DNA from: Myroides profundi
GTDB taxonomy: Bacteria; Bacteroidota; Bacteroidia; Flavobacteriales; Flavobacteriaceae
Direction: 5' to 3'
Assembly (NCBI RefSeq): GCF_000833025.1
Contig: NZ_CP010817.1
Span: forward strand, 2,728,001-2,792,000
Length of the DNA: 64,000 bases
How positions within the stretch are numbered: position 1 is the stretch's first letter; the number at the start of each line of letters is the position of its first letter. The notes under the pieces were generated by a model. It made no database searches. It worked only from the letters and a program-made list of their open reading frames with translations, and had not been told where the DNA came from. Made by a program: the position numbers and the translations under genes. Shown in pieces: positions 1 through 64,000 of this stretch.

Positions 1-44
1 TATCAAACCATTGATTTTTTTACAAAAAAAAGTAATATTTTACC

Positions 45-76
45 TTGGTACTTTTAAATAAAAAGCAATATATTTG
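45..76 (+). promoter_or_regulatory. Probable promoter of the tRNA-Arg genes
   Basis: A TTG at 45-47 lies 21 bp before TATATTTG at 69-76. This fits the Bacteroidota sigma-A pattern (TTG about -33, TAnnTTTG about -7). It is about 70 bp upstream of the first tRNA-Arg. Based on pattern only. Confidence 0.5.
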
Positions 77-147
77 CCACGTCAAAAAAAACAAGGTATA
101 CACCTTCTAAAATTGACAATTTTTAATCTCTTTTATAAAGATTAAAT

Positions 148-221
148 GGTCCAATAGCTCAGCTGGATAGAGCAACTGCCTTCTAAGCAGTAGGTCTCAG
201 GTTCGAATCCTGATTGGATCA
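148..221 (+). tRNA. tRNA-Arg (anticodon TCT)
   Basis: A 74-nt cloverleaf. The acceptor arm GGTCCAA pairs with TTGGATC, with A as discriminator. The anticodon stem encloses a loop with TCT, reading AGA codons. The T arm carries GGTTCGAATCC. CCA is not encoded. It is identical to the copy at 305-378. Confidence 0.95.
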
Positions 222-304
222 CTAAAACACTTCTAAGTTAAGGAGTTTTTATCCTAAACTATCAATTTTGATAGATAATTTTAATCTATTTTATAAGATT
301 AAAT

Positions 305-378
305 GGTCCAATAGCTCAGCTGGATAGAGCAACTGCCTTCTAAGCAGTAGGTCTCAGGTTCGAATCCTGATTGGATCA
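305..378 (+). tRNA. tRNA-Arg (anticodon TCT), second copy
   Basis: A 74-nt tRNA identical in sequence to the copy at 148-221. The roughly 25 bp in front (280-304) also match the bases in front of the first copy almost perfectly, so the unit was tandemly duplicated together with its leader. A strong terminator follows. Confidence 0.95.
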
Positions 379-383
379 CTAAA

Positions 384-415
384 AAAAGCCCTTGTTATTT
401 CTAACAAGGGCTTTT
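384..415. terminator. Bidirectional terminator
   Basis: A perfect 14-bp stem (384-397 with 402-415) closes a TTTC loop and has A and T tracts at its ends. It lies between the tRNA genes (plus strand) and the GNAT gene (minus strand), so it can stop both transcripts. Confidence 0.85.
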
Positions 416-418
416 TAT

Positions 419-898
419 TTATATACTCATTTTTAGCATAACCATATCGCGAAGCTGAATACCGTTTTCTATAATTAGCTCTTCATAATTCTCTATAAAG
501 AAGTCTTTCTTTACATCATACTTCACAAAGCCATTGCGTTCATAAAATCGTATTTGATCTACTCCACAATCTGCTGTACCTACTATGATCTGACAATAGC
601 CTCCTACTCTTGCAAGTCGGATAACCTCTTTTATCAACAGACTCCCTATTCCCTTGCCCTGAAGCTCAGCAGACACCGCTATATTCTTTAGTTCTACGAT
701 ATTCTTATCTATAGGATACAGGCAGAATACTGCTAAATCACTACTACCCTCTCTCACAACGTATACATCACTATCAAAAACATACTTATCAATCGCTTGG
801 ACAGTCTCATCAGCTAATAATAACAAAGGATAAGGCAATAATAGACTATTTTCAATTCGCTCAACCTTATATTGAGGATATACTTCTTCTAAATACAT
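419..898 (-). CDS. GNAT family N-acetyltransferase
   Basis: A 159-residue single-domain GNAT protein predicted to transfer an acetyl group from acetyl-CoA to an amine; the substrate is unknown. The acetyl-CoA pyrophosphate loop QGKGIG is at residues 80-85, after the beta-4 strand NIAVS. The conserved FYERNGF of the last helix-strand unit is at 118-124. Length is normal for the family. It has no signal peptide, so it should be cytoplasmic. It is transcribed alone, and its stop abuts the terminator shared with the tRNA genes. Confidence 0.85.
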   Translation of the reverse strand: MYLEEVYPQYKVERIENSLLLPYPLLLLADETVQAIDKYVFDSDVYVVREGSSDLAVFCLYPIDKNIVELKNIAVSAELQGKGIGSLLIKEVIRLARVGGYCQIIVGTADCGVDQIRFYERNGFVKYDVKKDFFIENYEELIIENGIQLRDMVMLKMSI

Positions 899-1771
899 AT
901 TGTGATATTTTGTTCTCTATATTAAACCAAGATCCCCCTCAACCAAACACTTTGTGCATAGTTGATTCTAAATATTACAACTGTAGTTTTCTGTTTAAGA
1001 GGAACCTTAGACCAGAGACAAATATACTATTAATTACGAAGTGTAATCAGATGTCTTCTGTAGTAAATAAGTAATGAATATAGCCTTAGCGGCTATCATA
1101 ATTAAAAAGATACAAAGTATACTTTTCATCGCTGAAGAAAAATAAAGTCACTCCCTATATTAGGTAGTAGACTCAGATGGTTATATTAAAATAGTATACC
1201 ATACAATCTATTTCAATATTTGTCCCCACAATTACCATCTTCGTCTTTTAGTGACTTTATAATATACAATATAGTTAGCTACTTATTCTTTTCCACCCGA
1301 TTTATCTGGAAACAACAATTGGGCAGATAGTTAATAAAATAAACTACTAAACATTGTATCATTCTTCATGTTATATAGTAATTCTCATAACGCTTTTCTA
1401 ACTTTGAGTATTTGCTTAGCATTTACAGGTACAAATATAGTGGTGTTCTCGCTTATAACTTATATCCAAATTCATACTTTAAGAAAGTATAAGTTTAAAA
1501 CTTTAAAAATGTTAATAAAATATTAATTCCAAAGCCATTTAAAGATAATAAAATCACAAAACAAGCTATAATTCAACATCTTAACACAATACCCCTATCT
1601 ACATTTTCATCAAGTTAATCATGTTTAAAATCAGTTTTAACTACATTGATTTCTATAACAGACTTCATCTTATTCTCTATTTGTGCTATATATATTTTTA
1701 TTCTACTTTTACTACAACTAGAGTTACCTTCATCACACTAGTCAAACCTGAATCTTTTTAAAAATCTAACC
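899..1771. other. Long intergenic region, AT-rich
   Basis: No ORF over 60 codons is present. It contains a 31-codon candidate small ORF on the minus strand (1034-1129) and an 11-bp perfect inverted repeat, ATAAAGTCACT at 1142-1152 and its complement at 1250-1260, enclosing about 97 bp. No tRNA, IS ends or strong terminator were seen. Confidence 0.5.
1034..1129 (-). CDS. Candidate small hydrophobic peptide (31 aa)
   Basis: ATG to TAA encodes 31 residues beginning MKSILCIFLIMIAAK. A lysine start, a hydrophobic run over residues 4-22 and a short polar tail make it look like a one-pass membrane peptide or an isolated signal peptide. It stands alone in a gene-poor stretch. It could equally be a chance ORF or the remains of a longer secreted-protein gene. 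No function is proposed. Confidence 0.22.
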   Translation of the reverse strand: MKSILCIFLIMIAAKAIFITYLLQKTSDYTS

Positions 1772-3823
1772 ATGTATTCTCGCTCTTCCCTATTAGCATT
1801 ACTTGACACTCTTACTCAATACTGTAAGCGAATATCTGTAAGACACTATGTAGAATACATCCTATGTAGCTTGCTAATTATAGGCATGTTTGGTTGTCAA
1901 AAAACAACAGTAAAAACAAATCACTTTAGCAATCAAAAAATATTAGACAATATCGAATCTAATGAGAAGTCAGTACTCGAAAACCAATATACACTAGACT
2001 CTTTATTCGCAATAACGAAAGAAACAGACCCTAGGAGCCCACAATTAATCGATATCGCTTCTAAAGCATATAATCTAGAGCTATATGATCAATACTTTAG
2101 ATATTCTAAGGAAATCAATCAAATAGCAACTAAGAACAATGACTCCCTAGTAGTAGCTAAATCATTATGGTATATCGGAGATTACTACGATTATAAAATG
2201 CAATTAGATAGTGCATACATATACTTTGACCAAGCAGAACAGATATACCTAAATACTAAATCTTATGTAGACGTTGCTAAAATGCAACAATATAAATCTA
2301 TAGTTTTATTTAGAGAAGGATTATACAATGAGGCCGAAAATAAAGCACTAGAAGCTCTTGAAATTCTTGAAAGATTACCAAAAGATAGATTGCTCTATGA
2401 AATAAACTTAAATTTAGGTAATATCTTAGATCTAAATCAACAGCCTAATGAAGCACTTCTCTATTACTCAGAAGCTATTCATATCTTAGAGTATTTATAC
2501 CATAATAAGCTTATATCTAATGAAAGTTTTCTTGAATCTAAAGCACATTGTTACAACAATATAGGTAATCTATATTTAAACCAAAAAGCTTATCTTAATG
2601 CTGAAACTTATTTAACCTATGGATATGATATACTTATTGAATTAACTATTGAAAATGAACTATATACTGTTTTATTAACCAACCTAGGAACATTAAATAC
2701 AAGTTTAAATAAACCTAATGAAGCGCAAAAAAATTTACTTGAATCTTTAAAAATCAGTCAAGAAAAAAAATATAAACAAAGTATATCTGCTAACAACTTT
2801 AGATTAGGCGAATTGGCTCTTAGACAAAAAGATACTGTACAAGCTATTCAATATTATAAAAAAGCATATGCTTTTTCTACTAAAAACAAAGCCAATAATA
2901 CTATTTTAAAAAGCTTAAAAGCACTTAGTTTAACAGACAAACAAGACGCTACCAAATACATTAGTCTATATTATACTTTTAATGACAGTATCAATAAACT
3001 ACAGATCAGTAAGAGAAATAAATTTGCAAGAATTAAATATGAAAGTGAGAAATTAGAAAAGAATATAGTCAACCTAAAAAAGGAGAATTCTCAACTACTG
3101 ATCACTTCTATCATCATTGTACTAATAGCTATTATTCTACTATTTATCATTCTATACAGAAATAATATAAAAAAATATACCTTCTTAAAGCAAGATCAAG
3201 AAAATAAAGAATTAATATTCAAGCTACTATTAGATCAAGAACAATTATCTCAAGATGTCTTAACGAAAGAGCGAGAGAGAATTAGTCAGGAGCTACATGA
3301 CGGAATCATTAACTCTCTTTTTATCATTCGCTTAAGTTTGGGAAATTCTAAAGAAAACCTTCCCATACTTAATGAAATAGAAAAAGTACAAAATCAAATC
3401 AGACTAATCTCTCATGACCTCAAAAATCACGAGTTTATTCAACAAGGGTTCTCAGAGATTATCTCCCAATTAGTCATTCAAAACAGTACCGAATCTCAAA
3501 AGTTTCAACTTATCATATCCAAAAACTATAAATGGGATAAGGTTAGCTATGATGATAAAATAAATATCTATAGAATACTACAAGAAGCAATACAGAATGT
3601 AATCAAACACTCCCAAGCTAAAAACTGTATAATCTCTATCTTTAAAACAGAGACTAGTGATAGAATAACCATCACAGATGACGGAATAGGGTTTAACTAC
3701 TCTAAAGTTAAGAATAGTAATGGACTCAAAAATATTAGTAATAGAGCCAAACAGCTTCATGCCTCACTAGAGGTCAATTCGACAACTCAAGGAACTGTAA
3801 TTATCATCAATATACCTCATTAA
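1772..3823 (+). CDS. TPR-containing sensor histidine kinase (HisKA_3 / HATPase)
   Basis: 683 residues. A hydrophobic N-terminus ends in a lipobox-like MFGC (Cys42), followed by a helical TPR-like domain (about 80-400), a coiled stretch (about 410-440), one membrane segment (about 442-462), a HisKA_3 phosphoacceptor motif ERERISQELHDG with His509, and a C-terminal HATPase domain. The ATPase domain has its N box around Asn609 and DDGIGF at 636-641. This is the NarX/DesK-like class common in Flavobacteria. The response regulator at 4330 is its obvious partner. The N-terminus before the lipobox is unusually long, but there is no other ATG between residue 1 and Met39. Confidence 0.88.
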   Translation: MYSRSSLLALLDTLTQYCKRISVRHYVEYILCSLLIIGMFGCQKTTVKTNHFSNQKILDNIESNEKSVLENQYTLDSLFAITKETDPRSPQLIDIASKAYNLELYDQYFRYSKEINQIATKNNDSLVVAKSLWYIGDYYDYKMQLDSAYIYFDQAEQIYLNTKSYVDVAKMQQYKSIVLFREGLYNEAENKALEALEILERLPKDRLLYEINLNLGNILDLNQQPNEALLYYSEAIHILEYLYHNKLISNESFLESKAHCYNNIGNLYLNQKAYLNAETYLTYGYDILIELTIENELYTVLLTNLGTLNTSLNKPNEAQKNLLESLKISQEKKYKQSISANNFRLGELALRQKDTVQAIQYYKKAYAFSTKNKANNTILKSLKALSLTDKQDATKYISLYYTFNDSINKLQISKRNKFARIKYESEKLEKNIVNLKKENSQLLITSIIIVLIAIILLFIILYRNNIKKYTFLKQDQENKELIFKLLLDQEQLSQDVLTKERERISQELHDGIINSLFIIRLSLGNSKENLPILNEIEKVQNQIRLISHDLKNHEFIQQGFSEIISQLVIQNSTESQKFQLIISKNYKWDKVSYDDKINIYRILQEAIQNVIKHSQAKNCIISIFKTETSDRITITDDGIGFNYSKVKNSNGLKNISNRAKQLHASLEVNSTTQGTVIIINIPH

Positions 3824-3826
3824 AAA

Positions 3827-3851
3827 AGAGGTTATCTATGCGATAACCTCT
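3827..3851 (-). terminator. Rho-independent terminator
   Basis: A 10-bp perfect stem (827-836 with 842-851 of this kilobase) with a TATGC loop. The T tract is on the minus strand, so it best serves the small lipoprotein gene that ends at 3954. It also sits just after the kinase stop codon. Confidence 0.65.
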
Positions 3852-3953
3852 CTTAAAAAAAAAATCGAAATAAATTCGATGACATCGTATATACAGATGG
3901 AATAAATCTATGACACCTTTAATCTTTTAGACTAACTAATTCAGATGTATATA

Positions 3954-4178
3954 CTATTTCTTTCCTTTATCAACAGACTTATCAATATTATCCGCACTTT
4001 CCATTTCTTGTCCAAATGATCTTGTCTGGATAGAATCTCTTACTGTACTGAACTCCCCACCTTTAAATGAGTCTGAAGCATTTAGAGGTTTGCTTTCTTT
4101 CTCTAAAGGATCAACACTACATGAGTAAACTGTTAAACTCAAGATAGCAGCACAAGCATAAATAATTTTTTTGTTCAT
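3954..4178 (-). CDS. Small lipoprotein (74 aa)
   Basis: Not a recognised family. The N-terminus (KK, then a hydrophobic stretch) ends in the lipobox VYSC with Cys20, giving a mature chain of about 55 mostly polar residues with many Ser, Asp and Lys. It should be a membrane-anchored periplasmic or surface lipoprotein. It is transcribed against the kinase and diverges from the response regulator at 4330, with about 150 bp between. That position suggests it is controlled by, or feeds back on, the two-component system, but this is inference. Confidence 0.6.
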   Translation of the reverse strand: MNKKIIYACAAILSLTVYSCSVDPLEKESKPLNASDSFKGGEFSTVRDSIQTRSFGQEMESADNIDKSVDKGKK

Positions 4179-4229
4179 ATTATTTTCTTTTGTTATTCTT
4201 CTTCTATACTTTTACTTTATATGACAAGC

Positions 4230-4247
4230 AGTGTACCATACTACACT
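4230..4247. promoter_or_regulatory. Possible operator in the divergent intergenic region
   Basis: AGTGTA at 4230-4235 and TACACT at 4242-4247 form an inverted repeat with a 6-bp spacer. It lies between the small lipoprotein gene and the divergent response regulator gene. The half-sites extend imperfectly to 8 bp. Its position and symmetry suit a dimeric regulator. Confidence 0.3.
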
Positions 4248-4329
4248 ACTTTTTTACATCCTTTCAAAAATACAAATGAGTTTTTTAATCTAATGACTTG
4301 AAAAACTTCAAAAATGTTAATTTTTATAA

Positions 4330-4974
4330 ATGAAGCTATCTTACAATTTTCTTATCATAGATGATCATCCAATGATTATCAATGGCTATAAAGCTATTAT
4401 CCAAAGCAAATATGAGGCTCCTGTCTTCTATGAAGCTACTAATATAGAAGATGCCATAACACTGGTAGATACTGTAGAAAAAGTAGATTTCTTACTACTA
4501 GATTACAATATAGGTAAACCCTATAATGATATTGAGAATGGAATAGACTTAGCTAAATTCTTAGCCGATAAATACGACGGGGTAAAAATATTAGTGATTA
4601 CTGCACATGAGGAAATTACTATCGTATATAATATCCATAAAAAAGTAAGACCTCACGCTTTACTGATAAAATCAGATGTAAATACAGATGAGCTAATCCT
4701 AGCAATAGAAAACACAATAAAAGGAAATATCTATAGGTCTAGCAAAGCACAACAAGCTCTAATATCTATGAATCAACGTGCAGTCTTGCTTCAAGAAGAC
4801 AATATCCAAATCTTAATGTTATTAGACAAGGGGTATAAAGTTCAAGAAATACCAACTTTAATTCATAAGAGTCTAAGTTCTGTACAGCGTAATATCGGAC
4901 TATTAAAAGAGGTATTTAATGTAACAGAAAATAGTGGTCTACTGAGAGAGGCTAAAAAGCAAGGTTTTATATAA
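4330..4974 (+). CDS. NarL/LuxR-type response regulator
   Basis: 214 residues. An N-terminal receiver domain (1-130) has the acidic pair DD at 11-12, phosphoacceptor Asp58 in LLLDYN and the conserved Lys114. A C-terminal helix-turn-helix (about 157-212) is divergent but ends in REAKKQGFI, as LuxR-type regulators do. It should be phosphorylated by the kinase at 1772 and bind DNA. It is separated from the kinase by the small lipoprotein gene on the other strand, so the pair is not a simple operon. Confidence 0.85.
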   Translation: MKLSYNFLIIDDHPMIINGYKAIIQSKYEAPVFYEATNIEDAITLVDTVEKVDFLLLDYNIGKPYNDIENGIDLAKFLADKYDGVKILVITAHEEITIVYNIHKKVRPHALLIKSDVNTDELILAIENTIKGNIYRSSKAQQALISMNQRAVLLQEDNIQILMLLDKGYKVQEIPTLIHKSLSSVQRNIGLLKEVFNVTENSGLLREAKKQGFI

Positions 4975-5010
4975 CCTTCTAATTATCAACACTCATCTTT
5001 TAAATAAAAT

Positions 5011-5040
5011 AGGAATCACCATAAGGTGGTTCCTTGTTTT
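5011..5040 (+). terminator. Terminator of the response regulator gene
   Basis: A 10-bp stem (one G-T pair) at 5011-5020 and 5025-5034, with loop ATAA, followed by TGTTTT. It lies 36 bp after the stop codon. Confidence 0.7.
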
Positions 5041-5271
5041 TAGGTTAACATATAGACTTCTGTAAAACTCAGGCAGTTCCCATTTAATTAACTCTAAAGA
5101 AAACTGTCAATTAAAAAAATTTGGTTATCCTTTCTTGTTTTTATATATTGAAACTTCAATCATACATAGAAAGCATTCTGTTTTCTATAAAACAATAAAA
5201 CTCATTTATAAAGAACTTTTACTAAAAGAGAAATCTTTATAACCTATTTTTTTAAACAAAAAACATAAAGT

Positions 5272-6261
5272 ATGAATACCATAAAAGTATTAAACTCAGA
5301 AGACATAAAACAATTGGTTTCTATAGAAGAAGCAATAGAAACGGTTGTGGATGCTTATGTTGAACTATCTAATAATACAGCTGAAATGCCTGAGCGAGTA
5401 ATAACAGGTCTAGGTAATGACTATCTAGATATCTTTTTTAAACCATCGTTAATTTCCAATATCAATACAGCAGGCGTTAAACTTTTAAGCATACGCAAAC
5501 AAGGCGGTGTTAATGGTCATCCTGCTATACAAGGACTAGTTATATTAATTGACTCAGAAAACAACCTTACTCAAGCAATAGTGGATGGTTCTCATCTTAC
5601 TGCCTTAAGAACAGGAGGTGCTTCTGGGGTAGCAACTCGTTATTTAGCTAGAAAAGACTCCTCTGTAATGGCTCTATTTGGAGCTGGAGCACAAGCGTAT
5701 ACACAATTTGAAGCTGTATGTGCAGAAAGGCCTATTAAAAAAGCGTATCTATTCGGTAGTTCTAAGAACAGTAAGTCCGTTCAAACATTCATCGAATACT
5801 ACAAAGACAAATCTGATGTAGAGATTATAGCTGCAGATGATTTAGAGGTTCTTGCTAATGTAGATATTATTTGTACAGTTACCCCTTCTGCAACGCCTTT
5901 ATTTAAAACTTCTCATCTCAAAAAAGGAGTACATATCAACGCGGCTGGATCCTATAGTCCAACTATGCATGAGTTACCTGAAGATATCTTTATGAATAGT
6001 TCTTTGTTTGTAGATCATGAAGATTCTTGTTTTTCTTCAACTGCTGATATCCTTGTACCACTAGAAAAAGCATTATTACCAGAGGAGAATTATAAAGGAG
6101 AAATCGGAGATTTAATCTTAGGTAGAATTCAAGGAAGAACAAGTGACTCTGAGATAACAGTCTTTAAAAATGTTGGTATCGCAATCCAAGATTTAATTAC
6201 CGCTAAATATGCCTATGACAAGGCTTGCAGAGAAAACTTAGGTACTTCTATAAAAATGTAA
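5272..6261 (+). CDS. Ornithine cyclodeaminase / mu-crystallin family protein
   Basis: 329 residues, the usual length of this NAD(P)-dependent family, which includes ornithine cyclodeaminase, alanine dehydrogenase and ketimine reductases. The Rossmann nucleotide loop GAGAQA is at about 137-142. Upstream lie GVKLLS with the family lysine (about 70) and TALRTGGASG (about 110-119). The later ADILVPLEKAL matches the family's conserved acidic/proline segment. It has no signal peptide and no metabolic neighbours, so the exact substrate cannot be assigned. Confidence 0.82.
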   Translation: MNTIKVLNSEDIKQLVSIEEAIETVVDAYVELSNNTAEMPERVITGLGNDYLDIFFKPSLISNINTAGVKLLSIRKQGGVNGHPAIQGLVILIDSENNLTQAIVDGSHLTALRTGGASGVATRYLARKDSSVMALFGAGAQAYTQFEAVCAERPIKKAYLFGSSKNSKSVQTFIEYYKDKSDVEIIAADDLEVLANVDIICTVTPSATPLFKTSHLKKGVHINAAGSYSPTMHELPEDIFMNSSLFVDHEDSCFSSTADILVPLEKALLPEENYKGEIGDLILGRIQGRTSDSEITVFKNVGIAIQDLITAKYAYDKACRENLGTSIKM

Positions 6262-6356
6262 GAAAATAGTTTTTTAGAATTTAAATTCTCTAATTATAAG
6301 CATACAACTAAGTATCAAAATTGATACTTAGTTCATCTTAAACAGGTGTATAAAAG

Positions 6357-6387
6357 ACGTCTTATCAATATCGATAAGGCGTTTTTT
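6357..6387 (+). terminator. Rho-independent terminator
   Basis: A 10-bp stem (6357-6366 with 6373-6382, one G-T pair) and loop AATATC, followed by T6. It terminates the cyclodeaminase transcript. Confidence 0.75.
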
Positions 6388-6555
6388 CAATTGCATTTTG
6401 GCTTCATCTGGTAACATTCCACCCATAACTTAGAAAAATCTCTTTTGCGAATGCCATCTACCATGATTCTATTGTAAACAAACCTTAGGTCATCTCAAAG
6501 AAGCTTTAGAAGTTACTTAAATAACTATTAGGTTCTTTTAAGAAAGATTTTCTTC

Positions 6556-6596
6556 ATACCTTATATTTACTAGATTTGCGAGTAAGTATAAGGTAT
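6556..6596 (+). promoter_or_regulatory. Palindrome-embedded promoter, copy 1
   Basis: A -7-like box TAGATTTG (6571-6578) lies in the 11-nt loop between 15-bp inverted arms (6556-6570 and 6582-6596, one G-T pair). It is about 50 bp upstream of the propeller gene ATG. The same arrangement, with perfect 16-bp arms, precedes the second copy. It may be a promoter overlapped by an operator. Confidence 0.5.
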
Positions 6597-6627
6597 TCTT
6601 ATTTACACAAAAAACGACTAATCAACA

Positions 6628-8085
6628 ATGAAAAAAATACTATTATTCTCTTTACTCCTAATTGGAATTAATACATATGGACAGTATTTGTACCCGGTAA
6701 AAGTAGAAAATTGTAAAATAGATAGGTTCTGCCTTGACTGTGGTGATACATTAGCAGGGTATGATCAAAAAGCTTTTACGAAACTTGAACAAGAGCTAAA
6801 CAAAGAGTTAGATCTTAATAAGCTTACTGGAAGAATAGGATTTCAGGTTTTAGTAGCTCCTAATAAAACTGGTTGCGTTATAAGTCACACAGATGAATCA
6901 AATAGTACAGTGACAAAAAAAATAATTGAAAAACTAAACAAGTTTAAAAAGTGGACTCCTTCTATAACAGATGGTAAAATAGAACTAAAGACTTCTATAA
7001 ACGTTGTCTTTGAAATTCAAAACAATACTATATCTGGTGAGATTGTTAGAGTAGATTTTGCTGAATTTGAAAAATCTTTTGATTACCCTACTGATCCAGA
7101 AATCTTAAACAACACCTACCAATACAAAAATGAAAGTCTATCTAATTACACCATATCAGTTTGGGATACTAAAAACTCTAACTTACACAATAACAATATA
7201 ATGAAAATTGCTGTAGACAAATCTGAATTGGTTTGGGTAATATCTTCTTTTGAACTACTAACTTTTAATGGAAAAGACTTTAAAAAAATGCAATACAATG
7301 ATTCTCTTAATGACCCGGGATATCATCGTATTTTAATAGATACTAATGATATAGTTTGGTTAAATCAAGATAGAGAAATATATTCTATCAAAAACCATAA
7401 ATGGCAAAAACACCCACTAAATTTATCATATGATAACAGTGTCTATAACATTACAGAAAATCCTAAAAAACAAGAAATTTTCGTAAGTTTTGAAGGTGGA
7501 TTAGCAATTTATAATAACCAGAGATGGGATTTTCTTCATCAAGAAATATTAAAAAAACTTCCTTCAAATAGAATTAATTTTACACAAAGAGATTCTAATA
7601 ATAAGTTATGGATAAGCACCTTCAATGGAAGTGTTGTACTTAATAAAAACAATGAATTAGTTAAATTAGAACATCTCACTAGCCTTCTTAAAAATAAATA
7701 TATTAATTCTATGGATGAGGATCAAAATGGTAATCTGTACTTCTTATTTGGTGAATTTGATATTAAAAAAGATATGCAAGGTCAAAGTGGTGTAATTATT
7801 TATTATTTAAATAATACATTTACTCAATTTTCCATAGAAAACTCTGGAATTGCTACTGATAACAGTTTTTCAAAATTACTTTACGACAAAGAAGAGGATA
7901 TTTTATGGATTGCCACTTATAATGCAGGGCTTATTAGGTATGATTTAAAAAAAGACTCTTGGGAGAATTATCACAGCAAAAACTCAATGCTCCCTACCTC
8001 TAAAATTACAGATATGGCTTTTGATAAAAACTATAATCTATATTTAGCTACTGACCAAGGCCTTGTTAAATTAGAAAAAAGATAA
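6628..8085 (+). CDS. Secreted TonB-C-like / two-component-regulator propeller protein, copy 1
   Basis: 485 residues. A signal peptide (1-19, ending TYGQ) is followed by a domain (about 45-135) resembling the TonB C-terminal fold: GRIGFQVLVAPNKTG, then KFKKWTPSITDGK and a strand-rich end. The rest (about 160-485) has repeated blades with WVIS, LWIST and LWIATYNAGLIRYD motifs typical of Reg_prop beta-propellers. No kinase domain follows, so it is not itself a sensor kinase. It is probably periplasmic or on the surface. Residues about 22-150 and the last 60 are nearly identical to copy 2 at 8333, while the middle has diverged. Function unknown. Confidence 0.72.
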   Translation: MKKILLFSLLLIGINTYGQYLYPVKVENCKIDRFCLDCGDTLAGYDQKAFTKLEQELNKELDLNKLTGRIGFQVLVAPNKTGCVISHTDESNSTVTKKIIEKLNKFKKWTPSITDGKIELKTSINVVFEIQNNTISGEIVRVDFAEFEKSFDYPTDPEILNNTYQYKNESLSNYTISVWDTKNSNLHNNNIMKIAVDKSELVWVISSFELLTFNGKDFKKMQYNDSLNDPGYHRILIDTNDIVWLNQDREIYSIKNHKWQKHPLNLSYDNSVYNITENPKKQEIFVSFEGGLAIYNNQRWDFLHQEILKKLPSNRINFTQRDSNNKLWISTFNGSVVLNKNNELVKLEHLTSLLKNKYINSMDEDQNGNLYFLFGEFDIKKDMQGQSGVIIYYLNNTFTQFSIENSGIATDNSFSKLLYDKEEDILWIATYNAGLIRYDLKKDSWENYHSKNSMLPTSKITDMAFDKNYNLYLATDQGLVKLEKR

Positions 8086-8332
8086 TTTTTACTAGTGATT
8101 TGTAGGCTTCATCTAGTGGCACTCCACCCATAACTTAGAAAAATCTCTTTTGCGAATGCCATCTACCATAATTCTATTGTAAACAAACCTTACGTCATCT
8201 CAAAGAAGCTTTAGAAGTTACTTAAATAACTATTAGGTTCTTTTAAGAAAGATTTTCTTAATACCTTATATTTACTAGATTTGCGAGTAAATATAAGGTA
8301 TTCTTATTTACACAAAAAACGACTAATCAACA
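8086..8332. other. Duplicated intergenic block between the propeller genes
   Basis: From about 8107 this is a near-copy of 6402-6627. It includes the same palindrome-embedded promoter and the same minus-strand codon run (here truncated, ending ECH then stop). It marks a tandem duplication unit of about 1.7 kb. Confidence 0.75.
8260..8302 (+). promoter_or_regulatory. Palindrome-embedded promoter, copy 2
   Basis: Perfect 16-bp inverted arms (8260-8275 and 8287-8302) enclose an 11-nt loop that starts with the -7-like box TAGATTTG. It lies 31 bp before the ATG of the second propeller gene. The single G-T mismatch seen in copy 1 is an A-T pair here. Confidence 0.5.
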
Positions 8333-9796
8333 ATGAAAAAAATACCATTATTCTCTTTTCTTCTCTTAGGAATTAATTCATATGGGCAGTATATGTACCC
8401 TGTAAAAGTAGAAAACTGTAAAATAGATAGGTTCTGCCTTGACTGTGGTGATACATTAGCGGGATATGATCAAAAAGCTTTTACGAAACTTGAACAAGAG
8501 CTAAACAAAGAGTTAGATCTTAATAAGCTTACTGGAAGAATAGGATTTCAGGTTTTAGTAGCTCCTAATAAAACTGGTTGTGTTATAAGTCACACAGATG
8601 AATCAAATAGTACAGTGACAAAAAAAATAATTGAAAAACTAAACAAGTTTAAAAAGTGGACTCCTTCTATAACAGATGGTAAAATAGAACTAAAGACTTC
8701 TATAAATGTTGTCTTTGAAATTCAAAACAATACTATATCTGGTAAGATTGTTAGAGTAGATTTTACTGAATTTGAAAAAAACTATGATCAGCCCACAGCC
8801 CCTAAAATATTAAACAAAACCTACCAATACAAAAATGAAAATCTATCTAATTATACAATATCTGTTTGGGATACTAAAAACTCTTATCTGTTAGATAATG
8901 ATATCATGGGAGTTGCTGTAGACAATTCTGGATTGGTTTGGTTAATATCCAATTTTGAACTATTAACTTTTAATGGACAAGAATTTAAAGAAATTCAGTA
9001 TAATGATCCTTTTAATGATAATGAATCTGGGTATTCACAAATTTTAATTGATGCGGATAATATAGTTTGGTTATATGGTAATAAACAAATATACTCTATA
9101 CAAGAGCATAAATGGCTAAAGCACAATACTGGTCTATCCAAAGAAACATACGTTATAACAATGAGTAATAATCCTGTTTCTAAAGAAATTTTTGTCAGCT
9201 CACCTGAAGGAGTTGCTATTTATAAAAATCAAAAATGGAATTTTATAAATCAAAAAAAAGTAAAAGAACTTCCTTCAACTAATATATACCTTACACAAAG
9301 AGATTCAAATAACAGGCTTTGGATAGGTACCTCTAGTGGAAATATTATAATGGATAAGCACAATAAACCAATTCCTTCTGATTCTTTTCCCGCTATCATA
9401 AAAAAGAAAACCATTACTGATATGACTGAAGATAACCAAGGAAATCTCTTTCTATCTTTATATAATTTTGAAGCCAAAAAGGAAGAAGAAATATATATGG
9501 ATTTCATCATATATCATACAAACGGAAGCTATACTGAGTTTACTTTAGAAAATTCTGGACTTACTACTAATAAAGATTTGACAAATACCCTCTATGATAA
9601 AGAAGATGATATCTTATGGATTGCCACTTTTAATGCAGGGCTTATTAGGTATGATTTAAAGAAAGACACTTGGGAGAATTATCACAGCAAAAACTCAATG
9701 CTCCCTACCTCTAAAATTACAGATATGGCTTTTGATAAAAACTATAATCTATATTTAGCTACTGACCAAGGCCTTGTTAAATTAGAAAAAAAATAA
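8333..9796 (+). CDS. Secreted TonB-C-like / two-component-regulator propeller protein, copy 2
   Basis: 487 residues and a paralogue of the gene at 6628, with the same architecture: signal peptide ending SYGQ, TonB-C-like domain (about 45-135), then a Reg_prop-type propeller (about 160-487). The upstream 225 bp, the first roughly 440 bp of the gene and the last roughly 170 bp are almost identical to copy 1. The central propeller blades differ by many substitutions and small indels. Such identical ends around a variable centre suggest repeated gene conversion or diversifying selection on the propeller face. Function unknown. Confidence 0.72.
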   Translation: MKKIPLFSFLLLGINSYGQYMYPVKVENCKIDRFCLDCGDTLAGYDQKAFTKLEQELNKELDLNKLTGRIGFQVLVAPNKTGCVISHTDESNSTVTKKIIEKLNKFKKWTPSITDGKIELKTSINVVFEIQNNTISGKIVRVDFTEFEKNYDQPTAPKILNKTYQYKNENLSNYTISVWDTKNSYLLDNDIMGVAVDNSGLVWLISNFELLTFNGQEFKEIQYNDPFNDNESGYSQILIDADNIVWLYGNKQIYSIQEHKWLKHNTGLSKETYVITMSNNPVSKEIFVSSPEGVAIYKNQKWNFINQKKVKELPSTNIYLTQRDSNNRLWIGTSSGNIIMDKHNKPIPSDSFPAIIKKKTITDMTEDNQGNLFLSLYNFEAKKEEEIYMDFIIYHTNGSYTEFTLENSGLTTNKDLTNTLYDKEDDILWIATFNAGLIRYDLKKDTWENYHSKNSMLPTSKITDMAFDKNYNLYLATDQGLVKLEKK

Positions 9797-9989
9797 TTTT
9801 TACTAGTGATTCCATAATCACTAAAAACTTCCTAAACCTAAAAAAAACCTACTCATATAATTAATAACTCACTTATTTATAGGTAATTAATTTAAATTAT
9901 TAAATCCGAATAACACTTTTTTAAGAACAAAATAAACTTCGCTTTGATAGGTAATGTTTTGCACTCCGTGATTTTCAAGTCATGGGAAT

Positions 9990-10230
9990 TTAATCAGAGT
10001 GCTACTGTAACATTTCCATTATCAGTTTCTCCTGCTTCTACTTTTGATTCTTTTCCTTCACAAAAAACAATCTCAATATCTTGTTCAGAATTGACAAGTT
10101 TGTCAAAATTGCTTTCTTCCTATTTCAATACTTTGTAAAGCTTTTCCAATTTCTCAGTGCTTACTCAATATACCCTCCTTAACCAAAATTACCATTTGAG
10201 TCATAAATCAGTTGGCCATTTTTTATTTAC
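9990..10230 (-). pseudogene. Possible decayed coding remnant
   Basis: The minus strand gives protein-like fragments in more than one frame. One (about 10225-10180) reads KNGQLIYDSNGNFG then stop. A later one reads EESNFDKLVNSEQDIEIVF, continues with about 20 polar residues, and stops. In-frame stops and a frame change separate them. The amino-acid composition looks coding, but I cannot name a family. It may be a dead small gene; chance reading is not excluded. Confidence 0.25.
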
Positions 10231-10259
10231 TCAATCATAAGTGTAAGCTTCCCAAAATA

Positions 10260-10309
10260 TATCTCCAGATTTGATGAAGAATTTAAATTCTTCATCAAAT
10301 CTGGAGATA
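10260..10309. repeat. 50-bp perfect palindrome
   Basis: Arms of 25 bp (10260-10284 and 10285-10309) are exact reverse complements with no spacer, centred on ATTTAAAT. There is no T tract typical of a terminator. Outer HindIII-like AAGCTT half-repeats flank it. Possible cruciform, recombination scar or binding site. Confidence 0.9.
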
Positions 10310-10385
10310 ATAAGATTTTTTACCGAATTTAGAGGTGTCCTAAAATAGGAAAGCTTACATTTTTTATAATAGATTAATTAATAAT

Positions 10386-11110
10386 ATGAAACAATTAAAA
10401 ATTATCTTTTTACTTTTTTTACACTTACTACAACTTGTATTTTAGGTAGCGAGAGAGAAGTAAACATGAGTATACAAAAGTCAAATAAACTTGATTTATC
10501 TAATAAGAATCTTATAGAAATCCCAAATGATTTATCTTCCTATATTGAAGAATTAGACTTATCTCATAATAATATATCTTATATTGATGCTAAGAAACTT
10601 CCTAGTAATTTGAAAAAACTAAATTTATCATATAATAACTTCACATCTATTGATAATATTAAAGAACTTATCGAATTAAATCTTGTAGAACTTGATTTAT
10701 CTAACAATAGCATTAAAAATGAGTCAACAGCTGGGGTATTAACTTTTTTATTTAGAAGTAAAATTCAGAAGATTAACTTAAGTTATAATGAGTTAAATGG
10801 AAGTATATTTATTAATTATTCTAAAAGCAATAAAATACCTGTTTTAAAAGATTTAGATTTATCTAATAATAAGTTAAGCGTAATCACAATACATCGTCCA
10901 TTGGAGAAGCTTAAGGTAAACAATAACAATTTACTTGGTATTTATTTAGATAGTTCTCTATTAGTGTTTCTTGATATTTCTAATAATAAAGAATTAGGTA
11001 GTGTTCTAGGCATAAAAAAGCCTAAACATCAAATTATTATTGTCCATCATAATATTAAAGATAACAAAGAACTTCGGTACTCATCTGCGACTCTTAGTAC
11101 TATTAATTAA
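10386..11110 (+). pseudogene. Leucine-rich-repeat lipoprotein gene, frameshifted in a T run
   Basis: The intact downstream frame (10466-11110) encodes 214 residues with eight or so LRR units of about 22 residues (LxxLDLSxNxI pattern). It has no signal peptide. Immediately upstream, ATG at 10386 starts MKQLKIIFLLF in another frame. Adding one T to the T7 run at 10414-10420 joins the frames and gives a lipoprotein signal peptide with TTTC as lipobox, running straight into MSIQKSNK. The gene is therefore off by one base: a phase-variation state, a recent mutation or a sequencing error. LRR proteins of this kind usually mediate surface binding. Confidence 0.65.
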
Positions 11111-11489
11111 GAATATATTAGTATCAAAATCTACTTGGTTTAATCAAATAACAATCATTGCGGAATTACCTAAAAACACATCATAATGAATTTGATTCTG
11201 GCATTTTTCATCAATTAAAACAGTTACCCATTATTCAACAAAAAAAGCAATGCTTTCTCTTTAATCTGTTAAATTAAATGAGCTGATTTTGGTGTGAATT
11301 ATTTTGAAAAAAGTGTTGTGAAAAAATCACACAAATAGCTATAAACCCTTATGAATGCTAGGATGTAATTTATTGTATCGGGTACTTTTAGTTTTTATTG
11401 AAAAAATAACATTTATTACAAGATTTGATTCTATCTTAGTTTATCCAGTTGTTATAAAAGTAATAAAAGAGAGACTTAATTTAAAGAAC
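11111..11489. other. Intergenic region with gene scraps
   Basis: A 41-codon open stretch on the plus strand (11152-11277) reads QSLRNYLKTHHNEFDSGIFH and on. It looks like the carboxyl end of a lost gene, family unknown. Nothing else is recognisable before the propeller-tail relic. Confidence 0.35.
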
Positions 11490-11609
11490 GATTTTTGGGA
11501 GAATTATCACAGCAAAAATTTAACACTTCTTATCTCTAAAATTACAGATATGGTTTTTAATAAAAACTATAATATATATTTAACTAATAACAAAAGACTT
11601 ATAAATTAA
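11478..11609 (+). pseudogene. Relic of a third propeller-gene 3' end
   Basis: Reading to the stop at 11609 gives NLKNDFWENYHSKN, then ISKITDMVFNKNYNIYL. This matches the last 45 or so residues of both propeller genes (DLKKDSWENYHSKN; SKITDMAFDKNYNLYL) with scattered substitutions. No start or body of such a gene is present upstream, so it is a degenerate tail of an earlier third copy. An open frame extends back to 11355, but that part shows no clear relation. Confidence 0.75.
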
Positions 11610-11620
11610 TCATATACTCA

Positions 11621-11645
11621 AATAGCCTCCATAAAGGAGGCTATT
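11621..11645 (+). terminator. Hairpin after the propeller relic
   Basis: A 10-bp perfect stem (AATAGCCTCC with GGAGGCTATT) and loop ATAAA, followed by only a weak T tract. It lies 11 bp after the relic stop codon, so it is probably the old gene's terminator. Confidence 0.55.
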
Positions 11646-11852
11646 ATTGGGAATAATCTGTTATTTTAAATCTTACAGAGAGATTGTTGAAAAAAAAATT
11701 TTGTTGTTTTAATATATAATAAAGATTGATTTTAAAAAAACTAATTTAAACTATTACACTAGCCCCCTTTATTAAACATAATAGCTAATTAATAATTTAT
11801 TATTACAACCTAATCAAATATATAATAATTAAAAGGCTATTCACTCTAGATA

Positions 11853-12827
11853 TTAATATCTCCATAGCATTAATCCAGCTTGATATCCTGCTCCTAATGT
11901 CCACATCAAAAAGTAATCCCCTTGCTTTAATGGTTTTACTTCTTTTTGATATTGATGTAACGCTAAAAAAGGACTAGATGATCCTGAATAACCTAGCTCT
12001 TTAGAGTAAAAAGGAACCTTTTTATCTGGTAAATTATAATACTCTTTTATCTTTTTTATGTTTTTTAAAGACAATTGAGATAATAAGAATAGACTGATAT
12101 CTTCTATTGTTAATCCATTTTTTGCTAAAAAGCTCTCTATCTTATCCAGTGCAAATTCCACACTTCCACTTCCATCAAATGATGTATCCCACATTGTTAA
12201 TTCTCCTGGCATAAAACAAGAATGCCCTTTAGGAGGAAATAAAACTGTATCACAAAAACTGCTATCAGTATGATAAAGAACATCTACTAAACCTGAAGGC
12301 GTTGTATCTTTTTCTACAATAAAAGCAAATGCTGAATCAGAAAAACAGAAAGCTGTTACAGGATTTTTAGTATCTAAAATATTAGATAGTTTTTCAGAAC
12401 AAACCACCAGTGCTTTGCTTGCCGTTTTACTACTGTTTAAATAATGGGTAACTTGATCTAAAGCAACAAAAGCTCCAATGCAATTAACATTAATATCATA
12501 ACACATCGTATTATGCTTTGCCTTTAATCCATTATGTATAAAGATGGAATCACAAGGAATTTGATGCTCTGGTGTACAGGTTACAAAAGCTATAATATCT
12601 ATTTCTTCTATAGAGATACCACTTTGTTTTAAGACACCTTTTGCAGCTTCTATTCCCATAGATACTGTGGTTTCTTCTGAATTTTTTGGTACAATAAAAC
12701 GATTAGTTCTTCCTAAAGCTTCTTGAATCTTGCCCATAGAGACACCCTGTTCCTCAAATTGCTTAATTACATCCTCGTTACTCTCAATATTTGAAGGATG
12801 GTAAAAATAAGTATGTACTAATTTCAT
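11853..12827 (-). CDS. KAS III (FabH-like) ketosynthase-family protein with an altered active site
   Basis: 324 residues with the full thiolase-fold length of beta-ketoacyl-ACP synthase III. The nucleophile is kept (Cys116 in DINVNCIGAF) and the C-terminal glycine-rich GAGYQAGLMLW is present. However, the segment that normally reads HQAN is SQLS (250-253), and the usual Asn of the YGNT motif is Tyr280 in LGYSGSSSP. Thus the catalytic His and Asn of the Cys-His-Asn triad are missing. Family members with such changes often act as acyltransferases rather than decarboxylating synthases; that assignment is inference. It is monocistronic, and its upstream region shares an element with cassette 2. 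Confidence 0.78.
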   Translation of the reverse strand: MKLVHTYFYHPSNIESNEDVIKQFEEQGVSMGKIQEALGRTNRFIVPKNSEETTVSMGIEAAKGVLKQSGISIEEIDIIAFVTCTPEHQIPCDSIFIHNGLKAKHNTMCYDINVNCIGAFVALDQVTHYLNSSKTASKALVVCSEKLSNILDTKNPVTAFCFSDSAFAFIVEKDTTPSGLVDVLYHTDSSFCDTVLFPPKGHSCFMPGELTMWDTSFDGSGSVEFALDKIESFLAKNGLTIEDISLFLLSQLSLKNIKKIKEYYNLPDKKVPFYSKELGYSGSSSPFLALHQYQKEVKPLKQGDYFLMWTLGAGYQAGLMLWRY

Positions 12828-13250
12828 ATTAATATGTTTTCATTTGTTTTATAACTCGTTTTACTTTACTCAAATTATATTTATGACGAATTTCAAAACA
12901 ACTACGCTCAAACAAGTATCATTTTGTTATACACAAGAGCATTTTAACAAAAAGAACATTAATTATTAGTATTCCTAACAAAAAAGAACACCTAATAAAA
13001 CATAATAAACACAATATCATTGATTTAAAAAACAATATCAACAAACTTTTTAATTAGTACTTAATCTGTTAATGACAATAAAAAAATATTTTATATTTAA
13101 CAATTCATCCTTTTTATCTCTGTAAAAACTATTTCTTATATACTTAAATTCTACATCCAACTTATAAAGACTTCATCTTTATAAAAAACAGTATCAAAAG
13201 AACTATTCGTGTCAAAAACATTTTATTCTGTTTTTTCTTCTCTCAATTTA
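12828..13250. other. Intergenic region with a shared regulatory element
   Basis: It holds the element at 12886-12954, which recurs at 29390-29458, about 58 bp upstream of the KAS III-like ATG. The rest (12960-13250) is very AT-rich with no recognised gene. Confidence 0.6.
12886..12954 (-). promoter_or_regulatory. Shared upstream element, copy 1
   Basis: 69 bp aligning without gaps to 29390-29458, with roughly 54 matches counted by eye. Shared blocks are ACGAATTTCAAAACAA, AAGTATCA, TTTGTTAT and TTAACAAAAA. Inside it TTTTGTT and AACAAAA form an inverted repeat. It precedes the KAS III-like gene; the other copy precedes the first gene of cassette 2. Confidence 0.6.
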
Positions 13251-14183
13251 TTAAAAAAATCGTGGCGTATTAATCATACTACGCTGCTTAAATAATTCAA
13301 ATCTTAAGAAGATCTCATGCGAACCTGAGTTATAACGTTGAAGCGCAGTAGTCTCAAAGTCATAAGAATAACCTACAAATAGATTTTCATTGACCTGGAA
13401 TCCTGCCAAGGCGCTCACTGAAGCATCCCAACGATAAGCTCCTCCTAAAGTAAACTTGTCATAGAATAAAAAGTTAGCTGTCAAATCTACTTGTAATGGT
13501 GCTCCACTTACTGCCTTAACTAAAGCGGCTGGCTTAATTAATAAGTTCTCACTCACATCGAATACATACCCTCCCATTAGGTAGAAGTGCATCTTCTGAC
13601 GCATCGTCGTGATATCATTATCATCATAACGGTCTGTAGTCAAGAAGTTCGGAACTGATAACCCTACATATGCTTTATCTGAATACATATAAAGTCCTGC
13701 TCCAATATTTGGGTTAAACTTATTATTAATATTCTCTTGGCTTACAGGATCTGTAGGATTGTGGATATTAAGCTTTGTATAATCAACGCTTAATAAGTTA
13801 GCTGTTCCCTTCAAACCAAAAGCTAATTTATAATCAGCATTTAAGTCAATAGCATAAGCTAAGTCTACAGAGATATTATTCTCATCCATTGCCCCAATGC
13901 GATCATTGGTAAAGTTCACTCCTAGTCCTAACCCACTTTCTCCAAGAGGGGTAGATACAGACACATTCGCTGTCTTAGGTGCTCCATCTAGCCCTACCCA
14001 CTGAGTTCTATACATCCCAAACACGTTCAGTGTTCCACGGCTCCCTGCATAAGCTGGGTTGATCATATTAGTATTATACATATACTGGGTATACTGCGGA
14101 TCTTGCTGAGCGTAAAGTGTAGAAGTAATACCTACTGTAAGTAGGTATACTCCTATTAATATAATTCTCTTTTTCAATTTCAT
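13251..14183 (-). CDS. PorP/SprF family T9SS outer-membrane protein, cassette 1
   Basis: 310 residues when started at the second Met, which copies the start of the 25742 paralogue and leaves the same 10-bp gap to the upstream gene. An upstream in-frame ATG at 14201 would add six residues. After the signal peptide (ending LYAQ) comes the family signature QQDPQYTQYMYNTNMINPAY, then a beta-barrel. PorP/SprF proteins help secrete or anchor partner proteins carrying type-B T9SS C-terminal domains; such a partner gene lies directly upstream. It is nearly identical to the second copy except near the N-terminus and around residue 210. Confidence 0.92.
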   Translation of the reverse strand: MKLKKRIILIGVYLLTVGITSTLYAQQDPQYTQYMYNTNMINPAYAGSRGTLNVFGMYRTQWVGLDGAPKTANVSVSTPLGESGLGLGVNFTNDRIGAMDENNISVDLAYAIDLNADYKLAFGLKGTANLLSVDYTKLNIHNPTDPVSQENINNKFNPNIGAGLYMYSDKAYVGLSVPNFLTTDRYDDNDITTMRQKMHFYLMGGYVFDVSENLLIKPAALVKAVSGAPLQVDLTANFLFYDKFTLGGAYRWDASVSALAGFQVNENLFVGYSYDFETTALQRYNSGSHEIFLRFELFKQRSMINTPRFF

Positions 14184-14193
14184 AACTATCACT

Positions 14194-15462
14194 TTATTCA
14201 TTTTCTAAATGCAAATACCCTGTTTTTTTAATTCTAGTTCCTTTAAAGTCATACTCTATTACATAGAAATAAGTTCCTGATGGTAATTTCTCATTTTTGC
14301 TTATAGTAATACGTCCATCAGAGTATCCTCTAAACACATTACCTGCACTGTCATAACTCTTCGTGTCAAATACCTTCACTCCCCAACGGTTATAAATCTC
14401 AACTGTATTATTAGGAAAACGATTAATATTCTCTATAATAAAATAGTCATTCTTTCCATCTGCATTAGGTGTTACAAGATTATAAACAACAATATCTTTT
14501 TCTTCATAAGATGGAGCAGGCTTTACTTTTGCCAATGTAAAAATGCCATAATTAGTAATGCTTGTTGGTGTAGCAATTTCTTTACGCTCTATATCCACTA
14601 CTCCACCTTCATCTACCCAGAGCTGCTCCTGAACATCCCAGCGAACAATATGTAACTCTTTCTCTGGATTGGTTAATAATTCAATTGGAGTTGTATTATT
14701 ATTCCATGATAAAGTTATAATAACAGAACCACTACCTTTTTTTGCTTGATTAATTACCCAAAACTCCTTCGTGTTAATCACCTCTATGTTACCTACACGC
14801 TTTTGATGAGGATAAAGTAAATTAGAATTATTTAAAAAATACTCACTTGAATACAAATCAATTAGACTCTCCGAAGCAGAAATACTTGCATAACGATAAT
14901 ATCCATTCTTACCAATAGGAAAGGTAAAAGCCTTGTTTCCTTTTTTGTCAACTACTCCATCAACATAACTTTGATTACTTACCTGAGTATGTGTGGCATT
15001 TTCCTTAAATAATATACTTGCTTCTGCATCCACATTTACCTTTACAATGCCTTGAATAAAATTAGCTTTTCCATTAATTAAAAAATCATTTTTTAGCTCA
15101 AAAGGATACTCAGAAGAACTATTATCAAAGACAATATCAAAATATTCTGAAGGTTTAGAACCTGTCAAATTCTGTAATTGATTCCCTTTAAATAGAGCTA
15201 TTCCGGTTGTGTTACCTGTCGTATAAGTAAATAAACCATCATTGTGATAACTCTTATAAAACTGAATTTCCCCATTATTAAAAACAGAGCCTAGATTGCC
15301 ATTTTTAAAATCAAAATAAGTGCTAACCACAGTATTAGGCATTATAGATAATTGACCAATATTAACAGTAATTGATTCACTAGATTGAGCATAAATAACC
15401 TTATTAGGTACTAAAACTACTATTATGAGCAGCCCTAGTATATTCATAATATTTCTTGTCAT
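14194..15462 (-). CDS. Exported protein with T9SS type-B (gliding-associated) C-terminal domain, cassette 1
   Basis: 422 residues. A signal peptide (to about 25, VIYAQ) is followed by strand-rich modules and a typical type-B sorting domain over the last 95 or so residues. That domain has VTPNADGKNDYF, EIYNRWGVKVFD, a GYSDG turn, LPSGTYFYVIEY and a final KKTGYLHL. It is predicted to cross the outer membrane by the T9SS and pair with the PorP/SprF protein encoded next. It is paralogous to the 26685 protein; both carry NPEKELHIVRWD. It lies 21 bp after the 1074-aa gene, so they are co-transcribed. Confidence 0.88.
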   Translation of the reverse strand: MTRNIMNILGLLIIVVLVPNKVIYAQSSESITVNIGQLSIMPNTVVSTYFDFKNGNLGSVFNNGEIQFYKSYHNDGLFTYTTGNTTGIALFKGNQLQNLTGSKPSEYFDIVFDNSSSEYPFELKNDFLINGKANFIQGIVKVNVDAEASILFKENATHTQVSNQSYVDGVVDKKGNKAFTFPIGKNGYYRYASISASESLIDLYSSEYFLNNSNLLYPHQKRVGNIEVINTKEFWVINQAKKGSGSVIITLSWNNNTTPIELLTNPEKELHIVRWDVQEQLWVDEGGVVDIERKEIATPTSITNYGIFTLAKVKPAPSYEEKDIVVYNLVTPNADGKNDYFIIENINRFPNNTVEIYNRWGVKVFDTKSYDSAGNVFRGYSDGRITISKNEKLPSGTYFYVIEYDFKGTRIKKTGYLHLENE

Positions 15463-15483
15463 AGTTTTATGATTTAAGGTTAA

Positions 15484-18400
15484 TTACTCTAGTCTTGTAC
15501 GTATTAATGGATTTACAATTGTTCCACAATTTTTGACTATTACTTTTAAATATTGTGTATTACCAAAACTACACCCTTGTCTTTTGGTGTCTATCTTCAA
15601 ATAAAGATTATCTACTTTACTATACTTGCTGTAAGTCTTTTTCAACTCAAATTGCTGTTTATCTTGAGTATTATTAATCTGATAAAGTAAAGAATTGGGA
15701 ATATCATTCCAACCAATTATATCAAACTGTCCTGTATCAGGGTTAACAGTAGGGCTAAGTATTGCATAGGCAAAAGAAAGATTATATGTTGTACAAGGAT
15801 CTAGTTTTTCAATCTCTAATGGAGCTGTAATACATAGATTATTATTACCTAAATGCATAGTTAATGTTGGAAGTACAGAAACATCCCATACATAGGTCTT
15901 GACCCCTAGTAGATTAACAGAAACAACATTATCCATGCGTATTTCTATTCGATCAAAAGTTGCTCCAATTCCCTCTAGAGTGATTGCATATTTATCCTTA
16001 GCCTGATTACTGATTAATTTTAATAGATCTAGTCTAATAATTTCAAAGGCATTTGAATGTACTTCTTCTCCAATGGGTTTACTTCCCATATATCTTTGAA
16101 TAGAAAAATTACTTAACAAATTCAAATCCAACACAACCCCTCCTTCTGCACTCATAATAATCTGAACTTTATCACCAGGCCTAGCCAAATCTTTAAATTT
16201 AACTACTAACTTTTGACGATTTAAAACTGAAGCTGAAGTATTAAAAACTGCTGCTGTATCATAATTAGGGGTTCCATTCAAATTTGTATTATTTTCAATA
16301 GCGTCTACTGCGTAATAGGGATTTAACACCCCTGAAAGACTAGTGGCTACACCTATACCTGCATCTTCTACTCCATAGAGTACATCCTTAGTTGTTTTAT
16401 TTAACAATAGATGTGCTGTTGCTCCATTGATACTTATATTACTTTCACACACTTCTGAAGAACTTACCAAAATGCGCTCATCAATATAAGCACCATATAC
16501 TCTTGCTGATGTAGCTACTCCTAATAAGCCTCCATTTAAAACTCTAACACCTCCATAGTTAATCATATTTCCCATATTGTCTTTAGGAATAAAAGTATAC
16601 TCAAATACATTATCCCCTGCCAATACATTAACCAAATCTAATTCTCCTATTGAAATAAGTGGCCCTATAACAGCTCCGTTTTTATCTAATGCCTGAATAG
16701 TAGTTCCTCCTATTAACTCTAACAAACTAAACTGTTGTCCAAGCTTTATGGTTATAGGAGTCCCTGCAACTATGGGCGTATTCACTACATTATCAAATGT
16801 TAAATCTACCCATGCAGTACCTATTCCCGCTAAGTTAACTAGATTAGATATTGTTGAAAATGTTGACAAGTCTTGATCAATAGCTTTTGATTCATCTAAT
16901 ACAGCTCCAGTTAAAATACTCCCCTTAGTAACATGAGTAGCCATTTTTTGTTTATATCTATATTCACATTCTTGTTTATCATAAACATAAACAGTTATTC
17001 GCTTTACAATATCACACGTTACATTACTATCTGCAATTGCATTCTTTGAAATCGCATAATAATTATAAGTTCCTATTTTATCAAAAGAAATTGTTTGTCC
17101 AGTTACATTTGCGTTTGTTAACTCATCAAAAATTTGAACACCTGAATTATTAGGTAAATTTGATTCATACAATGCCGCATTAAAAAAGACTGATGCATCT
17201 GCTACACCATTCCCATCAGAATCTAGCTTAACACTTATAGAGGATTTTCCTTGAATCGAAAACTCTTTTTGATCCTGAACATTAAAACTAGCATATCTAT
17301 TAGGACAGTATTCAGAGGTTTGGATACCTTTTATATAATAAGTACCTAAAGGTTGCCACTTATTTGCATCTTTATCAGCTTGTGTTTTAAAGAGAATCTC
17401 TTTTTGTTGTTGATTTACAATAACATATTCATTATTCTCATTATAATCTGGTATCAAATGAGTTAGATCAAATTTTCGTTGGCGAATCCCAGCGATTACA
17501 AACTCTTTAGAACACATTTTAACAGTCTTAGCAACAGCATCGACCAAGGCAACATCATAAATCTGTAAATCACCATTTATAGTTAATACTCCTACCGAAA
17601 TAGGTTTTTTAACTTTGATAGAAATCTTATCATACTTTACTAAATTGCCATTTGCATCCTTTCCTGGAGAGGCTAAAAAACTAAATGGTGTATTTCCTCC
17701 TGCATTTATAATTCCTAATACATCTGCCTTTAAAACATTCTGATTTACCTTAACTGTACTCACTACTGTATTATTACTATAGAAGAGGACCTCTACTCCT
17801 GAGGCAACATTTGCTTTTAAAAGACCGGAAGGTAATTGCATTTTAATACGTACTACTTTTTTATTTGTTTCTTCTGGAAGATAAAAGAACTGTTCAATTT
17901 GACTATCTATACCTAAATTTAATAAATTCGAACTACCTACACTAGCAAAGGATGCAAGATCATTATCAATTGCATTTTGCTCATTTTTAATAGGTCTACT
18001 TTCTCCTAGTAATGTTAAAACATCATTACTAGACTTATAATTAGTGAGTATTTCAGGACAAGAAGGCAAAACAGAATAATAAAATGAATCATAAATATTA
18101 ACAAAATGAGATCCTAGTATACCAGCTGTTTTATCTTGAATAGCAATACGATCAAAGCTTGCTCCTGCAGTTACTCTAGCATAATAATTACCATATGCAT
18201 CTTTTACAAAACGAACTTTAGCCTCATCACTCTCTTTATAATTGTGTAAACCTACTGCAAAGACAACATTATTACCTTGACTTACAGTAAAAGTTGTTTC
18301 GTGTATTCCTCCTAGTAATAACCCTTGTAAAACCTTTGTAAGAAAATTTCCTACATATCCACCTAACAAGTAGTTTAGAGACTCACTTTCAGAACTAGTT

Positions 18401-18708
18401 AATTTAATGTAATAAACATTTTTACTTCCATCAATGAGCTCGCTATGTATTAAAGTCAATATAGGTGAAACACTACCTACAAGAGTAGTTGATTTAACCT
18501 GCGTAAAAGTAGTTTCTTTTGTATCATAAGCGTTTGCTCTCTCTTCTGGAGAAATATACTCACTTCCTGAGACTGACCTATTACTTGTAGAGCTTGTTGG
18601 TCTAATCTTTACGCCTGAAGAATTAGTCATTTGTGCTAATACACTGACTTTTATAAACAAGAATAAAATCAACAATACACTTCTATATATTTTGTAATTA
18701 TCTTTCAT
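15484..18708 (-). CDS. Large secreted surface protein (1074 aa)
   Basis: Not a named family. A signal peptide (to about 26, SVLAQ) is followed by several diverged modules of about 150 residues, roughly 60-210, 240-390, 590-750 and 780-960. Each begins with a pattern like AIDxDLxTFSxxxxLVNL and ends in strand-rich segments, resembling beta-sandwich carbohydrate- or adhesion-type domains. The C-terminus (TKRQGCSFGNTQYLKVIV) lacks a recognisable T9SS sorting domain. The next gene, 21 bp on, encodes a separate protein that has one. The two probably work as a pair, or this protein is held by another route. Confidence 0.65.
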   Translation of the reverse strand: MKDNYKIYRSVLLILFLFIKVSVLAQMTNSSGVKIRPTSSTSNRSVSGSEYISPEERANAYDTKETTFTQVKSTTLVGSVSPILTLIHSELIDGSKNVYYIKLTSSESESLNYLLGGYVGNFLTKVLQGLLLGGIHETTFTVSQGNNVVFAVGLHNYKESDEAKVRFVKDAYGNYYARVTAGASFDRIAIQDKTAGILGSHFVNIYDSFYYSVLPSCPEILTNYKSSNDVLTLLGESRPIKNEQNAIDNDLASFASVGSSNLLNLGIDSQIEQFFYLPEETNKKVVRIKMQLPSGLLKANVASGVEVLFYSNNTVVSTVKVNQNVLKADVLGIINAGGNTPFSFLASPGKDANGNLVKYDKISIKVKKPISVGVLTINGDLQIYDVALVDAVAKTVKMCSKEFVIAGIRQRKFDLTHLIPDYNENNEYVIVNQQQKEILFKTQADKDANKWQPLGTYYIKGIQTSEYCPNRYASFNVQDQKEFSIQGKSSISVKLDSDGNGVADASVFFNAALYESNLPNNSGVQIFDELTNANVTGQTISFDKIGTYNYYAISKNAIADSNVTCDIVKRITVYVYDKQECEYRYKQKMATHVTKGSILTGAVLDESKAIDQDLSTFSTISNLVNLAGIGTAWVDLTFDNVVNTPIVAGTPITIKLGQQFSLLELIGGTTIQALDKNGAVIGPLISIGELDLVNVLAGDNVFEYTFIPKDNMGNMINYGGVRVLNGGLLGVATSARVYGAYIDERILVSSSEVCESNISINGATAHLLLNKTTKDVLYGVEDAGIGVATSLSGVLNPYYAVDAIENNTNLNGTPNYDTAAVFNTSASVLNRQKLVVKFKDLARPGDKVQIIMSAEGGVVLDLNLLSNFSIQRYMGSKPIGEEVHSNAFEIIRLDLLKLISNQAKDKYAITLEGIGATFDRIEIRMDNVVSVNLLGVKTYVWDVSVLPTLTMHLGNNNLCITAPLEIEKLDPCTTYNLSFAYAILSPTVNPDTGQFDIIGWNDIPNSLLYQINNTQDKQQFELKKTYSKYSKVDNLYLKIDTKRQGCSFGNTQYLKVIVKNCGTIVNPLIRTRLE

Positions 18709-18732
18709 ATTCTCTATTTAAATATTAAACAA

Positions 18733-19443
18733 CTATTTAATTACAAAAACAACATTAACAAAAGAGTAATCCGTTCCTGTACCTTTTACTGTATAAGTTA
18801 ATACTCCATTTTGATCAATACTTAAACCTTCTAAGGCAGAAGTATCATAATCTGTTATATAGTACCAAAGATCAGTAGGTAAGGACATATTAGGAATCTC
18901 ATTTGGAGCAGTAGTCTCAGGAGTACCTCCCGAACTTTTTATAAATTTCGGGCTTGATAAATTAGAATTAACAGTGCCTCCATTTGAATCCATTACAAAT
19001 GTTTTCCCTGTAAATTGAGCGATATATTCAGCGTGAAGATTTCGCTTAAATTGACCAAGTACTGAAGTATTAATAACAATAGAAGGCATATAAAAGAACT
19101 TTGCTTTTACAAGTTTGTCATCAGCTGTAATTATTCTTATCCATTTACTGTTTGATTGATTACTACTATCCTCATGCCAATAATAATACCCTGGACTTAA
19201 TCCCTGTAACACAACATTAGAAGTATTATATATCATCAAAGAATTAGCATTAGCAATATTTGTTTGTAATTGCTGTGTTACTGAGCTTAATGCTATTCTG
19301 GGTAATAAAATCCCCTTATTTGTTGCTACTACTTCTAATTGAGCAGAGCCATTAGGTTTTGATGTCCCAATACCATTCTGTGCCTTTAATGTAAATACAT
19401 TAAGAGCACAGAATACAATAATTACTAGATATTTACTTTTCAT
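18733..19443 (-). CDS. Secreted protein with a short N-terminal GIGTSKP module
   Basis: 236 residues. A signal peptide (to about 21, LKAQ) is followed by a module (about 22-105) also found in the 703-aa and 467-aa proteins. It reads NGIGTSKPNGSAQLEV, NKGILLPRIALSS, SLMIYNTS, then LSPGYYYWHE and a Trp-rich end. The rest, about 130 residues, is a strand-rich domain of unknown fold. There is no T9SS C-terminal domain. It is the gene just before the 1074-aa surface protein (24 bp apart), so it is probably translated from the same transcript. Confidence 0.6.
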   Translation of the reverse strand: MKSKYLVIIVFCALNVFTLKAQNGIGTSKPNGSAQLEVVATNKGILLPRIALSSVTQQLQTNIANANSLMIYNTSNVVLQGLSPGYYYWHEDSSNQSNSKWIRIITADDKLVKAKFFYMPSIVINTSVLGQFKRNLHAEYIAQFTGKTFVMDSNGGTVNSNLSSPKFIKSSGGTPETTAPNEIPNMSLPTDLWYYITDYDTSALEGLSIDQNGVLTYTVKGTGTDYSFVNVVFVIK

Positions 19444-19520
19444 ACTACTAAATTTTAAATAATTTCCTTTCGCACTTTATATAGATACTTATTTAGTGCT
19501 TGAATCAATAGTAGATTACT

Positions 19521-21632
19521 TTATTTTACAGAGTAGTCTGTAACTACTTTTATAGCGAAATCAGCTGCAATTACCTCTGGTAAAAGTGCATACCAATTCC
19601 CTACTCCTATTTTAAAAGTCAAAGTGTTTCCTGATACCAAAACATCTGTTGTTGCTGTATTGATAATTTGATTAGTTGCAGCATTTAAAAGCTTAATTTC
19701 CACTACATTCCCTACTGTTTTTCCTAAAGGAACATTTAATGTAATAGCTGATACATCTGCAGTACCTTTAGCTACTGTAGCTGAATATATGCCCTTATAT
19801 ATTTTACCTCCATCAATCCAGGTATCTCCAGTATTTACAATAACAGTATTACTGTAAGTATCACCTAGTTGATTTTTTATTTCTTGCTTTTGTTCAATAG
19901 TAGCATTAGTAATTGCATATACTACTGCTGAGGAAATGTCTACAATTTCTCTAACTTTAGTAGTCTCATTAATAGTATAAAAAGAAAATGCGGGAATAGC
20001 CAATTGACCACTCGGTGTTCCTGCGACAATCTCAGTACGTGTAAAATAGACATTCCCACCTGCACTTAAAATATTAGAAATTGCATTTTGAACTTCTGTA
20101 TTATTCTCAATAGACCATTTAACATCAGCTGTCATATCGATATAGTTCTTAACTTGAGTGTTCTCTGTAATATACTCATAGACTATCTTTTCTGCTGACT
20201 TACTATCTACTAAAACAGGAGCATATGCTACATTATTTATACTTTTGCCAATTACTGTTTGAGTTTCGCTAGCCTTTACTATTGTCTTAAACTTAGTATT
20301 ATCTACTGTTTCCCATTGTTTAGTCGTACTATTCCAAGTTTGGAAAACCACATCGTTTGTTATAGTGTCATAAATAATCTTTGTACTTCCCTCTTGCAAA
20401 TTTTTTGACACCTCTTCAATATATTTTTCAAGTGTAGTGTAATTATTCCCATTTACTGTTACTGCACTATTTACAATTGTATTAAAATTATGAACAACTC
20501 CATTAGGTATATCAATGTAATAAACCCCCATAGGTAAATTTGCACTTGTCCATGCATCAATAGCTTGTTGAGTCGGTACTTGATTATTATTAGCACCTAG
20601 ATAAACTTCAGATATATAATATTGTTTGGCCTTATCGGTAGATTGAACTATACTTGTTTTTGATTCTGATGCACTAATTAAACTTCCTAAGTTAATAGTC
20701 TTATAAATTGTTCCATCCCAATACTGAAACTCCCAATCAGGATCTGCTTGTGTACCAATATTCTTGTAAATAACATTTCCATCAATTAAAGATGCAATAT
20801 GTTGAATATACTGTTCGACAGTAGTAAATGTGTTTGTCCCTTCTGTTATATTAATAGGAGATTTAATAATTTCTTTAATATTATTTACTACCCCTCCCAT
20901 TATATCTACTTGATAGACCCCTAATGGTAAAGTTGTCCAACCATCTATTACTGCTTGAGTAGGTTCTGTATTATTATTTGCAATCAGATAAGTCTCTGAT
21001 ATATAGTATTGTTTTTTATTATCTGTTGTCTTTACTAATAAAGTCTTAGGTTCTACACCATTTATAAGACTAATTATATCATTAGTAATATTTTTTTTGA
21101 CATAATTACTTCCGTCAAAGTAAATATACTCAACTATTGGATTGATTCCAGGTGTAAAAACCATTCCTCCTCCATAAGTATCTCCAGTTTTAGTAAGATC
21201 TGTCAAATTATTTGCAGGAAAAGCAGTCTTTAAAAGTGCTATTACTTTATCTAAACTTGTCTGAAAATTTGCAATATTACCAATTGCTATGTCTAATTGG
21301 TTCTGATTTACGATACGTTCCCAATGAGCTGCTACAGGGTTAGCCCCCACTACTTCTGAAACCCAATAATAAAAGCCAGGAACTATAGCGGTATTACCTG
21401 TCCCAACTAAAGCAGTATTATAAATTAATAAACTTTCTGCTTCAGTTCCTTTTATTGGGCTAAAACTAGTTAATGAGGTAAGTTCTATACGTGGAATCAA
21501 AACCCCTTTATCTATTGCTTTTATCTCCAATTGAGATGATGATATAGGCGCAGAAGTTCCAACACCTACTTGACTATAAGCACCTGTTAATCCTCCAACA
21601 AAAAGTGCTACTGTAAGTAATCTTTTTTTCAT
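19521..21632 (-). CDS. Secreted repeat protein with GVGTSAP module (703 aa)
   Basis: A signal peptide (to about 20, AYSQ) leads into the shared module (about 21-108: VGVGTSAPISSSQLEI, DKGVLIPRIELTS, SLLIYNTA, PGFYYWVSE). Then come two tandem repeats of about 130 residues (about 195-322 and 323-452). Each has KQYYISExYL, an ANNN-PTQ segment, GVYxxDIxxGVV, and a short WETV- or YKTINL-like end leading to SASESKT/KASETQT. The rest is strand-rich. The gene heads cassette 1, 77 bp before the 236-aa gene. It is likely a fibrous surface adhesin; function is inferred from architecture only. Confidence 0.6.
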   Translation of the reverse strand: MKKRLLTVALFVGGLTGAYSQVGVGTSAPISSSQLEIKAIDKGVLIPRIELTSLTSFSPIKGTEAESLLIYNTALVGTGNTAIVPGFYYWVSEVVGANPVAAHWERIVNQNQLDIAIGNIANFQTSLDKVIALLKTAFPANNLTDLTKTGDTYGGGMVFTPGINPIVEYIYFDGSNYVKKNITNDIISLINGVEPKTLLVKTTDNKKQYYISETYLIANNNTEPTQAVIDGWTTLPLGVYQVDIMGGVVNNIKEIIKSPINITEGTNTFTTVEQYIQHIASLIDGNVIYKNIGTQADPDWEFQYWDGTIYKTINLGSLISASESKTSIVQSTDKAKQYYISEVYLGANNNQVPTQQAIDAWTSANLPMGVYYIDIPNGVVHNFNTIVNSAVTVNGNNYTTLEKYIEEVSKNLQEGSTKIIYDTITNDVVFQTWNSTTKQWETVDNTKFKTIVKASETQTVIGKSINNVAYAPVLVDSKSAEKIVYEYITENTQVKNYIDMTADVKWSIENNTEVQNAISNILSAGGNVYFTRTEIVAGTPSGQLAIPAFSFYTINETTKVREIVDISSAVVYAITNATIEQKQEIKNQLGDTYSNTVIVNTGDTWIDGGKIYKGIYSATVAKGTADVSAITLNVPLGKTVGNVVEIKLLNAATNQIINTATTDVLVSGNTLTFKIGVGNWYALLPEVIAADFAIKVVTDYSVK

Positions 21633-21807
21633 AACTATAGTTTTAAAGTTTATACAAATTGAAAACTATTTTCAAAAACTATCATCAAAAAAAAAGCTTA
21701 ATATTTTAATTATTCACAAAAAAACACACTTTTGTAAATAACAAAAACAGTAGGTTCACTTTTATAGATTTCACAAATCACTACCAAATTGACGAATCCT
21801 AAAAACT

Positions 21808-22473
21808 CTAAATTTCTTTGAGATACTTTGAAAAAGTAACTCCTTTCACTCTTTTAAAAACAGTTGAAAATTGACTATGAGATGAAAAACCTGCTAGTGC
21901 AGAAATATATGCGATCTTACATAATTTTAATTCTGTCTCATGGTTTAAAAGAGTAATAACATATTCTACTCGAAGTGTATTTAAATATGAATTAAAGTTT
22001 TCATTATTTCGCTCTCTTAATATAGCTGATAAATAACTTCGATTGGTACCAAATTCTGATGCAAGGGATGTTAATGAAATACAAGGATCTTTATATCTAT
22101 GTTCTTTTTCAAATAAATTAATCAGTTCTATTAAACGCAATCGTGTCTCGGGGGATATTTGATCGGTTTCTGATACTTGGTAAGTATCTACTAACTCTGT
22201 ATTGATAATTAAGTTTAAAACAAATGCAATCTGATTAAACCTTAAACCAATTATTGTCTTTTTTTCAACCCTACATATAAAGATGGAAAAGAATATGAAT
22301 GTCCAAAATATTAATGCTCCAAATAAGTAATACTTCCAGTACCTTATCTCCACAACGCTTAAACTTATTAAATTAAAGTTAGTGTTTGCCTTTAATAGAA
22401 CAATAGTCTTATTTACCTCTAATGAGATAACAACTAGAATATTATTAAAACGATGTAATAAAAAATCGACCAT
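21808..22473 (-). CDS. Membrane-anchored AraC-family regulator (221 aa)
   Basis: A single membrane helix at about 47-66 (YYLFGALIFWTFIFFSIFI) is followed by a linker and a C-terminal AraC-type double helix-turn-helix (about 125-221; ISLTSLASEFGTNRSYLSAIL and GFSSHSQFSTVFKRVKGV). Related flavobacterial regulators carry a long N-terminal TPR sensor. That part is absent here, and an in-frame stop lies directly before the ATG, so the protein is a short form. It is immediately upstream of cassette 1 on the same strand, which suggests that it controls it. Confidence 0.75.
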   Translation of the reverse strand: MVDFLLHRFNNILVVISLEVNKTIVLLKANTNFNLISLSVVEIRYWKYYLFGALIFWTFIFFSIFICRVEKKTIIGLRFNQIAFVLNLIINTELVDTYQVSETDQISPETRLRLIELINLFEKEHRYKDPCISLTSLASEFGTNRSYLSAILRERNNENFNSYLNTLRVEYVITLLNHETELKLCKIAYISALAGFSSHSQFSTVFKRVKGVTFSKYLKEI

Positions 22474-23031
22474 ATTTTAAAACTGATAAAATAAACATTC
22501 TTATTATAAAACTTACTTTGTAACAAATGATATACTTTAAAATATATCTAAAAATCACAACAAACAAAACAAACCTATAAACAACACAAACACCTATAAA
22601 CAAACAAAAAACAGGCGATTATTTCACTTCTAAATTAATACAATAAATAAAATAAACAATAAATATTACAATACAAAAACACTTAAAAAACAATTGTATA
22701 ATCACTCAATACACATATTTAAACGATAATAATTGTTAATTTTTATTAATTAAAAAAACATAAACAATAAATATTGATTAATTTTAAATTTTAAACTATT
22801 TTTCACCCATTATATTAAACTATTATAATATTTAAACAAAAAACAATAAAATAAACGCATTAGCAAAGTAGCTAATAATACTACTTGATGGTAACAACTA
22901 AAAAAGCCAGTTAGTTTTCTAACTGGCTCTACTACAAAATTCCTAAAATAATCATTGTAACAAATATTACTTATCACAACTTAAAAAACCAACGAAATCA
23001 TATTTAACAATATTTAATTTCTCTCTTTATC
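22474..23031. other. Very AT-rich intergenic region
   Basis: No gene was recognised. At its right end lies a minus-strand terminator (22905-22928) of the barrel gene. The remainder is A- and T-run rich sequence with no clear structure. Confidence 0.6.
22905..22928 (-). terminator. Terminator of the outer-membrane barrel gene
   Basis: A 10-bp perfect stem AGCCAGTTAG/CTAACTGGCT with loop TTTT. The T tract lies on the minus strand, about 100 bp downstream of the gene ending at 23032. Confidence 0.75.
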
Positions 23032-23613
23032 TTACTTCCCTAAAAATATTTGAAAACCAATCGATACCCCTAATCCGTTATGAGCAGAAGCATTAGATTG
23101 ATTAGATTTACTATAATTATAACCAACAATCGCTTCCAAAGCAACATTATATGATACAAAATGAGAATATCCTGCATTGATATTAAATGCAAAAGAAGTA
23201 TCACTTTTCTTACCAACTTCAGCTCCTGAAATACCTAAAGCTCCTTGTCCAAAAAAACGACCTGTATCACTAGCTCCCTCTGGAAAATAATAACGTACAA
23301 AAGGCATTACTTTATAATTCCAAATATTATCTCCTGCTTTTACTGTTTGTAAACCTGCTCCTATTTCCATTCCTAAGGCTACTCCTTTTGAGATAAAATA
23401 TCCTGTCCTAGGTACTATATTAATATTAAAACTTTCTTCTTCGAAACTATAGCCAGTAGAACCAATAGCTCCTCCTACAATCCAATTTCCTTGCTTTATC
23501 GGTGTACTTCCAACTTTTTTAGATAATTCTGGAGTGGAAATATGTTCTTTTAATTGAGCATTCATCCCTACTCCAATTAAAAATATACAAAAAACAATAG
23601 CTCCTTTTTTCAT
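23032..23613 (-). CDS. Outer-membrane beta-barrel protein (193 aa)
   Basis: A signal peptide (to about 19, GMNAQ) is followed by a small beta-barrel of alternating hydrophobic strands (GNWIVGGAIGSTGYSF, then several strands). It ends in the aromatic-rich VSIGFQIFLGK typical of 8-stranded porin-like OMPs. It follows the PorE-like gene but is separated from it by a terminator, so it is an independent unit. Such barrels are common as accessory surface proteins. No specific function. Confidence 0.72.
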   Translation of the reverse strand: MKKGAIVFCIFLIGVGMNAQLKEHISTPELSKKVGSTPIKQGNWIVGGAIGSTGYSFEEESFNINIVPRTGYFISKGVALGMEIGAGLQTVKAGDNIWNYKVMPFVRYYFPEGASDTGRFFGQGALGISGAEVGKKSDTSFAFNINAGYSHFVSYNVALEAIVGYNYSKSNQSNASAHNGLGVSIGFQIFLGK

Positions 23614-23670
23614 ATTTACTTCTATTTAATTATTAAAAAACATTTTTTAAACATCCAATACTTCTTAGTA

Positions 23671-23698
23671 AAAGGATCCTAAAATATTAGGATCCTTT
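23671..23698 (-). terminator. Terminator of cassette 2 main operon
   Basis: A 12-bp perfect stem AAAGGATCCTAA/TTAGGATCCTTT with loop AATA, between the PorE-like gene (ends 23758) and the barrel gene (starts 23613). On the minus strand it ends in CCTTTT. Confidence 0.75.
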
Positions 23699-23757
23699 AA
23701 AAACAAACAAACACTTCTATACTAAATAATAGTAATCATCATAATAAGTCTCCCCTT

Positions 23758-25716
23758 CTATAGACTTAAAATAATAAACTCACTACGTCTATTTAATTGA
23801 TGTTGTTCTTTACTACATTTAACTCCATTGCTACATTTATTGTGCAATTCTGTTTCGCCATAGCCTCTTCCCTTCACTCTATCAGAAGCAATTCCCTGCT
23901 TAATAATCCATTGTATAGTTGATTTTGCTCTTCTATCTGATAATTGATAATTGTAATTATCATTTCCTCTACTATCTGTATGGGAACGAACATCTATTTT
24001 CATAGTTGGATACTTTTTCAAAATCTCTACAACTTTACTTAGCTCTTTAGCAGCGTCTGGTCTAATAGAGGATTTGTCAAAATCAAAATAGATAGTATTG
24101 AGTTTTAACTTCTTAAACAAATCATCATTTACATCAACAGATTCTTTTACTTTAGTCAATCCAATTTTTAAACTCTTATAGCTTTCTTTACCAGTTATAT
24201 CAAATGACTCTTGTACTTTATTATATCCCTGTCTCTCTGCAACAATAGTATATTGTTTTTTGCAGTCCAAATCATTAAATAAATAACTTCCTTTAGAATC
24301 TGTAACAATAACTTTAATAATATTATTAGAATTGTCAAGCAAAGTTACTTTTGCATCCTTTATAAGTTCTTTAGTTTGAATATCATAGACAATACCATCA
24401 ACTAAGGTATTACACTGACTAACTTTAAAACAATAAATATTGTCTCCTTCATTCAGACCTGGTCTATTAGAGCTTATAAAACCACTATCTGATACATCAT
24501 TTAGATAAAAACTAAAATCATCAAATGGACTATTTATAGGTGTCCCCATATTAACTACTTGACTTAAACTTCCATCTTCATTTATTTTTGAAACAAAAAT
24601 GTCTAATCCCCCAAGCCCTGGGTGTCCATCTGAGGCAAAAAACAGATAATTATCTCTAGAGATAAATGGAAAAGTTTCTCGACCAGCAGTATTAATAACA
24701 CTTCCTAAGTTTTCAACTTGCCCATAATTTCCATCAGAATATATTTGTACCCTAAAAATATCGGATTGCCCCAAAGTCCCTTCTCTATCAGAAGAGAAAT
24801 AAAGCCATTTACCATCAGGGGTTAAACTAGGATGAGCTGTATTAAAGTTATCCGAATTAAAAGGTAGCTCCAAGGCTTTACTCCATTTACCTTTTTTATT
24901 TTTAGAACTTTTATAGATTTTAAGTAATGACGATTTATTCTTATTATTTTTCCTCTTCCCTTTTAAAGTAGAATTATTACGTGTAAAGTACATCGTATTT
25001 CCGTCTTTAGTAAAAATAGCAGTAGCATCATTTACTAAAGAAGTAATTTCTTTTGAAAAAAGAGAAGGTTCTGATAAAGAATCATCTTTATTAATACTTG
25101 CCTTATACAATGCAGTAAAACTTTCATTGGTCCACTCATGAATAGACTTTGTTATTTGTGAGTTTCTAGCTGATGTAAAAACAAGTTGATTATCAAAGAT
25201 TGTAGCACCATAATCTGAATAAACACTATTAATATTTATAGGTTTTATATCATAGGTAGATTCTTTTTTCTCAATTTCTTGTAAGTAGTCCTTGTTTGAC
25301 TTAAATAACCTAACTCTAGAATCATTACTTTCCAAAGAAGAGAACTTCTCCATCATCTCTCTAGATTTATCATAGTTCTCAATTGATTTTAAAGTCTGTG
25401 CATAGCGATAGTAATATTCTGATGGAATTGGCTCTTTTCCTTTATCGTCATACTCTCCATCGAATAGTGTCTCATACCACTTATTAGCCTCAGGCAACTT
25501 TCCATTAAAATAGTAAGCATCACCTAATTTTCTTAATACATCTGCATTGGCTTTTCCTTTATTAACAATTCGCTCATATATTCTTATTGCATCTATATAT
25601 GCTTGAGCCTGATACTCTTTATCAGCTTTCTTCTCTGCTACTCTCTGAGCTTGAGTACTCACTCCTGCCAAAAGTAATAGACCTAACAAGCTTATTTTTA
25701 ATAGTTGTCTTTTCAT
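23758..25716 (-). CDS. PorE-like OmpA family protein (TPR, PD40 propeller, carboxypeptidase-regulatory, OmpA)
   Basis: 652 residues in the order known for PorE-type T9SS proteins: signal peptide (to about 23), TPR (about 30-125), PD40/WD40-like beta-propeller (about 170-430; GKWLYFSSDREG, GLGGLDIFVS), carboxypeptidase regulatory-like fold (about 437-510) and OmpA peptidoglycan-binding domain (about 537-652; IYFDFDKSSIRPDA, HTDSRGNDNYN, LNRRSEF). PorE anchors the T9SS to peptidoglycan, and PorE-like proteins are often encoded with PorP/SprF partners. It is 25 bp after the PorP/SprF gene and in the same operon. Confidence 0.9.
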   Translation of the reverse strand: MKRQLLKISLLGLLLLAGVSTQAQRVAEKKADKEYQAQAYIDAIRIYERIVNKGKANADVLRKLGDAYYFNGKLPEANKWYETLFDGEYDDKGKEPIPSEYYYRYAQTLKSIENYDKSREMMEKFSSLESNDSRVRLFKSNKDYLQEIEKKESTYDIKPININSVYSDYGATIFDNQLVFTSARNSQITKSIHEWTNESFTALYKASINKDDSLSEPSLFSKEITSLVNDATAIFTKDGNTMYFTRNNSTLKGKRKNNKNKSSLLKIYKSSKNKKGKWSKALELPFNSDNFNTAHPSLTPDGKWLYFSSDREGTLGQSDIFRVQIYSDGNYGQVENLGSVINTAGRETFPFISRDNYLFFASDGHPGLGGLDIFVSKINEDGSLSQVVNMGTPINSPFDDFSFYLNDVSDSGFISSNRPGLNEGDNIYCFKVSQCNTLVDGIVYDIQTKELIKDAKVTLLDNSNNIIKVIVTDSKGSYLFNDLDCKKQYTIVAERQGYNKVQESFDITGKESYKSLKIGLTKVKESVDVNDDLFKKLKLNTIYFDFDKSSIRPDAAKELSKVVEILKKYPTMKIDVRSHTDSRGNDNYNYQLSDRRAKSTIQWIIKQGIASDRVKGRGYGETELHNKCSNGVKCSKEQHQLNRRSEFIILSL

Positions 25717-25741
25717 GTTTTTCTTAATTATTAATTAATAA

Positions 25742-26674
25742 CTAAAAGAATCGTGGTGCATTAATTGTACTACGACGGTTAAATAATTCAAATCTTAAGA
25801 AGATCTCGTGTGATCCTGAATTATAGTGACGAAGCGTTGTAGTATCAAAATCATAAGAATAACCTACAAATAGATTTTCATTGATCTGGAATCCTGCCAA
25901 GGCGCTCACTGAAGCATCCCAACGATAAGCTCCTCCTAATGTAAACTTGTCATAGAATAAAAAGTTAGCTGTTAAATCGACCTGTAATGGTGCTCCACTT
26001 ACTGCCTTAACTAAAGCTGCTGGTTTAAATAAAATATCTTGACTTAAATCAAATACATACCCTCCCATTAAATAGAAGTGCATCTTCTGACGCATCGTTG
26101 TGATGTCGTTATCATCATAGCGATCCGTAGTTAAGAAGTTCGGAACTGATAACCCTACATAAGCCTTATCCGAATACATATAAAGTCCTGCTCCAATATT
26201 AGGATTAAACTTATTCTTAATATTCTCTTGACTCACAGGATCAGTAGGATTATGTATGTTAAGCTTTGTATAATCAACACTTAATAAATTAGCTGTTCCT
26301 TTCAAACCGAATGCTAATTTGTAATTCTCATTTAAGTCTATTGCATAAGCTAAGTCTACAGAGATATTATTCTCATCCATTGCTCCAATGCGATCATTGG
26401 TAAAGTTCACTCCTAGTCCTAATCCACTTTCTCCAAGAGGGGTAGATACAGACACATTCGCTGTCTTAGGTGCTCCATCTAACCCTACCCACTGTGTTCT
26501 ATACATCCCAAACACATTCAGTGTTCCACGACTCCCTGCATAAGCAGGGTTGATCATATTAGTATTATACATATACTGGGTATACTGTGGATCTTGTTGA
26601 GCGTAAAGGGAAGGGATTAAGCCTACCCCTAGTAGGCTCATCCCAAGTAATATAATTCTCTTTTTCAATTCCAT
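25742..26674 (-). CDS. PorP/SprF family T9SS outer-membrane protein, cassette 2
   Basis: 310 residues, with a signal peptide ending SLYAQ and the family start QQDPQYTQYMYNTNMINPAY. Apart from the first 25 residues, a few positions near 210 and the last dozen, it is almost identical to the cassette 1 protein, and long DNA stretches match exactly. The two genes are therefore recently duplicated or kept alike by gene conversion. It should assist secretion of the type-B CTD protein encoded 10 bp upstream. Confidence 0.92.
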   Translation of the reverse strand: MELKKRIILLGMSLLGVGLIPSLYAQQDPQYTQYMYNTNMINPAYAGSRGTLNVFGMYRTQWVGLDGAPKTANVSVSTPLGESGLGLGVNFTNDRIGAMDENNISVDLAYAIDLNENYKLAFGLKGTANLLSVDYTKLNIHNPTDPVSQENIKNKFNPNIGAGLYMYSDKAYVGLSVPNFLTTDRYDDNDITTMRQKMHFYLMGGYVFDLSQDILFKPAALVKAVSGAPLQVDLTANFLFYDKFTLGGAYRWDASVSALAGFQINENLFVGYSYDFDTTTLRHYNSGSHEIFLRFELFNRRSTINAPRFF

Positions 26675-26684
26675 AATTCTAACT

Positions 26685-27956
26685 TTAGTCCATTTCTAAA
26701 TGTAAATACCCTGATTTTTTAATCATACGAGAGCCTTGAGTATCTTTATACTCATAAGTAACTATATAAAAATAGGTTCCTGAAGGTAATTTATCTGACT
26801 TCTCCACTGTTACACGTCCATCTGAATAACCTCTAAATACATTATCTGAACTATTATAATTTGACGTCTCATATACCTTAACTCCCCATCGATTGTAAAT
26901 CTCTACTGTATTATTAGGATAACGATTAATATTATCAATGATAAAATAATCATTCTTTCCATCTCCATCAGGAGATACTAGATTATAGATAACTAAATCT
27001 CCTTCTAAGAGTAAGTCTGTTTTTACCCTTGCTAGAGTAAAATACCCATAACCTGTTAAACCTGAAATTGTTGTTATCTCTTTATTTGATAGATCAACTA
27101 CTCCTCCTTCATCTACCCAAAGCTGTTGCTTAGCATCCCAACGTACAATGTGTAATTCTTTCTCTGGGTTTGTCAACAATTCTGATGGAGTGGTTCGATC
27201 ATCCCAACTTAGTGTTAATAATACATTCCCTGAACTAGAGTCTGAGCGTTTTATTTCCCAATACTCTTTTGTATTCAAATCCTCTATAACTCCCGATTTA
27301 CTAGACTTATCTAAGAAAAAATCTTCCTCTGAATAGACATATCTACTCATATATAAATCTTTTTCACTAGAAGATGCAGATAATTTTGCTGGACGATAAT
27401 AGCCACTATCCCCAATTGGGTAGATAAAGGAATCCTTACCTTGTTTTTCTACATACCCTTCTACATGGCTTTTATCTGAGGCGCCTATTGATTTAGAATT
27501 AGACAAAAAAGTAAACATGCCTTCTTGCTCAGAAACCTTTATGATTCCTGAAATAAAATTGGATTCTCCTTTAACACTAATTTCATTACCAAGTAAAAAA
27601 CTTTGCTTAGAATTATCAGTTCTAAATTCTACATTATGAAATTCACTAACACTTTGTCCTAAAATTTCTTGTCTTATTAATTCTTTCTTGGGATGAAAAT
27701 ATACTTTTGCCTTTTTTGATAAAGTACCTGGATAAAAAAGATTGTCATTTTTAAAATGATCATAATAATAAACCTCTCCTTTATTTTCGAAATTTCCAGA
27801 AATACTATTCTCAAAATTATAACCTATACTTAAGATTCCTCCTTCCAATACAATCAACTCTCCTTGATTGATAAATTTTTCTTCTACAGATTCCTGCCCA
27901 AACACAGCAAAGTTCCACAGAGAAAAACAGATTATATATAAATGTATTTTTCTCAT
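26685..27956 (-). CDS. Exported protein with T9SS type-B C-terminal domain, cassette 2
   Basis: 423 residues. A signal peptide (to about 21, AVFGQ), strand-rich central modules and a type-B sorting domain over the last 100 or so residues: VSPDGDGKNDYF, EIYNRWGVKVYE, GYSDG, LPSGTYFYIVTY, and KKSGYLHLEMD at the end. It is a paralogue of the 14194 protein, differing mainly in the N-terminal half and sharing the NPEKELHIVRWD block. It lies 8 bp after the 467-aa gene and 10 bp before PorP/SprF, a tight operon. Confidence 0.88.
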   Translation of the reverse strand: MRKIHLYIICFSLWNFAVFGQESVEEKFINQGELIVLEGGILSIGYNFENSISGNFENKGEVYYYDHFKNDNLFYPGTLSKKAKVYFHPKKELIRQEILGQSVSEFHNVEFRTDNSKQSFLLGNEISVKGESNFISGIIKVSEQEGMFTFLSNSKSIGASDKSHVEGYVEKQGKDSFIYPIGDSGYYRPAKLSASSSEKDLYMSRYVYSEEDFFLDKSSKSGVIEDLNTKEYWEIKRSDSSSGNVLLTLSWDDRTTPSELLTNPEKELHIVRWDAKQQLWVDEGGVVDLSNKEITTISGLTGYGYFTLARVKTDLLLEGDLVIYNLVSPDGDGKNDYFIIDNINRYPNNTVEIYNRWGVKVYETSNYNSSDNVFRGYSDGRVTVEKSDKLPSGTYFYIVTYEYKDTQGSRMIKKSGYLHLEMD

Positions 27957-27964
27957 GACTTTCT

Positions 27965-29368
27965 CTATTTTTCAAAAACTTGAACAACAACTCCTGTAGC
28001 TTTATAAGTAACAGCCTTATTTGCACCTGCTTTAATGGAACCGTCATTAGTACCTACATTTTTATGAAATGTACTACTTGCTGGTCGAACTGTTATTGTC
28101 ACTGTATTAGATTCTGATAAATTAGGTACATCTGCTAAAGAAACCATTCCAACATATGAATCATAAGCCTGGTTTAAACCAAAATTATACCCTCCATATC
28201 TATAAAATTTATCTACAAAACGCTTAACTTCCTTATTGTTAACTAATACTCTAAATTCTACTTTTGCATAAACTTCATTGTTTCCAATATACCCTCCTAT
28301 TGTTGTAATACCTGAATCGACTTCAAACATAACTTGTAAGTATTTTGTATTTGCTGGATTTGAATTTGTTTTAAATGTAGATCTAAATAGTTCTCCTTGA
28401 ACTGCATTTGTATTCATAAATATACCTGCTGTAGAAGAGGCTGTCATTGTATCATAATTGTAGCTTTTTTCTGTATAAGTACCTGAAGTTATAAAACTAG
28501 CAAGTACAGGAGCATCTAAACTTGGAACTTTAAAACTTAATCCTGTATTAGGTTTAGGGGCTCCTGACTGATCAATTTCTTTTTCATTATAATATGTAAA
28601 AGTACCATCATTATTATCCACCAGTTTTGTAACTGTTTCATTGGTTTTGATTAGATCGGTAAGATTTACTTCCTTTTTATCTCCATTAGCATCTTTATAT
28701 TCCAAATTGGTTCCATCGTAAAAAACATTTCCTCCACTATTACCCAACAATTTTGTAATTTCATTTTTAACTGTTTCATCTTTGATAATAGTTTCAAATT
28801 GAGTGATTACAGAATTAGGTATATTTATAATTGTCTCTGTCCCATCCTCTGACTTATAGGTATACGTACCATCAGCACCAGCCACTAGCGTAGTTACTGT
28901 TTCATTGGCCTTAACTACTGTTGAAAAAAATAATTCCTTTCTTGCTCCTGAACGATCTAAGTATTCAAATTTATTTCCATCATAAAAAACATTTCCTCCT
29001 GCTGTCTTTAAAATATTTTGAACAGTCTCATTCTTAACAATTTCTTCAAAGTTATTTATCACAATATCCTTTACATCTTCACCAACTGTTAATTTTAACC
29101 ATTTTGTTTTATTCCAATAATAAAATCCAGGTTCTATGTCCCCTTGTTTTTTATTAGCATAAACTAATAAACTTTCGACATTCCCATTTGAAATAGTTGA
29201 AGTGTCATTAGTAGTCTTTAAAGGAATACTTGGTATTAATAATCCTTTATCATTTGAAGTTATTGTAAGTTCTGCAGACTTACTAGGTGTTTTAGTTCCA
29301 ATACCCACTTGAGCTTGTAGTGACAACACAAATAAAAATGCAGCCACACATAGTAATTGTTTTTTCAT
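27965..29368 (-). CDS. Secreted repeat protein with GIGTKTP module (467 aa)
   Basis: A signal peptide (to about 19, SLQAQ) is followed by the shared module (VGIGTKTPSKSAELTI, DKGLLIPSIPLKT, SLLVYANK, EPGFYYWNKTKW). Then come two tandem repeats of about 90 residues containing NETVxNxLxxxGGNVFYDG, YxDxxGxKKE, ANETVTTLV or TNETVTKLV and DGTYTY/DGTFTY. The C-terminal 180 residues form an unassigned strand-rich domain. It heads cassette 2. Probably an adhesin or passenger handled by the CTD/PorP pair downstream; inferred. Confidence 0.62.
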   Translation of the reverse strand: MKKQLLCVAAFLFVLSLQAQVGIGTKTPSKSAELTITSNDKGLLIPSIPLKTTNDTSTISNGNVESLLVYANKKQGDIEPGFYYWNKTKWLKLTVGEDVKDIVINNFEEIVKNETVQNILKTAGGNVFYDGNKFEYLDRSGARKELFFSTVVKANETVTTLVAGADGTYTYKSEDGTETIINIPNSVITQFETIIKDETVKNEITKLLGNSGGNVFYDGTNLEYKDANGDKKEVNLTDLIKTNETVTKLVDNNDGTFTYYNEKEIDQSGAPKPNTGLSFKVPSLDAPVLASFITSGTYTEKSYNYDTMTASSTAGIFMNTNAVQGELFRSTFKTNSNPANTKYLQVMFEVDSGITTIGGYIGNNEVYAKVEFRVLVNNKEVKRFVDKFYRYGGYNFGLNQAYDSYVGMVSLADVPNLSESNTVTITVRPASSTFHKNVGTNDGSIKAGANKAVTYKATGVVVQVFEK

Positions 29369-29389
29369 GTTACATAAATTTTATTTAAC

Positions 29390-29458
29390 ACGAATTTCAA
29401 AACAATAGCACTATAATAAGTATCACTTTGTTATTCATAAGAACACATTAACAAAAAT
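29390..29458 (-). promoter_or_regulatory. Shared upstream element, copy 2
   Basis: Ungapped match to 12886-12954. It starts 21 bp before the ATG of the 467-aa gene, so it overlaps the likely promoter of cassette 2. The core AAGTATCACTTTGTTAT is followed by GAACA and TTAACAAAAA. Confidence 0.6.
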
Positions 29459-29530
29459 GAAATTGTTTCATAACAATCAAATAATAAAACTAACAATCAA
29501 ATAATACTCGTAAATCACTAATAAGTATCA

Positions 29531-29570
29531 AAAAAAAAATAGGTCTAAACGTATTGTCTAAACCTATTTT
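29531..29570 (-). terminator. Orphan minus-strand terminator-like hairpin
   Basis: AAAATAGGT (29536-29544) pairs with ACCTATTTT (29562-29570), and the inner stem continues with two mismatches. On the minus strand a run of ten T follows. It is about 160 bp upstream of cassette 2 and after the AraC gene's own terminator, so it may insulate the operon or end an unseen small RNA. Confidence 0.5.
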
Positions 29571-29920
29571 AAAGAATCAATTTAATAAAAAATACAAAAA
29601 AGGTTGAATAATTATATTATATACTCCCAGATAAATATAATCAACCATTTTTAAACTAAACTTTACTCCTATAGCTCCTTTTTCTATAATTAAAAATTAA
29701 AACTAACTTCCTATTTAAATCTATCAGATAAGTACTCTAGATAATAAACATCAACTTCTTGAATTATAAAATAATTCTATATGTATAAGTTTTTCATAAT
29801 ACCCTGGTTTTATAATTTTTCTAAACACTATACTTCTAAAACTGTAAAGAGTAAGTACTAATATTCTAATAATCCGCCTAACCTTTATAACAAAATTGGA
29901 TAAAATCTTCCTCCTGTAAG

Positions 29921-29960
29921 TATTGTTTTGTTATATTCTTGAGCATATAACAAAACAGTA
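29921..29960. promoter_or_regulatory. Stem-loop, third copy of the shared core
   Basis: TATTGTTTTGTTATAT (29921-29936) and ATATAACAAAACAGTA (29945-29960) form a 16-bp stem with one G-T pair and an 8-nt loop. With the preceding AAG it reproduces AAGTAT-TTTGTTAT-GAGCA-AACAAAA of the elements at 12914 and 29418. Confidence 0.6.
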
Positions 29961-30156
29961 AGCTCCTATAATACTAGACTAACAAAAAAAAACACATAAA
30001 CAATTATTATTCAACAATATAATAAAAAACAAAAAATCATATTTTACAAAATAACAAACCTAAAAAAGAAACTAGTTAACATATAATTCCTATACTATTG
30101 GGTAGGAAAAACTATATAATTTAGCTAACAAAATCTATTATACACTTTAAATAAAA

Positions 30157-30190
30157 AAAGCCAACTAGTATTTTACACTAATTGGCTTAA
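30157..30190 (-). terminator. Terminator of the 408-aa AraC regulator
   Basis: The stem AAGCCAA-TAGT/ACTA-TTGGCTT has one internal mismatch and a seven-base loop, and a T tract on the minus strand. It lies just after the gene end at 30200. Confidence 0.7.
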
Positions 30191-30199
30191 CCTAAATAA

Positions 30200-31426
30200 T
30201 TATACTAACTTAATATACTCTGCTGGGGTCATTCCTGTAACATTTTTAAAGCTCTTAAAAAATGAAGCCTTTGAATTAAATGCACTTTGAAAGAATAACT
30301 CATTTGCTGTCATCTCTTTTTTACAAGTGAGTTTATCTACCTTATCAAGAATCTCTTTAATTCTTAAAGAATTAATATACTCTCTAAAACTCATTTTATG
30401 CTTATAGGTAAAATACTGTGCTAAATAATATCTAGAGACTTTAATTTTTATAGCTAAATCACTAATTTTAAAATTAGGATCTAAAAAAGCTTTCTCTACT
30501 AAAATAACTTGTTTAACTTTAATATCTATCTGTTCTAGAAAATCTTCACTTAATCTAACCTTATCATACTTATCGCAAACATCTTTATTTACTTCAAATA
30601 CATTTATCTTAATCTCATCATTATGCATTAAATCATAATCTAAGAAAGAAGATTCCCTTTTTACTTGATTAGTTAAGATTACTTCAGAAGTGTTACTATA
30701 AATTTCAAACGATTCATCTTGAGTTAAAAAATCCACTTTAAAAGTATCTGAAATCACATTGTATCTAAAAGTACTAACTATAACATAAAGCCATAATAAA
30801 GTTAAGATTGAGAAAACAAATAAAACATCATAATTATGATCAAACAGAGTTAAGAAAATAAAAATAATTATAGAAAAAACAATAGTAAAACTTATCAAAT
30901 AAGACAAATACAATATAGCCTTGAATTCCTTTCTATTACTACTTACTGCTTCTGACAACCTATCTTTCAATAAATAAAATCCTTTTATTCCATAAAAAAG
31001 CAAATGCATCATAACAAACACATAAAAGGAATAATACCATATATCCTCTATAAATCTCAAATCGTCTTTCACATAAAACACTATAAAAGAAAGTAAGACA
31101 AAAAGAAAAAGTGATAAATAATAATCTTTAAAATAAACTCCAAAAAGCTTTTCTTTCTCTTTGAATAAATAATGGTATATAATTAAAAAAACATAAGGTC
31201 CATAGAATAGGAACAGTAACATCCAAAATGGGAAAAGTCCAATATCTTTCTTAACTATAAATTGCCAAATAAGGGTGGAAGACTGTATAACAATTAGATA
31301 ATTGAATCTACTTAATAATCTAAAAGCAACAAAATCAATATTCTTTTTTTTCACCCTGTAATACAACAAACCTTCCTTCAATACAACAATCGAAAGAATT
31401 GTAAAAAATATAACTACGATATACAT
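30200..31426 (-). CDS. Polytopic membrane AraC-family regulator (408 aa)
   Basis: The N-terminal 235 or so residues hold about seven hydrophobic helices (for example 1-18, 65-85, 105-120, 135-150, 170-195, 205-225). A linker and a C-terminal AraC helix-turn-helix follow (about 310-408; FKISDLAIKIKVSRYYLAQYF and QSAFNSKASFFKSFKNVTGMTP). The architecture implies a signal sensed in the membrane with DNA binding in the cytoplasm. It is upstream of cassette 2, same strand, and is transcribed divergently from another AraC gene at 31625. Confidence 0.8.
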   Translation of the reverse strand: MYIVVIFFTILSIVVLKEGLLYYRVKKKNIDFVAFRLLSRFNYLIVIQSSTLIWQFIVKKDIGLFPFWMLLFLFYGPYVFLIIYHYLFKEKEKLFGVYFKDYYLSLFLFVLLSFIVFYVKDDLRFIEDIWYYSFYVFVMMHLLFYGIKGFYLLKDRLSEAVSSNRKEFKAILYLSYLISFTIVFSIIIFIFLTLFDHNYDVLFVFSILTLLWLYVIVSTFRYNVISDTFKVDFLTQDESFEIYSNTSEVILTNQVKRESSFLDYDLMHNDEIKINVFEVNKDVCDKYDKVRLSEDFLEQIDIKVKQVILVEKAFLDPNFKISDLAIKIKVSRYYLAQYFTYKHKMSFREYINSLRIKEILDKVDKLTCKKEMTANELFFQSAFNSKASFFKSFKNVTGMTPAEYIKLV

Positions 31427-31585
31427 ATCTACTTTCTATTATTAATTAAACATTAAGTCAGGCGATTTACTTAAAACACTAATTCTTTGTAGATACAGTA
31501 TTATTTATTCCAAATCTAGTACTTTTTATTTTCTAATCAAAACTAATACACTAATAAATAAACATTAACATTACCAATCAATAAC

Positions 31586-31598
31586 AACATAATATGTT
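31586..31598. promoter_or_regulatory. Possible operator between divergent AraC genes
   Basis: AACATA-A-TATGTT is a 13-bp palindrome located 27 bp before the ATG of the plus-strand AraC gene, in the roughly 200-bp gap shared with the minus-strand AraC gene. Its position suits auto- or cross-regulation. Confidence 0.3.
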
Positions 31599-31624
31599 AT
31601 AATAACCTATCTTTAAAAGAAAAA

Positions 31625-32470
31625 ATGATCAATTCAAACAATAACACCCTACTAAAGAAAAAGTTATTTCTTTGCCTTATTATTTCTTTATTAATTATTA
31701 AACAGATAATAAATATTATGTATTCACATACTGATATTTATCTATACATAATTGTACAAATTATATTAATCCTTATAAACAGAACTAGCATAAGACTATA
31801 TTTATCTCTAATAACTTTAGAAACTATCTGTATATTTATGTTTAAAAATAATCTAATAACTAATAATATATACTACACATTATCCTATATACTTACCCTA
31901 TTAGGAATATTTCAATTCTTAAAGCCTAATAATATAAATCAATACTTACATCAACCTATTCATCTTTACTTAAATCATATCTCAATAACTACAATTATTT
32001 TACTAACAACTCATTTTTTATTAAACATTTATGTTCAATCACTAAAGCATCTTAATTATTTATTAACTTTAATAAATTACTTAAAACATAATATAGCCAA
32101 AAAACTGTCTATTAGTTTTTTAAAAGAACATAAATATTCTGAATCCACACTAGTAATATTAGATTATTTTGAAAACAATAAAACTCGATTTTTAAGTGTA
32201 GATTTTACTATTAATACTTTAAGTACAGAGGTAAAAATCCCTGTTCATGAAATTTCAAAAAAAATAAACAATGAGTTAAATACAAACTATTATACAATGA
32301 TTGCATTCTATAGAATACAGCATGCAAAACAATTAATACAATTAGAACCAAATTATAAAATTGAAGCTATAGCTGAAGAATGTGGTTTCAATTCTAGAGG
32401 GACTTTCACAAAGTATTTTAAGCTTTTTGTCAAATGCACACCTACAGAATATAAAAATACCATTATTTAA
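31625..32470 (+). CDS. Membrane AraC-family regulator (281 aa)
   Basis: The N-terminal half has about five hydrophobic segments rich in Ile, Leu and Tyr (about 12-30, 38-52, 57-75, 80-97, 117-135). The C-terminal 95 or so residues form an AraC double helix-turn-helix (FTINTLSTEVKIPVHEISKKI; AIAEECGFNSRGTFTKYFK, ending CTPTEYKN). It is smaller than its divergent neighbour but of the same membrane-to-DNA plan. Together with the 221-aa protein this makes three membrane-linked AraC regulators around the cassettes. Confidence 0.8.
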   Translation: MINSNNNTLLKKKLFLCLIISLLIIKQIINIMYSHTDIYLYIIVQIILILINRTSIRLYLSLITLETICIFMFKNNLITNNIYYTLSYILTLLGIFQFLKPNNINQYLHQPIHLYLNHISITTIILLTTHFLLNIYVQSLKHLNYLLTLINYLKHNIAKKLSISFLKEHKYSESTLVILDYFENNKTRFLSVDFTINTLSTEVKIPVHEISKKINNELNTNYYTMIAFYRIQHAKQLIQLEPNYKIEAIAEECGFNSRGTFTKYFKLFVKCTPTEYKNTII

Positions 32471-32546
32471 ACACACACAAACAAGATCACCTTAAGTGAA
32501 TACAAGAATGTACTTATTGTATCACAAAAAGAATATATCTAAAAAA

Positions 32547-32574
32547 CAAAAGCCTGAATAATTTCAGGCTTTTG
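32547..32574. terminator. Bidirectional terminator
   Basis: A 12-bp perfect stem CAAAAGCCTGAA/TTCAGGCTTTTG with loop TAAT. It lies between the convergent AraC gene and the HTH gene and overlaps the HTH stop codon. Confidence 0.8.
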
Positions 32575-32833
32575 TATTCATCATTTCTACTATATCCTCA
32601 TATCGATAGAATATAAGGCCCCCTATTTTCTTATAAGGAATAGTTCCTTTTAATCTCATATTTTGAAGTGTACCAGGAGAGATACCTAATAACTTTCTAA
32701 CCTCAAAACTCTTTATCCATTGCTTTGCTTGTTCGTCTTTCTTTCGATTAAATGGACTATAACGTCTTATCTCATTGATAATATCAGTTTTAAACTGCTC
32801 TAAGTCTTCTTTAGTAATTAACTCTACATTCAT
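32564..32833 (-). CDS. Excisionase-like helix-turn-helix protein (89 aa)
   Basis: Started at the internal Met (MNVELITKEDLEQF), as in relatives; an earlier ATG at 32860 would add nine residues. A short helical N-terminus is followed by a MerR/excisionase-type winged helix: KSFEVRKLLGISPGTLQNMR, then IPYKKIGGLIFYRYEDI. Such proteins are typically encoded beside tyrosine recombinases in Bacteroidota integrative elements and direct excision. It is 93 bp downstream of the recombinase on the same strand. Confidence 0.78.
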   Translation of the reverse strand: MNVELITKEDLEQFKTDIINEIRRYSPFNRKKDEQAKQWIKSFEVRKLLGISPGTLQNMRLKGTIPYKKIGGLIFYRYEDIVEMMNTKA

Positions 32834-32926
32834 ATTTTTATAAGTTTTAAAGTATAACAATACCTCTAAAATCTATATAAAATCAATTTGTTTTGAAAAT
32901 TGGTTGTAGCAAGTTACATTTGGCTC

Positions 32927-34168
32927 TTATGCTCTTAAGTCTTGATCTTTCATTTTCAATCGTAAATTCTCCATATCTTCACTTAATTTGTATTCTAATA
33001 CTTTAGCATAAATCTGTGTTGTACGCATAGCAGTATGTCCTAGCATTTTACTAACAGACTCCATTGGAACTCCATTATTAAGGGTCAAAGTGGTAGCAAA
33101 AGTATGCCTTGCCATGTGAAACGAAAGATTCTTATTAATCTTACAAACACTGCCGATTTGCTTTAAATAAGCATTCATTTTCTGATTACTTATAACTGGA
33201 AATATCTTCCCTAACTCCATAGCAGTAGAGTTACACTTATACTTCTCTATCAGTTTTAGAACTTCTGGTAAAAGAGGAACCTGTATTGTAATTTTAGTTT
33301 TAACACGTTGAGAGAATATCCATAACTTATCATCACTTCCAACTACAATATTAGATGGTTTTAATTCAAAAATATCAATAAAGGCTAAGCCTGTATAACA
33401 ACAAAATAAAAACATATCCAATACAGCTTGTAATTGCTCTCTTTTAAATCGTTTCTTAACTAGAATATCCAGTTCTGCTCTTGATAAAAAAGATCTACTA
33501 GTTTTCTCATATTTAAGTTTAAACTTTGAAAAAGGATCTTTTTCAATCCACTCCATAGTAACAGCTAGGTTAACTAACTTTTTAACTCTTTCTAAATGTT
33601 TCATTATACCATTGTTACTCAATGGTTGATGACTATGTATCGGCTTACAACTTCTTAAATAACTCTCAAAATCAAAAATAAACTTATAATTAAGCTCATT
33701 TAAAAAGATATCATTTCTATTATAATTTGAAAAAAGGAACTTTTTAATATACTTAGTAGTAGCTGTATAATTCTTCAATGTTCCTTGAGTTAACTTACCC
33801 AATGAAATTGTATTGTGGTATTCTATTAACTTTATAACAGACATCTGAGAATCATCCATTCCTAAGAACATAGTTTTTACAGTACCAATTGATACAACTT
33901 TCTTCTGCTGAATAAGCGTATGATAACTATCTGTTATTAAAGAACGAACCCTTTCAATATGTTCATTGATTTTATTTACCTCGTTACTTTTTCCTTTTAA
34001 TTTCCCTCTAACAGAATCCCATAATAGTGATGAAATCTTAATTTTTAAAGAGATTTCTGTACGTTGCCCGTTGACAGTCACACGGGCATAAATCATAGAC
34101 ATTTCGATGTCTAATGAAGATATAGCACGAATTACAAAGTGTATACCAAAAGTGTTTTTTGCCTTCAT
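32927..34168 (-). CDS. Tyrosine site-specific recombinase (CTnDOT-like integrase)
   Basis: 413 residues. An N-terminal arm-binding/SAM-like region (about 1-105), a core-binding domain (about 110-215) and a catalytic domain (about 225-405). The latter has the HxxR motif HMARHTFAT, LGHTAMRTTQIY with the nucleophile Tyr, and the box-I segment CCYTGLAFIDIFEL, in which the usual Arg is not at its place. The same feature is known for the CTnDOT class. It lies beside a tRNA cluster with an HTH partner. Only these two genes of a mobile element are visible here; either the element is eroded or it carried the neighbouring surface island. Confidence 0.88.
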   Translation of the reverse strand: MKAKNTFGIHFVIRAISSLDIEMSMIYARVTVNGQRTEISLKIKISSLLWDSVRGKLKGKSNEVNKINEHIERVRSLITDSYHTLIQQKKVVSIGTVKTMFLGMDDSQMSVIKLIEYHNTISLGKLTQGTLKNYTATTKYIKKFLFSNYNRNDIFLNELNYKFIFDFESYLRSCKPIHSHQPLSNNGIMKHLERVKKLVNLAVTMEWIEKDPFSKFKLKYEKTSRSFLSRAELDILVKKRFKREQLQAVLDMFLFCCYTGLAFIDIFELKPSNIVVGSDDKLWIFSQRVKTKITIQVPLLPEVLKLIEKYKCNSTAMELGKIFPVISNQKMNAYLKQIGSVCKINKNLSFHMARHTFATTLTLNNGVPMESVSKMLGHTAMRTTQIYAKVLEYKLSEDMENLRLKMKDQDLRA

Positions 34169-34476
34169 ATCAATCTATTTTAATGTTAACCAAGCTGTTT
34201 TGATATGGTTTATTAAAATAACTCACTCAAGTATAACAAAAGAAAATCAAAATCCATCAAGTAAAATCATTTTACTCACAGGATAAACAATTGATTTTCA
34301 ATCATCTAAAAACAGGTAGGTGAGTGAAATTTACACTTCTTTTGGTTGAAAATTCAACTCACCTAATTGCTCACATTTAGATTGATTTATTATGGATTAC
34401 TTTGATATATATAAAAACAAAAAATCCGTAAATAATTGATATTTACGGATTTACGAGTAATTTAACACTCTATAAG
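34169..34476. promoter_or_regulatory. Integrase upstream region with repeated ACTCAC motifs
   Basis: ACTCAC occurs at about 34222, 34274 and 34357, with its inverse within TAGGTGAGT at 34317-34325. TAGGTGAGT and ACTCACCTA (34357-34365) form a 9-bp inverted repeat. Clustered short repeats here could be recombinase or excisionase arm sites or part of an attachment region. The tRNA terminator lies at 34422-34452. Confidence 0.4.
34422..34452 (-). terminator. Terminator of the tRNA-Ser/Pro/Pro cluster
   Basis: A 12-bp perfect stem AAATCCGTAAAT/ATTTACGGATTT with loop AATTGAT. The T tract is on the minus strand, 25 bp after the last tRNA-Pro. Confidence 0.85.
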
Positions 34477-34551
34477 TCGGGGTGGCAGGATTCGAACCTG
34501 CGACCTCCTGCTCCCAAAGCAGGCGCGATGACCGGGCTACGCTACACCCCG
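34477..34551 (-). tRNA. tRNA-Pro (anticodon TGG)
   Basis: 75 nt. The acceptor arm CGGGGTG pairs with CACCCCG, with A as discriminator. The anticodon loop TTTGGGA has TGG, and the T arm carries GGTTCGAATCC. It is identical to the copy at 34590-34664. Confidence 0.95.
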
Positions 34552-34589
34552 ATTGGGTCATCTAATATTTTTTAAGCTAAGTTATTTCG

Positions 34590-34664
34590 TCGGGGTGGCA
34601 GGATTCGAACCTGCGACCTCCTGCTCCCAAAGCAGGCGCGATGACCGGGCTACGCTACACCCCG
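34590..34664 (-). tRNA. tRNA-Pro (anticodon TGG), second copy
   Basis: 75 nt, identical to the copy at 34477-34551 and separated from it by 38 bp of unrelated sequence. It is part of a minus-strand tRNA-Ser, Pro, Pro transcript. Confidence 0.95.
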
Positions 34665-34674
34665 AAAAACTTAG

Positions 34675-34758
34675 CGGAGAGACAGGGACTCGAACCCTGG
34701 CATCGGTTACCCGATGACAGATTAGCAATCTGCTCCGTTACCACTCCGGCACCTCTCC
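34675..34758 (-). tRNA. tRNA-Ser (anticodon GCT)
   Basis: 84 nt with a long variable arm (TCATCGGGTAACCGATG), as class II tRNAs have. The acceptor GGAGAGG pairs with TCTCTCC, with G as discriminator. The anticodon loop TTGCTAA has GCT for AGC/AGU codons. Confidence 0.95.
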
Positions 34759-35111
34759 GTTGCTTAGATCATTACTTCTCTAATGCGGTGCAAACATACT
34801 ACGAGTTTTTGAGTTCTGCAAATTTAGAGAAGATAAAAAAGGTAGTATTTCTATCATTTCCTTCTGTCAAAATCATATTTAATTATAAATGAGCAAAGTA
34901 CTTTAAAAATATTTTTTTAATATTTTTAAATAAATAATCCGTTAGATCTCATCATTCTTTAAAACAAGACACTTTTCTAGTGTTCAACTCTCATTCTCCC
35001 TACCAACTCTTACCTTGTAATCTTCATTTATCATAAATCTCGTAGTACTTTATTAAACTAACAATAACGAATCTAAATAACCTCTAGGCAATAAATAATG
35101 AAAATAAATCG

Positions 35112-35278
35112 TATATTTGTTATTAGAGTGTTCAGTTCACCACTACTATCTTTATGATATTAGTAGTTAATACAGGACATCTAAGTATAGATCATATTTA
35201 ATAGATATAAAAACTATACACGCTAACTAATTCAATTAATCATTTGAAGTCAGGTAAGTCTCTTATCTGACTTTTTTT
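35112..35278 (+). ncRNA. Candidate small RNA
   Basis: TATATTTG (35112-35119) matches the Bacteroidota -7 box. About 30 nt on, ACTACTA and TAGTAGT (35142-35148 and 35160-35166) make a hairpin. A terminator with T7 ends at 35278. No ORF lies between. This would give an RNA of about 150 nt. A clear -33 TTG was not found, and no Rfam family can be assigned by eye. Confidence 0.35.
35247..35278 (+). terminator. Orphan plus-strand terminator
   Basis: A 12-bp stem AAGTCAGGTAAG/CTTATCTGACTT (one G-T pair) with a TCT loop, followed by a T tract. No protein gene precedes it on this strand. Confidence 0.8.
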
Positions 35279-35520
35279 GTTTTTACTCTAATACATCAGA
35301 TATAAATTCTCTCATCTAGTTATACATTAACCTACCATCTCCATACTGACATTCTATTCAGATATAAAATTCTCCTTGCCCTTAGGTTTTCTACTCGAGT
35401 TATCTTAAGTTTTCTCGTTAAGTATAGTATTGGCTTGTAGTTCTTGATTAAATGAAAAATGTCTAACTTCGCTTACCAGGGAGCCACTTCGCAGGGAAAT
35501 CGCCTACGGCTAAGGAACAG

Positions 35521-35650
35521 CGGTTTCACGACATCACGGTTTCACAAAGCAGTTTACAGTCTTGCCTTATGGACAGAATGTTCTTAGATGATGTGATAAA
35601 CCATATATTGATACAATAGACTAAACGGTTTCACAACATCACGATTTCAC
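35521..35650 (+). repeat. 25-bp direct repeat pair
   Basis: CGGTTTCACGACATCACGGT (start of 35521-35545) recurs at 35626-35650 with two differences over 25 bp; the spacing is 105 bp. Each unit itself contains two TTTCAC steps. Its function is unknown. Confidence 0.75.
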
Positions 35651-35721
35651 GAAAAAACAAAAAGACAGTTTCCTTCTTGATTAAGGAATTACTACTTTTG
35701 TTATTTACTATTTTAAATGTC

Positions 35722-36330
35722 ATGGAGAATATAAAAGAACATTGGGAAGGTGTATATAAAACTAAAACACCAGATCAGGTAAGTTGGACACAAATAAAAC
35801 CGATTAACTCACTTCGCCTAATAGAGAATAGTAATATCTCTAAAGACGTTAAGATTATCGATATCGGTGGTGGAGATAGTAATTTAGTTGACTACTTGCT
35901 AGAGGAGGGATATACGGATATCACAGTGTTAGACATCTCTGGAGAAGCACTAGAACGTGCGAAGAAGAGATTAGGTGACAAGGCTCATCAGGTAAAGTGG
36001 ATAGAGAGTAATATCACTACCTTTACCCCTAATGAGCAATACGATGTGTGGCATGACCGTGCTGTGTTTCACTTTTTGACAGTTGAAGAAACACAAGCTT
36101 ATACACAGTTAGTTGCCAAAGCAGCAAAAGAAAATCTTATTATCGCTACGTTCTCTAAACAAGGACCTCTGAAGTGTAGTGGATTAGAGATTATTCAATA
36201 CAATACAGAAGATTTGAACGAACTTTTTAAAGAGTCTTTTACACTAAAAGACAGCTTTTATGAAGATCATATTACACCATTTGACACCAAGCAGAACTTT
36301 GTGTACTGCCATTTTAAAAAGAATAAATAA
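35722..36330 (+). CDS. Class I SAM-dependent methyltransferase
   Basis: 202 residues when started at MENIKEHWEGVYKTK, which matches the usual start of this small-methyltransferase group; the ORF opens 15 codons earlier at 35677. The SAM-binding motif I reads KIIDIGGGDSNLVDYL, with the acidic end of strand 2 at TVLDISGEAL. The later YDVWHDRAVFHFL is conserved in the family. The substrate is unknown. It is followed at 8 bp by a GNAT gene, probably co-transcribed. Confidence 0.85.
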   Translation: MENIKEHWEGVYKTKTPDQVSWTQIKPINSLRLIENSNISKDVKIIDIGGGDSNLVDYLLEEGYTDITVLDISGEALERAKKRLGDKAHQVKWIESNITTFTPNEQYDVWHDRAVFHFLTVEETQAYTQLVAKAAKENLIIATFSKQGPLKCSGLEIIQYNTEDLNELFKESFTLKDSFYEDHITPFDTKQNFVYCHFKKNK

Positions 36331-36338
36331 TAACAAAT

Positions 36339-36872
36339 ATGGGATTTAGTAGAGATATCCAATTTTCTTCTGATAGACTATCTTACCTAGTAGTAAACGA
36401 TAGTTTTAAAGAAGATATTTTTCGTGAGTTAACACCTACAGTAGCTAAGTTTTTACCTTTTATACCAACAGGTAAAATCGAAGACACACAAGGTTTTATT
36501 GATTATAGCTTAGGTGTATTAGACCAAGGTACTGATATCACTTTAGTAGCAGTAGATAAAGAGACAAAAGAGTTTATCGGATGTTGTGGTATACACGATG
36601 TGAATGAAGAGTCTATCTCTCTTGGTATCTGGTTAAAAGAATCTGCTTTTGGCAAAGGATATGGACAAGAACTTATCACTGCATTAGAAACTTATGTAAA
36701 CGAAAACCTTACAGTGGACTATCTAATCTACAACGTAGAGAAGAATAACCATGGAAGTATTAAGATAGCTGAGAAATTAGGTTATATTTACCATAGTGAT
36801 TTCGTGAGAAACATCAGTGAAGAGAAGATACTTAATATGCTTCAGTACCGCAAGGACAATAAAAAGAAGTAA
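36339..36872 (+). CDS. GNAT family N-acetyltransferase (RimJ/RimL-like)
   Basis: 177 residues. A one-domain GNAT with FIGCCGIHDVNEESISLGIWL, the acetyl-CoA loop around FGKGYGQEL, and EKNNHGSIKIAEKLGY at the end, the pattern of ribosomal-protein or amino-acid N-acetyltransferases. It is closely related to the C-terminal half of the next protein. It is in line with the methyltransferase upstream and is followed by a terminator. Confidence 0.85.
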   Translation: MGFSRDIQFSSDRLSYLVVNDSFKEDIFRELTPTVAKFLPFIPTGKIEDTQGFIDYSLGVLDQGTDITLVAVDKETKEFIGCCGIHDVNEESISLGIWLKESAFGKGYGQELITALETYVNENLTVDYLIYNVEKNNHGSIKIAEKLGYIYHSDFVRNISEEKILNMLQYRKDNKKK

Positions 36873-36885
36873 TAAATAAGAAATT

Positions 36886-36924
36886 AAAAAGTTCAAAGAG
36901 CACAGTGTTTTTTGAACTTTTTTT
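36886..36924 (+). terminator. Rho-independent terminator
   Basis: A 12-bp perfect stem AAAAAGTTCAAA/TTTGAACTTTTT with a 13-nt loop and a T tract. It follows the methyltransferase-GNAT unit. Confidence 0.75.
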
Positions 36925-36948
36925 CAATAATTGAATACAATATAGATT

Positions 36949-38076
36949 ATGCGTTATAAAATAACAGAATTAGAACAGATTGACTTTAATACCATTCCTT
37001 GGGAATTTTTAGTACACTATAACGGACGTGCAGATGACTTGCCACCGTTGCTAGATCAAGCCATCAGCAGTGATATTAGAGATAGTAGATATGCTCTTTT
37101 TTCTTTAGCGAATAATATAGAACATAAAGGTGGAGTGATTACCACTACTCCTATTGTATTGATACGCTTATTTCAGTTATTTAAAGAAACGCCTTATAAT
37201 CAAGATATGTTATTACGTGTTATCCTAAAAGTTGCTAAGGCAATAGGCTTTCAATGGGAGCTTTTTAGAGATAGCAATGAATTTGATAACATCCCTCCTA
37301 TCCAAGAGCTATATAGTACCCACTCTTCTTTCTTATGGGCTGAATTCGAAACAAGGGAGCAGGATGCTATGATATGGGCTGCTACAGATATGCAAAAAGT
37401 CTTTGACTATGCGTGGTATTATACAAAAGAGGTCTTATGTGCTTATCAGCCCGTCTTAGAACAATTAGTAGCACGTGATGACATAGAACAAGGGCTGATA
37501 TACGACATACTCACTGTAGTTAAAATGGTGAAGGATCAACAGAGAAATATCATTTCTCTTGATAAGACGTGGACTAGCGAACACCTAAAATACGTTATCG
37601 TAGAAGATACCTATCTAGAAGACTTTTTAACCAATCTAACACCTGAAATCACGAGATTCTTAAGCTTTGACGCTAATGGTAATCAACCTTTACTAAAAGA
37701 ATACATCAGACGCTCGCGCATCGAAATAACTAATGGGACAGCACTAGTATTAGTTTTATTAGACAAAGAAACTAATGAGTTTATCGGAAGCTGTGGATTA
37801 AGCGATATCAATGAAGAATCTGTTGAAATAGGTCTTTGGATTAAAGCCTCTAAACAAGGTAAAGGATATGGCACAGAGGTTACTAAAAAACTGATAGAGA
37901 TAACTAAATCAGAGGTCAATACCTCATCTATACTTTATGCAGTAGAGAAAGGTAATGAGGCAAGCGTAAGCATTCCTAATAAATTCGGTTTTATCCATGC
38001 ATATGACTTTATCATAGAACCTAGTCCTTTAAAAAACAGAATGAGAGAAATGCAACAATTCATTTTAACGTTATAA
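36949..38076 (+). CDS. Helical-repeat domain fused to GNAT acetyltransferase
   Basis: 375 residues in two parts. The first 205 or so are all-helical without a family I know, resembling HEAT-like packing (RYALFSLANNIEHKGGV, then MLLRVILKVAKAIGF). The rest is a GNAT domain with FIGSCGLSDINEESVEIGLWI and the loop KQGKGYGTEV, clearly paralogous to the protein encoded just upstream. It probably arose by duplication of that gene and fusion to a helical partner. The helical part may recognise the protein substrate; inferred. Confidence 0.78.
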   Translation: MRYKITELEQIDFNTIPWEFLVHYNGRADDLPPLLDQAISSDIRDSRYALFSLANNIEHKGGVITTTPIVLIRLFQLFKETPYNQDMLLRVILKVAKAIGFQWELFRDSNEFDNIPPIQELYSTHSSFLWAEFETREQDAMIWAATDMQKVFDYAWYYTKEVLCAYQPVLEQLVARDDIEQGLIYDILTVVKMVKDQQRNIISLDKTWTSEHLKYVIVEDTYLEDFLTNLTPEITRFLSFDANGNQPLLKEYIRRSRIEITNGTALVLVLLDKETNEFIGSCGLSDINEESVEIGLWIKASKQGKGYGTEVTKKLIEITKSEVNTSSILYAVEKGNEASVSIPNKFGFIHAYDFIIEPSPLKNRMREMQQFILTL

Positions 38077-38080
38077 CCTC

Positions 38081-38626
38081 ATGGATACCTCACTACCAAT
38101 TACTTATTCGATTAGCAAAGGCAAAGTTTTCTTGTACCTCATCGGAGCTTTATTACTTGTAGCAGCAGGAGTACTTGTATTCTATAACTGTTTATATCAC
38201 AAGGGAAGGTATTTCTTAGGTTCTATAGAACTGACTTATGCTATAGCTGTATTGGCTATAGTATTCTTTGGATATGCTTCCATAATGTTTATTAGTAAAT
38301 TATTTAGTAATAAACCAGGTATTGTCATTAATGAACAAGGGGTACTTGAGAATGCCACTGCTGTTGTCAATGGGTTAATTCCTTGGCAGGATATTACGTC
38401 TGTTGAACTCTATAAAATTCAGAGTCAGAAGTTTGTATTGATCTATGTGAAAAATCCTGAAGAATATATCACCAGACAAAAGAATATGATCAAGAAGAAA
38501 TCAATGCAGGCTAACTTAAAAACACATGGTACTTCTATATTCATTAATACCAATATGCTTAACGTATCAGATGTAGAATTGGCGATTGCTATTCAACAAC
38601 AACTAGATAAGAATACGCTTAAATAA
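38081..38626 (+). CDS. STM3941 family membrane protein
   Basis: 181 residues, with two N-terminal membrane helices (about 14-34 and 50-70) and a cytoplasmic PH-like strand-rich domain (GIVINEQGVLENATAVVNGL, IPWQDITSVELYKIQ, and a helical end NVSDVELAIAIQQQL). This matches the STM3941 family, whose function is unknown. It is 4 bp after the fused GNAT gene and 6 bp before the ClbS/DfsB gene, a tight operon. Confidence 0.75.
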   Translation: MDTSLPITYSISKGKVFLYLIGALLLVAAGVLVFYNCLYHKGRYFLGSIELTYAIAVLAIVFFGYASIMFISKLFSNKPGIVINEQGVLENATAVVNGLIPWQDITSVELYKIQSQKFVLIYVKNPEEYITRQKNMIKKKSMQANLKTHGTSIFINTNMLNVSDVELAIAIQQQLDKNTLK

Positions 38627-38632
38627 ACTACC

Positions 38633-39133
38633 ATGGCAAGACCTACTAATAAAACAGAATTAATAACACTGTCTGATGATTTGTTTAATAAACTTATATC
38701 TACAATTGAATCTTTAGACAACCAACATTTAAACGACAATTTTACAGAAGAGAGTCTCAACAAAAATGTGAGAGATGTACTTATGCACCTGTACGAATGG
38801 CACAATATGTTTATATCTTGGTATCAAGTAGGTATGTCAGGAAGCAAACCAATTATGCCTGCTGAGGGGTATACGTGGAAGACTACTCCTGAATTAAATA
38901 TTGCTATTAATCAGAAGTATCAGAATATAGCTGTACTAGACAGTATTCAAAAGATTAAAGAATCTCATAACGCTGTACTTCAAATCATTCAACAGCATAG
39001 TAACGAAGAATTATTCGAGAAGAAAAGATATCATTGGACAGGAAGCACCTCATTAGGAGCCTATCTTGTATCTGCTACTTCTAGCCATTATGACTGGGCA
39101 TTAAAGTTCCTGAAGAAAAACGGTATTAAATAA
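38633..39133 (+). CDS. ClbS/DfsB family four-helix-bundle protein
   Basis: 166 residues. It starts MARPTNKTELITLS and continues with the family pattern of a helical bundle: NVRDVLMHLYEWHNMFISWYQ, MPAEGYTWKTTPELN, YHWTGSTSLGAYL. ClbS is the colibactin self-resistance hydrolase and DfsB a related protein; most homologues in Flavobacteria have unknown targets. It is the last gene of the plus-strand operon. Its stop lies 2 bp from the stop of the convergent gene at 39136. Confidence 0.82.
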   Translation: MARPTNKTELITLSDDLFNKLISTIESLDNQHLNDNFTEESLNKNVRDVLMHLYEWHNMFISWYQVGMSGSKPIMPAEGYTWKTTPELNIAINQKYQNIAVLDSIQKIKESHNAVLQIIQQHSNEELFEKKRYHWTGSTSLGAYLVSATSSHYDWALKFLKKNGIK

Positions 39134-39135
39134 TA

Positions 39136-39681
39136 CTACTCTAAAGCATTGCGAAAACTCATAAACTTCTTCGCTTTATTCTGATAAGCGACTGTTCGAT
39201 GAGGATAATTCAGCTCTATCACCTCGCTAATTAGCTTCAGATCCTCTTTATACTGCTGTCCTAATAACATCAAAATATCCATCGCAAAAGCTTCTGAAGC
39301 TACTTTAGAATCATTAGACAGCCACAGTAGAGAGACATCTACTAGTTTTTTTTCTTGAACAGAAGTACAGACTAGCTTTTTACTTTTGGCTATCAACCAA
39401 CATATACGACTTATCAGACGTTTACTTGATTCATTAGTAATGAACTCTGCATTATCTATAAAAGTGTCTAAATAAGGCTCTAAACGCAATATATCCTTAT
39501 CTAGAATATCTTGCAACAATACAGTAGACATCACATGGATAGCATCATCGTATTCGAAGCTATATTTCAGCAAGAACTTTAATACCTCCTCATCACTACC
39601 AATAACTGCTAAAGTATCTACACGACTCTTAACGTGTATATCTGTTTCTAATACGATCTGATAAAATTCTTTATGTGTCAT
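39136..39681 (-). CDS. Helical-repeat hypothetical protein (181 aa)
   Basis: No family recognised. The sequence is almost wholly helical (LKFLLKYSFEYDDAIHVMS, DILRLEPYLDTFIDN, KLVDVSLLWLSNDSKVASEA), like a small HEAT/armadillo fold. It has no signal peptide. It is convergent with the ClbS/DfsB gene, with almost no room for a terminator between them. Confidence 0.55.
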   Translation of the reverse strand: MTHKEFYQIVLETDIHVKSRVDTLAVIGSDEEVLKFLLKYSFEYDDAIHVMSTVLLQDILDKDILRLEPYLDTFIDNAEFITNESSKRLISRICWLIAKSKKLVCTSVQEKKLVDVSLLWLSNDSKVASEAFAMDILMLLGQQYKEDLKLISEVIELNYPHRTVAYQNKAKKFMSFRNALE

Positions 39682-39969
39682 TTTGATTATTACTGATGTT
39701 CAAATATAATCATAAATGGAAATATACTAATCCTCTAAACATACCAAATACCGCAACTAAAAACCGTACAATACACTGTCAACCACAAACCGTAATATAT
39801 ATCCACCATCCATGTCGTGCTGACAAAGTCTGCGCAAGCAGAGTATGTGCAAAGCATCTCTCATAAAACTCTACAAAGTAACCACAATACACTGTTAACT
39901 GTCAACCGTTAACCAAAAAAAGCCCTAGTATTATTTACTAGAGCTTTCTTACTTTTATTTTAAAACTGA
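39682..39969. other. Intergenic region with short repeats
   Basis: ACAATACACTGT appears twice (about 39768 and 39889) with AACC nearby. A GC-richer stretch, TGACAAAGTCTGCGCAAGCA, lies between. At its right end is a minus-strand terminator (39919-39947). No gene was seen. Confidence 0.5.
39919..39947 (-). terminator. Terminator of the DUF2314-ankyrin gene
   Basis: The stem AAAGC-CTAGTA/TACTAG-GCTTT has one mismatch, loop TTATT, and T7 on the minus strand. Confidence 0.7.
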
Positions 39970-40728
39970 TTATCCTAATACAGGGATGATATGTTCCCAG
40001 TTTAACTGTTTAGCATAGTCTATTGGAGTTTTACCTTCATTATTTGGTTCGTTCTTATTAGCTCCTTTTGCTAATAATACCTCAACACTTGTAAGGTTAC
40101 CTGAGATAACCTCTTTGTGTAAGAACGTATATCCAGCCTCATCCTTATTCGTTACCTCATCAGGGTTCTCATCTAAGAATTTCTCTAAGCTCTCTTTCAT
40201 ATTCTTACTCATAGGGTGTTCTATAAGGTTCTCAGGATGTTCTTTTTGTTCATAAACATAAACCACATCATTAAAATCTCCGAACTCTAATCCCCAAGCG
40301 TCATCGTGCTCTTTTCTCTCTTCTTCAGTCATCACAGAACGCATAGCCTGCACAGTAAAACCTCCAAAAGCTTTACCTTGACTAATAAACATCCAGTCAC
40401 TGATTTGATCCAGAGTTACCCCTATTTGCTCTCCTTCTTCTATATTCGTAAGCATATTAGGTTGATTTAATAACTCTCCATAGATAATATCTCCATCGAA
40501 GTCTACATCACCTATCCACATATGCTCTACTACAGGCTCTTCTTCACCTTCTACCTCTTGTGTAAAAGCCACTTTAACACTTGCCATATCAAAAGCAGGT
40601 ACTATTCTTCTATATTCCCAAGACAACTCTCTCCAAAAGTATTTGAAGGTATCTTGAGCTTTCTTATATGCCTCTATTAAGATAGGGTCATCTCCTTTTG
40701 CATAAAAAATCGGGTTCTCTTTTTCCAT
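39970..40728 (-). CDS. DUF2314 domain protein with ankyrin repeats
   Basis: 252 residues. The first 135 or so form a DUF2314 domain (AQDTFKYFWRELSWEYRRI, MWIGDVDFDGDIIYGELL, ISDWMFISQGKAFGGFTV). The last 70 form two ankyrin repeats (GYTFLHKEVISGNLTSVEVLLAKGA; GKTPIDYAK). DUF2314 function is unknown, and ankyrin repeats suggest protein binding. Cytoplasmic, probably single-gene. Confidence 0.8.
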   Translation of the reverse strand: MEKENPIFYAKGDDPILIEAYKKAQDTFKYFWRELSWEYRRIVPAFDMASVKVAFTQEVEGEEEPVVEHMWIGDVDFDGDIIYGELLNQPNMLTNIEEGEQIGVTLDQISDWMFISQGKAFGGFTVQAMRSVMTEEERKEHDDAWGLEFGDFNDVVYVYEQKEHPENLIEHPMSKNMKESLEKFLDENPDEVTNKDEAGYTFLHKEVISGNLTSVEVLLAKGANKNEPNNEGKTPIDYAKQLNWEHIIPVLG

Positions 40729-40862
40729 AATAAGTGTTTTATATTTTAATCAAATAGACTACTTAAACTCTAATAACCTACTGTGCAAAAATACTTATCT
40801 CTTTTACATATTCAAGTAATCAAAACAAGTATAGCCAAGCATTAACACAATTTTAATGCTCT

Positions 40863-41405
40863 TTATTTAGAGATATACTTCGGATCGATATAATCCGTTA
40901 GCCATACCCCATTAGCAGATTGGTAAAATACTATTCCTTCTTCATACATCTTATGCGCTAAGATAGTAAGCACTACTACTCTACCATGACGAGAACCTAC
41001 ATTGATAGCAGTCTCTTTATCTTGGCTTAAGTGTACATGTTGTCTACTCATCTTCTTAATCCCCTCTTTCTCTATGCTATTCAAGAAACGATCTGCTGTA
41101 CCATGATATAAAAACTGTGGTGGCTCTTGAGGAGCGAACTCTAAGTCAACAGCTATAGAGTGTCCTTGATTAGCTCTTATCTTAGTACCATCAGTACTAT
41201 AGGCATATCTCTTCTTATTGTTAGTCTCTACGATTTCGTCAAGCTCTTTCTTGGTAAACGATACTCTATGTTTACTACATTTACTGATTAACTCCTCTAC
41301 ATCAGCCCATCCATTCTCATCTAATTGTATTCCTATTTTACTAGGCTCATGTCTAAGCACTAGACTTAAAAATTTACCTATACTTTTCTTTCTATTCTCG
41401 TCCAT
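40863..41405 (-). CDS. kptA: RNA 2'-phosphotransferase (Tpt1/KptA family)
   Basis: 180 residues. It carries the family signature residues in order: LSLVLRHEP, KKRYAYS, RANQGHS, LYHGTA, HVHLS, GRVVVL and a final YIDPKYIS. The enzyme removes a 2'-phosphate from RNA using NAD+. Its bacterial substrate is unsettled, since bacteria lack the tRNA splicing pathway that makes such ends in eukaryotes. Its ATG overlaps the stop of the upstream SMI1/KNR4-HEAT gene by one base (TAATG), implying coupled translation. Confidence 0.92.
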   Translation of the reverse strand: MDENRKKSIGKFLSLVLRHEPSKIGIQLDENGWADVEELISKCSKHRVSFTKKELDEIVETNNKKRYAYSTDGTKIRANQGHSIAVDLEFAPQEPPQFLYHGTADRFLNSIEKEGIKKMSRQHVHLSQDKETAINVGSRHGRVVVLTILAHKMYEEGIVFYQSANGVWLTDYIDPKYISK

Positions 41406-42754
41406 TATCTTTCTAATTCTTCCAAACTTAGTCCTAACTCTTTAAGTCTATGCTCTAAGTTCACTATAATATAATTTTCTTCTTCACTATCCTTATACTT
41501 CTTATACACCACTTTATAGCACGACAACAATCTCTCATCGTTTACTTCCTTTAACCCTTGTAAAGCATATAAAACGACTCTCTCATCATCGTCATGTAAA
41601 CATTTGATAAACTGATTTAGATAGTCCTTCTTGTTCTTGGCTTCTCCTAGCGTATAGATAGCTGTTGCACGTATGGCCTGATTAGCAGATTGAAGTCCTG
41701 CTAATATATAATCACCGTAATCATCTGTTGCTTTTGACACGACATAGGTATAAAAACGAAAAGTCTCCTCCTCATCGATGGTATCGCTTAATGGAGTAAT
41801 GAACGGCAGCCAATACGCCTTATCCTCTGCATACCAATGTATTATTTTTAAAGAGACAAGAAGGTTTTGACCTATTAGTTCTTTAATAAAAGGAATGGCT
41901 CTTGTAAACGCTACTTTTGCCAAAATCATCGTAAGAGAACTCCTTATATCATCGTCACACTTCTCAGAAAGAACATATTCTATCTCTTGAAGAATAGCTT
42001 CACTAATCTCTTTCTTTCGTATTAGACCAACTAGATATTCTAATTTCTCCTCTTTATCTTCAATAGTCTTAAATGACTCCCAGAGTAATTCACTGCTTCC
42101 ACCTCTAGCATATCCAAACCATCCAGCGTCTTTACTTACTAATTCTCCTGATATAATCTCATCTAACCATCGCTCATACCAGTCTAGGAAGTGCGCTTCA
42201 TAAGCGAAGCTTGGTTGATAATCTTCATTTATATATACTATTCTTCCGCGATGCTCCCCATTCATCACAAGGCAGGTCGTGATAGCACATCCTTGAGTAC
42301 CGATGGCTAATAAACCACTAAACAACTTGTTCTGAATCTCATAGTAGTCCTCATCAGACAAATCGTCTTCTTGTAAAGCAAGAGTTAATGCTTCCCATTC
42401 CTCCTTGGTCATTTTAGGATCTAAAATACACGCTTGTGCTATAGACTTCTTAATATCCTCTACAAATACATCGATTAGATTGGTCCCTAAAGGATATATA
42501 CCATAATAAGGTCCTGCAGCACTACTCCCATAAGCATCTTCTTGATTAGTTCCATTTCCTACCTGAGTAAGAAAAGCGACATAAGCCTCTGGCAACTCTA
42601 AATTATACTCTTGTTCAAAGTGTTTTATATCTGTGTGACGTACTACTTCTCCTATTCCATATTGATGTGAACTTGCTCCAAAAACTTGATATTCCTGATC
42701 AAAATCCTTAATCGTACTAAGCTTATCTTTTATTCTCTCTATCTGTACATTCAT
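41405..42754 (-). CDS. SMI1/KNR4 family protein with HEAT-like repeats
   Basis: 449 residues. The N-terminal 200 or so residues are an SMI1/KNR4 domain (FEQEYNLELPEAYVAFLTQVGNG begins the fold; GPYYGIYPLGT; AIGTQGCAITTCLVMNGEHRG). The rest is helical HEAT-like (AIRATAIYTLGEAKN, DERVVLYALQGLKEV). SMI1/KNR4 proteins are often immunity proteins against polymorphic toxins, but no toxin gene is visible here. The one-base overlap with kptA links the two functions. Confidence 0.8.
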   Translation of the reverse strand: MNVQIERIKDKLSTIKDFDQEYQVFGASSHQYGIGEVVRHTDIKHFEQEYNLELPEAYVAFLTQVGNGTNQEDAYGSSAAGPYYGIYPLGTNLIDVFVEDIKKSIAQACILDPKMTKEEWEALTLALQEDDLSDEDYYEIQNKLFSGLLAIGTQGCAITTCLVMNGEHRGRIVYINEDYQPSFAYEAHFLDWYERWLDEIISGELVSKDAGWFGYARGGSSELLWESFKTIEDKEEKLEYLVGLIRKKEISEAILQEIEYVLSEKCDDDIRSSLTMILAKVAFTRAIPFIKELIGQNLLVSLKIIHWYAEDKAYWLPFITPLSDTIDEEETFRFYTYVVSKATDDYGDYILAGLQSANQAIRATAIYTLGEAKNKKDYLNQFIKCLHDDDERVVLYALQGLKEVNDERLLSCYKVVYKKYKDSEEENYIIVNLEHRLKELGLSLEELER

Positions 42755-42853
42755 AATTTTCTTTTTCCTACTACAAAGAAAGTGAATTTAACCACATAAT
42801 TATATCGCCATAAAAAGGTATCTTAAACGATAATACTATTGGTAATAACGATT

Positions 42854-43276
42854 TTAAAAATTACTTGAAAAGATACTTAAATCACTCCCATCATAATCAG
42901 GCATGAAATACTGAAGTATCGGGATATAAGCATTGTGCATCCCACTGTGTTCTTTTATTTTCTTCTTGTTTTTCATGATAAATCCATCATAAAAACAATT
43001 CTTTTCTTCTCCTAATACTTGCAAAACAGCTATATCTAGATAGGGATGTCTTCTACTGAAGGATTCTATCCCATTGTCATACGCGAATACCTCTTTTACT
43101 TCCTTTGCCCCATTGACTAGAGTATCGATATCTCTATATACAACTAGGAATTGTTTCTGATGGCATACCACACTAACAATATTACTAAAAGGAAATAACT
43201 TACTCAATTCTTGATTAAAAGCATTCTCATTACAGTCCACTAAAGGCACTACGATATAAGACATTTCCATATACAA
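42854..43276 (-). CDS. Hypothetical protein (140 aa)
   Basis: No family recognised. It has a strand-helix pattern without a signal peptide (MEMSYIVVPLVDCNENAFNQ, then KQFLVVYRDIDTLVNGAK). An alternative start two codons in (MEMSY) exists. It lies between a HutD-family gene and the SMI1/KNR4 gene on the same strand, with gaps of about 100-190 bp, so not obviously in one operon. Confidence 0.5.
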   Translation of the reverse strand: MYMEMSYIVVPLVDCNENAFNQELSKLFPFSNIVSVVCHQKQFLVVYRDIDTLVNGAKEVKEVFAYDNGIESFSRRHPYLDIAVLQVLGEEKNCFYDGFIMKNKKKIKEHSGMHNAYIPILQYFMPDYDGSDLSIFSSNF

Positions 43277-43463
43277 CTCAGTTTAATGTTATCTTAATCC
43301 AAGTTACTATATATAATACACTGTATTGTAATCCAAATCTTAAGTAATTATAACTAAATTATTAAAATCACACTAATAAAGAAACAAATCAAAATTTTTA
43401 ACCTTTATACTATATAATATTAATATTAGACAAATATTAATCTATTATTTTAGTGCTCTTTAT

Positions 43464-44006
43464 TTACCAATATCCTATAATAGCTTTCTGATCTAAAGTA
43501 AGAGATATATCATCAGACTCTTCATTAATGATTAATAAACAATCATATTGTTGCATTGAATAACACACATCATTAACCACTGCAATACTATCTACTAAGG
43601 CGAATATAAATAGGTACACAGCATTAGTACTCACCCCACCAGAACTAATCTGTACTACTTCATCCTTTATAGATTGATGTAACATTAGATTAAAATCTTT
43701 ACCTAAGGAATAAGAGGTAATGTCTTCTTCAGAACCAAAAGAGAAAAGAGTATGAGTAGTATAATATTCCTCTTTCCCTTGTCTATATAGCTTAAAATCC
43801 CCTTCTAGCATAGACAGATATCTCCTATATCCATTAAAACGGGTAAACTCAGAAGGAACTGCTTCTATAGTAGCACTGCTTATTCTAAATATAAAATCCT
43901 TATCTGCATATTGAGCATCTCGAGGATATATCACATACTCATTTGTCTTACCTCCTGACCAAACACTAGTTGTGATCTCTTCTTTTTTTATTACTTCTAT
44001 TGTCAT
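43464..44006 (-). CDS. HutD family protein
   Basis: 180 residues forming a bicupin. Typical HutD features are the N-terminal WSGGKTNEYVIYP, ISSATIEAVPSEFTRFNGY with the family ring of charged residues, and FNLMLH near residue 107. HutD proteins are linked to histidine utilisation, perhaps as regulators of enzyme level. No hut genes lie here, so the role is open. It starts 20 bp after the stop of the lipoprotein gene upstream, probably in one transcript. Confidence 0.85.
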   Translation of the reverse strand: MTIEVIKKEEITTSVWSGGKTNEYVIYPRDAQYADKDFIFRISSATIEAVPSEFTRFNGYRRYLSMLEGDFKLYRQGKEEYYTTHTLFSFGSEEDITSYSLGKDFNLMLHQSIKDEVVQISSGGVSTNAVYLFIFALVDSIAVVNDVCYSMQQYDCLLIINEESDDISLTLDQKAIIGYW

Positions 44007-44026
44007 GCGTAGAAACAGTTTACTCT

Positions 44027-44512
44027 TTATTTAGCTATAAAACGAACATCTTTCTCATTCGTTTTATCCACCACTAAGATAATACATGGATGTATTGTAA
44101 AGCTTCTATTTTCTTGACTTTGTTTAATTGTATAAGACAACTCTAACACATCTCCTTTCGCTACTAATTCCTTTATTTCAAAAGAAGTATCTTTATCTGT
44201 AGGCTGACCTACTAAAGCTAAGACAAATGATCTTTTAAAATCAATAGGCGTTGGTACTCCCTGCTCTCCCATTGTAGCTGCAGTACCAAAGTAAGACTCA
44301 AAGTGATCTTGTGAAGTAATACGAAGACTTTCTACTTTATCATTCTCCACTGTATTTTTTACAAAATACCCCTTAGCCAACTCATATTTTACCTCCTGTT
44401 GTTTATCTACATCACTTAATTCTATTTCATTCTCTGTACTTTCTTTCTTAGCTGTGTTACAACTACCTAACAGAATAGTCCCTAATAATAGTATCAATAT
44501 ACTTCTGTTCAT
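44027..44512 (-). CDS. Lipoprotein of unknown function (161 aa)
   Basis: A signal peptide with lipobox LLGSC (Cys18), followed by a polar linker rich in Glu and Lys and a strand-rich domain (SFVLALVGQPTDKDTSFEIKE, then ENRSFTIHPCIILVV). Predicted to be an anchored periplasmic lipoprotein. No family assigned. Probably co-transcribed with the HutD gene. Confidence 0.6.
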   Translation of the reverse strand: MNRSILILLLGTILLGSCNTAKKESTENEIELSDVDKQQEVKYELAKGYFVKNTVENDKVESLRITSQDHFESYFGTAATMGEQGVPTPIDFKRSFVLALVGQPTDKDTSFEIKELVAKGDVLELSYTIKQSQENRSFTIHPCIILVVDKTNEKDVRFIAK

Positions 44513-44660
44513 AATATAGATTTTATCTAAAATAACTCTCTATCTCTTCTTTTATTGCAACAAAACGTCAATTTAACTTTTATACCATATCATATATAAT
44601 TCAAATCTTTAAATATATTGTAATTACTATCATTGTTAGATTTTAACACACTGCCCTTTA

Positions 44661-44690
44661 TTGTCAATAAAAAACTATTTTCTATATTTA
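44661..44690 (+). promoter_or_regulatory. Probable promoter of the hydrolase gene
   Basis: TTG at 44661-44663, 19-bp gap, TATATTTA at 44683-44690 (one base off TAnnTTTG). It is 45 bp before the ATG. Confidence 0.45.
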
Positions 44691-44735
44691 GTTCTATAAC
44701 TAAAACATATCGAATTTTTAAACCCGTGAACTATT

Positions 44736-45995
44736 ATGAAAAAAAGAAGTTTTTTAGTGAGTACGATTCTGTGCTCTGCCTTTATATTCACATCATTAAC
44801 AGCTTGTAACAAGAATGATGACAACGGAAACAAACCACAAGAAGAACACTTTATCTCTGAGAAGGACTATAGTCTAGATAAACTGGATGAAGCAGGGTCT
44901 ATTAAAATAATGACTTATAATATGCCTTATCTAAACGGAAAGAGTCAAAGTGCTACTGCTCTTATCATGTATCCCAAAACACCTAAACCAAAAGATGGTT
45001 ACCGCATCGTGGTATGGGCTCACGGTACAGTAGGAGTAGCAGATGCTTGTGCACCTAGTAATAATCCATTAGGAGAGAACTTTAAAGTAACTGCTAAAGC
45101 CTTATTAGCTCAAGGATATGTGATCGTAGCTCCTGATTATGAAGGACTAGGTACCCCTGGTATACATCCTTACTTACACCTAAAGAGTGAAGCCCTATCT
45201 GCTACTTATGCTATCAAAGCTGTAAAAGATAAATACACTAACGATTTTAACGGAGATTGGATGTCTGCTGGACAATCTCAAGGTGGTCAAGCTTCTCTAG
45301 GTATAGCTGAGTTAGCAAATAGTGATACTACTTATAAAGGAGCTGTAGCTGGTGCACCTGCCTCTAGTTTAGGAAAAATCATTCTAGAAGTAGCTCCAGT
45401 AGCTCTTGCAAAAATAGAAGCTATGGAAAATGCTAGCCCTACTCCTATACCTTTAGAAAAGAGAAGTTCTGTTACATCTTATGCTACGCTATTAGCTTAT
45501 GCTGCTCTAGCAGGAGTAGGTATTAAAGCAGAAACTCCGTCTTATGACTATACTGCGATATTCGAAGATAGAGCTAAAGGCTTTGCTAAACTAGCTGAAG
45601 GAAGTAATGGAGATAATGGAGACTGTCTAGATGGAGTACGTCAAGCGTTTATGGCTGACATCATTAAGTATATGAATGAAGATCCTAGTAATAAGGTAAT
45701 GACTTACCCTGGTCTTAATAATGAGAAGTTTAAGAATGACCCTATCATCCAAAAGTTCTTACAAGATAGTCAACCAGGAACCAAGAAAATAGACAAACCT
45801 ATCTTAGTCATCCAAGGACAAGCGGATACTAATGTACCTGCTATCGTGACTCAGGGAATGGTAAAAGGCTTACAAGACCTAGGTTCTCCTAGTGTAGAGA
45901 TTATCTTAGTAGAAGGTGCTGGACACACTCAAGCAATCGTATGGAAGAATGATGAACTAGTGAAGTTTATCAATAAATACATGCCCGCTCAATAG
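44736..45995 (+). CDS. Lipoprotein alpha/beta hydrolase (secretory-lipase-like)
   Basis: 419 residues. Lipobox LTAC with Cys24, then an alpha/beta hydrolase fold: VWAHGTVG oxyanion strand (about 94-100), nucleophile Ser181 in AGQSQGG, Asp364 in GQADTNVP and His397 in AGHTQ. The layout suits the fungal-like secretory lipase/prolyl-oligopeptidase-type esterases. It should act on ester substrates at the cell envelope. Monocistronic, with its own promoter and terminator. Confidence 0.85.
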   Translation: MKKRSFLVSTILCSAFIFTSLTACNKNDDNGNKPQEEHFISEKDYSLDKLDEAGSIKIMTYNMPYLNGKSQSATALIMYPKTPKPKDGYRIVVWAHGTVGVADACAPSNNPLGENFKVTAKALLAQGYVIVAPDYEGLGTPGIHPYLHLKSEALSATYAIKAVKDKYTNDFNGDWMSAGQSQGGQASLGIAELANSDTTYKGAVAGAPASSLGKIILEVAPVALAKIEAMENASPTPIPLEKRSSVTSYATLLAYAALAGVGIKAETPSYDYTAIFEDRAKGFAKLAEGSNGDNGDCLDGVRQAFMADIIKYMNEDPSNKVMTYPGLNNEKFKNDPIIQKFLQDSQPGTKKIDKPILVIQGQADTNVPAIVTQGMVKGLQDLGSPSVEIILVEGAGHTQAIVWKNDELVKFINKYMPAQ

Positions 45996-46012
45996 CAAAT
46001 AAACACAAAAAC

Positions 46013-46048
46013 AATAAAGGTCACTAACAGAAGCTAGTGACCTTTATT
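46013..46048. terminator. Terminator between convergent genes
   Basis: A 14-bp perfect stem AATAAAGGTCACTA/TAGTGACCTTTATT with an 8-nt loop, after the hydrolase gene. Confidence 0.75.
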
Positions 46049-46080
46049 ATATCTTTAAATCAAGTACATTAAGTCAGAAA

Positions 46081-46126
46081 ATTCTTAATTCTTAATTCTT
46101 AATTCTTAATTCTTAATTCTTAATTA
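46081..46126. repeat. Heptanucleotide tandem repeat (ATTCTTA x6)
   Basis: Six exact copies of ATTCTTA from 46081 to 46122, then ATTAA. It begins about 30 bp after the terminator and touches the stop of the convergent gene at 46129. A two-unit fragment also occurs near 47393-47403. Confidence 0.95.
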
Positions 46127-46128
46127 AA

Positions 46129-47184
46129 CTATATCTCGTGTTGCAAAACGAAAGCTTTGTTATACGTCTCTTTGCGTTGTTTACGAGGATAGAATACTAA
46201 GCCTATCTTACCATCAGTGATAGGACTTATCCCTGATAATACTAAATCGTTATTATCAATAGACAACACTTCCTTAGTCAATAAGTTTTGATATCCTTTT
46301 TTATTCTTGTTATAGAACAGTTCTACTAGTTCATCATTCTTAATCACTAACCACCCATTTCCAAACTCAGTCGTGAATTGTACTGCATTAGTATCATCAC
46401 TTACGCGTTGTGGATGCCAAGTACCGAAGAACTCATCACCGATATTAAATAGGTCACCATACATCCCTTCTCCATCTGCATCTATCTCTACGATACCTAT
46501 CTCACCATTCTCCTCACATAACAAATATGATTTCTCATCAAATGACAAGGTTAACGCTTCGTGTACAAAAGGAAAATCAAACTCTAGTAATCTTCTTCTC
46601 AGTTCCTCCCCATTCTCATCTATCTGACGGTGAAGCCATCCATCCTCTACCTCTGTAATGATATGAATCTCTCCATTTCGTACACAGATCTTATTATCTT
46701 TAGGAAAAGGAATAGCTACTTTCTTTTCATCCACTAGCACACCCTCTTTAAATGCTATAACGTTCATTACATCTGCCGCTTTTTCGCTCCAGATATCTAC
46801 ATTATAGAAAATAGAATGGTCTGCTGTACATCCTACAAAGCGTCCATCAAATGACTTGCTTCCTTTAAATCCTTTTACACTCTTATCAAATATAGCATAA
46901 GAAGTCATCTCTTCTTCCTCTCCACTTACTAAAGAAACAAAGTTATCCTTAGTAGGGCTTAAAAATAAAGTAGGTAATACTCCCCTAGTCTCTTTCTCCT
47001 CTTTTGTATTCCCTTCTTTATCAATGATAGTATATACTAACTCATAAGTATTAGTATCTCCTTCATTCGAATAAATATAATTTGCGATTAACAGTCCCTC
47101 TTTATTCCAACAGCTCCCCTTTACGCTTAATGCATAAGGTACTTCTATTGTAGATATTAACCCAAAAGATGTTTTTTCGTTCAT
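46129..47184 (-). CDS. Hypothetical propeller-like protein (351 aa)
   Basis: Starts at MNEKTSFGLIS; the open frame upstream to 47253 reads Cys-rich, implausible sequence and is left out. No family recognised. The chain is strand-rich with repeats ending in phrases such as EGKLLIANY-like, FVSLVSGEEE, HIITEVEDGWLHRQ, YLLCEENGEIGIVEI, suggestive of a beta-propeller of about six blades. It has no signal peptide. It lies alone between a repeat and a noncoding stretch. Confidence 0.55.
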   Translation of the reverse strand: MNEKTSFGLISTIEVPYALSVKGSCWNKEGLLIANYIYSNEGDTNTYELVYTIIDKEGNTKEEKETRGVLPTLFLSPTKDNFVSLVSGEEEEMTSYAIFDKSVKGFKGSKSFDGRFVGCTADHSIFYNVDIWSEKAADVMNVIAFKEGVLVDEKKVAIPFPKDNKICVRNGEIHIITEVEDGWLHRQIDENGEELRRRLLEFDFPFVHEALTLSFDEKSYLLCEENGEIGIVEIDADGEGMYGDLFNIGDEFFGTWHPQRVSDDTNAVQFTTEFGNGWLVIKNDELVELFYNKNKKGYQNLLTKEVLSIDNNDLVLSGISPITDGKIGLVFYPRKQRKETYNKAFVLQHEI

Positions 47185-47402
47185 AAGATTTAAAGCGTTT
47201 AATTCTGTGCAAAGGTAGCAAAAACAATATAGACATACTTGTATAACACACAAAACTTATTTAGTTTACCGTGGACAGTTATCAGTTATCAGAATTGCCT
47301 ATACATAGTGTTATAATACCGATGGCGCGGATTTATAATCCGTGACAATCACACAATAACCACTAAGTACATCTTGTCTAGAAGAAAAAACTTAATTCTT
47401 AA

Positions 47403-47690
47403 TTATACTAATACGTCTCCTATCTCAGCATGCATCTTTTTAAACATAGCTGCTGCAAAAGGACATAACGGCAATACCTTTAAATTCTTTTCTCTTACAT
47501 AAGGGATTACACCTTCAAGTAATATAGCCTTTCCTACTCCTTTACCATTAAATGCTTCTTCAACTCCCGTATGATCTATAATAATCTTATCTGTACCTGC
47601 TACAGAATAAGTCATATCTCCAGCGCGCTGTCCGTCTATATAAGCGACGAAAGCGCCTTTTGTCTCTTGAGCTTCATGTTTTATTTCCAT
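47403..47690 (-). CDS. Small GNAT N-acetyltransferase (COG2388-like)
   Basis: 95 residues, the usual length of the minimal GNAT group. Acetyl-CoA loop FNGKGVGKAIL at about 47-57, and LPLCPFAAAMFKK near the end, with the conserved Cys-Pro of this group. The target is unknown. It lies 79 bp after the OsmC gene on the same strand. Confidence 0.85.
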   Translation of the reverse strand: MEIKHEAQETKGAFVAYIDGQRAGDMTYSVAGTDKIIIDHTGVEEAFNGKGVGKAILLEGVIPYVREKNLKVLPLCPFAAAMFKKMHAEIGDVLV

Positions 47691-47769
47691 AATATATTTT
47701 TTTTATTGGTTAATGCTTTTCTTTTTCTTAATACTCCTTATCGGTTTTCTGTTCCCTGTTTCTCGTTCT

Positions 47770-48171
47770 CTAAACCGCTAATTCTGTATTTATAGTCACT
47801 TCTCCTGTCAATACCTTATGTACAGGACATTTATCAGCGATAATCGCTAATCTCTTCTTCATATCAGCATCTAATGATGCACCTTCGAAAGACACCTTTC
47901 TATTAAAAATAGTCTTTGTCCCTGTAGTATCTCTAGTCATCTCTATTTCCACCACGATCTTCTCAGCTTCCCACTTCTTTCTATCCATATACATTCTCAG
48001 TGTAGCAGCTGTACAGCTCGCTAGTGAAGTAGCTAATACTTCAAATGGGCTAAACCCTTTATTCTGTCCACCTAGATCAGCAGGCTCATCAGTAATCAAT
48101 ACATTACTACCAGCTGTAACCTCTGTATAATATAATTCAGTACCTAAAACGGCTTTTACTGTCACGTCCAT
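47770..48171 (-). CDS. OsmC family protein
   Basis: 133 residues of the OsmC/Ohr fold, which reduces organic peroxides through two cysteines. The first is in the helix LATSLASCTAATLRMYMDRK, the second in ADKCPVHKVLTG, both present. It begins 1 bp after the pirin gene stop, so the two are translated together. Confidence 0.88.
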   Translation of the reverse strand: MDVTVKAVLGTELYYTEVTAGSNVLITDEPADLGGQNKGFSPFEVLATSLASCTAATLRMYMDRKKWEAEKIVVEIEMTRDTTGTKTIFNRKVSFEGASLDADMKKRLAIIADKCPVHKVLTGEVTINTELAV

Positions 48172-48172
48172 A

Positions 48173-49087
48173 TTACTTCTTATTTTTAAATGATTTCATC
48201 CCTTCTGGAAATGGTACATAACTATCACTATCCCCTTCAATTAAAGGAAATACCTCATAGTTCTGATTGATCCAGTCTTGTTTTGCTTTCTCTAGTTTAT
48301 CAGTATCATGAGACACGAAGTTCCACAGTATATAGCGCTCTTCTGGTAGAGGTTCCCCTCCGAAGATATAGACTGTAGTATTAGGCTTCATTTCGAACTC
48401 ACATAGCGTACTATCATTAGAGATCAAGATATTCTTAGGTTCGTACTCATGCTCACCACTCTTCACTCCTCCTTCTAAGATATACATCGCTGCCTCTCCG
48501 AATAGTCCACTTCCGATATTGATCTTTTTATGTTCTGTAGATTTGATTTCGATATAATACAATGGGCTATATACAGGCACAGGTGATTTTCTTCCTAATG
48601 CTTCTCCTGCTATCAGTTTATACGACACACCATCCTCTTCCCAACTAGGCAAATCTTTTGCTTCGATATGCACAAAAGAAGGTTCCATATCTTCTAGTTC
48701 TTTAGGCAATGCTATCCAAATCTGTAACCCGTGTAGAATAGCATCTGGTGTAGTCGTACGTATATCTTCTGGCATGCGCTCAGAATGTACTACACCTCTA
48801 CCTGCTGTCATCCAGTTTACCGCACCTGGTGTGATACGCTCTACGCTTCCCACACTATCTCTATGCATGATCTGTCCTTCGAATAGATAAGTCAATGTAG
48901 ATAAACCTATGTGAGGATGTGGATCTACATCTAAATTATCGTGTTCTGCTACGGATATAGGTCCCATATGATCTATAAAAGAAAATGGTCCTACGGTTCT
49001 CTTTTGTCTAAAAGGTAATAATCTACCTACTAAGAAATTACCAATACTCGCTGCACGTTCCTCTATAACTAAATCTACGTTTGACAT
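48173..49087 (-). CDS. Pirin family protein
   Basis: 304 residues, bicupin. The N-terminal cupin has the metal ligands in DPHPHIGLSTLTYLFEG and MHRDS and the later GRGVVHSE. Pirins are iron-binding proteins with quercetinase activity in some members or regulatory roles in others. It is the first gene of a pirin-OsmC-(GNAT) unit, which hints at a redox-stress function. Confidence 0.9.
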   Translation of the reverse strand: MSNVDLVIEERAASIGNFLVGRLLPFRQKRTVGPFSFIDHMGPISVAEHDNLDVDPHPHIGLSTLTYLFEGQIMHRDSVGSVERITPGAVNWMTAGRGVVHSERMPEDIRTTTPDAILHGLQIWIALPKELEDMEPSFVHIEAKDLPSWEEDGVSYKLIAGEALGRKSPVPVYSPLYYIEIKSTEHKKINIGSGLFGEAAMYILEGGVKSGEHEYEPKNILISNDSTLCEFEMKPNTTVYIFGGEPLPEERYILWNFVSHDTDKLEKAKQDWINQNYEVFPLIEGDSDSYVPFPEGMKSFKNKK

Positions 49088-49820
49088 AATATGATTATTT
49101 AATTGATGAATACTTAATTGTTCTAGTGTAAAAGTATAGAAGTTCTATTCATTACTAGTTAATATAGATTAAGAACCACTTCATTTATCTCCCAAAACTC
49201 TTCTCTTTAAAGATACTGATTCTATAGAATACTGTAAAGTTGAAAACACTTTTTTAACGTTTATAACAGTTCCCCTTTCTTATAAGTAGACTTCCTCCTT
49301 ATATTCTCTTCGAGTTTCTTGAGGTTTGCTAGGGGTTTTCTTCGAGTTTACTAGCCCAAAGCACGTTTTTCAGCAAGAATACTCCTAGAAACCCCCAAGG
49401 AATCTCCTAGCATCCTACACCATGATTAAGGCACTACACTCATTAATGGTGTATAAAAAAAATAAAGCATAAGTCAACTCAATAAACTTATGCTTTATAA
49501 ACAAAACCTAAATAATAAAATCTTTATTACTTATCTGATGTTAATTAACTACGTTAACATCGCTCAAAAAAAAATAACTATGAAATTGTATACTACATCT
49601 ATACAATAACAAATGCTGTGCCAAAAAAGAAATTTGAACGAATAGAATGATTTTTTATTCATAATTCTACACTATACCTCATCAATTAGTTCACTAAACT
49701 TGAGTATTGACAAGGGGTAATACTATTTTTATCACAGATAGTATTCTAGAGTATTTTATTACCTCTATAATGATAATGTTCTTTTTAGAATAAAATTGAT
49801 ACCTACTCTATCCCTTCTAT
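49088..49820. other. Long intergenic region with several hairpins
   Basis: Repeated TTTTCTTCGAGTTT-like motifs (about 49306 and 49340), complementary TGCTAGG/CCTAGCA segments, a TACACCA/TGGTGTA pair (about 49421-49452), a terminator (49462-49498) and a GATGTTAA/TTAACATC pair (about 49537-49561). No ORF of note. Confidence 0.5.
49462..49498 (-). terminator. Minus-strand terminator
   Basis: A 13-bp perfect stem ATAAAGCATAAGT/ACTTATGCTTTAT with a T run on the minus strand. It is 320 bp past the DoxX gene end, so it may end a long 3' tail or an unrelated RNA. Confidence 0.7.
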
Positions 49821-50222
49821 TTAATCCCATTTATGCTCAGATGACAAGGCTAACTTACCTCCTCCTGTAAAGAATAACCCAACAGCAACTAAGGCATAGA
49901 TACCTAATAACTCTACCTTCCATCCACCGTTATCATTCAAGCTAAAGATATCTGAGCTCTGTACTAATAACATAGCCGTAATACAATTAATTGCAAATAC
50001 TAAACTGGCTAATCGTGTTCTATATCCTATTAAAATCAGAAGAGGGGCTATCACTTCTCCTACATAGACTCCGTATCCGAAAAAGGCAGGAAGCCCTTTA
50101 TCCATTAACACACTTTGGATAAACGAAATACCATTAAATAATTTTCCTATTCCGTATAACAACATTGGAAAGCCAATACTAATACGTGTAATTAATAAAC
50201 CGATGTCTTGATTCTTGTTCAT
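49821..50222 (-). CDS. DoxX family membrane protein
   Basis: 133 residues with four membrane helices (about 9-27, 47-63, 70-90, 105-123). Family motifs are RISIGFPMLLYGIGKL and FGYGVYVGEVIAPLLILIGYRTRLAS. The precise role of bacterial DoxX proteins is unclear; some take part in redox-linked membrane complexes. It follows the outer-membrane protein gene by 12 bp. Confidence 0.85.
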   Translation of the reverse strand: MNKNQDIGLLITRISIGFPMLLYGIGKLFNGISFIQSVLMDKGLPAFFGYGVYVGEVIAPLLILIGYRTRLASLVFAINCITAMLLVQSSDIFSLNDNGGWKVELLGIYALVAVGLFFTGGGKLALSSEHKWD

Positions 50223-50234
50223 TTCTATTGTATT

Positions 50235-50855
50235 TTAAAGATTTATTTTTGCAAAAACACCAACGTTTTCTAGGTGTTTCCATGAATTATTAAACTGTTC
50301 TAGGTTGACTGCTACACCGAAGCTATATTCCTCATACTTCACCCCTAATCTGATATGTTGGAATCCTCTGGTATATTCTTCTGCATTCACATTACCCACT
50401 GCAGATACTCTGAATAGTCCTTTCACCTTATCAGTTAACTGAGGGCTGTATTCAAATAATAAGGATTGTTCTAGTGTAAAACCCGCTTGGTAAGTTGTCC
50501 CTACAGCATAAGAGAATAATACCTCCTTACCTGATACCTGATATTGTAACAACATACTGGCAAACTTGCCTGGATTCTTAATACCTACTGAAGTGTTTAA
50601 ACTAAAATGTTTTGAAAATTGATAAGCTAGCGTATTACGCATAAATAGAATATTGTGCTTATCATTATCATATTCTGTATCGAATAGAATAAGGTTCTGA
50701 AGTTTTACCTTATCACTTATCTGATAATTAAATGTATGGGTGTAAAAATAAGAACGGTGCCCTACCATTCCTTCTGGATTATATGAAAATTTCTGAGCTA
50801 AAACACCTTGCCCAAAAAACATTATAACAACTGCATAAAAAAAAGCTAATCTCAT
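50235..50855 (-). CDS. Outer-membrane protein, likely beta-barrel (206 aa)
   Basis: Started at MRLAFFYAVVIMFFGQ, a proper signal peptide ending GVLAQ; an upstream ATG at 50885 would put ten polar residues before it. The mature chain has alternating strands (RSYFYTHTFNYQI, LNTSVGIKNPGKF, HIRLGVKYEEYSFGVAVNL) and ends GVFAKINL, a barrel-like end. No named family. It lies between a Crp-type regulator and DoxX, likely one regulon. Confidence 0.65.
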   Translation of the reverse strand: MRLAFFYAVVIMFFGQGVLAQKFSYNPEGMVGHRSYFYTHTFNYQISDKVKLQNLILFDTEYDNDKHNILFMRNTLAYQFSKHFSLNTSVGIKNPGKFASMLLQYQVSGKEVLFSYAVGTTYQAGFTLEQSLLFEYSPQLTDKVKGLFRVSAVGNVNAEEYTRGFQHIRLGVKYEEYSFGVAVNLEQFNNSWKHLENVGVFAKINL

Positions 50856-50957
50856 TTGTCTTCTATCATTATTTATATAGGACAAATGTATTAGCTCGAG
50901 ACAACGTGCTTCTTAAGATAACTTAAGAAACACCTATACGGTAAAAAAACTGATCTA

Positions 50958-51548
50958 TTATAAGTGCTTTTTCTTTAAATAGCTTAAAAACTCAGGGGTA
51001 ACACCTAAGTAAGAAGCAATGATATACTGAGGTACACGTTGCTCTATATCTCTATACTCCTTTATAAACTTCTGATAACGAGAGTACACCTCTGTACTGA
51101 GATTCTCTAACATACGCTCCTGTAGTGCTACATAAGCGTTCTGGATCTTAATTCTGAAGAAAGTAGATATCTCAGGAACATCTAAATACAGTCGCTCTAA
51201 ATTAGCCTGACTAATCTGTAAGACCACAGCTGATTCGATAGCCTGAATATACATCTGAGAGTCTTTCTGCGTTAGATAACTATACAGATCATTAATCCAC
51301 CAATTCTCAATACCAATCTGTAAAGTATGCTCTTGGCTATTCTCGTCTAGATAATAACATCTAGCACTACCCTCTGCTATAAAACGCATATATTTAGAAG
51401 GTTGTCCTGGTGTAAGTAGAAACTCCTTTCTCTTTAACTTCACTATTTCTAAACTGTCTAATACTTTATGTACAGCCTGTTCATCTAGTGTAATAGTCTG
51501 TCTTAAATGTGCTATAAAAACTTCAAAATACTGCTCCTGCATATTCAT
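50958..51548 (-). CDS. Crp/Fnr family transcriptional regulator
   Basis: 196 residues. An N-terminal cyclic-nucleotide-binding fold (about 25-115; FLLTPGQPSKYMRFIAEG, then SARCYYLDENSQEHTLQIG) and a C-terminal winged helix (QYIIASYLGVTPEFLSYLKK). It lacks the Cys cluster of Fnr. A Met two codons later is a possible alternative start. The next genes on the same strand, the barrel protein and DoxX, are probable targets. Confidence 0.85.
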   Translation of the reverse strand: MNMQEQYFEVFIAHLRQTITLDEQAVHKVLDSLEIVKLKRKEFLLTPGQPSKYMRFIAEGSARCYYLDENSQEHTLQIGIENWWINDLYSYLTQKDSQMYIQAIESAVVLQISQANLERLYLDVPEISTFFRIKIQNAYVALQERMLENLSTEVYSRYQKFIKEYRDIEQRVPQYIIASYLGVTPEFLSYLKKKHL

Positions 51549-51866
51549 TACTCAAAAATAAAAAACAAAGAAACGCTTTTTACAGCAATATAAAAACGAT
51601 AAAAAAAGCTTTATCTACAACAAAACATATCACATTTCAAACAATATCATTTTATAATGAAGCTTAACAAACACTCCTGTTTTGTATTCTAAAAAGCTTT
51701 ATTACTTTTAGGGTAAGACAATCAAAGGTTAGAAGGTCTTAATCTATAATTACTACTATTAACAACACAATCAACTACTTTTTATCAATGAAAAAGGGAC
51801 TATCGCTTGATAGTCCCTTTTTTAATTTATCTATAATAGATTCTAAAAAATAGTCTTTATTACTAC
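51549..51866. other. Intergenic region
   Basis: AT-rich. It contains one strong terminator at 51791-51822 serving the SMR gene and nothing else recognisable. Confidence 0.6.
51791..51822. terminator. Terminator after the SMR gene
   Basis: A 14-bp perfect stem AAAAAGGGACTATC/GATAGTCCCTTTTT with loop GCTT, usable in both directions. Confidence 0.85.
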
Positions 51867-52196
51867 TTATGATGCAGCTACTACTTTAAGTCCAATAATA
51901 GACCCTATCAAAGTAGCGATAAAAAACATCCTCCAAAAAGTAGCAGGATCTTTAAATACAAATATTCCTACTAATACTGTTCCTACAGCACCTATACCAG
52001 TCCATACTGCATAAGCTGTTCCTAGTGGTAAGGATTGTGTCGCCTTTACAAGAGCTGCCATACTACAAACTAAGGCTATCAAAAAAGCGGCATACCATCC
52101 TACTGCTTCTGTTCCTGTAGCTCCCTTAGCTTTACCTAAGCAAAAAGTAAAACCTACTTCAAATAATCCACCAATAATTAAAATTATCCAGTTCAT
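51867..52196 (-). CDS. Small multidrug resistance (SMR) transporter, SugE/Gdx-like
   Basis: 109 residues with four membrane helices. The essential glutamate is Glu13 (GGLFEVGFTF). LPLGTAYAVWTGIGAVGT is the SMR signature in its SugE/Gdx-like form. The Gdx branch exports guanidinium; the Qac branch exports quaternary ammonium compounds. Assignment between them is by motif only. No guanidine riboswitch was recognised upstream. Confidence 0.88.
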   Translation of the reverse strand: MNWIILIIGGLFEVGFTFCLGKAKGATGTEAVGWYAAFLIALVCSMAALVKATQSLPLGTAYAVWTGIGAVGTVLVGIFVFKDPATFWRMFFIATLIGSIIGLKVVAAS

Positions 52197-52325
52197 TTGT
52201 TCTAAAATTTTAAGCGTGCAAAGGTGGATAATATAATTTTATTATTTTTTATCAAATGAAAATAAAATTCTCATTTATTTTTAATATAGCGATTTTATAA
52301 TCGTTGAGGTTTAGTTGCATTAGTA

Positions 52326-53129
52326 TCAAGAGTTAGTGAATGCTAGAATACTTTGGTTTAAAACAGCATATAATTGTGCTGATAATTCTTTGTATTTCTG
52401 CTCTTGAGCATCGTCACTCAGTTGACCTACATCATTCCATGACCCCATACCGCCAAATACATAGGCTCTATCCGCTGCCTCCATTAAGGCTAATGCCTCA
52501 TCTGTATATCCGCCTTCTACGATCATATCTTTTAGATACGCAGCAGATGATGGTTTCTTATTCTCCAATACGCTCTTCGCTCCTGAGAATATCGCTTCCC
52601 AATTAGACAACTCTTCTTGCTTACAGAAGGTTACTAGTTCTTCTAATACAGACGCAAGGGCGATACTCTGTACCGTCACATCATATTTAGTACTAGCCAA
52701 CTCATGGATAGGAGCAAGTCTATAAATCACATCCCACACTCTATCTGCCCCTAGCTGACGCTTATCTTCATTGACTTCCCACTTGCTATACCAAAATTCT
52801 GATCGATCTTCTAAGACAGTCTCTACCATCCATACTCCTCCACCTCCTACAAAGCCTGCTGTCATATACTCAGGGGTATTAGGTTTAGCAAAAGATTGAT
52901 AGAATAACTTCACTTGCTTCACTCCTCTGAATTTTAAAGAAATAAACCAGTCTATAGGTGCTTGAGTTGTATATTGATTCTTATCTCCTACTACAGGAAT
53001 ATGAAATAACACTTTATTACAATACATAGAGATCTTCTCTCCTTGATTAGAAATCTCTGGTAAACGATCATTTAAATATGCGTTAGAATAACTTACTACA
53101 CTAACCATCTGAAGTATCGATACATTCAT
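52326..53129 (-). CDS. Hypothetical protein (267 aa) divergent from a MocR regulator
   Basis: Started at MNVSILQMVSVVSYSNAY; the earlier 24 codons read hydrophobic and overlap the MocR gene promoter. No family recognised. Features include GFVGGGGVWMVET, FWYSKWEV, and helical segments late in the chain (ALASVLEELVTFCKQEE). It has no signal peptide. Because MocR regulators usually act on the gene next door, this may be its target; inferred. Confidence 0.55.
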   Translation of the reverse strand: MNVSILQMVSVVSYSNAYLNDRLPEISNQGEKISMYCNKVLFHIPVVGDKNQYTTQAPIDWFISLKFRGVKQVKLFYQSFAKPNTPEYMTAGFVGGGGVWMVETVLEDRSEFWYSKWEVNEDKRQLGADRVWDVIYRLAPIHELASTKYDVTVQSIALASVLEELVTFCKQEELSNWEAIFSGAKSVLENKKPSSAAYLKDMIVEGGYTDEALALMEAADRAYVFGGMGSWNDVGQLSDDAQEQKYKELSAQLYAVLNQSILAFTNS

Positions 53130-53281
53130 AGCTATAAAATAAAGCCCTAAATTATATAAATATAAAATACGACACAAAAAACTAAATGCCAATATTCTCA
53201 AAAATATTGGTTATAAAAGGATACTACTATATGCTAAAAAATGTATATTGCTGGATTAGATTACACTTAATATTATTCATC

Positions 53282-54778
53282 ATGGCTAGTCCGGCTAAAA
53301 TACCTTATCAGAGTTTTATAAAAATAGATAGAAACTCTACTACTGCAGTGTATATGCAGATAGCAAATCAATTTAGCAATGCTATACAACGCAACTTTAT
53401 CCCTGAGGGAACTAAACTACCTGGGACTAGAACGATAGCAACATTACTATCTGTAAATAGAAATACAGTAATCGCAGCATTTGAAGAAATAGCAACACAA
53501 GGATGGATAGAAATGATCCCTAACAAAGGGTGTTTTGTACTAAGTAAAAAATCTATTCGACCTAAGACCAATACAGATATCGATTATCAAAATATCCAAC
53601 AATATCCTACTAAACCTGGATACTCTTTTCAAGTCAATAATATACTAGATTCTCCTTATGAGACAAACCACTGTGACTATATGTTTAACGATGGGACAAC
53701 AGATACTAGAATTAGTCAACTAGGTCAACTCTCTTCTTTCTATAGCGCTAACCTCAAAAGAAAAAGCAATCGAAAAAAACTATACAATATAAAAAGTGAG
53801 GATAACTACCCATTCAAAAACAATATGGCTAATTATCTAAACTTATCTAGAGGACTACATATCAGTAAGAATAATATACTGATCACACGTAATACTGAAA
53901 TGAGTATCTATATAGCCTGTAGGGTATTACTCTCTCCTGGTGATAAAGTGATCGTAGCTAAGCTGAGCTACTACTCTAGTAATATGACATTTCAAGAAAC
54001 TGGAGCTCATGTATTAACGGTACCTGTAGATGAGCAGGGCATAGATGTACAAGCGGTAGAAGAAATGTGTAAATCACATACTATCCGTATGCTGTATCTA
54101 ACACCTCATCACCACTACCCTACTACTGTAACCTTAAGTGCACAGCGCAGAGTAAAACTACTTAACTTAGCACGTAAGTATGGCTTTATCATCCTAGAAG
54201 ATGACTATGATTATGATTTTCATTATGATAAAAGCCCTGTATTACCACTAGCGAGTGTAGACTCAGATGGCATGGTAGTATACATTGGGTCATTTGGCAA
54301 ATCATTAGCGCCCACTTTTGAGCATGGGTTTATTGTAGCACCAGAAAGTGTCCTAATAGAAATGCAGAAGTTTCTAAGATTATTAGATCCTAGAGGAGAC
54401 ATCATCATGGAACAGGTATTAAATGAATTAATAGAAGAAGGCGAAATCTTTAGATATCTAAAAAAAGCTTCTAAAATATATAAAGAAAGACGGGACTCGT
54501 TCGCTGAGTTATTACAACAGTTTTTTAATGATGATATTCATTTTACAGTACCTGCTGGTGGATTAGCTATCTGGACAGAATGGAATATACCCATCAACCT
54601 AATGCAACTCCATAAACAATGCGCTAAGAATAACCTTTACCTGCCTAAAACGCTACTCTATCAAGATAGAAAACTAACAGGTATGAGATTAGGATTCGGG
54701 CACTTAACAAAAGATGAGATGGAAGTAAACCTAGATATTCTATATCGTTCTATACATACACTAAAATCTTCTAAATAG
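53282..54778 (+). CDS. MocR family regulator (GntR HTH plus aminotransferase-like domain)
   Basis: 498 residues starting MASPAKIPYQSF; the open frame begins 32 codons earlier. A GntR winged helix (about 15-90; PEGTKLPGTRTIATLLSVNRNTVIAAFEEI without gap) is followed by a fold-type-I aminotransferase domain (about 130-490), with the PLP pocket EDDYDYDF and the PLP lysine at about 340 in GSFGKSLAPTF. These regulators bind PLP to sense cofactor or amino acids; PdxR is the best-known member. The target here is unknown. Confidence 0.9.
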   Translation: MASPAKIPYQSFIKIDRNSTTAVYMQIANQFSNAIQRNFIPEGTKLPGTRTIATLLSVNRNTVIAAFEEIATQGWIEMIPNKGCFVLSKKSIRPKTNTDIDYQNIQQYPTKPGYSFQVNNILDSPYETNHCDYMFNDGTTDTRISQLGQLSSFYSANLKRKSNRKKLYNIKSEDNYPFKNNMANYLNLSRGLHISKNNILITRNTEMSIYIACRVLLSPGDKVIVAKLSYYSSNMTFQETGAHVLTVPVDEQGIDVQAVEEMCKSHTIRMLYLTPHHHYPTTVTLSAQRRVKLLNLARKYGFIILEDDYDYDFHYDKSPVLPLASVDSDGMVVYIGSFGKSLAPTFEHGFIVAPESVLIEMQKFLRLLDPRGDIIMEQVLNELIEEGEIFRYLKKASKIYKERRDSFAELLQQFFNDDIHFTVPAGGLAIWTEWNIPINLMQLHKQCAKNNLYLPKTLLYQDRKLTGMRLGFGHLTKDEMEVNLDILYRSIHTLKSSK

Positions 54779-54824
54779 AATTCAATTCATGTTAATTAAA
54801 TAATCAACATTTAATTATTATTAC

Positions 54825-54832
54825 TATATTTG
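54825..54832 (+). promoter_or_regulatory. -7 promoter box
   Basis: TATATTTG matches TAnnTTTG, 29 bp before the ATG of the 126-aa lipoprotein gene. No clear -33 TTG was found. Confidence 0.4.
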
Positions 54833-54861
54833 TTTATTATCCTCAATTTTTAACATTTAAA

Positions 54862-55242
54862 ATGAAAACATTTAAGACTTGTATTTTTATAACATTATGC
54901 GCAGTTACGTTCATGAGATGTAAAAAGGAAGAGAGTTTTAAGCTTCCTGAGATGTCAGAACAAGAAAAGGTATTGAGTAAAGCAGTTATTGGTGATTGGA
55001 CAGAGTTCTCTCCTTTTAATGAAAAAAAGCCTAAAAGTTTTTCTTTAAAAGAGAATGGAGACGCTACATCTGTGAATATGGTTAATAATGAATATAAAAA
55101 CTGGTGGGTACAGAATCACGAGCTTTTAGTTCTTTCTAATAAGGACACACTACACTTTACAATAAAAGCGACTAATGAGAATATCATTGTTTTAGAAAAA
55201 AATAATCAAGATTTTACTTATAAAAGAGTAGGTACTAACTAG
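54862..55242 (+). CDS. Lipoprotein, lipocalin-like (126 aa)
   Basis: A signal peptide ends at a weak lipobox FMRC (Cys20). The mature chain has the pattern of small flavobacterial lipocalin-like lipoproteins: an N-terminal helix, GDWTEFSPF, then strands NWWVQNHELLVLSN and DTLHFTIKATNENIIVLE. No known ligand. Monocistronic, with its own promoter and terminator. Confidence 0.62.
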   Translation: MKTFKTCIFITLCAVTFMRCKKEESFKLPEMSEQEKVLSKAVIGDWTEFSPFNEKKPKSFSLKENGDATSVNMVNNEYKNWWVQNHELLVLSNKDTLHFTIKATNENIIVLEKNNQDFTYKRVGTN

Positions 55243-55261
55243 ATAATATAAGTTCAATATA

Positions 55262-55305
55262 AAAGACAAGAGCGAAATGTAGGTGTACATTTCGCTCTTG
55301 TCTTT
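55262..55305. terminator. Strong bidirectional terminator
   Basis: A 20-bp perfect stem (55262-55281 and 55286-55305) with loop GGTG, between convergent genes. Confidence 0.85.
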
Positions 55306-55318
55306 ATATAATGATTCA

Positions 55319-56017
55319 TTACCAAATCGGAATCTTATGCATATAAGCGAGTTGGAATAATTTATCTTCTATTGCATCACTGCTAATATATCCTTTATAC
55401 TTAGGAGAGCTCATTTCTTTATAGATGCGCTTAGCCTGTCCTGTTAGCCCTTCTTGCTTTATAAAGTTGTTAAAGCCTAAACAGTTCTCTTCATAAGAAG
55501 CAAAACAGGTCATAAAATCAATAGGATAGACAAACTGTTTAGGAGACATATTTACATTAAATCTCCATCCTTGTTCTATCGTATAAGCGATCAATGAGTC
55601 TTTATTTCTAAATTGTTCAAATATAGGATTGACATAACTCACTAAAAGTTCTCTGAAAACTACTATTTGTTCGTCGATATTCTTTGGGGTAATTTCCCAA
55701 CTAAACTTATTAGACATCACAGGGATAATATCATGAAGATAGGATATAAAGACAGTGTCTACTGCTAGATCTCTACTTCTATACTTTTGTAACCTCCACT
55801 CTTTTAGCTGTTCTGATAATACCATAATGAGGCATGATAGCTGTACACTGGCCTTTACATCACTCTGAGTCGCATGGAACTTCAACACCAATTCAAAGCC
55901 TGTGTCCTCTAGCTTTTGTTTGAGCACTAGACCTTTCTGAGTAGCTATAAACCCCTTATCTAGATAGGGAGCACTGATACCATGGACGAATTGTAAAAAA
56001 ACTTGTTTCCCTGACAT
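55319..56017 (-). CDS. Hypothetical protein (232 aa)
   Basis: No family recognised. A mixed helix and strand protein without signal peptide or membrane helix. Segments such as VQLSCLIMVLSEQLKEWRLQ and DTVFISYLHDIIPVMSNKF suggest an alpha/beta cytoplasmic fold. It is the last gene of a three-gene minus-strand group with a DUF4328 membrane protein and a secreted protein; the gap is 23 bp. Confidence 0.5.
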   Translation of the reverse strand: MSGKQVFLQFVHGISAPYLDKGFIATQKGLVLKQKLEDTGFELVLKFHATQSDVKASVQLSCLIMVLSEQLKEWRLQKYRSRDLAVDTVFISYLHDIIPVMSNKFSWEITPKNIDEQIVVFRELLVSYVNPIFEQFRNKDSLIAYTIEQGWRFNVNMSPKQFVYPIDFMTCFASYEENCLGFNNFIKQEGLTGQAKRIYKEMSSPKYKGYISSDAIEDKLFQLAYMHKIPIW

Positions 56018-56040
56018 AAAAACAGTTTTAGGTTTGTGTA

Positions 56041-56724
56041 TTATTCTCTTACCAATTCAATACAATTAGCATTATCTTCTTTGTTTTCATGTTCTAGTTT
56101 ATAGATTAAGGCTTCCATCTTTCTATAGAAATTAAAATAAGAAGCAAACACAAATAAAGTAAGTAACGATAGTGCATTAATGATTATCCCTAGTTCGATA
56201 ATATACATAACATCTATTCTCGTAGCCATACTATACTGATATATACGCAACAAATAGATCAATAAGAAACTAATCCAAATCAATAAAATCCAATAAGACC
56301 TAAACTTCTGCAATCTCGTAGTCGTATTCTTATGTATATACGATACCGCACTGATCGTCATCTTGTTTAATAAACGATACGGCATCACTAGATTAAAAAC
56401 AGGTATTAACCATCCAAAGACTACCCAATATTTAGAATCATGAAGACGAGTGTCTAAAGACTGCATATTCACATAAGCTCTATAAAACCATACAATAAAT
56501 ACAATAAGAAAAAAGGCACCTGCTACAATATTCAATATCGTTACGATGAAATTTATAGTTTCAAATCTTACTAGGTCCTTATTGATATACTGTACTCCTA
56601 GATTCGCTTTAGTATATATATTGTGCTGAATAAGCAAACAGTTCAAGCTTGCTACAGATGATATAATCAATAACTTAATTGCGACCATTAAGGCGTCTCC
56701 TCTACTTACATTAGATAATAGCAT
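56041..56724 (-). CDS. DUF4328 domain membrane protein
   Basis: 227 residues with six or so membrane helices (about 13-33, 55-85, 103-120, 147-167, 178-200). The family pattern is the AYVNMQSL and KYWVVFGWLIPVFNLVMPYR region. The function of DUF4328 is unknown. It is likely co-transcribed with its neighbours: 22 bp to the upstream gene and 23 bp to the downstream one. Confidence 0.8.
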   Translation of the reverse strand: MLLSNVSRGDALMVAIKLLIISSVASLNCLLIQHNIYTKANLGVQYINKDLVRFETINFIVTILNIVAGAFFLIVFIVWFYRAYVNMQSLDTRLHDSKYWVVFGWLIPVFNLVMPYRLLNKMTISAVSYIHKNTTTRLQKFRSYWILLIWISFLLIYLLRIYQYSMATRIDVMYIIELGIIINALSLLTLFVFASYFNFYRKMEALIYKLEHENKEDNANCIELVRE

Positions 56725-56746
56725 ATCTCTAATTTGTATTTATAGT

Positions 56747-57358
56747 TTATCTCCAAAGTTCTTGACTTTGAATCTTGATTTCTTTTACTGTATTTCCTTT
56801 TGTATCGCCTATTTTATTTTCACATACTACCCAATACATTAGTTTTCTTTTGCTCTTAGGATTGGTATAAACACAGCTTAACAATGGAGACTTAGGACTA
56901 TTTCCTTTACCATTTTTATACTTCATCGGAGTAGTACAATAAGGTTGTAGTTCTTCTATTGTTGTATTATATAAATACGTAGGATCTACAAACACTACAT
57001 TGCCTTGTTTATCTTTAGTATAGGTACTTTGCATTAAAAACTGAAGTGTATAAAACAACTTATCTCCCTGTCTTAGTTTCTCAACAGAAAAACGAGATTC
57101 TTCTGCTGTCTTATATGGAATATAATACAACGTATCTCCTTCAAAATTATCATATATACTGTAATCCATAGCTCCTTCTTTCATTTCTTTTGGAGCAATA
57201 GCTAAGGTCTTTAATATTTCTCTTACTTGACTATTATCAACCTGCTCTTCTGTTACTAATTCCATTAACTGGCCTATCTTTTGGCTAAAAGACATCTCCT
57301 GTGCTGACATAAGTAAAGCACTGAAGCAGGTTACAATAGTAAATATAACTCTATACAT
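56747..57358 (-). CDS. Secreted hypothetical protein (203 aa)
   Basis: A signal peptide (to about 19, LLMSAQ) and a mature chain of mixed helix and strand (MSFSQKIGQLMELVTEEQVD, then FVDPTYLYNTTIEELQPYC). It has no recognised family or T9SS end. It heads the group with the DUF4328 gene. Confidence 0.55.
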   Translation of the reverse strand: MYRVIFTIVTCFSALLMSAQEMSFSQKIGQLMELVTEEQVDNSQVREILKTLAIAPKEMKEGAMDYSIYDNFEGDTLYYIPYKTAEESRFSVEKLRQGDKLFYTLQFLMQSTYTKDKQGNVVFVDPTYLYNTTIEELQPYCTTPMKYKNGKGNSPKSPLLSCVYTNPKSKRKLMYWVVCENKIGDTKGNTVKEIKIQSQELWR

Positions 57359-57414
57359 ATATTCTAACTTTTAATTTCTCTAAATTAAAACAATTGAAAA
57401 CGAACACAAAATAA

Positions 57415-58461
57415 CTAATAGGTAAATTTCTGAATATATTCAGCTCGCTTCTCTTTACTTATTTTTAAGCCTTGTTCAATATAATGATCAACAGATCCGT
57501 ACTTCTCCTCTATTCCTTGAAACATTGCTTCAATATAAATAGGCTTAATCCAAGAGAAATTCTCTATGACTTGATAGTTAATCTTCGGAAAGATCACTTT
57601 ACCTACTTTAGCAAGCTTCATTCTTCCCTCTACTTCACTTACTCTATAATTATTAGACAACATATATTCAGAAACGATCGTTTCTCTATCTACCTCTAGA
57701 ATGCTGAGTATCATAGCTCCTATCATACCTGTTCTGTCTTTACCTGCAGAACAATGAAATAATACTGCTTCTTTAGATTCAAAAACATCATCCATTATCC
57801 CTCTGACTAACTGTGGATTCTCTGTCATATACAGTTTATAAAACTCCATCACTAGACTATCAGATTGTACAGGAGTTACTCTTCCTTTAAGCACCTCCTT
57901 TTTAGTCTTAGAGAACATATCCTCAGAGTCGTCATACACTTGTACATTCTTATATTCTATGCCTTCTGGTACCCTATCTGGTTTCTTCGTTATTTCTTTA
58001 TCTGTACGTAAGTCTATAACTGTTTTTACATTTAGGTTATCAAGTTCAGCATATTCTTTTTTCTTTAATTTAGATAAGTGTCCACTTCTAAAAAAATGTC
58101 CCCATATAATCTGCTTTCCATCTTTATTTCTAATCCCTCCCATATCACGAAAGTTATGAACCTTCTTAAACTCGATATGTCTATTCGATCGATATACAGT
58201 ATCACCATTAGAAACAATAGGAAATACTGGTCGCTCACTTGTAGGTACAAAGAACTTACCCACCTCTGTTTCTACTTGAGTTTTTTGATCTAACACAAGC
58301 TTTTCATCAGGGGCTAACTGTACCATATAACCTTTTTTACCTTCTGTTACATTCTTATTTTTATCTAAATCAGAAAAAGAAATAGGCTGATAAGTTTGAT
58401 AAGAACATCCTACAAATAAAGTTGATACAAGTATTATCTTGACTAAAGTATAGTGACGCAT
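57415..58461 (-). CDS. Lipoprotein tyrosine phosphatase (Tyr phosphatase / DUF3494-like fold)
   Basis: 348 residues. Lipobox LFVGC with Cys19, then an N-terminal strand-rich part (about 25-95) and a phosphatase domain. NFRDMGGIRNKDG and VIDLRTDKE are the entry motifs, and the P-loop HCSAGKDRTG carries the catalytic Cys237 and Arg243. This pattern belongs to bacterial Tyr phosphatases of the MptpB/LipA type. It should act at the periplasmic or outer face, on phosphotyrosine or phosphoinositide-like substrates. Confidence 0.88.
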   Translation of the reverse strand: MRHYTLVKIILVSTLFVGCSYQTYQPISFSDLDKNKNVTEGKKGYMVQLAPDEKLVLDQKTQVETEVGKFFVPTSERPVFPIVSNGDTVYRSNRHIEFKKVHNFRDMGGIRNKDGKQIIWGHFFRSGHLSKLKKKEYAELDNLNVKTVIDLRTDKEITKKPDRVPEGIEYKNVQVYDDSEDMFSKTKKEVLKGRVTPVQSDSLVMEFYKLYMTENPQLVRGIMDDVFESKEAVLFHCSAGKDRTGMIGAMILSILEVDRETIVSEYMLSNNYRVSEVEGRMKLAKVGKVIFPKINYQVIENFSWIKPIYIEAMFQGIEEKYGSVDHYIEQGLKISKEKRAEYIQKFTY

Positions 58462-58552
58462 AAATATTGAATTAAGGTTACTAACAAAAATAGGTATAAT
58501 AATCTAGAATACCATTTTACTACTCTATTCAATAGACAATAGTAAAAACAAA

Positions 58553-58588
58553 AAAAGACCCCAAATGCTAGAAGCAATGGGATCTTTT
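58553..58588 (-). terminator. Catalase gene terminator
   Basis: The stem AAAAGA-CCCA/TGGG-TCTTTT has one mismatch, a long loop, and a T run on the minus strand. Confidence 0.6.
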
Positions 58589-58606
58589 AAAATATATAGA
58601 TAACTA

Positions 58607-60085
58607 TTATGAATTCATATGTTTACTGATATCGAAGTTAAGTCCTTGAGCAATTCTAGTACCTAATTCAACATTAGCTCTAAACCAGTGACATAACTGT
58701 CTTCCGATAATCTCATCACGCTTAGGTCCGTCTACACCGCCCATTGCTGCAACAATATTAGCAACAGTATTCGTTTTCTCCTCTGCAGTCATGATCTCAT
58801 ATAATTTTCCTGGTTGACTGAAGTGATCATTCTCTCCTTCACCATTTCTATCATATCTATCTGCGATAACACTATTCAGCTCTTGAGCTGGTTCTCTATA
58901 ACTTTGGTCTACTGTAATATTATCAAAGCTATTTGGGAAGTAGTTTGGTGCATCATCTCCATTACCATCTACTCTCATATAACCATCTCTTTGATAATTA
59001 TTAGTCATAAATGGGCAACGGTTCACAGGGATTTGCTCATAGTTTGTCCCTAATCTATAACGTTGTGCATCTGGATAAGATAAGATACGTCCTTGTAACA
59101 TCTTATCTGGAGAGAATCCAATACCGTCTACAATATGTGTTGGCGCAAAAGCTGCTTGTTCTACATCTTGGAAGTAGTTTTTAGGCATTTTATTCAACTC
59201 TAATACACCTACATCGATTAGTGGATAATCACCATGTGGCCATACTTTCGTTACATCAAATGGATTAACAACTGCTTCTTTAGCTTGTTGTTCAGTCATT
59301 ACTTGGATCTTTAAGTTCCATTTAGGGAAATTACCATTTGAGATATTTTCATATAGATCACGTTGTGCATAGTCCATATCTGTCGCTCTCATTTGGTCTG
59401 CCTCTGGCCCTGTAAGGTTTTTAATTCCTTGAGCTGTTTTAAAGTGGAACTTCACGAATACTCTTTCATTCTCACTATTGATCATAGAGAAGGTATGGCT
59501 ACCATATCCATTCATATGTCTAAATCCAAATGGAGTACCTCTATCAGACATTAAGATCAATACTTGGTGTAAACTCTCAGGGTTTAATGACCAGAAATCC
59601 CATACCATAGTAGGTGATTTTAGGTTAGTACCTGGGTGTCTTTTTTGAGTATGGATAAAGTCAGGGAATTTCTTAGCATCTTTAATAAAGAATACTGGTG
59701 TATTGTTACCTACTAAATCCCAGTTACCATCTTCTGTATAGAACTTCACTGCAAAACCACGTGGATCACGTTCTGAGTCAGCAGACCCTTTCTCTCCACC
59801 TACAGTAGAGAATCTAACAAAAACATCTGTTTGTTTTCCTACTTCACTAAATAATTTAGCTTTAGTATATTTCGTGATATCATTTGTTACTGTAAATGTT
59901 CCATAAGCTCCTGAACCTTTAGCATGCACAATACGCTCTGGAATACGCTCTCTATTAAAGTGAGCTAACTTTTCATGTAAAATATAATCTTCTAGTAATA
60001 CAGGACCTCTAGCACCTGCTGTTAATGAATCCTCATGATCTACATAAGGTCTACCTGAAGCTGTTGTCAATTTTTGTTCTTTCAT
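58607..60085 (-). CDS. katA: Monofunctional haem catalase (clade 3)
   Basis: 492 residues, the size of small-subunit catalases. His54 in [10 protein letters not shown] and Asn127 in [10 protein letters not shown] are the distal residues, and Tyr337 in [15 protein letters not shown] is the haem ligand. It converts hydrogen peroxide to water and oxygen, probably in the cytoplasm, since no signal peptide is present. Single gene with a -7 box 38 bp upstream. Family assignment is firm; the symbol is by family only. Confidence 0.95.
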
Positions 60086-60414
60086 AATTATTATTTTTGT
60101 CGTTTATCTCTCTTTTTCTTTTACAAACTTACAGCTATAATCCACTGATAACTAGATTTCAGCATACTTTGACTCAATACAACTATTGATAAAATCTATT
60201 ATTTAAATTAAAAACATAAATATACTCAATACCTATATTTATACATTACACTCAAATTCCAAGCCACTTCTATACCTAAAAATACAATTTTTTAGATTAA
60301 AATAGTTTATATTCTGATTATAAAATAGTTAATAATAATCTCAAGAAAAATATATTTATCTCAGTAAATGCAGTATCTTTCTAACTCATAGCAAATGGTA
60401 ATTTTCTACACACA
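60086..60414. other. Catalase upstream region
   Basis: It contains the likely catalase promoter on the minus strand and AT-rich sequence before the plus-strand gene at 60415. No clear OxyR-like palindrome was seen. Confidence 0.5.
60124..60131 (-). promoter_or_regulatory. -7 box of the catalase promoter
   Basis: On the minus strand it reads TAAGTTTG, matching TAnnTTTG, 38 bp before the catalase ATG. A -33 TTG is not evident, so an activator may be needed. Confidence 0.45.
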
Positions 60415-61176
60415 ATGAATACAGCAGAATTTAGCTTTATATGTTTTGATCAATTAAACTCAGTTCAGAAAGATAACTTAATACAAAAGATTACAGAACT
60501 AGATACTTTCCCAGCATACTTAAATGCAGATAGCATAAGAAACAAATATTGGAATAGTATGTTTACAGTATTTTCTACTGATCAATTCATAGTACTAGAA
60601 GACAACAACCTCGTTGCTACCATCCATTGTATTCCTTTACACTTAACTAAAACAGAGTTTGCTAAACTTCCTGCAGGAGGATGGAGATGGGCATTAGAGA
60701 AATCCTTTGCTGATCACGAACGCATTTTAAAACCGAATACATGGTGTTGTCTATCTATTTTTACGAATAAGTCTTATCCCGAAAATGAGATACACCACTA
60801 TATTATGAGTAATCTAAAACAGATAGCTACTCAAAAGAAATATCAAAATATTATCAGCCCGATTAGGCCTAAAATGAAACAACATTACCCTCTTCAAGAT
60901 ACAACCAATTATTCACAATGGATTAATAATTCAGGGCTACCATATGATGTTGAGGTTAGAAAACATGTAATCAATGGAGCTGTAATTCAAGGTGTATGCT
61001 CCTCTTCATTTCATATTGAAGGGACTATACTACAATGGGAAAAATGGACAGGATATACTTTCCAATCAACTGGAGAATATATATTACCTATGGGATTAAG
61101 TACCCTTAAGGTAAATGTAGAGCTAAATAAAGGTGAGTATATAGAACCTAATATTTGGATGATATATAAGGTATAA
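60415..61176 (+). CDS. Hypothetical GNAT-like protein (253 aa)
   Basis: No firm family. It starts MNTAEFSFICFDQLNSVQ and the first part resembles an acyltransferase fold (FIVLEDNNLVATIHCIPL, then LKPNTWCCLSIFTNKSYPENEI), with ISPIRPKMKQHYP in the middle. It may be a diverged N-acetyltransferase. It has no signal peptide. It ends 3 bp before the stop of the convergent histidine kinase gene. Confidence 0.5.
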   Translation: MNTAEFSFICFDQLNSVQKDNLIQKITELDTFPAYLNADSIRNKYWNSMFTVFSTDQFIVLEDNNLVATIHCIPLHLTKTEFAKLPAGGWRWALEKSFADHERILKPNTWCCLSIFTNKSYPENEIHHYIMSNLKQIATQKKYQNIISPIRPKMKQHYPLQDTTNYSQWINNSGLPYDVEVRKHVINGAVIQGVCSSSFHIEGTILQWEKWTGYTFQSTGEYILPMGLSTLKVNVELNKGEYIEPNIWMIYKV

Positions 61177-61179
61177 CCC

Positions 61180-63192
61180 TTAATTATTGCGTATTGTAAA
61201 GGATATAGAAGTACCAGCTCCTTTCTTACTCTTAAGAATAAGCTTTGAATTCAAAACACGTAGTCTATCTTCCATATTTTTAATTCCCAATCCGCGTTTA
61301 GCAGATTTTACATTAAATCCCTTTCCATTGTCTACTACCTCGATTCGGAAATAGTCATTTGATAAATACTCCACTATTAGCCTGCACTCTCTCGCTTCAG
61401 CATATTTCTGAACATTCTGAAATGCTTCCTGAAGCACTCGATAAATATTCACCTTGATCTTATGACTTAGCTTCTCTAGTTCTATTTTAGAATCTATTTT
61501 ACAATCAAAGACTGTACTAACATTTCTATTTTGCATATAGACTAATTCCTCTAAAAGTTGTCCAAAATTGCTAATTAAGAATTTCTCTTCATTGTATAAT
61601 GCATGAGAACTATTTCTAATAAATCGCTCTACCTCTTGTACCTCCTTAACTAAAGACTCTTTAATAGTTTCTAGATTATCGTTTTCTAACTGTAAAAGAG
61701 AAAACCGTGTAACAAATAGCTTATTTAAAACACCATCATGCAATTCCTTAGCAAATTTCTTTCGTTCTAATTCTTGTGCTCTTGTTATACTATTCTGAAT
61801 ATGAATAATAGAGTCATAATACTTCTCAGTATCCTTCTGATACATCTGAACAAGAGCTATTTCTTTAGCTTTACTTCTATAAAAGACAATACACAATATT
61901 CCTATAAAACTAAAAAACAAAGCTATACTTGCATAAGTAATAAGGTTATTTTGATCTTTTAATATCTGATTTGATCTTATAAGAGAGTCTGATTCATATT
62001 GTAATCGTGCGAACTTGCTTCTGATCGTATTAATATCGTTATTAATCAATTCATTGATATACTGATAATAAGAAAAGTTAGTTTTAGAATCAAGTTTATC
62101 ATACATCATCAGTAACTCTAACGCTTTCTTCTGTATTCTTAAATCATCATATTGAGCAGCAGAAGATAACACTTCTTCTAGTAACTGAATTCCATGCGTG
62201 AGCTCATCTCTTTCTAACTTATATTCGGCATATAATATTTTGTTTAGATTATAGGCATGTAGATTATCTATCGCTAGACTGTGATTCATTGCCTCGACCA
62301 CATAACTTATCGCAGAGTCGTATTTCTTATTTTTTAATTGAAGAGAAGCATTAGTGTGCAATAACATAGAATAAAAAGACTCTTTATCCTTATTCTCTAA
62401 TAGTACTAAATGTTTAAAAGCTTCTTGAATAATTTGCTCTGCTTGATCATAATTCCCTTTTTCTATGTACGCACGAGAGAGGTTATTTTTAATAGAAATC
62501 TTATTCATGAGTATTTGTTCCTGTGAATAGAAGTTTTTTAATTCTTCTGCCCCCAAATACTCATCAGCTTTATTTAGCATAGTTATAGCCTTATCATTTC
62601 TTTCTAAGCCTAATTCTATCACTCCTAATATGAATGCTTGACTGTATAAAGTATGTTTATCTACATTATCTCCATTTAACGCTATTGCTTGTAACAACTG
62701 TAATTGAGCTTCTAAGAAAACCCCTCTACTAGAAAGTAATATACTAAAGTATAAATAAGTCTTTTGAAGGTTCTTAATATCCTTTATACTCTTGTAATAT
62801 TGTGCTGATTTATTGTAATAGTAATAACTACTATCAGATACAGTAGTATATTGATAATGTTCTCCTAAGTCAAAATAAGTATTGGCTAGAGATACACTAT
62901 CTTGATTCTTTAAGGCATTAAGATACGCATAAGTTAACTTGTTCTTTTCCTTATAGATATCATCTTTATTAGCTAATGTACTTGGTCTATAATAATAAGC
63001 ATTACCTAATAGCAATAGTCGTTTAACTAGACGATCAGTTTCTGAGTAATTAATTGTATTATTATAATACATTTTTTCTACTTTCCCAGCGTGCAAATTA
63101 TGTTTTTGTACATCTAACTGTCTCTCCCCTTTTTTAGTACAACTAAGAAAAAAAGGGATTAATAAGCAATATAAAATGTATTTTTTAAACAT
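61180..63192 (-). CDS. TPR-containing sensor histidine kinase, orphan (670 aa)
   Basis: Lipobox FFLSC with Cys18, then a helical TPR-like domain (about 90-385), a coiled-coil linker, one membrane segment (about 418-438), the HisKA_3 motif ERKKFAKELHDG with His485 and an HATPase domain (N box at about Asn593, DNGKGF at 621-626, GLGIKNMEDR). It has the same domain plan as the kinase at 1772, so the two are paralogues. No response regulator gene lies beside it. Confidence 0.88.
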   Translation of the reverse strand: MFKKYILYCLLIPFFLSCTKKGERQLDVQKHNLHAGKVEKMYYNNTINYSETDRLVKRLLLLGNAYYYRPSTLANKDDIYKEKNKLTYAYLNALKNQDSVSLANTYFDLGEHYQYTTVSDSSYYYYNKSAQYYKSIKDIKNLQKTYLYFSILLSSRGVFLEAQLQLLQAIALNGDNVDKHTLYSQAFILGVIELGLERNDKAITMLNKADEYLGAEELKNFYSQEQILMNKISIKNNLSRAYIEKGNYDQAEQIIQEAFKHLVLLENKDKESFYSMLLHTNASLQLKNKKYDSAISYVVEAMNHSLAIDNLHAYNLNKILYAEYKLERDELTHGIQLLEEVLSSAAQYDDLRIQKKALELLMMYDKLDSKTNFSYYQYINELINNDINTIRSKFARLQYESDSLIRSNQILKDQNNLITYASIALFFSFIGILCIVFYRSKAKEIALVQMYQKDTEKYYDSIIHIQNSITRAQELERKKFAKELHDGVLNKLFVTRFSLLQLENDNLETIKESLVKEVQEVERFIRNSSHALYNEEKFLISNFGQLLEELVYMQNRNVSTVFDCKIDSKIELEKLSHKIKVNIYRVLQEAFQNVQKYAEARECRLIVEYLSNDYFRIEVVDNGKGFNVKSAKRGLGIKNMEDRLRVLNSKLILKSKKGAGTSISFTIRNN

Positions 63193-63296
63193 TACACTTC
63201 CTGATTCTAAGAAAAGCTAAAAGTATAAAAAATTATCATCCGCATTGAACTCGTTAATCCTTTTATTAATATTTTATACATTACAACCAAAATATA

Positions 63297-64000
63297 CTAA
63301 TATTCTTTTAATCCCTCCTTAAATACTTCTAAAGCTCTTTCTCTAGCAAACTTATGTTCAACTATTGGTTGTCTATAATAGAGTTCTCTCCACTCAGGAA
63401 CCCATTTGTCCATATAGCTTCCGTCTTTATCGAACTTCTTTGCCTGCTCTGTTGGATTAAATATTCTAAAATAGGGTGCAGCATCACATCCACAGCCTGC
63501 TACCCATTGCCAATTCCCGTTATTAGAGGCTAAGTCATAATCTAGTAACTGTTGAGCGAAATAAGCTTCTCCCCAACGCCAATCAATCAATAAATGCTTC
63601 ACTAAAAAACTAGCAACTACCATACGCACTCTATTATGCATAAATCCTGTAGCATTTAATTCTCTCATCCCAGCATCCACCAACGGATAACCTGTATTAC
63701 CTTCACACCATGCCAAGAAGTCTTCTTCATTATTGCGGTATTTTATACCCTCATATTTGGACTTAAAACAATGCTTTTCTACTGTTGGATATAAGTACAT
63801 GATTTGACTAAAGAACTCTCTCCAAATCAATTCTGATAGCCATACATCATTTTCTTTTAAAGCAATACGTACACATTTTCTAATAGATATAGTACCGAAG
63901 CGCAATGCTGTACCTAATAGACTAGTTCCTTTTATACCTGGATAATCACGATACTGATCATACGTTGAAATGATAGCTAAATCTATCTCATTCGTTATCT
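63297..64000 (-). CDS. phrB: Deoxyribodipyrimidine photolyase, 5' end outside the window
   Basis: The part present carries the C-terminal FAD-binding helical domain of CPD photolyases: KGTSLLGTALRFGTISIRK, WLSELIWREFF, GNTGYPLVDAGMREL, NRVRMVVASFLVKHLLIDW, and WGEAYFAQQLLDYDLASNNG with the Trp-rich GNWQWVAG. The reading frame is open to the window edge at 64000, so the N-terminal half and start are missing. It repairs UV-induced pyrimidine dimers with light. Confidence 0.92.
   Translation of the reverse strand, partial: ITNEIDLAIISTYDQYRDYPGIKGTSLLGTALRFGTISIRKCVRIALKENDVWLSELIWREFFSQIMYLYPTVEKHCFKSKYEGIKYRNNEEDFLAWCEGNTGYPLVDAGMRELNATGFMHNRVRMVVASFLVKHLLIDWRWGEAYFAQQLLDYDLASNNGNWQWVAGCGCDAAPYFRIFNPTEQAKKFDKDGSYMDKWVPEWRELYYRQPIVEHKFARERALEVFKEGLKEY

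Follow-up and report, generated by a model that had tools for sequence, protein, structure and literature searches.

Homogenised porP genes and a replaced passenger block in a dispersed family of T9SS cassettes in Myroides profundi

In the Myroides profundi chromosome the mature part of the PorP/SprF gene is homogenised across six loci that lie up to about 1 Mb apart, while the trees of the linker and PorE genes beside it are in mutual conflict, and porP is therefore a gene-conversion or recombination hub that joins exchangeable modules. The pattern suggests that evolution has been reshuffling the cell surface, with carrier copies overwriting each other and passenger genes being swapped as a block. 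The most probable explanation, in our assessment, is that both cassettes in the window (the whole 64,000-nucleotide stretch analysed) are members of a scattered family of operons for T9SS surface structures with porP as its recombination hub, and that a uniform carrier lets the surface diversify by block exchange between lineages and not by a switch. No account of PorP gene conversion was found in the literature searched.

Two cassettes and their gene products

The original prediction described two T9SS cassettes with near-identical PorP/SprF proteins, and every ORF was found in its place. Cassette A (its cassette 1), on the minus strand, encodes a 703-aa passenger with a VGIGT-type N-terminal domain (19521..21632), a 236-aa passenger in which a VGIGT-type N-terminal domain is followed by a C-terminal domain of ~121 aa (18733..19443), a 1074-aa protein of the passenger block that has an NP tail at its end (IVNPLIRTRLE; 15484..18708), a 422-aa linker or anchor protein with a type-B CTD at its C-terminus (14194..15462) and PorP (13251..14201, a 316-aa ORF with a 310-aa form from 14183). 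Cassette B (its cassette 2), on the same strand, encodes a 467-aa passenger (27965..29368) with a VGIGT-type N-terminal domain, another C-terminus and no NP tail, a 423-aa linker with a C-terminal type-B CTD (26685..27956), PorP (25742..26674) and a PorE-like protein (23758..25716). Downstream of it, also on the minus strand, lies the gene of a 193-aa beta-barrel-like protein (23032..23613), which matches PF13505 weakly and below the cut-off; a copy 84% identical likewise follows cassette C. The two PorP proteins are 92% identical, and the linker-to-PorP gap is exactly 10 bp in both cassettes, as predicted, provided that PorP-A starts at 14183. The two-cassette picture was real but incomplete, both being members of a genome-wide family. 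This chromosome holds 10 close PorP/SprF genes, all at least 67% identical to PorP-A, and 11 type-B linker genes; six of the PorP genes (A–F) are 88–93% identical to PorP-B.

PorP-A scores 310 bits against PF11751 (cut-off 22.3) and 302 against TIGR03519 (cut-off 90.6), and PorP-B was assigned to the PorP/SprF family through its identity to PorP-A. A search by sequence found no solved-structure relative of PorP-A. Both linkers pass CHU_C (A 96 bits, B 94 bits; cut-off 27), while for TIGR04131 (cut-off 35) linker A passes with 42.3 and linker B falls just below with 34.5. Across the last 100 aa the CTDs of linkers A–F are 72–99% identical. The PorE-like protein has TPR, PD40 propeller, carboxypeptidase-regulatory and OmpA domains in PorE order, with PD40, CarboxypepD_reg and OmpA above their cut-offs and the TPR models below theirs; since it misses the NCBIfam PorE equivalog cut-offs (T9SS_PorE/CHU_0125 models, 354 bits against 600 and 468 against 620), we call it PorE-like only. 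Cassette C carries a split PorE. A homopolymer was rejected as the cause, the 141-bp stretch that was scanned containing no run of six A/T or five G/C.

The passengers carry no recognised CTD. Profile searches gave no Pfam or NCBIfam match for the 1074-aa protein, and a search by sequence with the passenger profile found no solved relative. Most passengers do have two unnamed C-terminal features in common, the ~121-aa domain and the NP tail. The AlphaFold2 model of the 236-aa passenger is modest (mean pLDDT 76, pTM 0.53), with residues 181–236 at 83–96, and that of linker B is better (mean pLDDT 83, pTM 0.66). Most cassettes encode passengers without a recognised CTD, a ~420-aa anchor protein and a PorE-like protein. 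By analogy with published work on P. gingivalis and F. johnsoniae, from which we infer the export and anchoring roles, the PorP barrel encoded next door would take up the type-B CTD of the anchor protein, and the PorE-like protein would tie PorP to peptidoglycan, so that the structure would be static rather than gliding. More tentatively, the cassettes might specify a new multi-protein surface structure: CTD-less fibres that depend on a small type-B anchor for export or retention, with the strict C-terminal ~121-aa domain of the fibre and the short C-terminal NP tail of its partner as docking or sorting elements. Gene conversion would then maintain one interchangeable PorP and so allow fibre blocks to be swapped among loci and species. 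The available parts of PMC9870892 hold nothing on partners without a CTD, and those of PMC6391281 have no T9SS content.

Homogenised porP between diverged neighbours

Over the mature coding part, copies A–F of porP are 87.9–95.2% identical with dS of 0.22–0.59 in all 15 pairs, whereas linker dS exceeds 1 in 13 of the same 15 pairs and PorE dS lies at 1.77–3.14 in five of six. Codon constraint was rejected as the cause of the low porP values. Outside the very close M. odoratimimus, Myroides orthologues are far more diverged, with dS of 0.89 for mature porP F and 1.65 for mature porP A against M. marinus and saturation, with no computable value, for mature porP B against M. odoratus; silent sites of porP therefore do diverge. 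For the same cassettes, each of the two topologies is rejected by the data of the other gene, that of PorE by 614 log units on linker data and that of the linker by 950 on PorE data, while porP data are compatible with both. Linker and PorE modules occur in conflicting pairings, and the breakpoints fall within porP or next to it.

The cassettes might instead have arisen by recent duplication of A–F as whole units, PorP then staying under constraint while the passengers, the linker and PorE rapidly diverged. Recent copying of larger parts did occur, as the B/C linkers (89.5%), the D/F linkers (94.8%) and the D/E PorE genes (98.1%) attest. As the sole process, however, duplication is rejected by the different synonymous divergence of neighbouring genes within one cassette pair, by the conflict of linker and PorE topologies and by the diverged orthologues. 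Moreover, linker A groups with M. marinus and linkers B and C with M. odoratus, yet their porP copies group together. We regard this history as highly improbable.

Homogenisation also reaches PorE in some pairs, namely D/E and, in a tract across porP and porE, C/F, so PorP is not the sole converted gene. These tracts, together with that covering the D/F linker, fit a neutral account, in which copies that are so long, numerous and alike become homogenised as a side effect, with no consequence for export or for surface variation; recombination between long homologous genes is common to all genomes. Against it, the CTD, PorP's partner, is conserved as protein despite silent divergence (dN 0.07–0.18, dS 0.63–1.66), which argues that the CTD–PorP pair is under common constraint, and at locus F a whole passenger block has been replaced with tight edges. 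A purely neutral origin thus appears rather unlikely to us.

The same mosaic as in this genome is present in strain N17-2, where loci L040 and L043 have porP at 90.7%, PorE at 96.1% and linker at 76.5%, and L037 and L040 have linker at 90.2% and PorE at 73.1%. Against the hub explanation, the N17-2 linkers partly cluster with one another in the tree. The original prediction would have been contradicted by PorP copies diverging freely in relatives. They do not diverge freely in this genome or in N17-2, but the M. marinus A-type and F-type copies (L038 and L041) are unhomogenised, at 78.2% and dS 1.39, and are not grouped by species. Horizontal transfer between strains could be an alternative source of the same mosaics.

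Passenger exchange, regulators and the proposed switch

At locus F in M. odoratimimus, regulators, linker and PorP are kept at 92–97.5%, while the passenger block, with tight edges, measures 14.2 kb there and is an entirely different 11.1 kb here. The passengers of cassette D are conserved in M. odoratimimus (96%) and those of cassette A in M. marinus (73–83%), so block replacement is shown at one locus. The proposal of one transport partner serving alternative surface proteins is supported by its recurrence over several loci, by the limited divergence of PorP copies here and in N17-2 and by the different cargo of locus F in two close genomes; against it stand the unhomogenised PorP copies of M. 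marinus and the retention of the cassette A passengers there. In M. odoratimimus, the near-identity of a 2,217-bp block may reflect in part an assembly consensus.

Both window cassettes sit in a segment (7946..34701) that is largely absent from M. odoratimimus CCUG 39352, as judged by DNA queries from which 13201–16999 was left out; its flanks are present there. Its right edge is marked by a tyrosine-type integrase (32927..34168, minus strand; PF00589, PF13102, PF17293) beside tRNA-Pro (34476–34551). An attachment repeat of tRNA-Pro was sought at its left end, but the window has no exact copy of at least 16 nt. In the explanation we favour, the uniform carrier would allow export of a passenger-linker module newly arrived at whichever of the six loci, and the surface would thereby diversify through block exchange, with island gain and loss, between lineages and not through a switch within one cell line.

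A switch would make the cassettes alternatives within one strain, selected by AraC regulators or by recombination. The three membrane AraC regulators that had been predicted are present as AraC-type genes with hydrophobic N-terminal segments: 221 aa with one segment (21808..22473, minus), 408 aa with five (30200..31426, minus) and 281 aa with four (31625..32470, plus). AraC-type genes adjoin cassettes B, C, D, E and F, A/T runs of 9–10 nt precede the first passenger genes of both window cassettes (21687, 29530), and the region upstream of cassette B is similar to the one preceding the 324-aa gene at 11853–12827 (72% over 127 nt). However, AT-rich DNA is expected to contain short A/T runs, and apart from these the only simple repeats were short imperfect arrays at 22292–22676. 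No invertible element was seen: between 12000 and 32000 the window holds only imperfect inverted pairs of 26–42 nt (71–81%), a separate search found none inside the cassettes, and no inverted repeats flank a promoter or gene segment as DNA inversion would require. The AraC genes of locus F remain when the cargo changes, which suggests that they are locus regulators and not selectors between cassettes. Switching within a strain is thus unsupported, and of the readings considered we hold it the least probable.

Comparison with known surface systems

Type-B CTD/PorP-SprF shuttle pairs with PorE are described for F. johnsoniae Fjoh_3952-3951-3950 and P. gingivalis PG1035-PorP-PorE, and the PorE-bearing set has been proposed as a static anchor, in the available text of PMC12618676 and PMC9143113. 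Judged by the same text, the Myroides cassettes are alike in that type-B CTD, PorP/SprF and PorE-like genes adjoin; in those sets, however, the CTD is on the adhesin, whereas here it is on a small separate linker, no CTD is recognised in the passengers, and PorP is homogenised across six copies. With the gliding adhesin SprB and its shuttle SprF, as presented in the available part of PMC12635249, they have in common the PorP/SprF family and the type-B CTD logic. They differ from that pair in that a PorE-like gene adjoins in most cassettes and that none of the 10 PorP copies has a Cys-X-Cys in its C-terminal tail or any Cys after position 22. A linker profile search by sequence returned a sole solved structure, the Aureispira grappling hook protein GhpA (PDB 9flp), matching in the C-terminal ~85 positions (E 3e-4); GhpA is a single 5898-residue chain, whereas here the signal and the structural proteins are separate genes.

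In the sections available, PMC12618676 presents type-B CTDs and PorP/SprF proteins as pairs that are for the most part specific but show a degree of crosstalk, a non-cognate shuttle in F. johnsoniae being functional at about 68% CTD identity; the A–F CTDs, at 72–99%, lie above that value. Against that background, our results suggest an alternative solution in which many cargo modules use one uniform carrier kept so by recombination and a whole passenger block is replaced at a fixed site. Interchangeability of the carrier, export of CTD-less passengers and surface diversification by block exchange become directly testable.

In gonococcal pilE/pilS, the variable part is overwritten from promoterless silent copies into one expression site. 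Most ORFs of the Myroides cassettes are intact. As there, recombination among dispersed homologous loci would diversify surface proteins in Myroides; in contrast to pilE/pilS, it is the constant carrier that is overwritten, and every locus has its own upstream region.

A cassette family in the chromosome

The observation of two window cassettes, A (cassette 1) and B (cassette 2), which the original prediction had described as duplicated PorP partners with different passengers, holds, and an ORF check bore out their presence and coordinates. Each combines passenger gene(s) with a ~420-residue linker carrying a type-B CTD, porP (PorP/SprF) and often a PorE-like gene, which A lacks. They are members of a larger family and not a lone pair. 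The 4.06 Mb chromosome, a single contig in which the window spans 2,728,001–2,792,000, harbors 10 porP genes with 67–100% identity to PorP-A plus one distant match (25%), 11 linker genes, PorE-like genes and many passengers that have one N-terminal domain in common. Further loci lie at 2.33 (C), 2.08 (D), 2.50 (E), 3.11 (F), 2.86 (G), 0.28 (H, without porP), 3.10 (I and J, without a passenger), 2.36 (K, where no linker was seen), 2.56 (L, a linker alone) and 1.93 Mb (M, a PorE alone). The minus strand carries all 10 porP genes and at these loci is probably the leading strand, since in the fetched blocks of the chromosome the sign of the GC skew switches between 1.92 and 2.07 Mb. Multi-copy PorP is common in the genus: a match at E ≤ 1e-60 is present in 58 of the 61 genomes sampled, with up to 11 copies. 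The distinctive feature of this genome is that six porP copies are nearly identical, in a comparison that covers a minority of the 61 genomes.

Several genes appear interrupted in this assembly. The PorE gene of C (G000:C1:2334558-2336527, the own chromosome) and the fibre gene of D (G000:C1:2087086-2093394) each appear as two ORFs, and decay, variation or sequencing error may account for this. The passenger of E (L015 16040-19704) appears as several separate ORFs and contains collagen-like tandem arrays of 290 bp (5.5 copies at 99%), 155 bp and 104 bp, none of which is a multiple of three.

porP as a recombination hub

Comparison of the cassette components identifies porP as a hub of recombination. 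Over the full length, the porP genes of A–F are 86.3–94.3% identical with dS of 0.25–0.55 (87.9–95.2% and 0.22–0.59 for the mature part only), while the linkers have a dS above 1 for 13 of 15 A–F pairs (exceptions, B/C 0.34 and D/F 0.24) and PorE dS is 1.77–3.14 in five of six pairs among B, D, E and F, the split PorE of C being excluded (exception, D/E 0.08). The 26-codon signal-peptide part of porP ranges from 49 to 99% identity and is high only in cassettes with the same type (B/C 95%, D/E 99%). Silent sites of porP are able to diverge, since dS between orthologues is 0.89 for F and 1.65 for A against M. marinus and is saturated for B against M. odoratus; only the M. odoratimimus orthologues are closer (F 0.12, D 0.28). 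The linker CTD, with dN of 0.07–0.18 beside dS of 0.63–1.66 in the pairs computed, is kept at the protein level by selection.

The trees differ by component. In the porP tree A–F and M. odoratimimus form one clade (support 1.000) and the four copies of strain N17-2 form another (0.963), and L038 and L041, both from M. marinus, are not paired. In the linker tree M. marinus is the partner of A and, separately, of E, M. odoratus is that of B/C, and D/F pair with both M. odoratimimus and M. marinus; the N17-2 linkers partly group among themselves. The PorE tree places F with M. odoratimimus, M. marinus and N17-2, and D/E with M. odoratimimus and N17-2. In topology tests on B–G, the linker alignment rejected PorE-type trees by 614 log units and the PorE alignment rejected linker-type trees by 950, while porP accepted all candidate trees.

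Breakpoints are visible in individual cassettes. C resembles B as far as porP +71 to +95 and F thereafter, with an additional F-like patch immediately before porP. D resembles F upstream, is patchy in porP and resembles E from about +600 onwards through PorE. In M. odoratimimus a 2,217-bp block that starts within the linker and ends shortly after porP is common to four contig ends with zero differences; because the contigs break at that block it may be one consensus copied, and only near identity is safe.

Variable segments and passenger blocks

Compared with M. odoratimimus CCUG 39352, the closest named genome used (matching flanks 89–98% identical), the window cassettes vary as one unit. The window flanks are present at 1–7945 (89%) and 34702–40816 (94–98%). 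Between them the DNA query, which covered all but 13201–16999, found only diverged matches except at 8105–9656 (96%), and this segment and its tandem neighbor match one and the same M. odoratimimus stretch. M. odoratimimus has six PorP matches, none above 87% to PorP-B: four are contig ends, read as two loci of D and F types, the fifth is G by its neighbors and the sixth is K-like by identity only. The right edge of the variable segment carries a tyrosine-type integrase adjoining tRNA-Pro, and an M. odoratimimus contig (L104, G076:C42:10000-15699) ends in the same tRNA-Pro sequence, next to which lie a type I restriction R subunit and a relative of the integrase; this suggests an integration hotspot. 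A search for an attachment repeat found none.

Other features of the window were recorded. Genes of ~487 residues are tandemly duplicated at 6400–9805 and 11479–11605 (94% and 87% blocks, a 127-nt block occurring three times), with two copies in the window versus one matching stretch in M. odoratimimus. A perfect 25-bp inverted repeat without spacer at 10260–10309 is perhaps a terminator. The regions 12859–12985, upstream of a 324-aa ketoacyl-synthase-III-like gene (11853–12827), and 29363–29489, upstream of cassette B, are 72% identical over 127 nt, and shared regulation of the two is possible.

At locus F the passenger block itself has been replaced. The upstream flank and two AraC genes have their M. 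odoratimimus counterpart on the contig holding L033 (length 95,001), with 92.1% identity over 5.6 kb that stops 6 bp short of the ATG of the first own passenger. The own block (11,095 bp; 1385 and 2297 aa) and that of M. odoratimimus (14,240 bp; 1712, 766, 778 and 1409 aa) share nine short matches of 49–514 bp. Identity returns, at 97.5%, ~50 bp ahead of the linker ATG and extends beyond porP as far as the end of the contig. The matching PorE (97.4%) sits on a separate contig, L035, and the far side of that contig shows synteny with own locus F; the join between the two contigs would pass through the collapsed repeat. The 1409-aa protein shares 80% identity with an N17-2 protein, but with the own 1385-aa protein it shares 32% over 183 aa. 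In M. phaeus a locus of similar arrangement encodes a fibre with 57% identity over 1008 aa to the own 2297-aa fibre. Beside locus F, L035 5048-8058 contains a linker piece, an IS110-family transposase and a PorE piece, and the adjoining M. odoratimimus cassettes look collapsed. Two cases speak against block replacement as a general rule: the D passengers are kept in M. odoratimimus (96%), and M. marinus retains those of A (703 aa 83%, 236 aa 80%, 1074 aa 73%), although its counterpart of linker A is only 58% identical.

Passenger C-termini and export

Domain scans found no sorting domain on the passengers scanned. An iterated profile search of the examined loci gave 26 finds of a ~121-aa domain (one gene counted twice via overlapping loci). 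In every case it lay 0–3 residues from the C-terminus, and the proteins ranged from 205 to about 3,340 aa in length. Giant repeat proteins with this domain (3339, 2517 and 2746 aa) lie at G000:C1:2450164-2460183 and 2961124-2980930, stretches in which no linker or porP was found. A tail of (T/S/V)NP plus 3–13 residues ends 24 of 801 ORFs, compared with a mean of 2.98 (maximum 8) in 500 shuffles of the C-termini and 48 of 4005 random internal 20-mers (1.2% versus 3.0%). Passenger-block proteins, some orthologous to each other, account for 22 of the 24; of the remaining two, one is a CTD protein and one a PorP. Some NP-tail proteins contain DUF11, DUF7507 or RCC1 repeats. The NP tail also occurs in 21 of 22 linker cassettes with the ~121-aa domain, that of G being degenerate, although these include many orthologues and are not 22 independent events, and in none of the four searched passenger-bearing cassettes without it (own B and C; L042 and L047). 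BLAST among the own 1074 (A), 862 (D), 690 (E), 1385 (F) and 1259 aa (H) proteins gave no match spanning both C-termini. We infer a docking or sorting role for both the domain and the tail.

The within-strain switch of the original prediction gained no support. Taken more broadly, the cassettes show recombination of modules around a secretion carrier. The component parts are already known; searches of open-licence PMC articles found nothing on this mode of evolution. PMC9143113 and PMC12618676 show PorP-like proteins that bind and export type-B CTD proteins, and propose that sets with PorE are static. The T9SS translocon SprA is encoded at 586–593 kb. Gliding SprF has a Cys-X-Cys tail, according to PMC12635249, whereas the own PorP proteins do not. 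In F. johnsoniae, PMC12618676 reports, a non-cognate shuttle is functional at 68% CTD identity and not at 43% or 26%; since the A–F CTDs are 72–99% identical over the last 100 aa, PorP A–F should be interchangeable.
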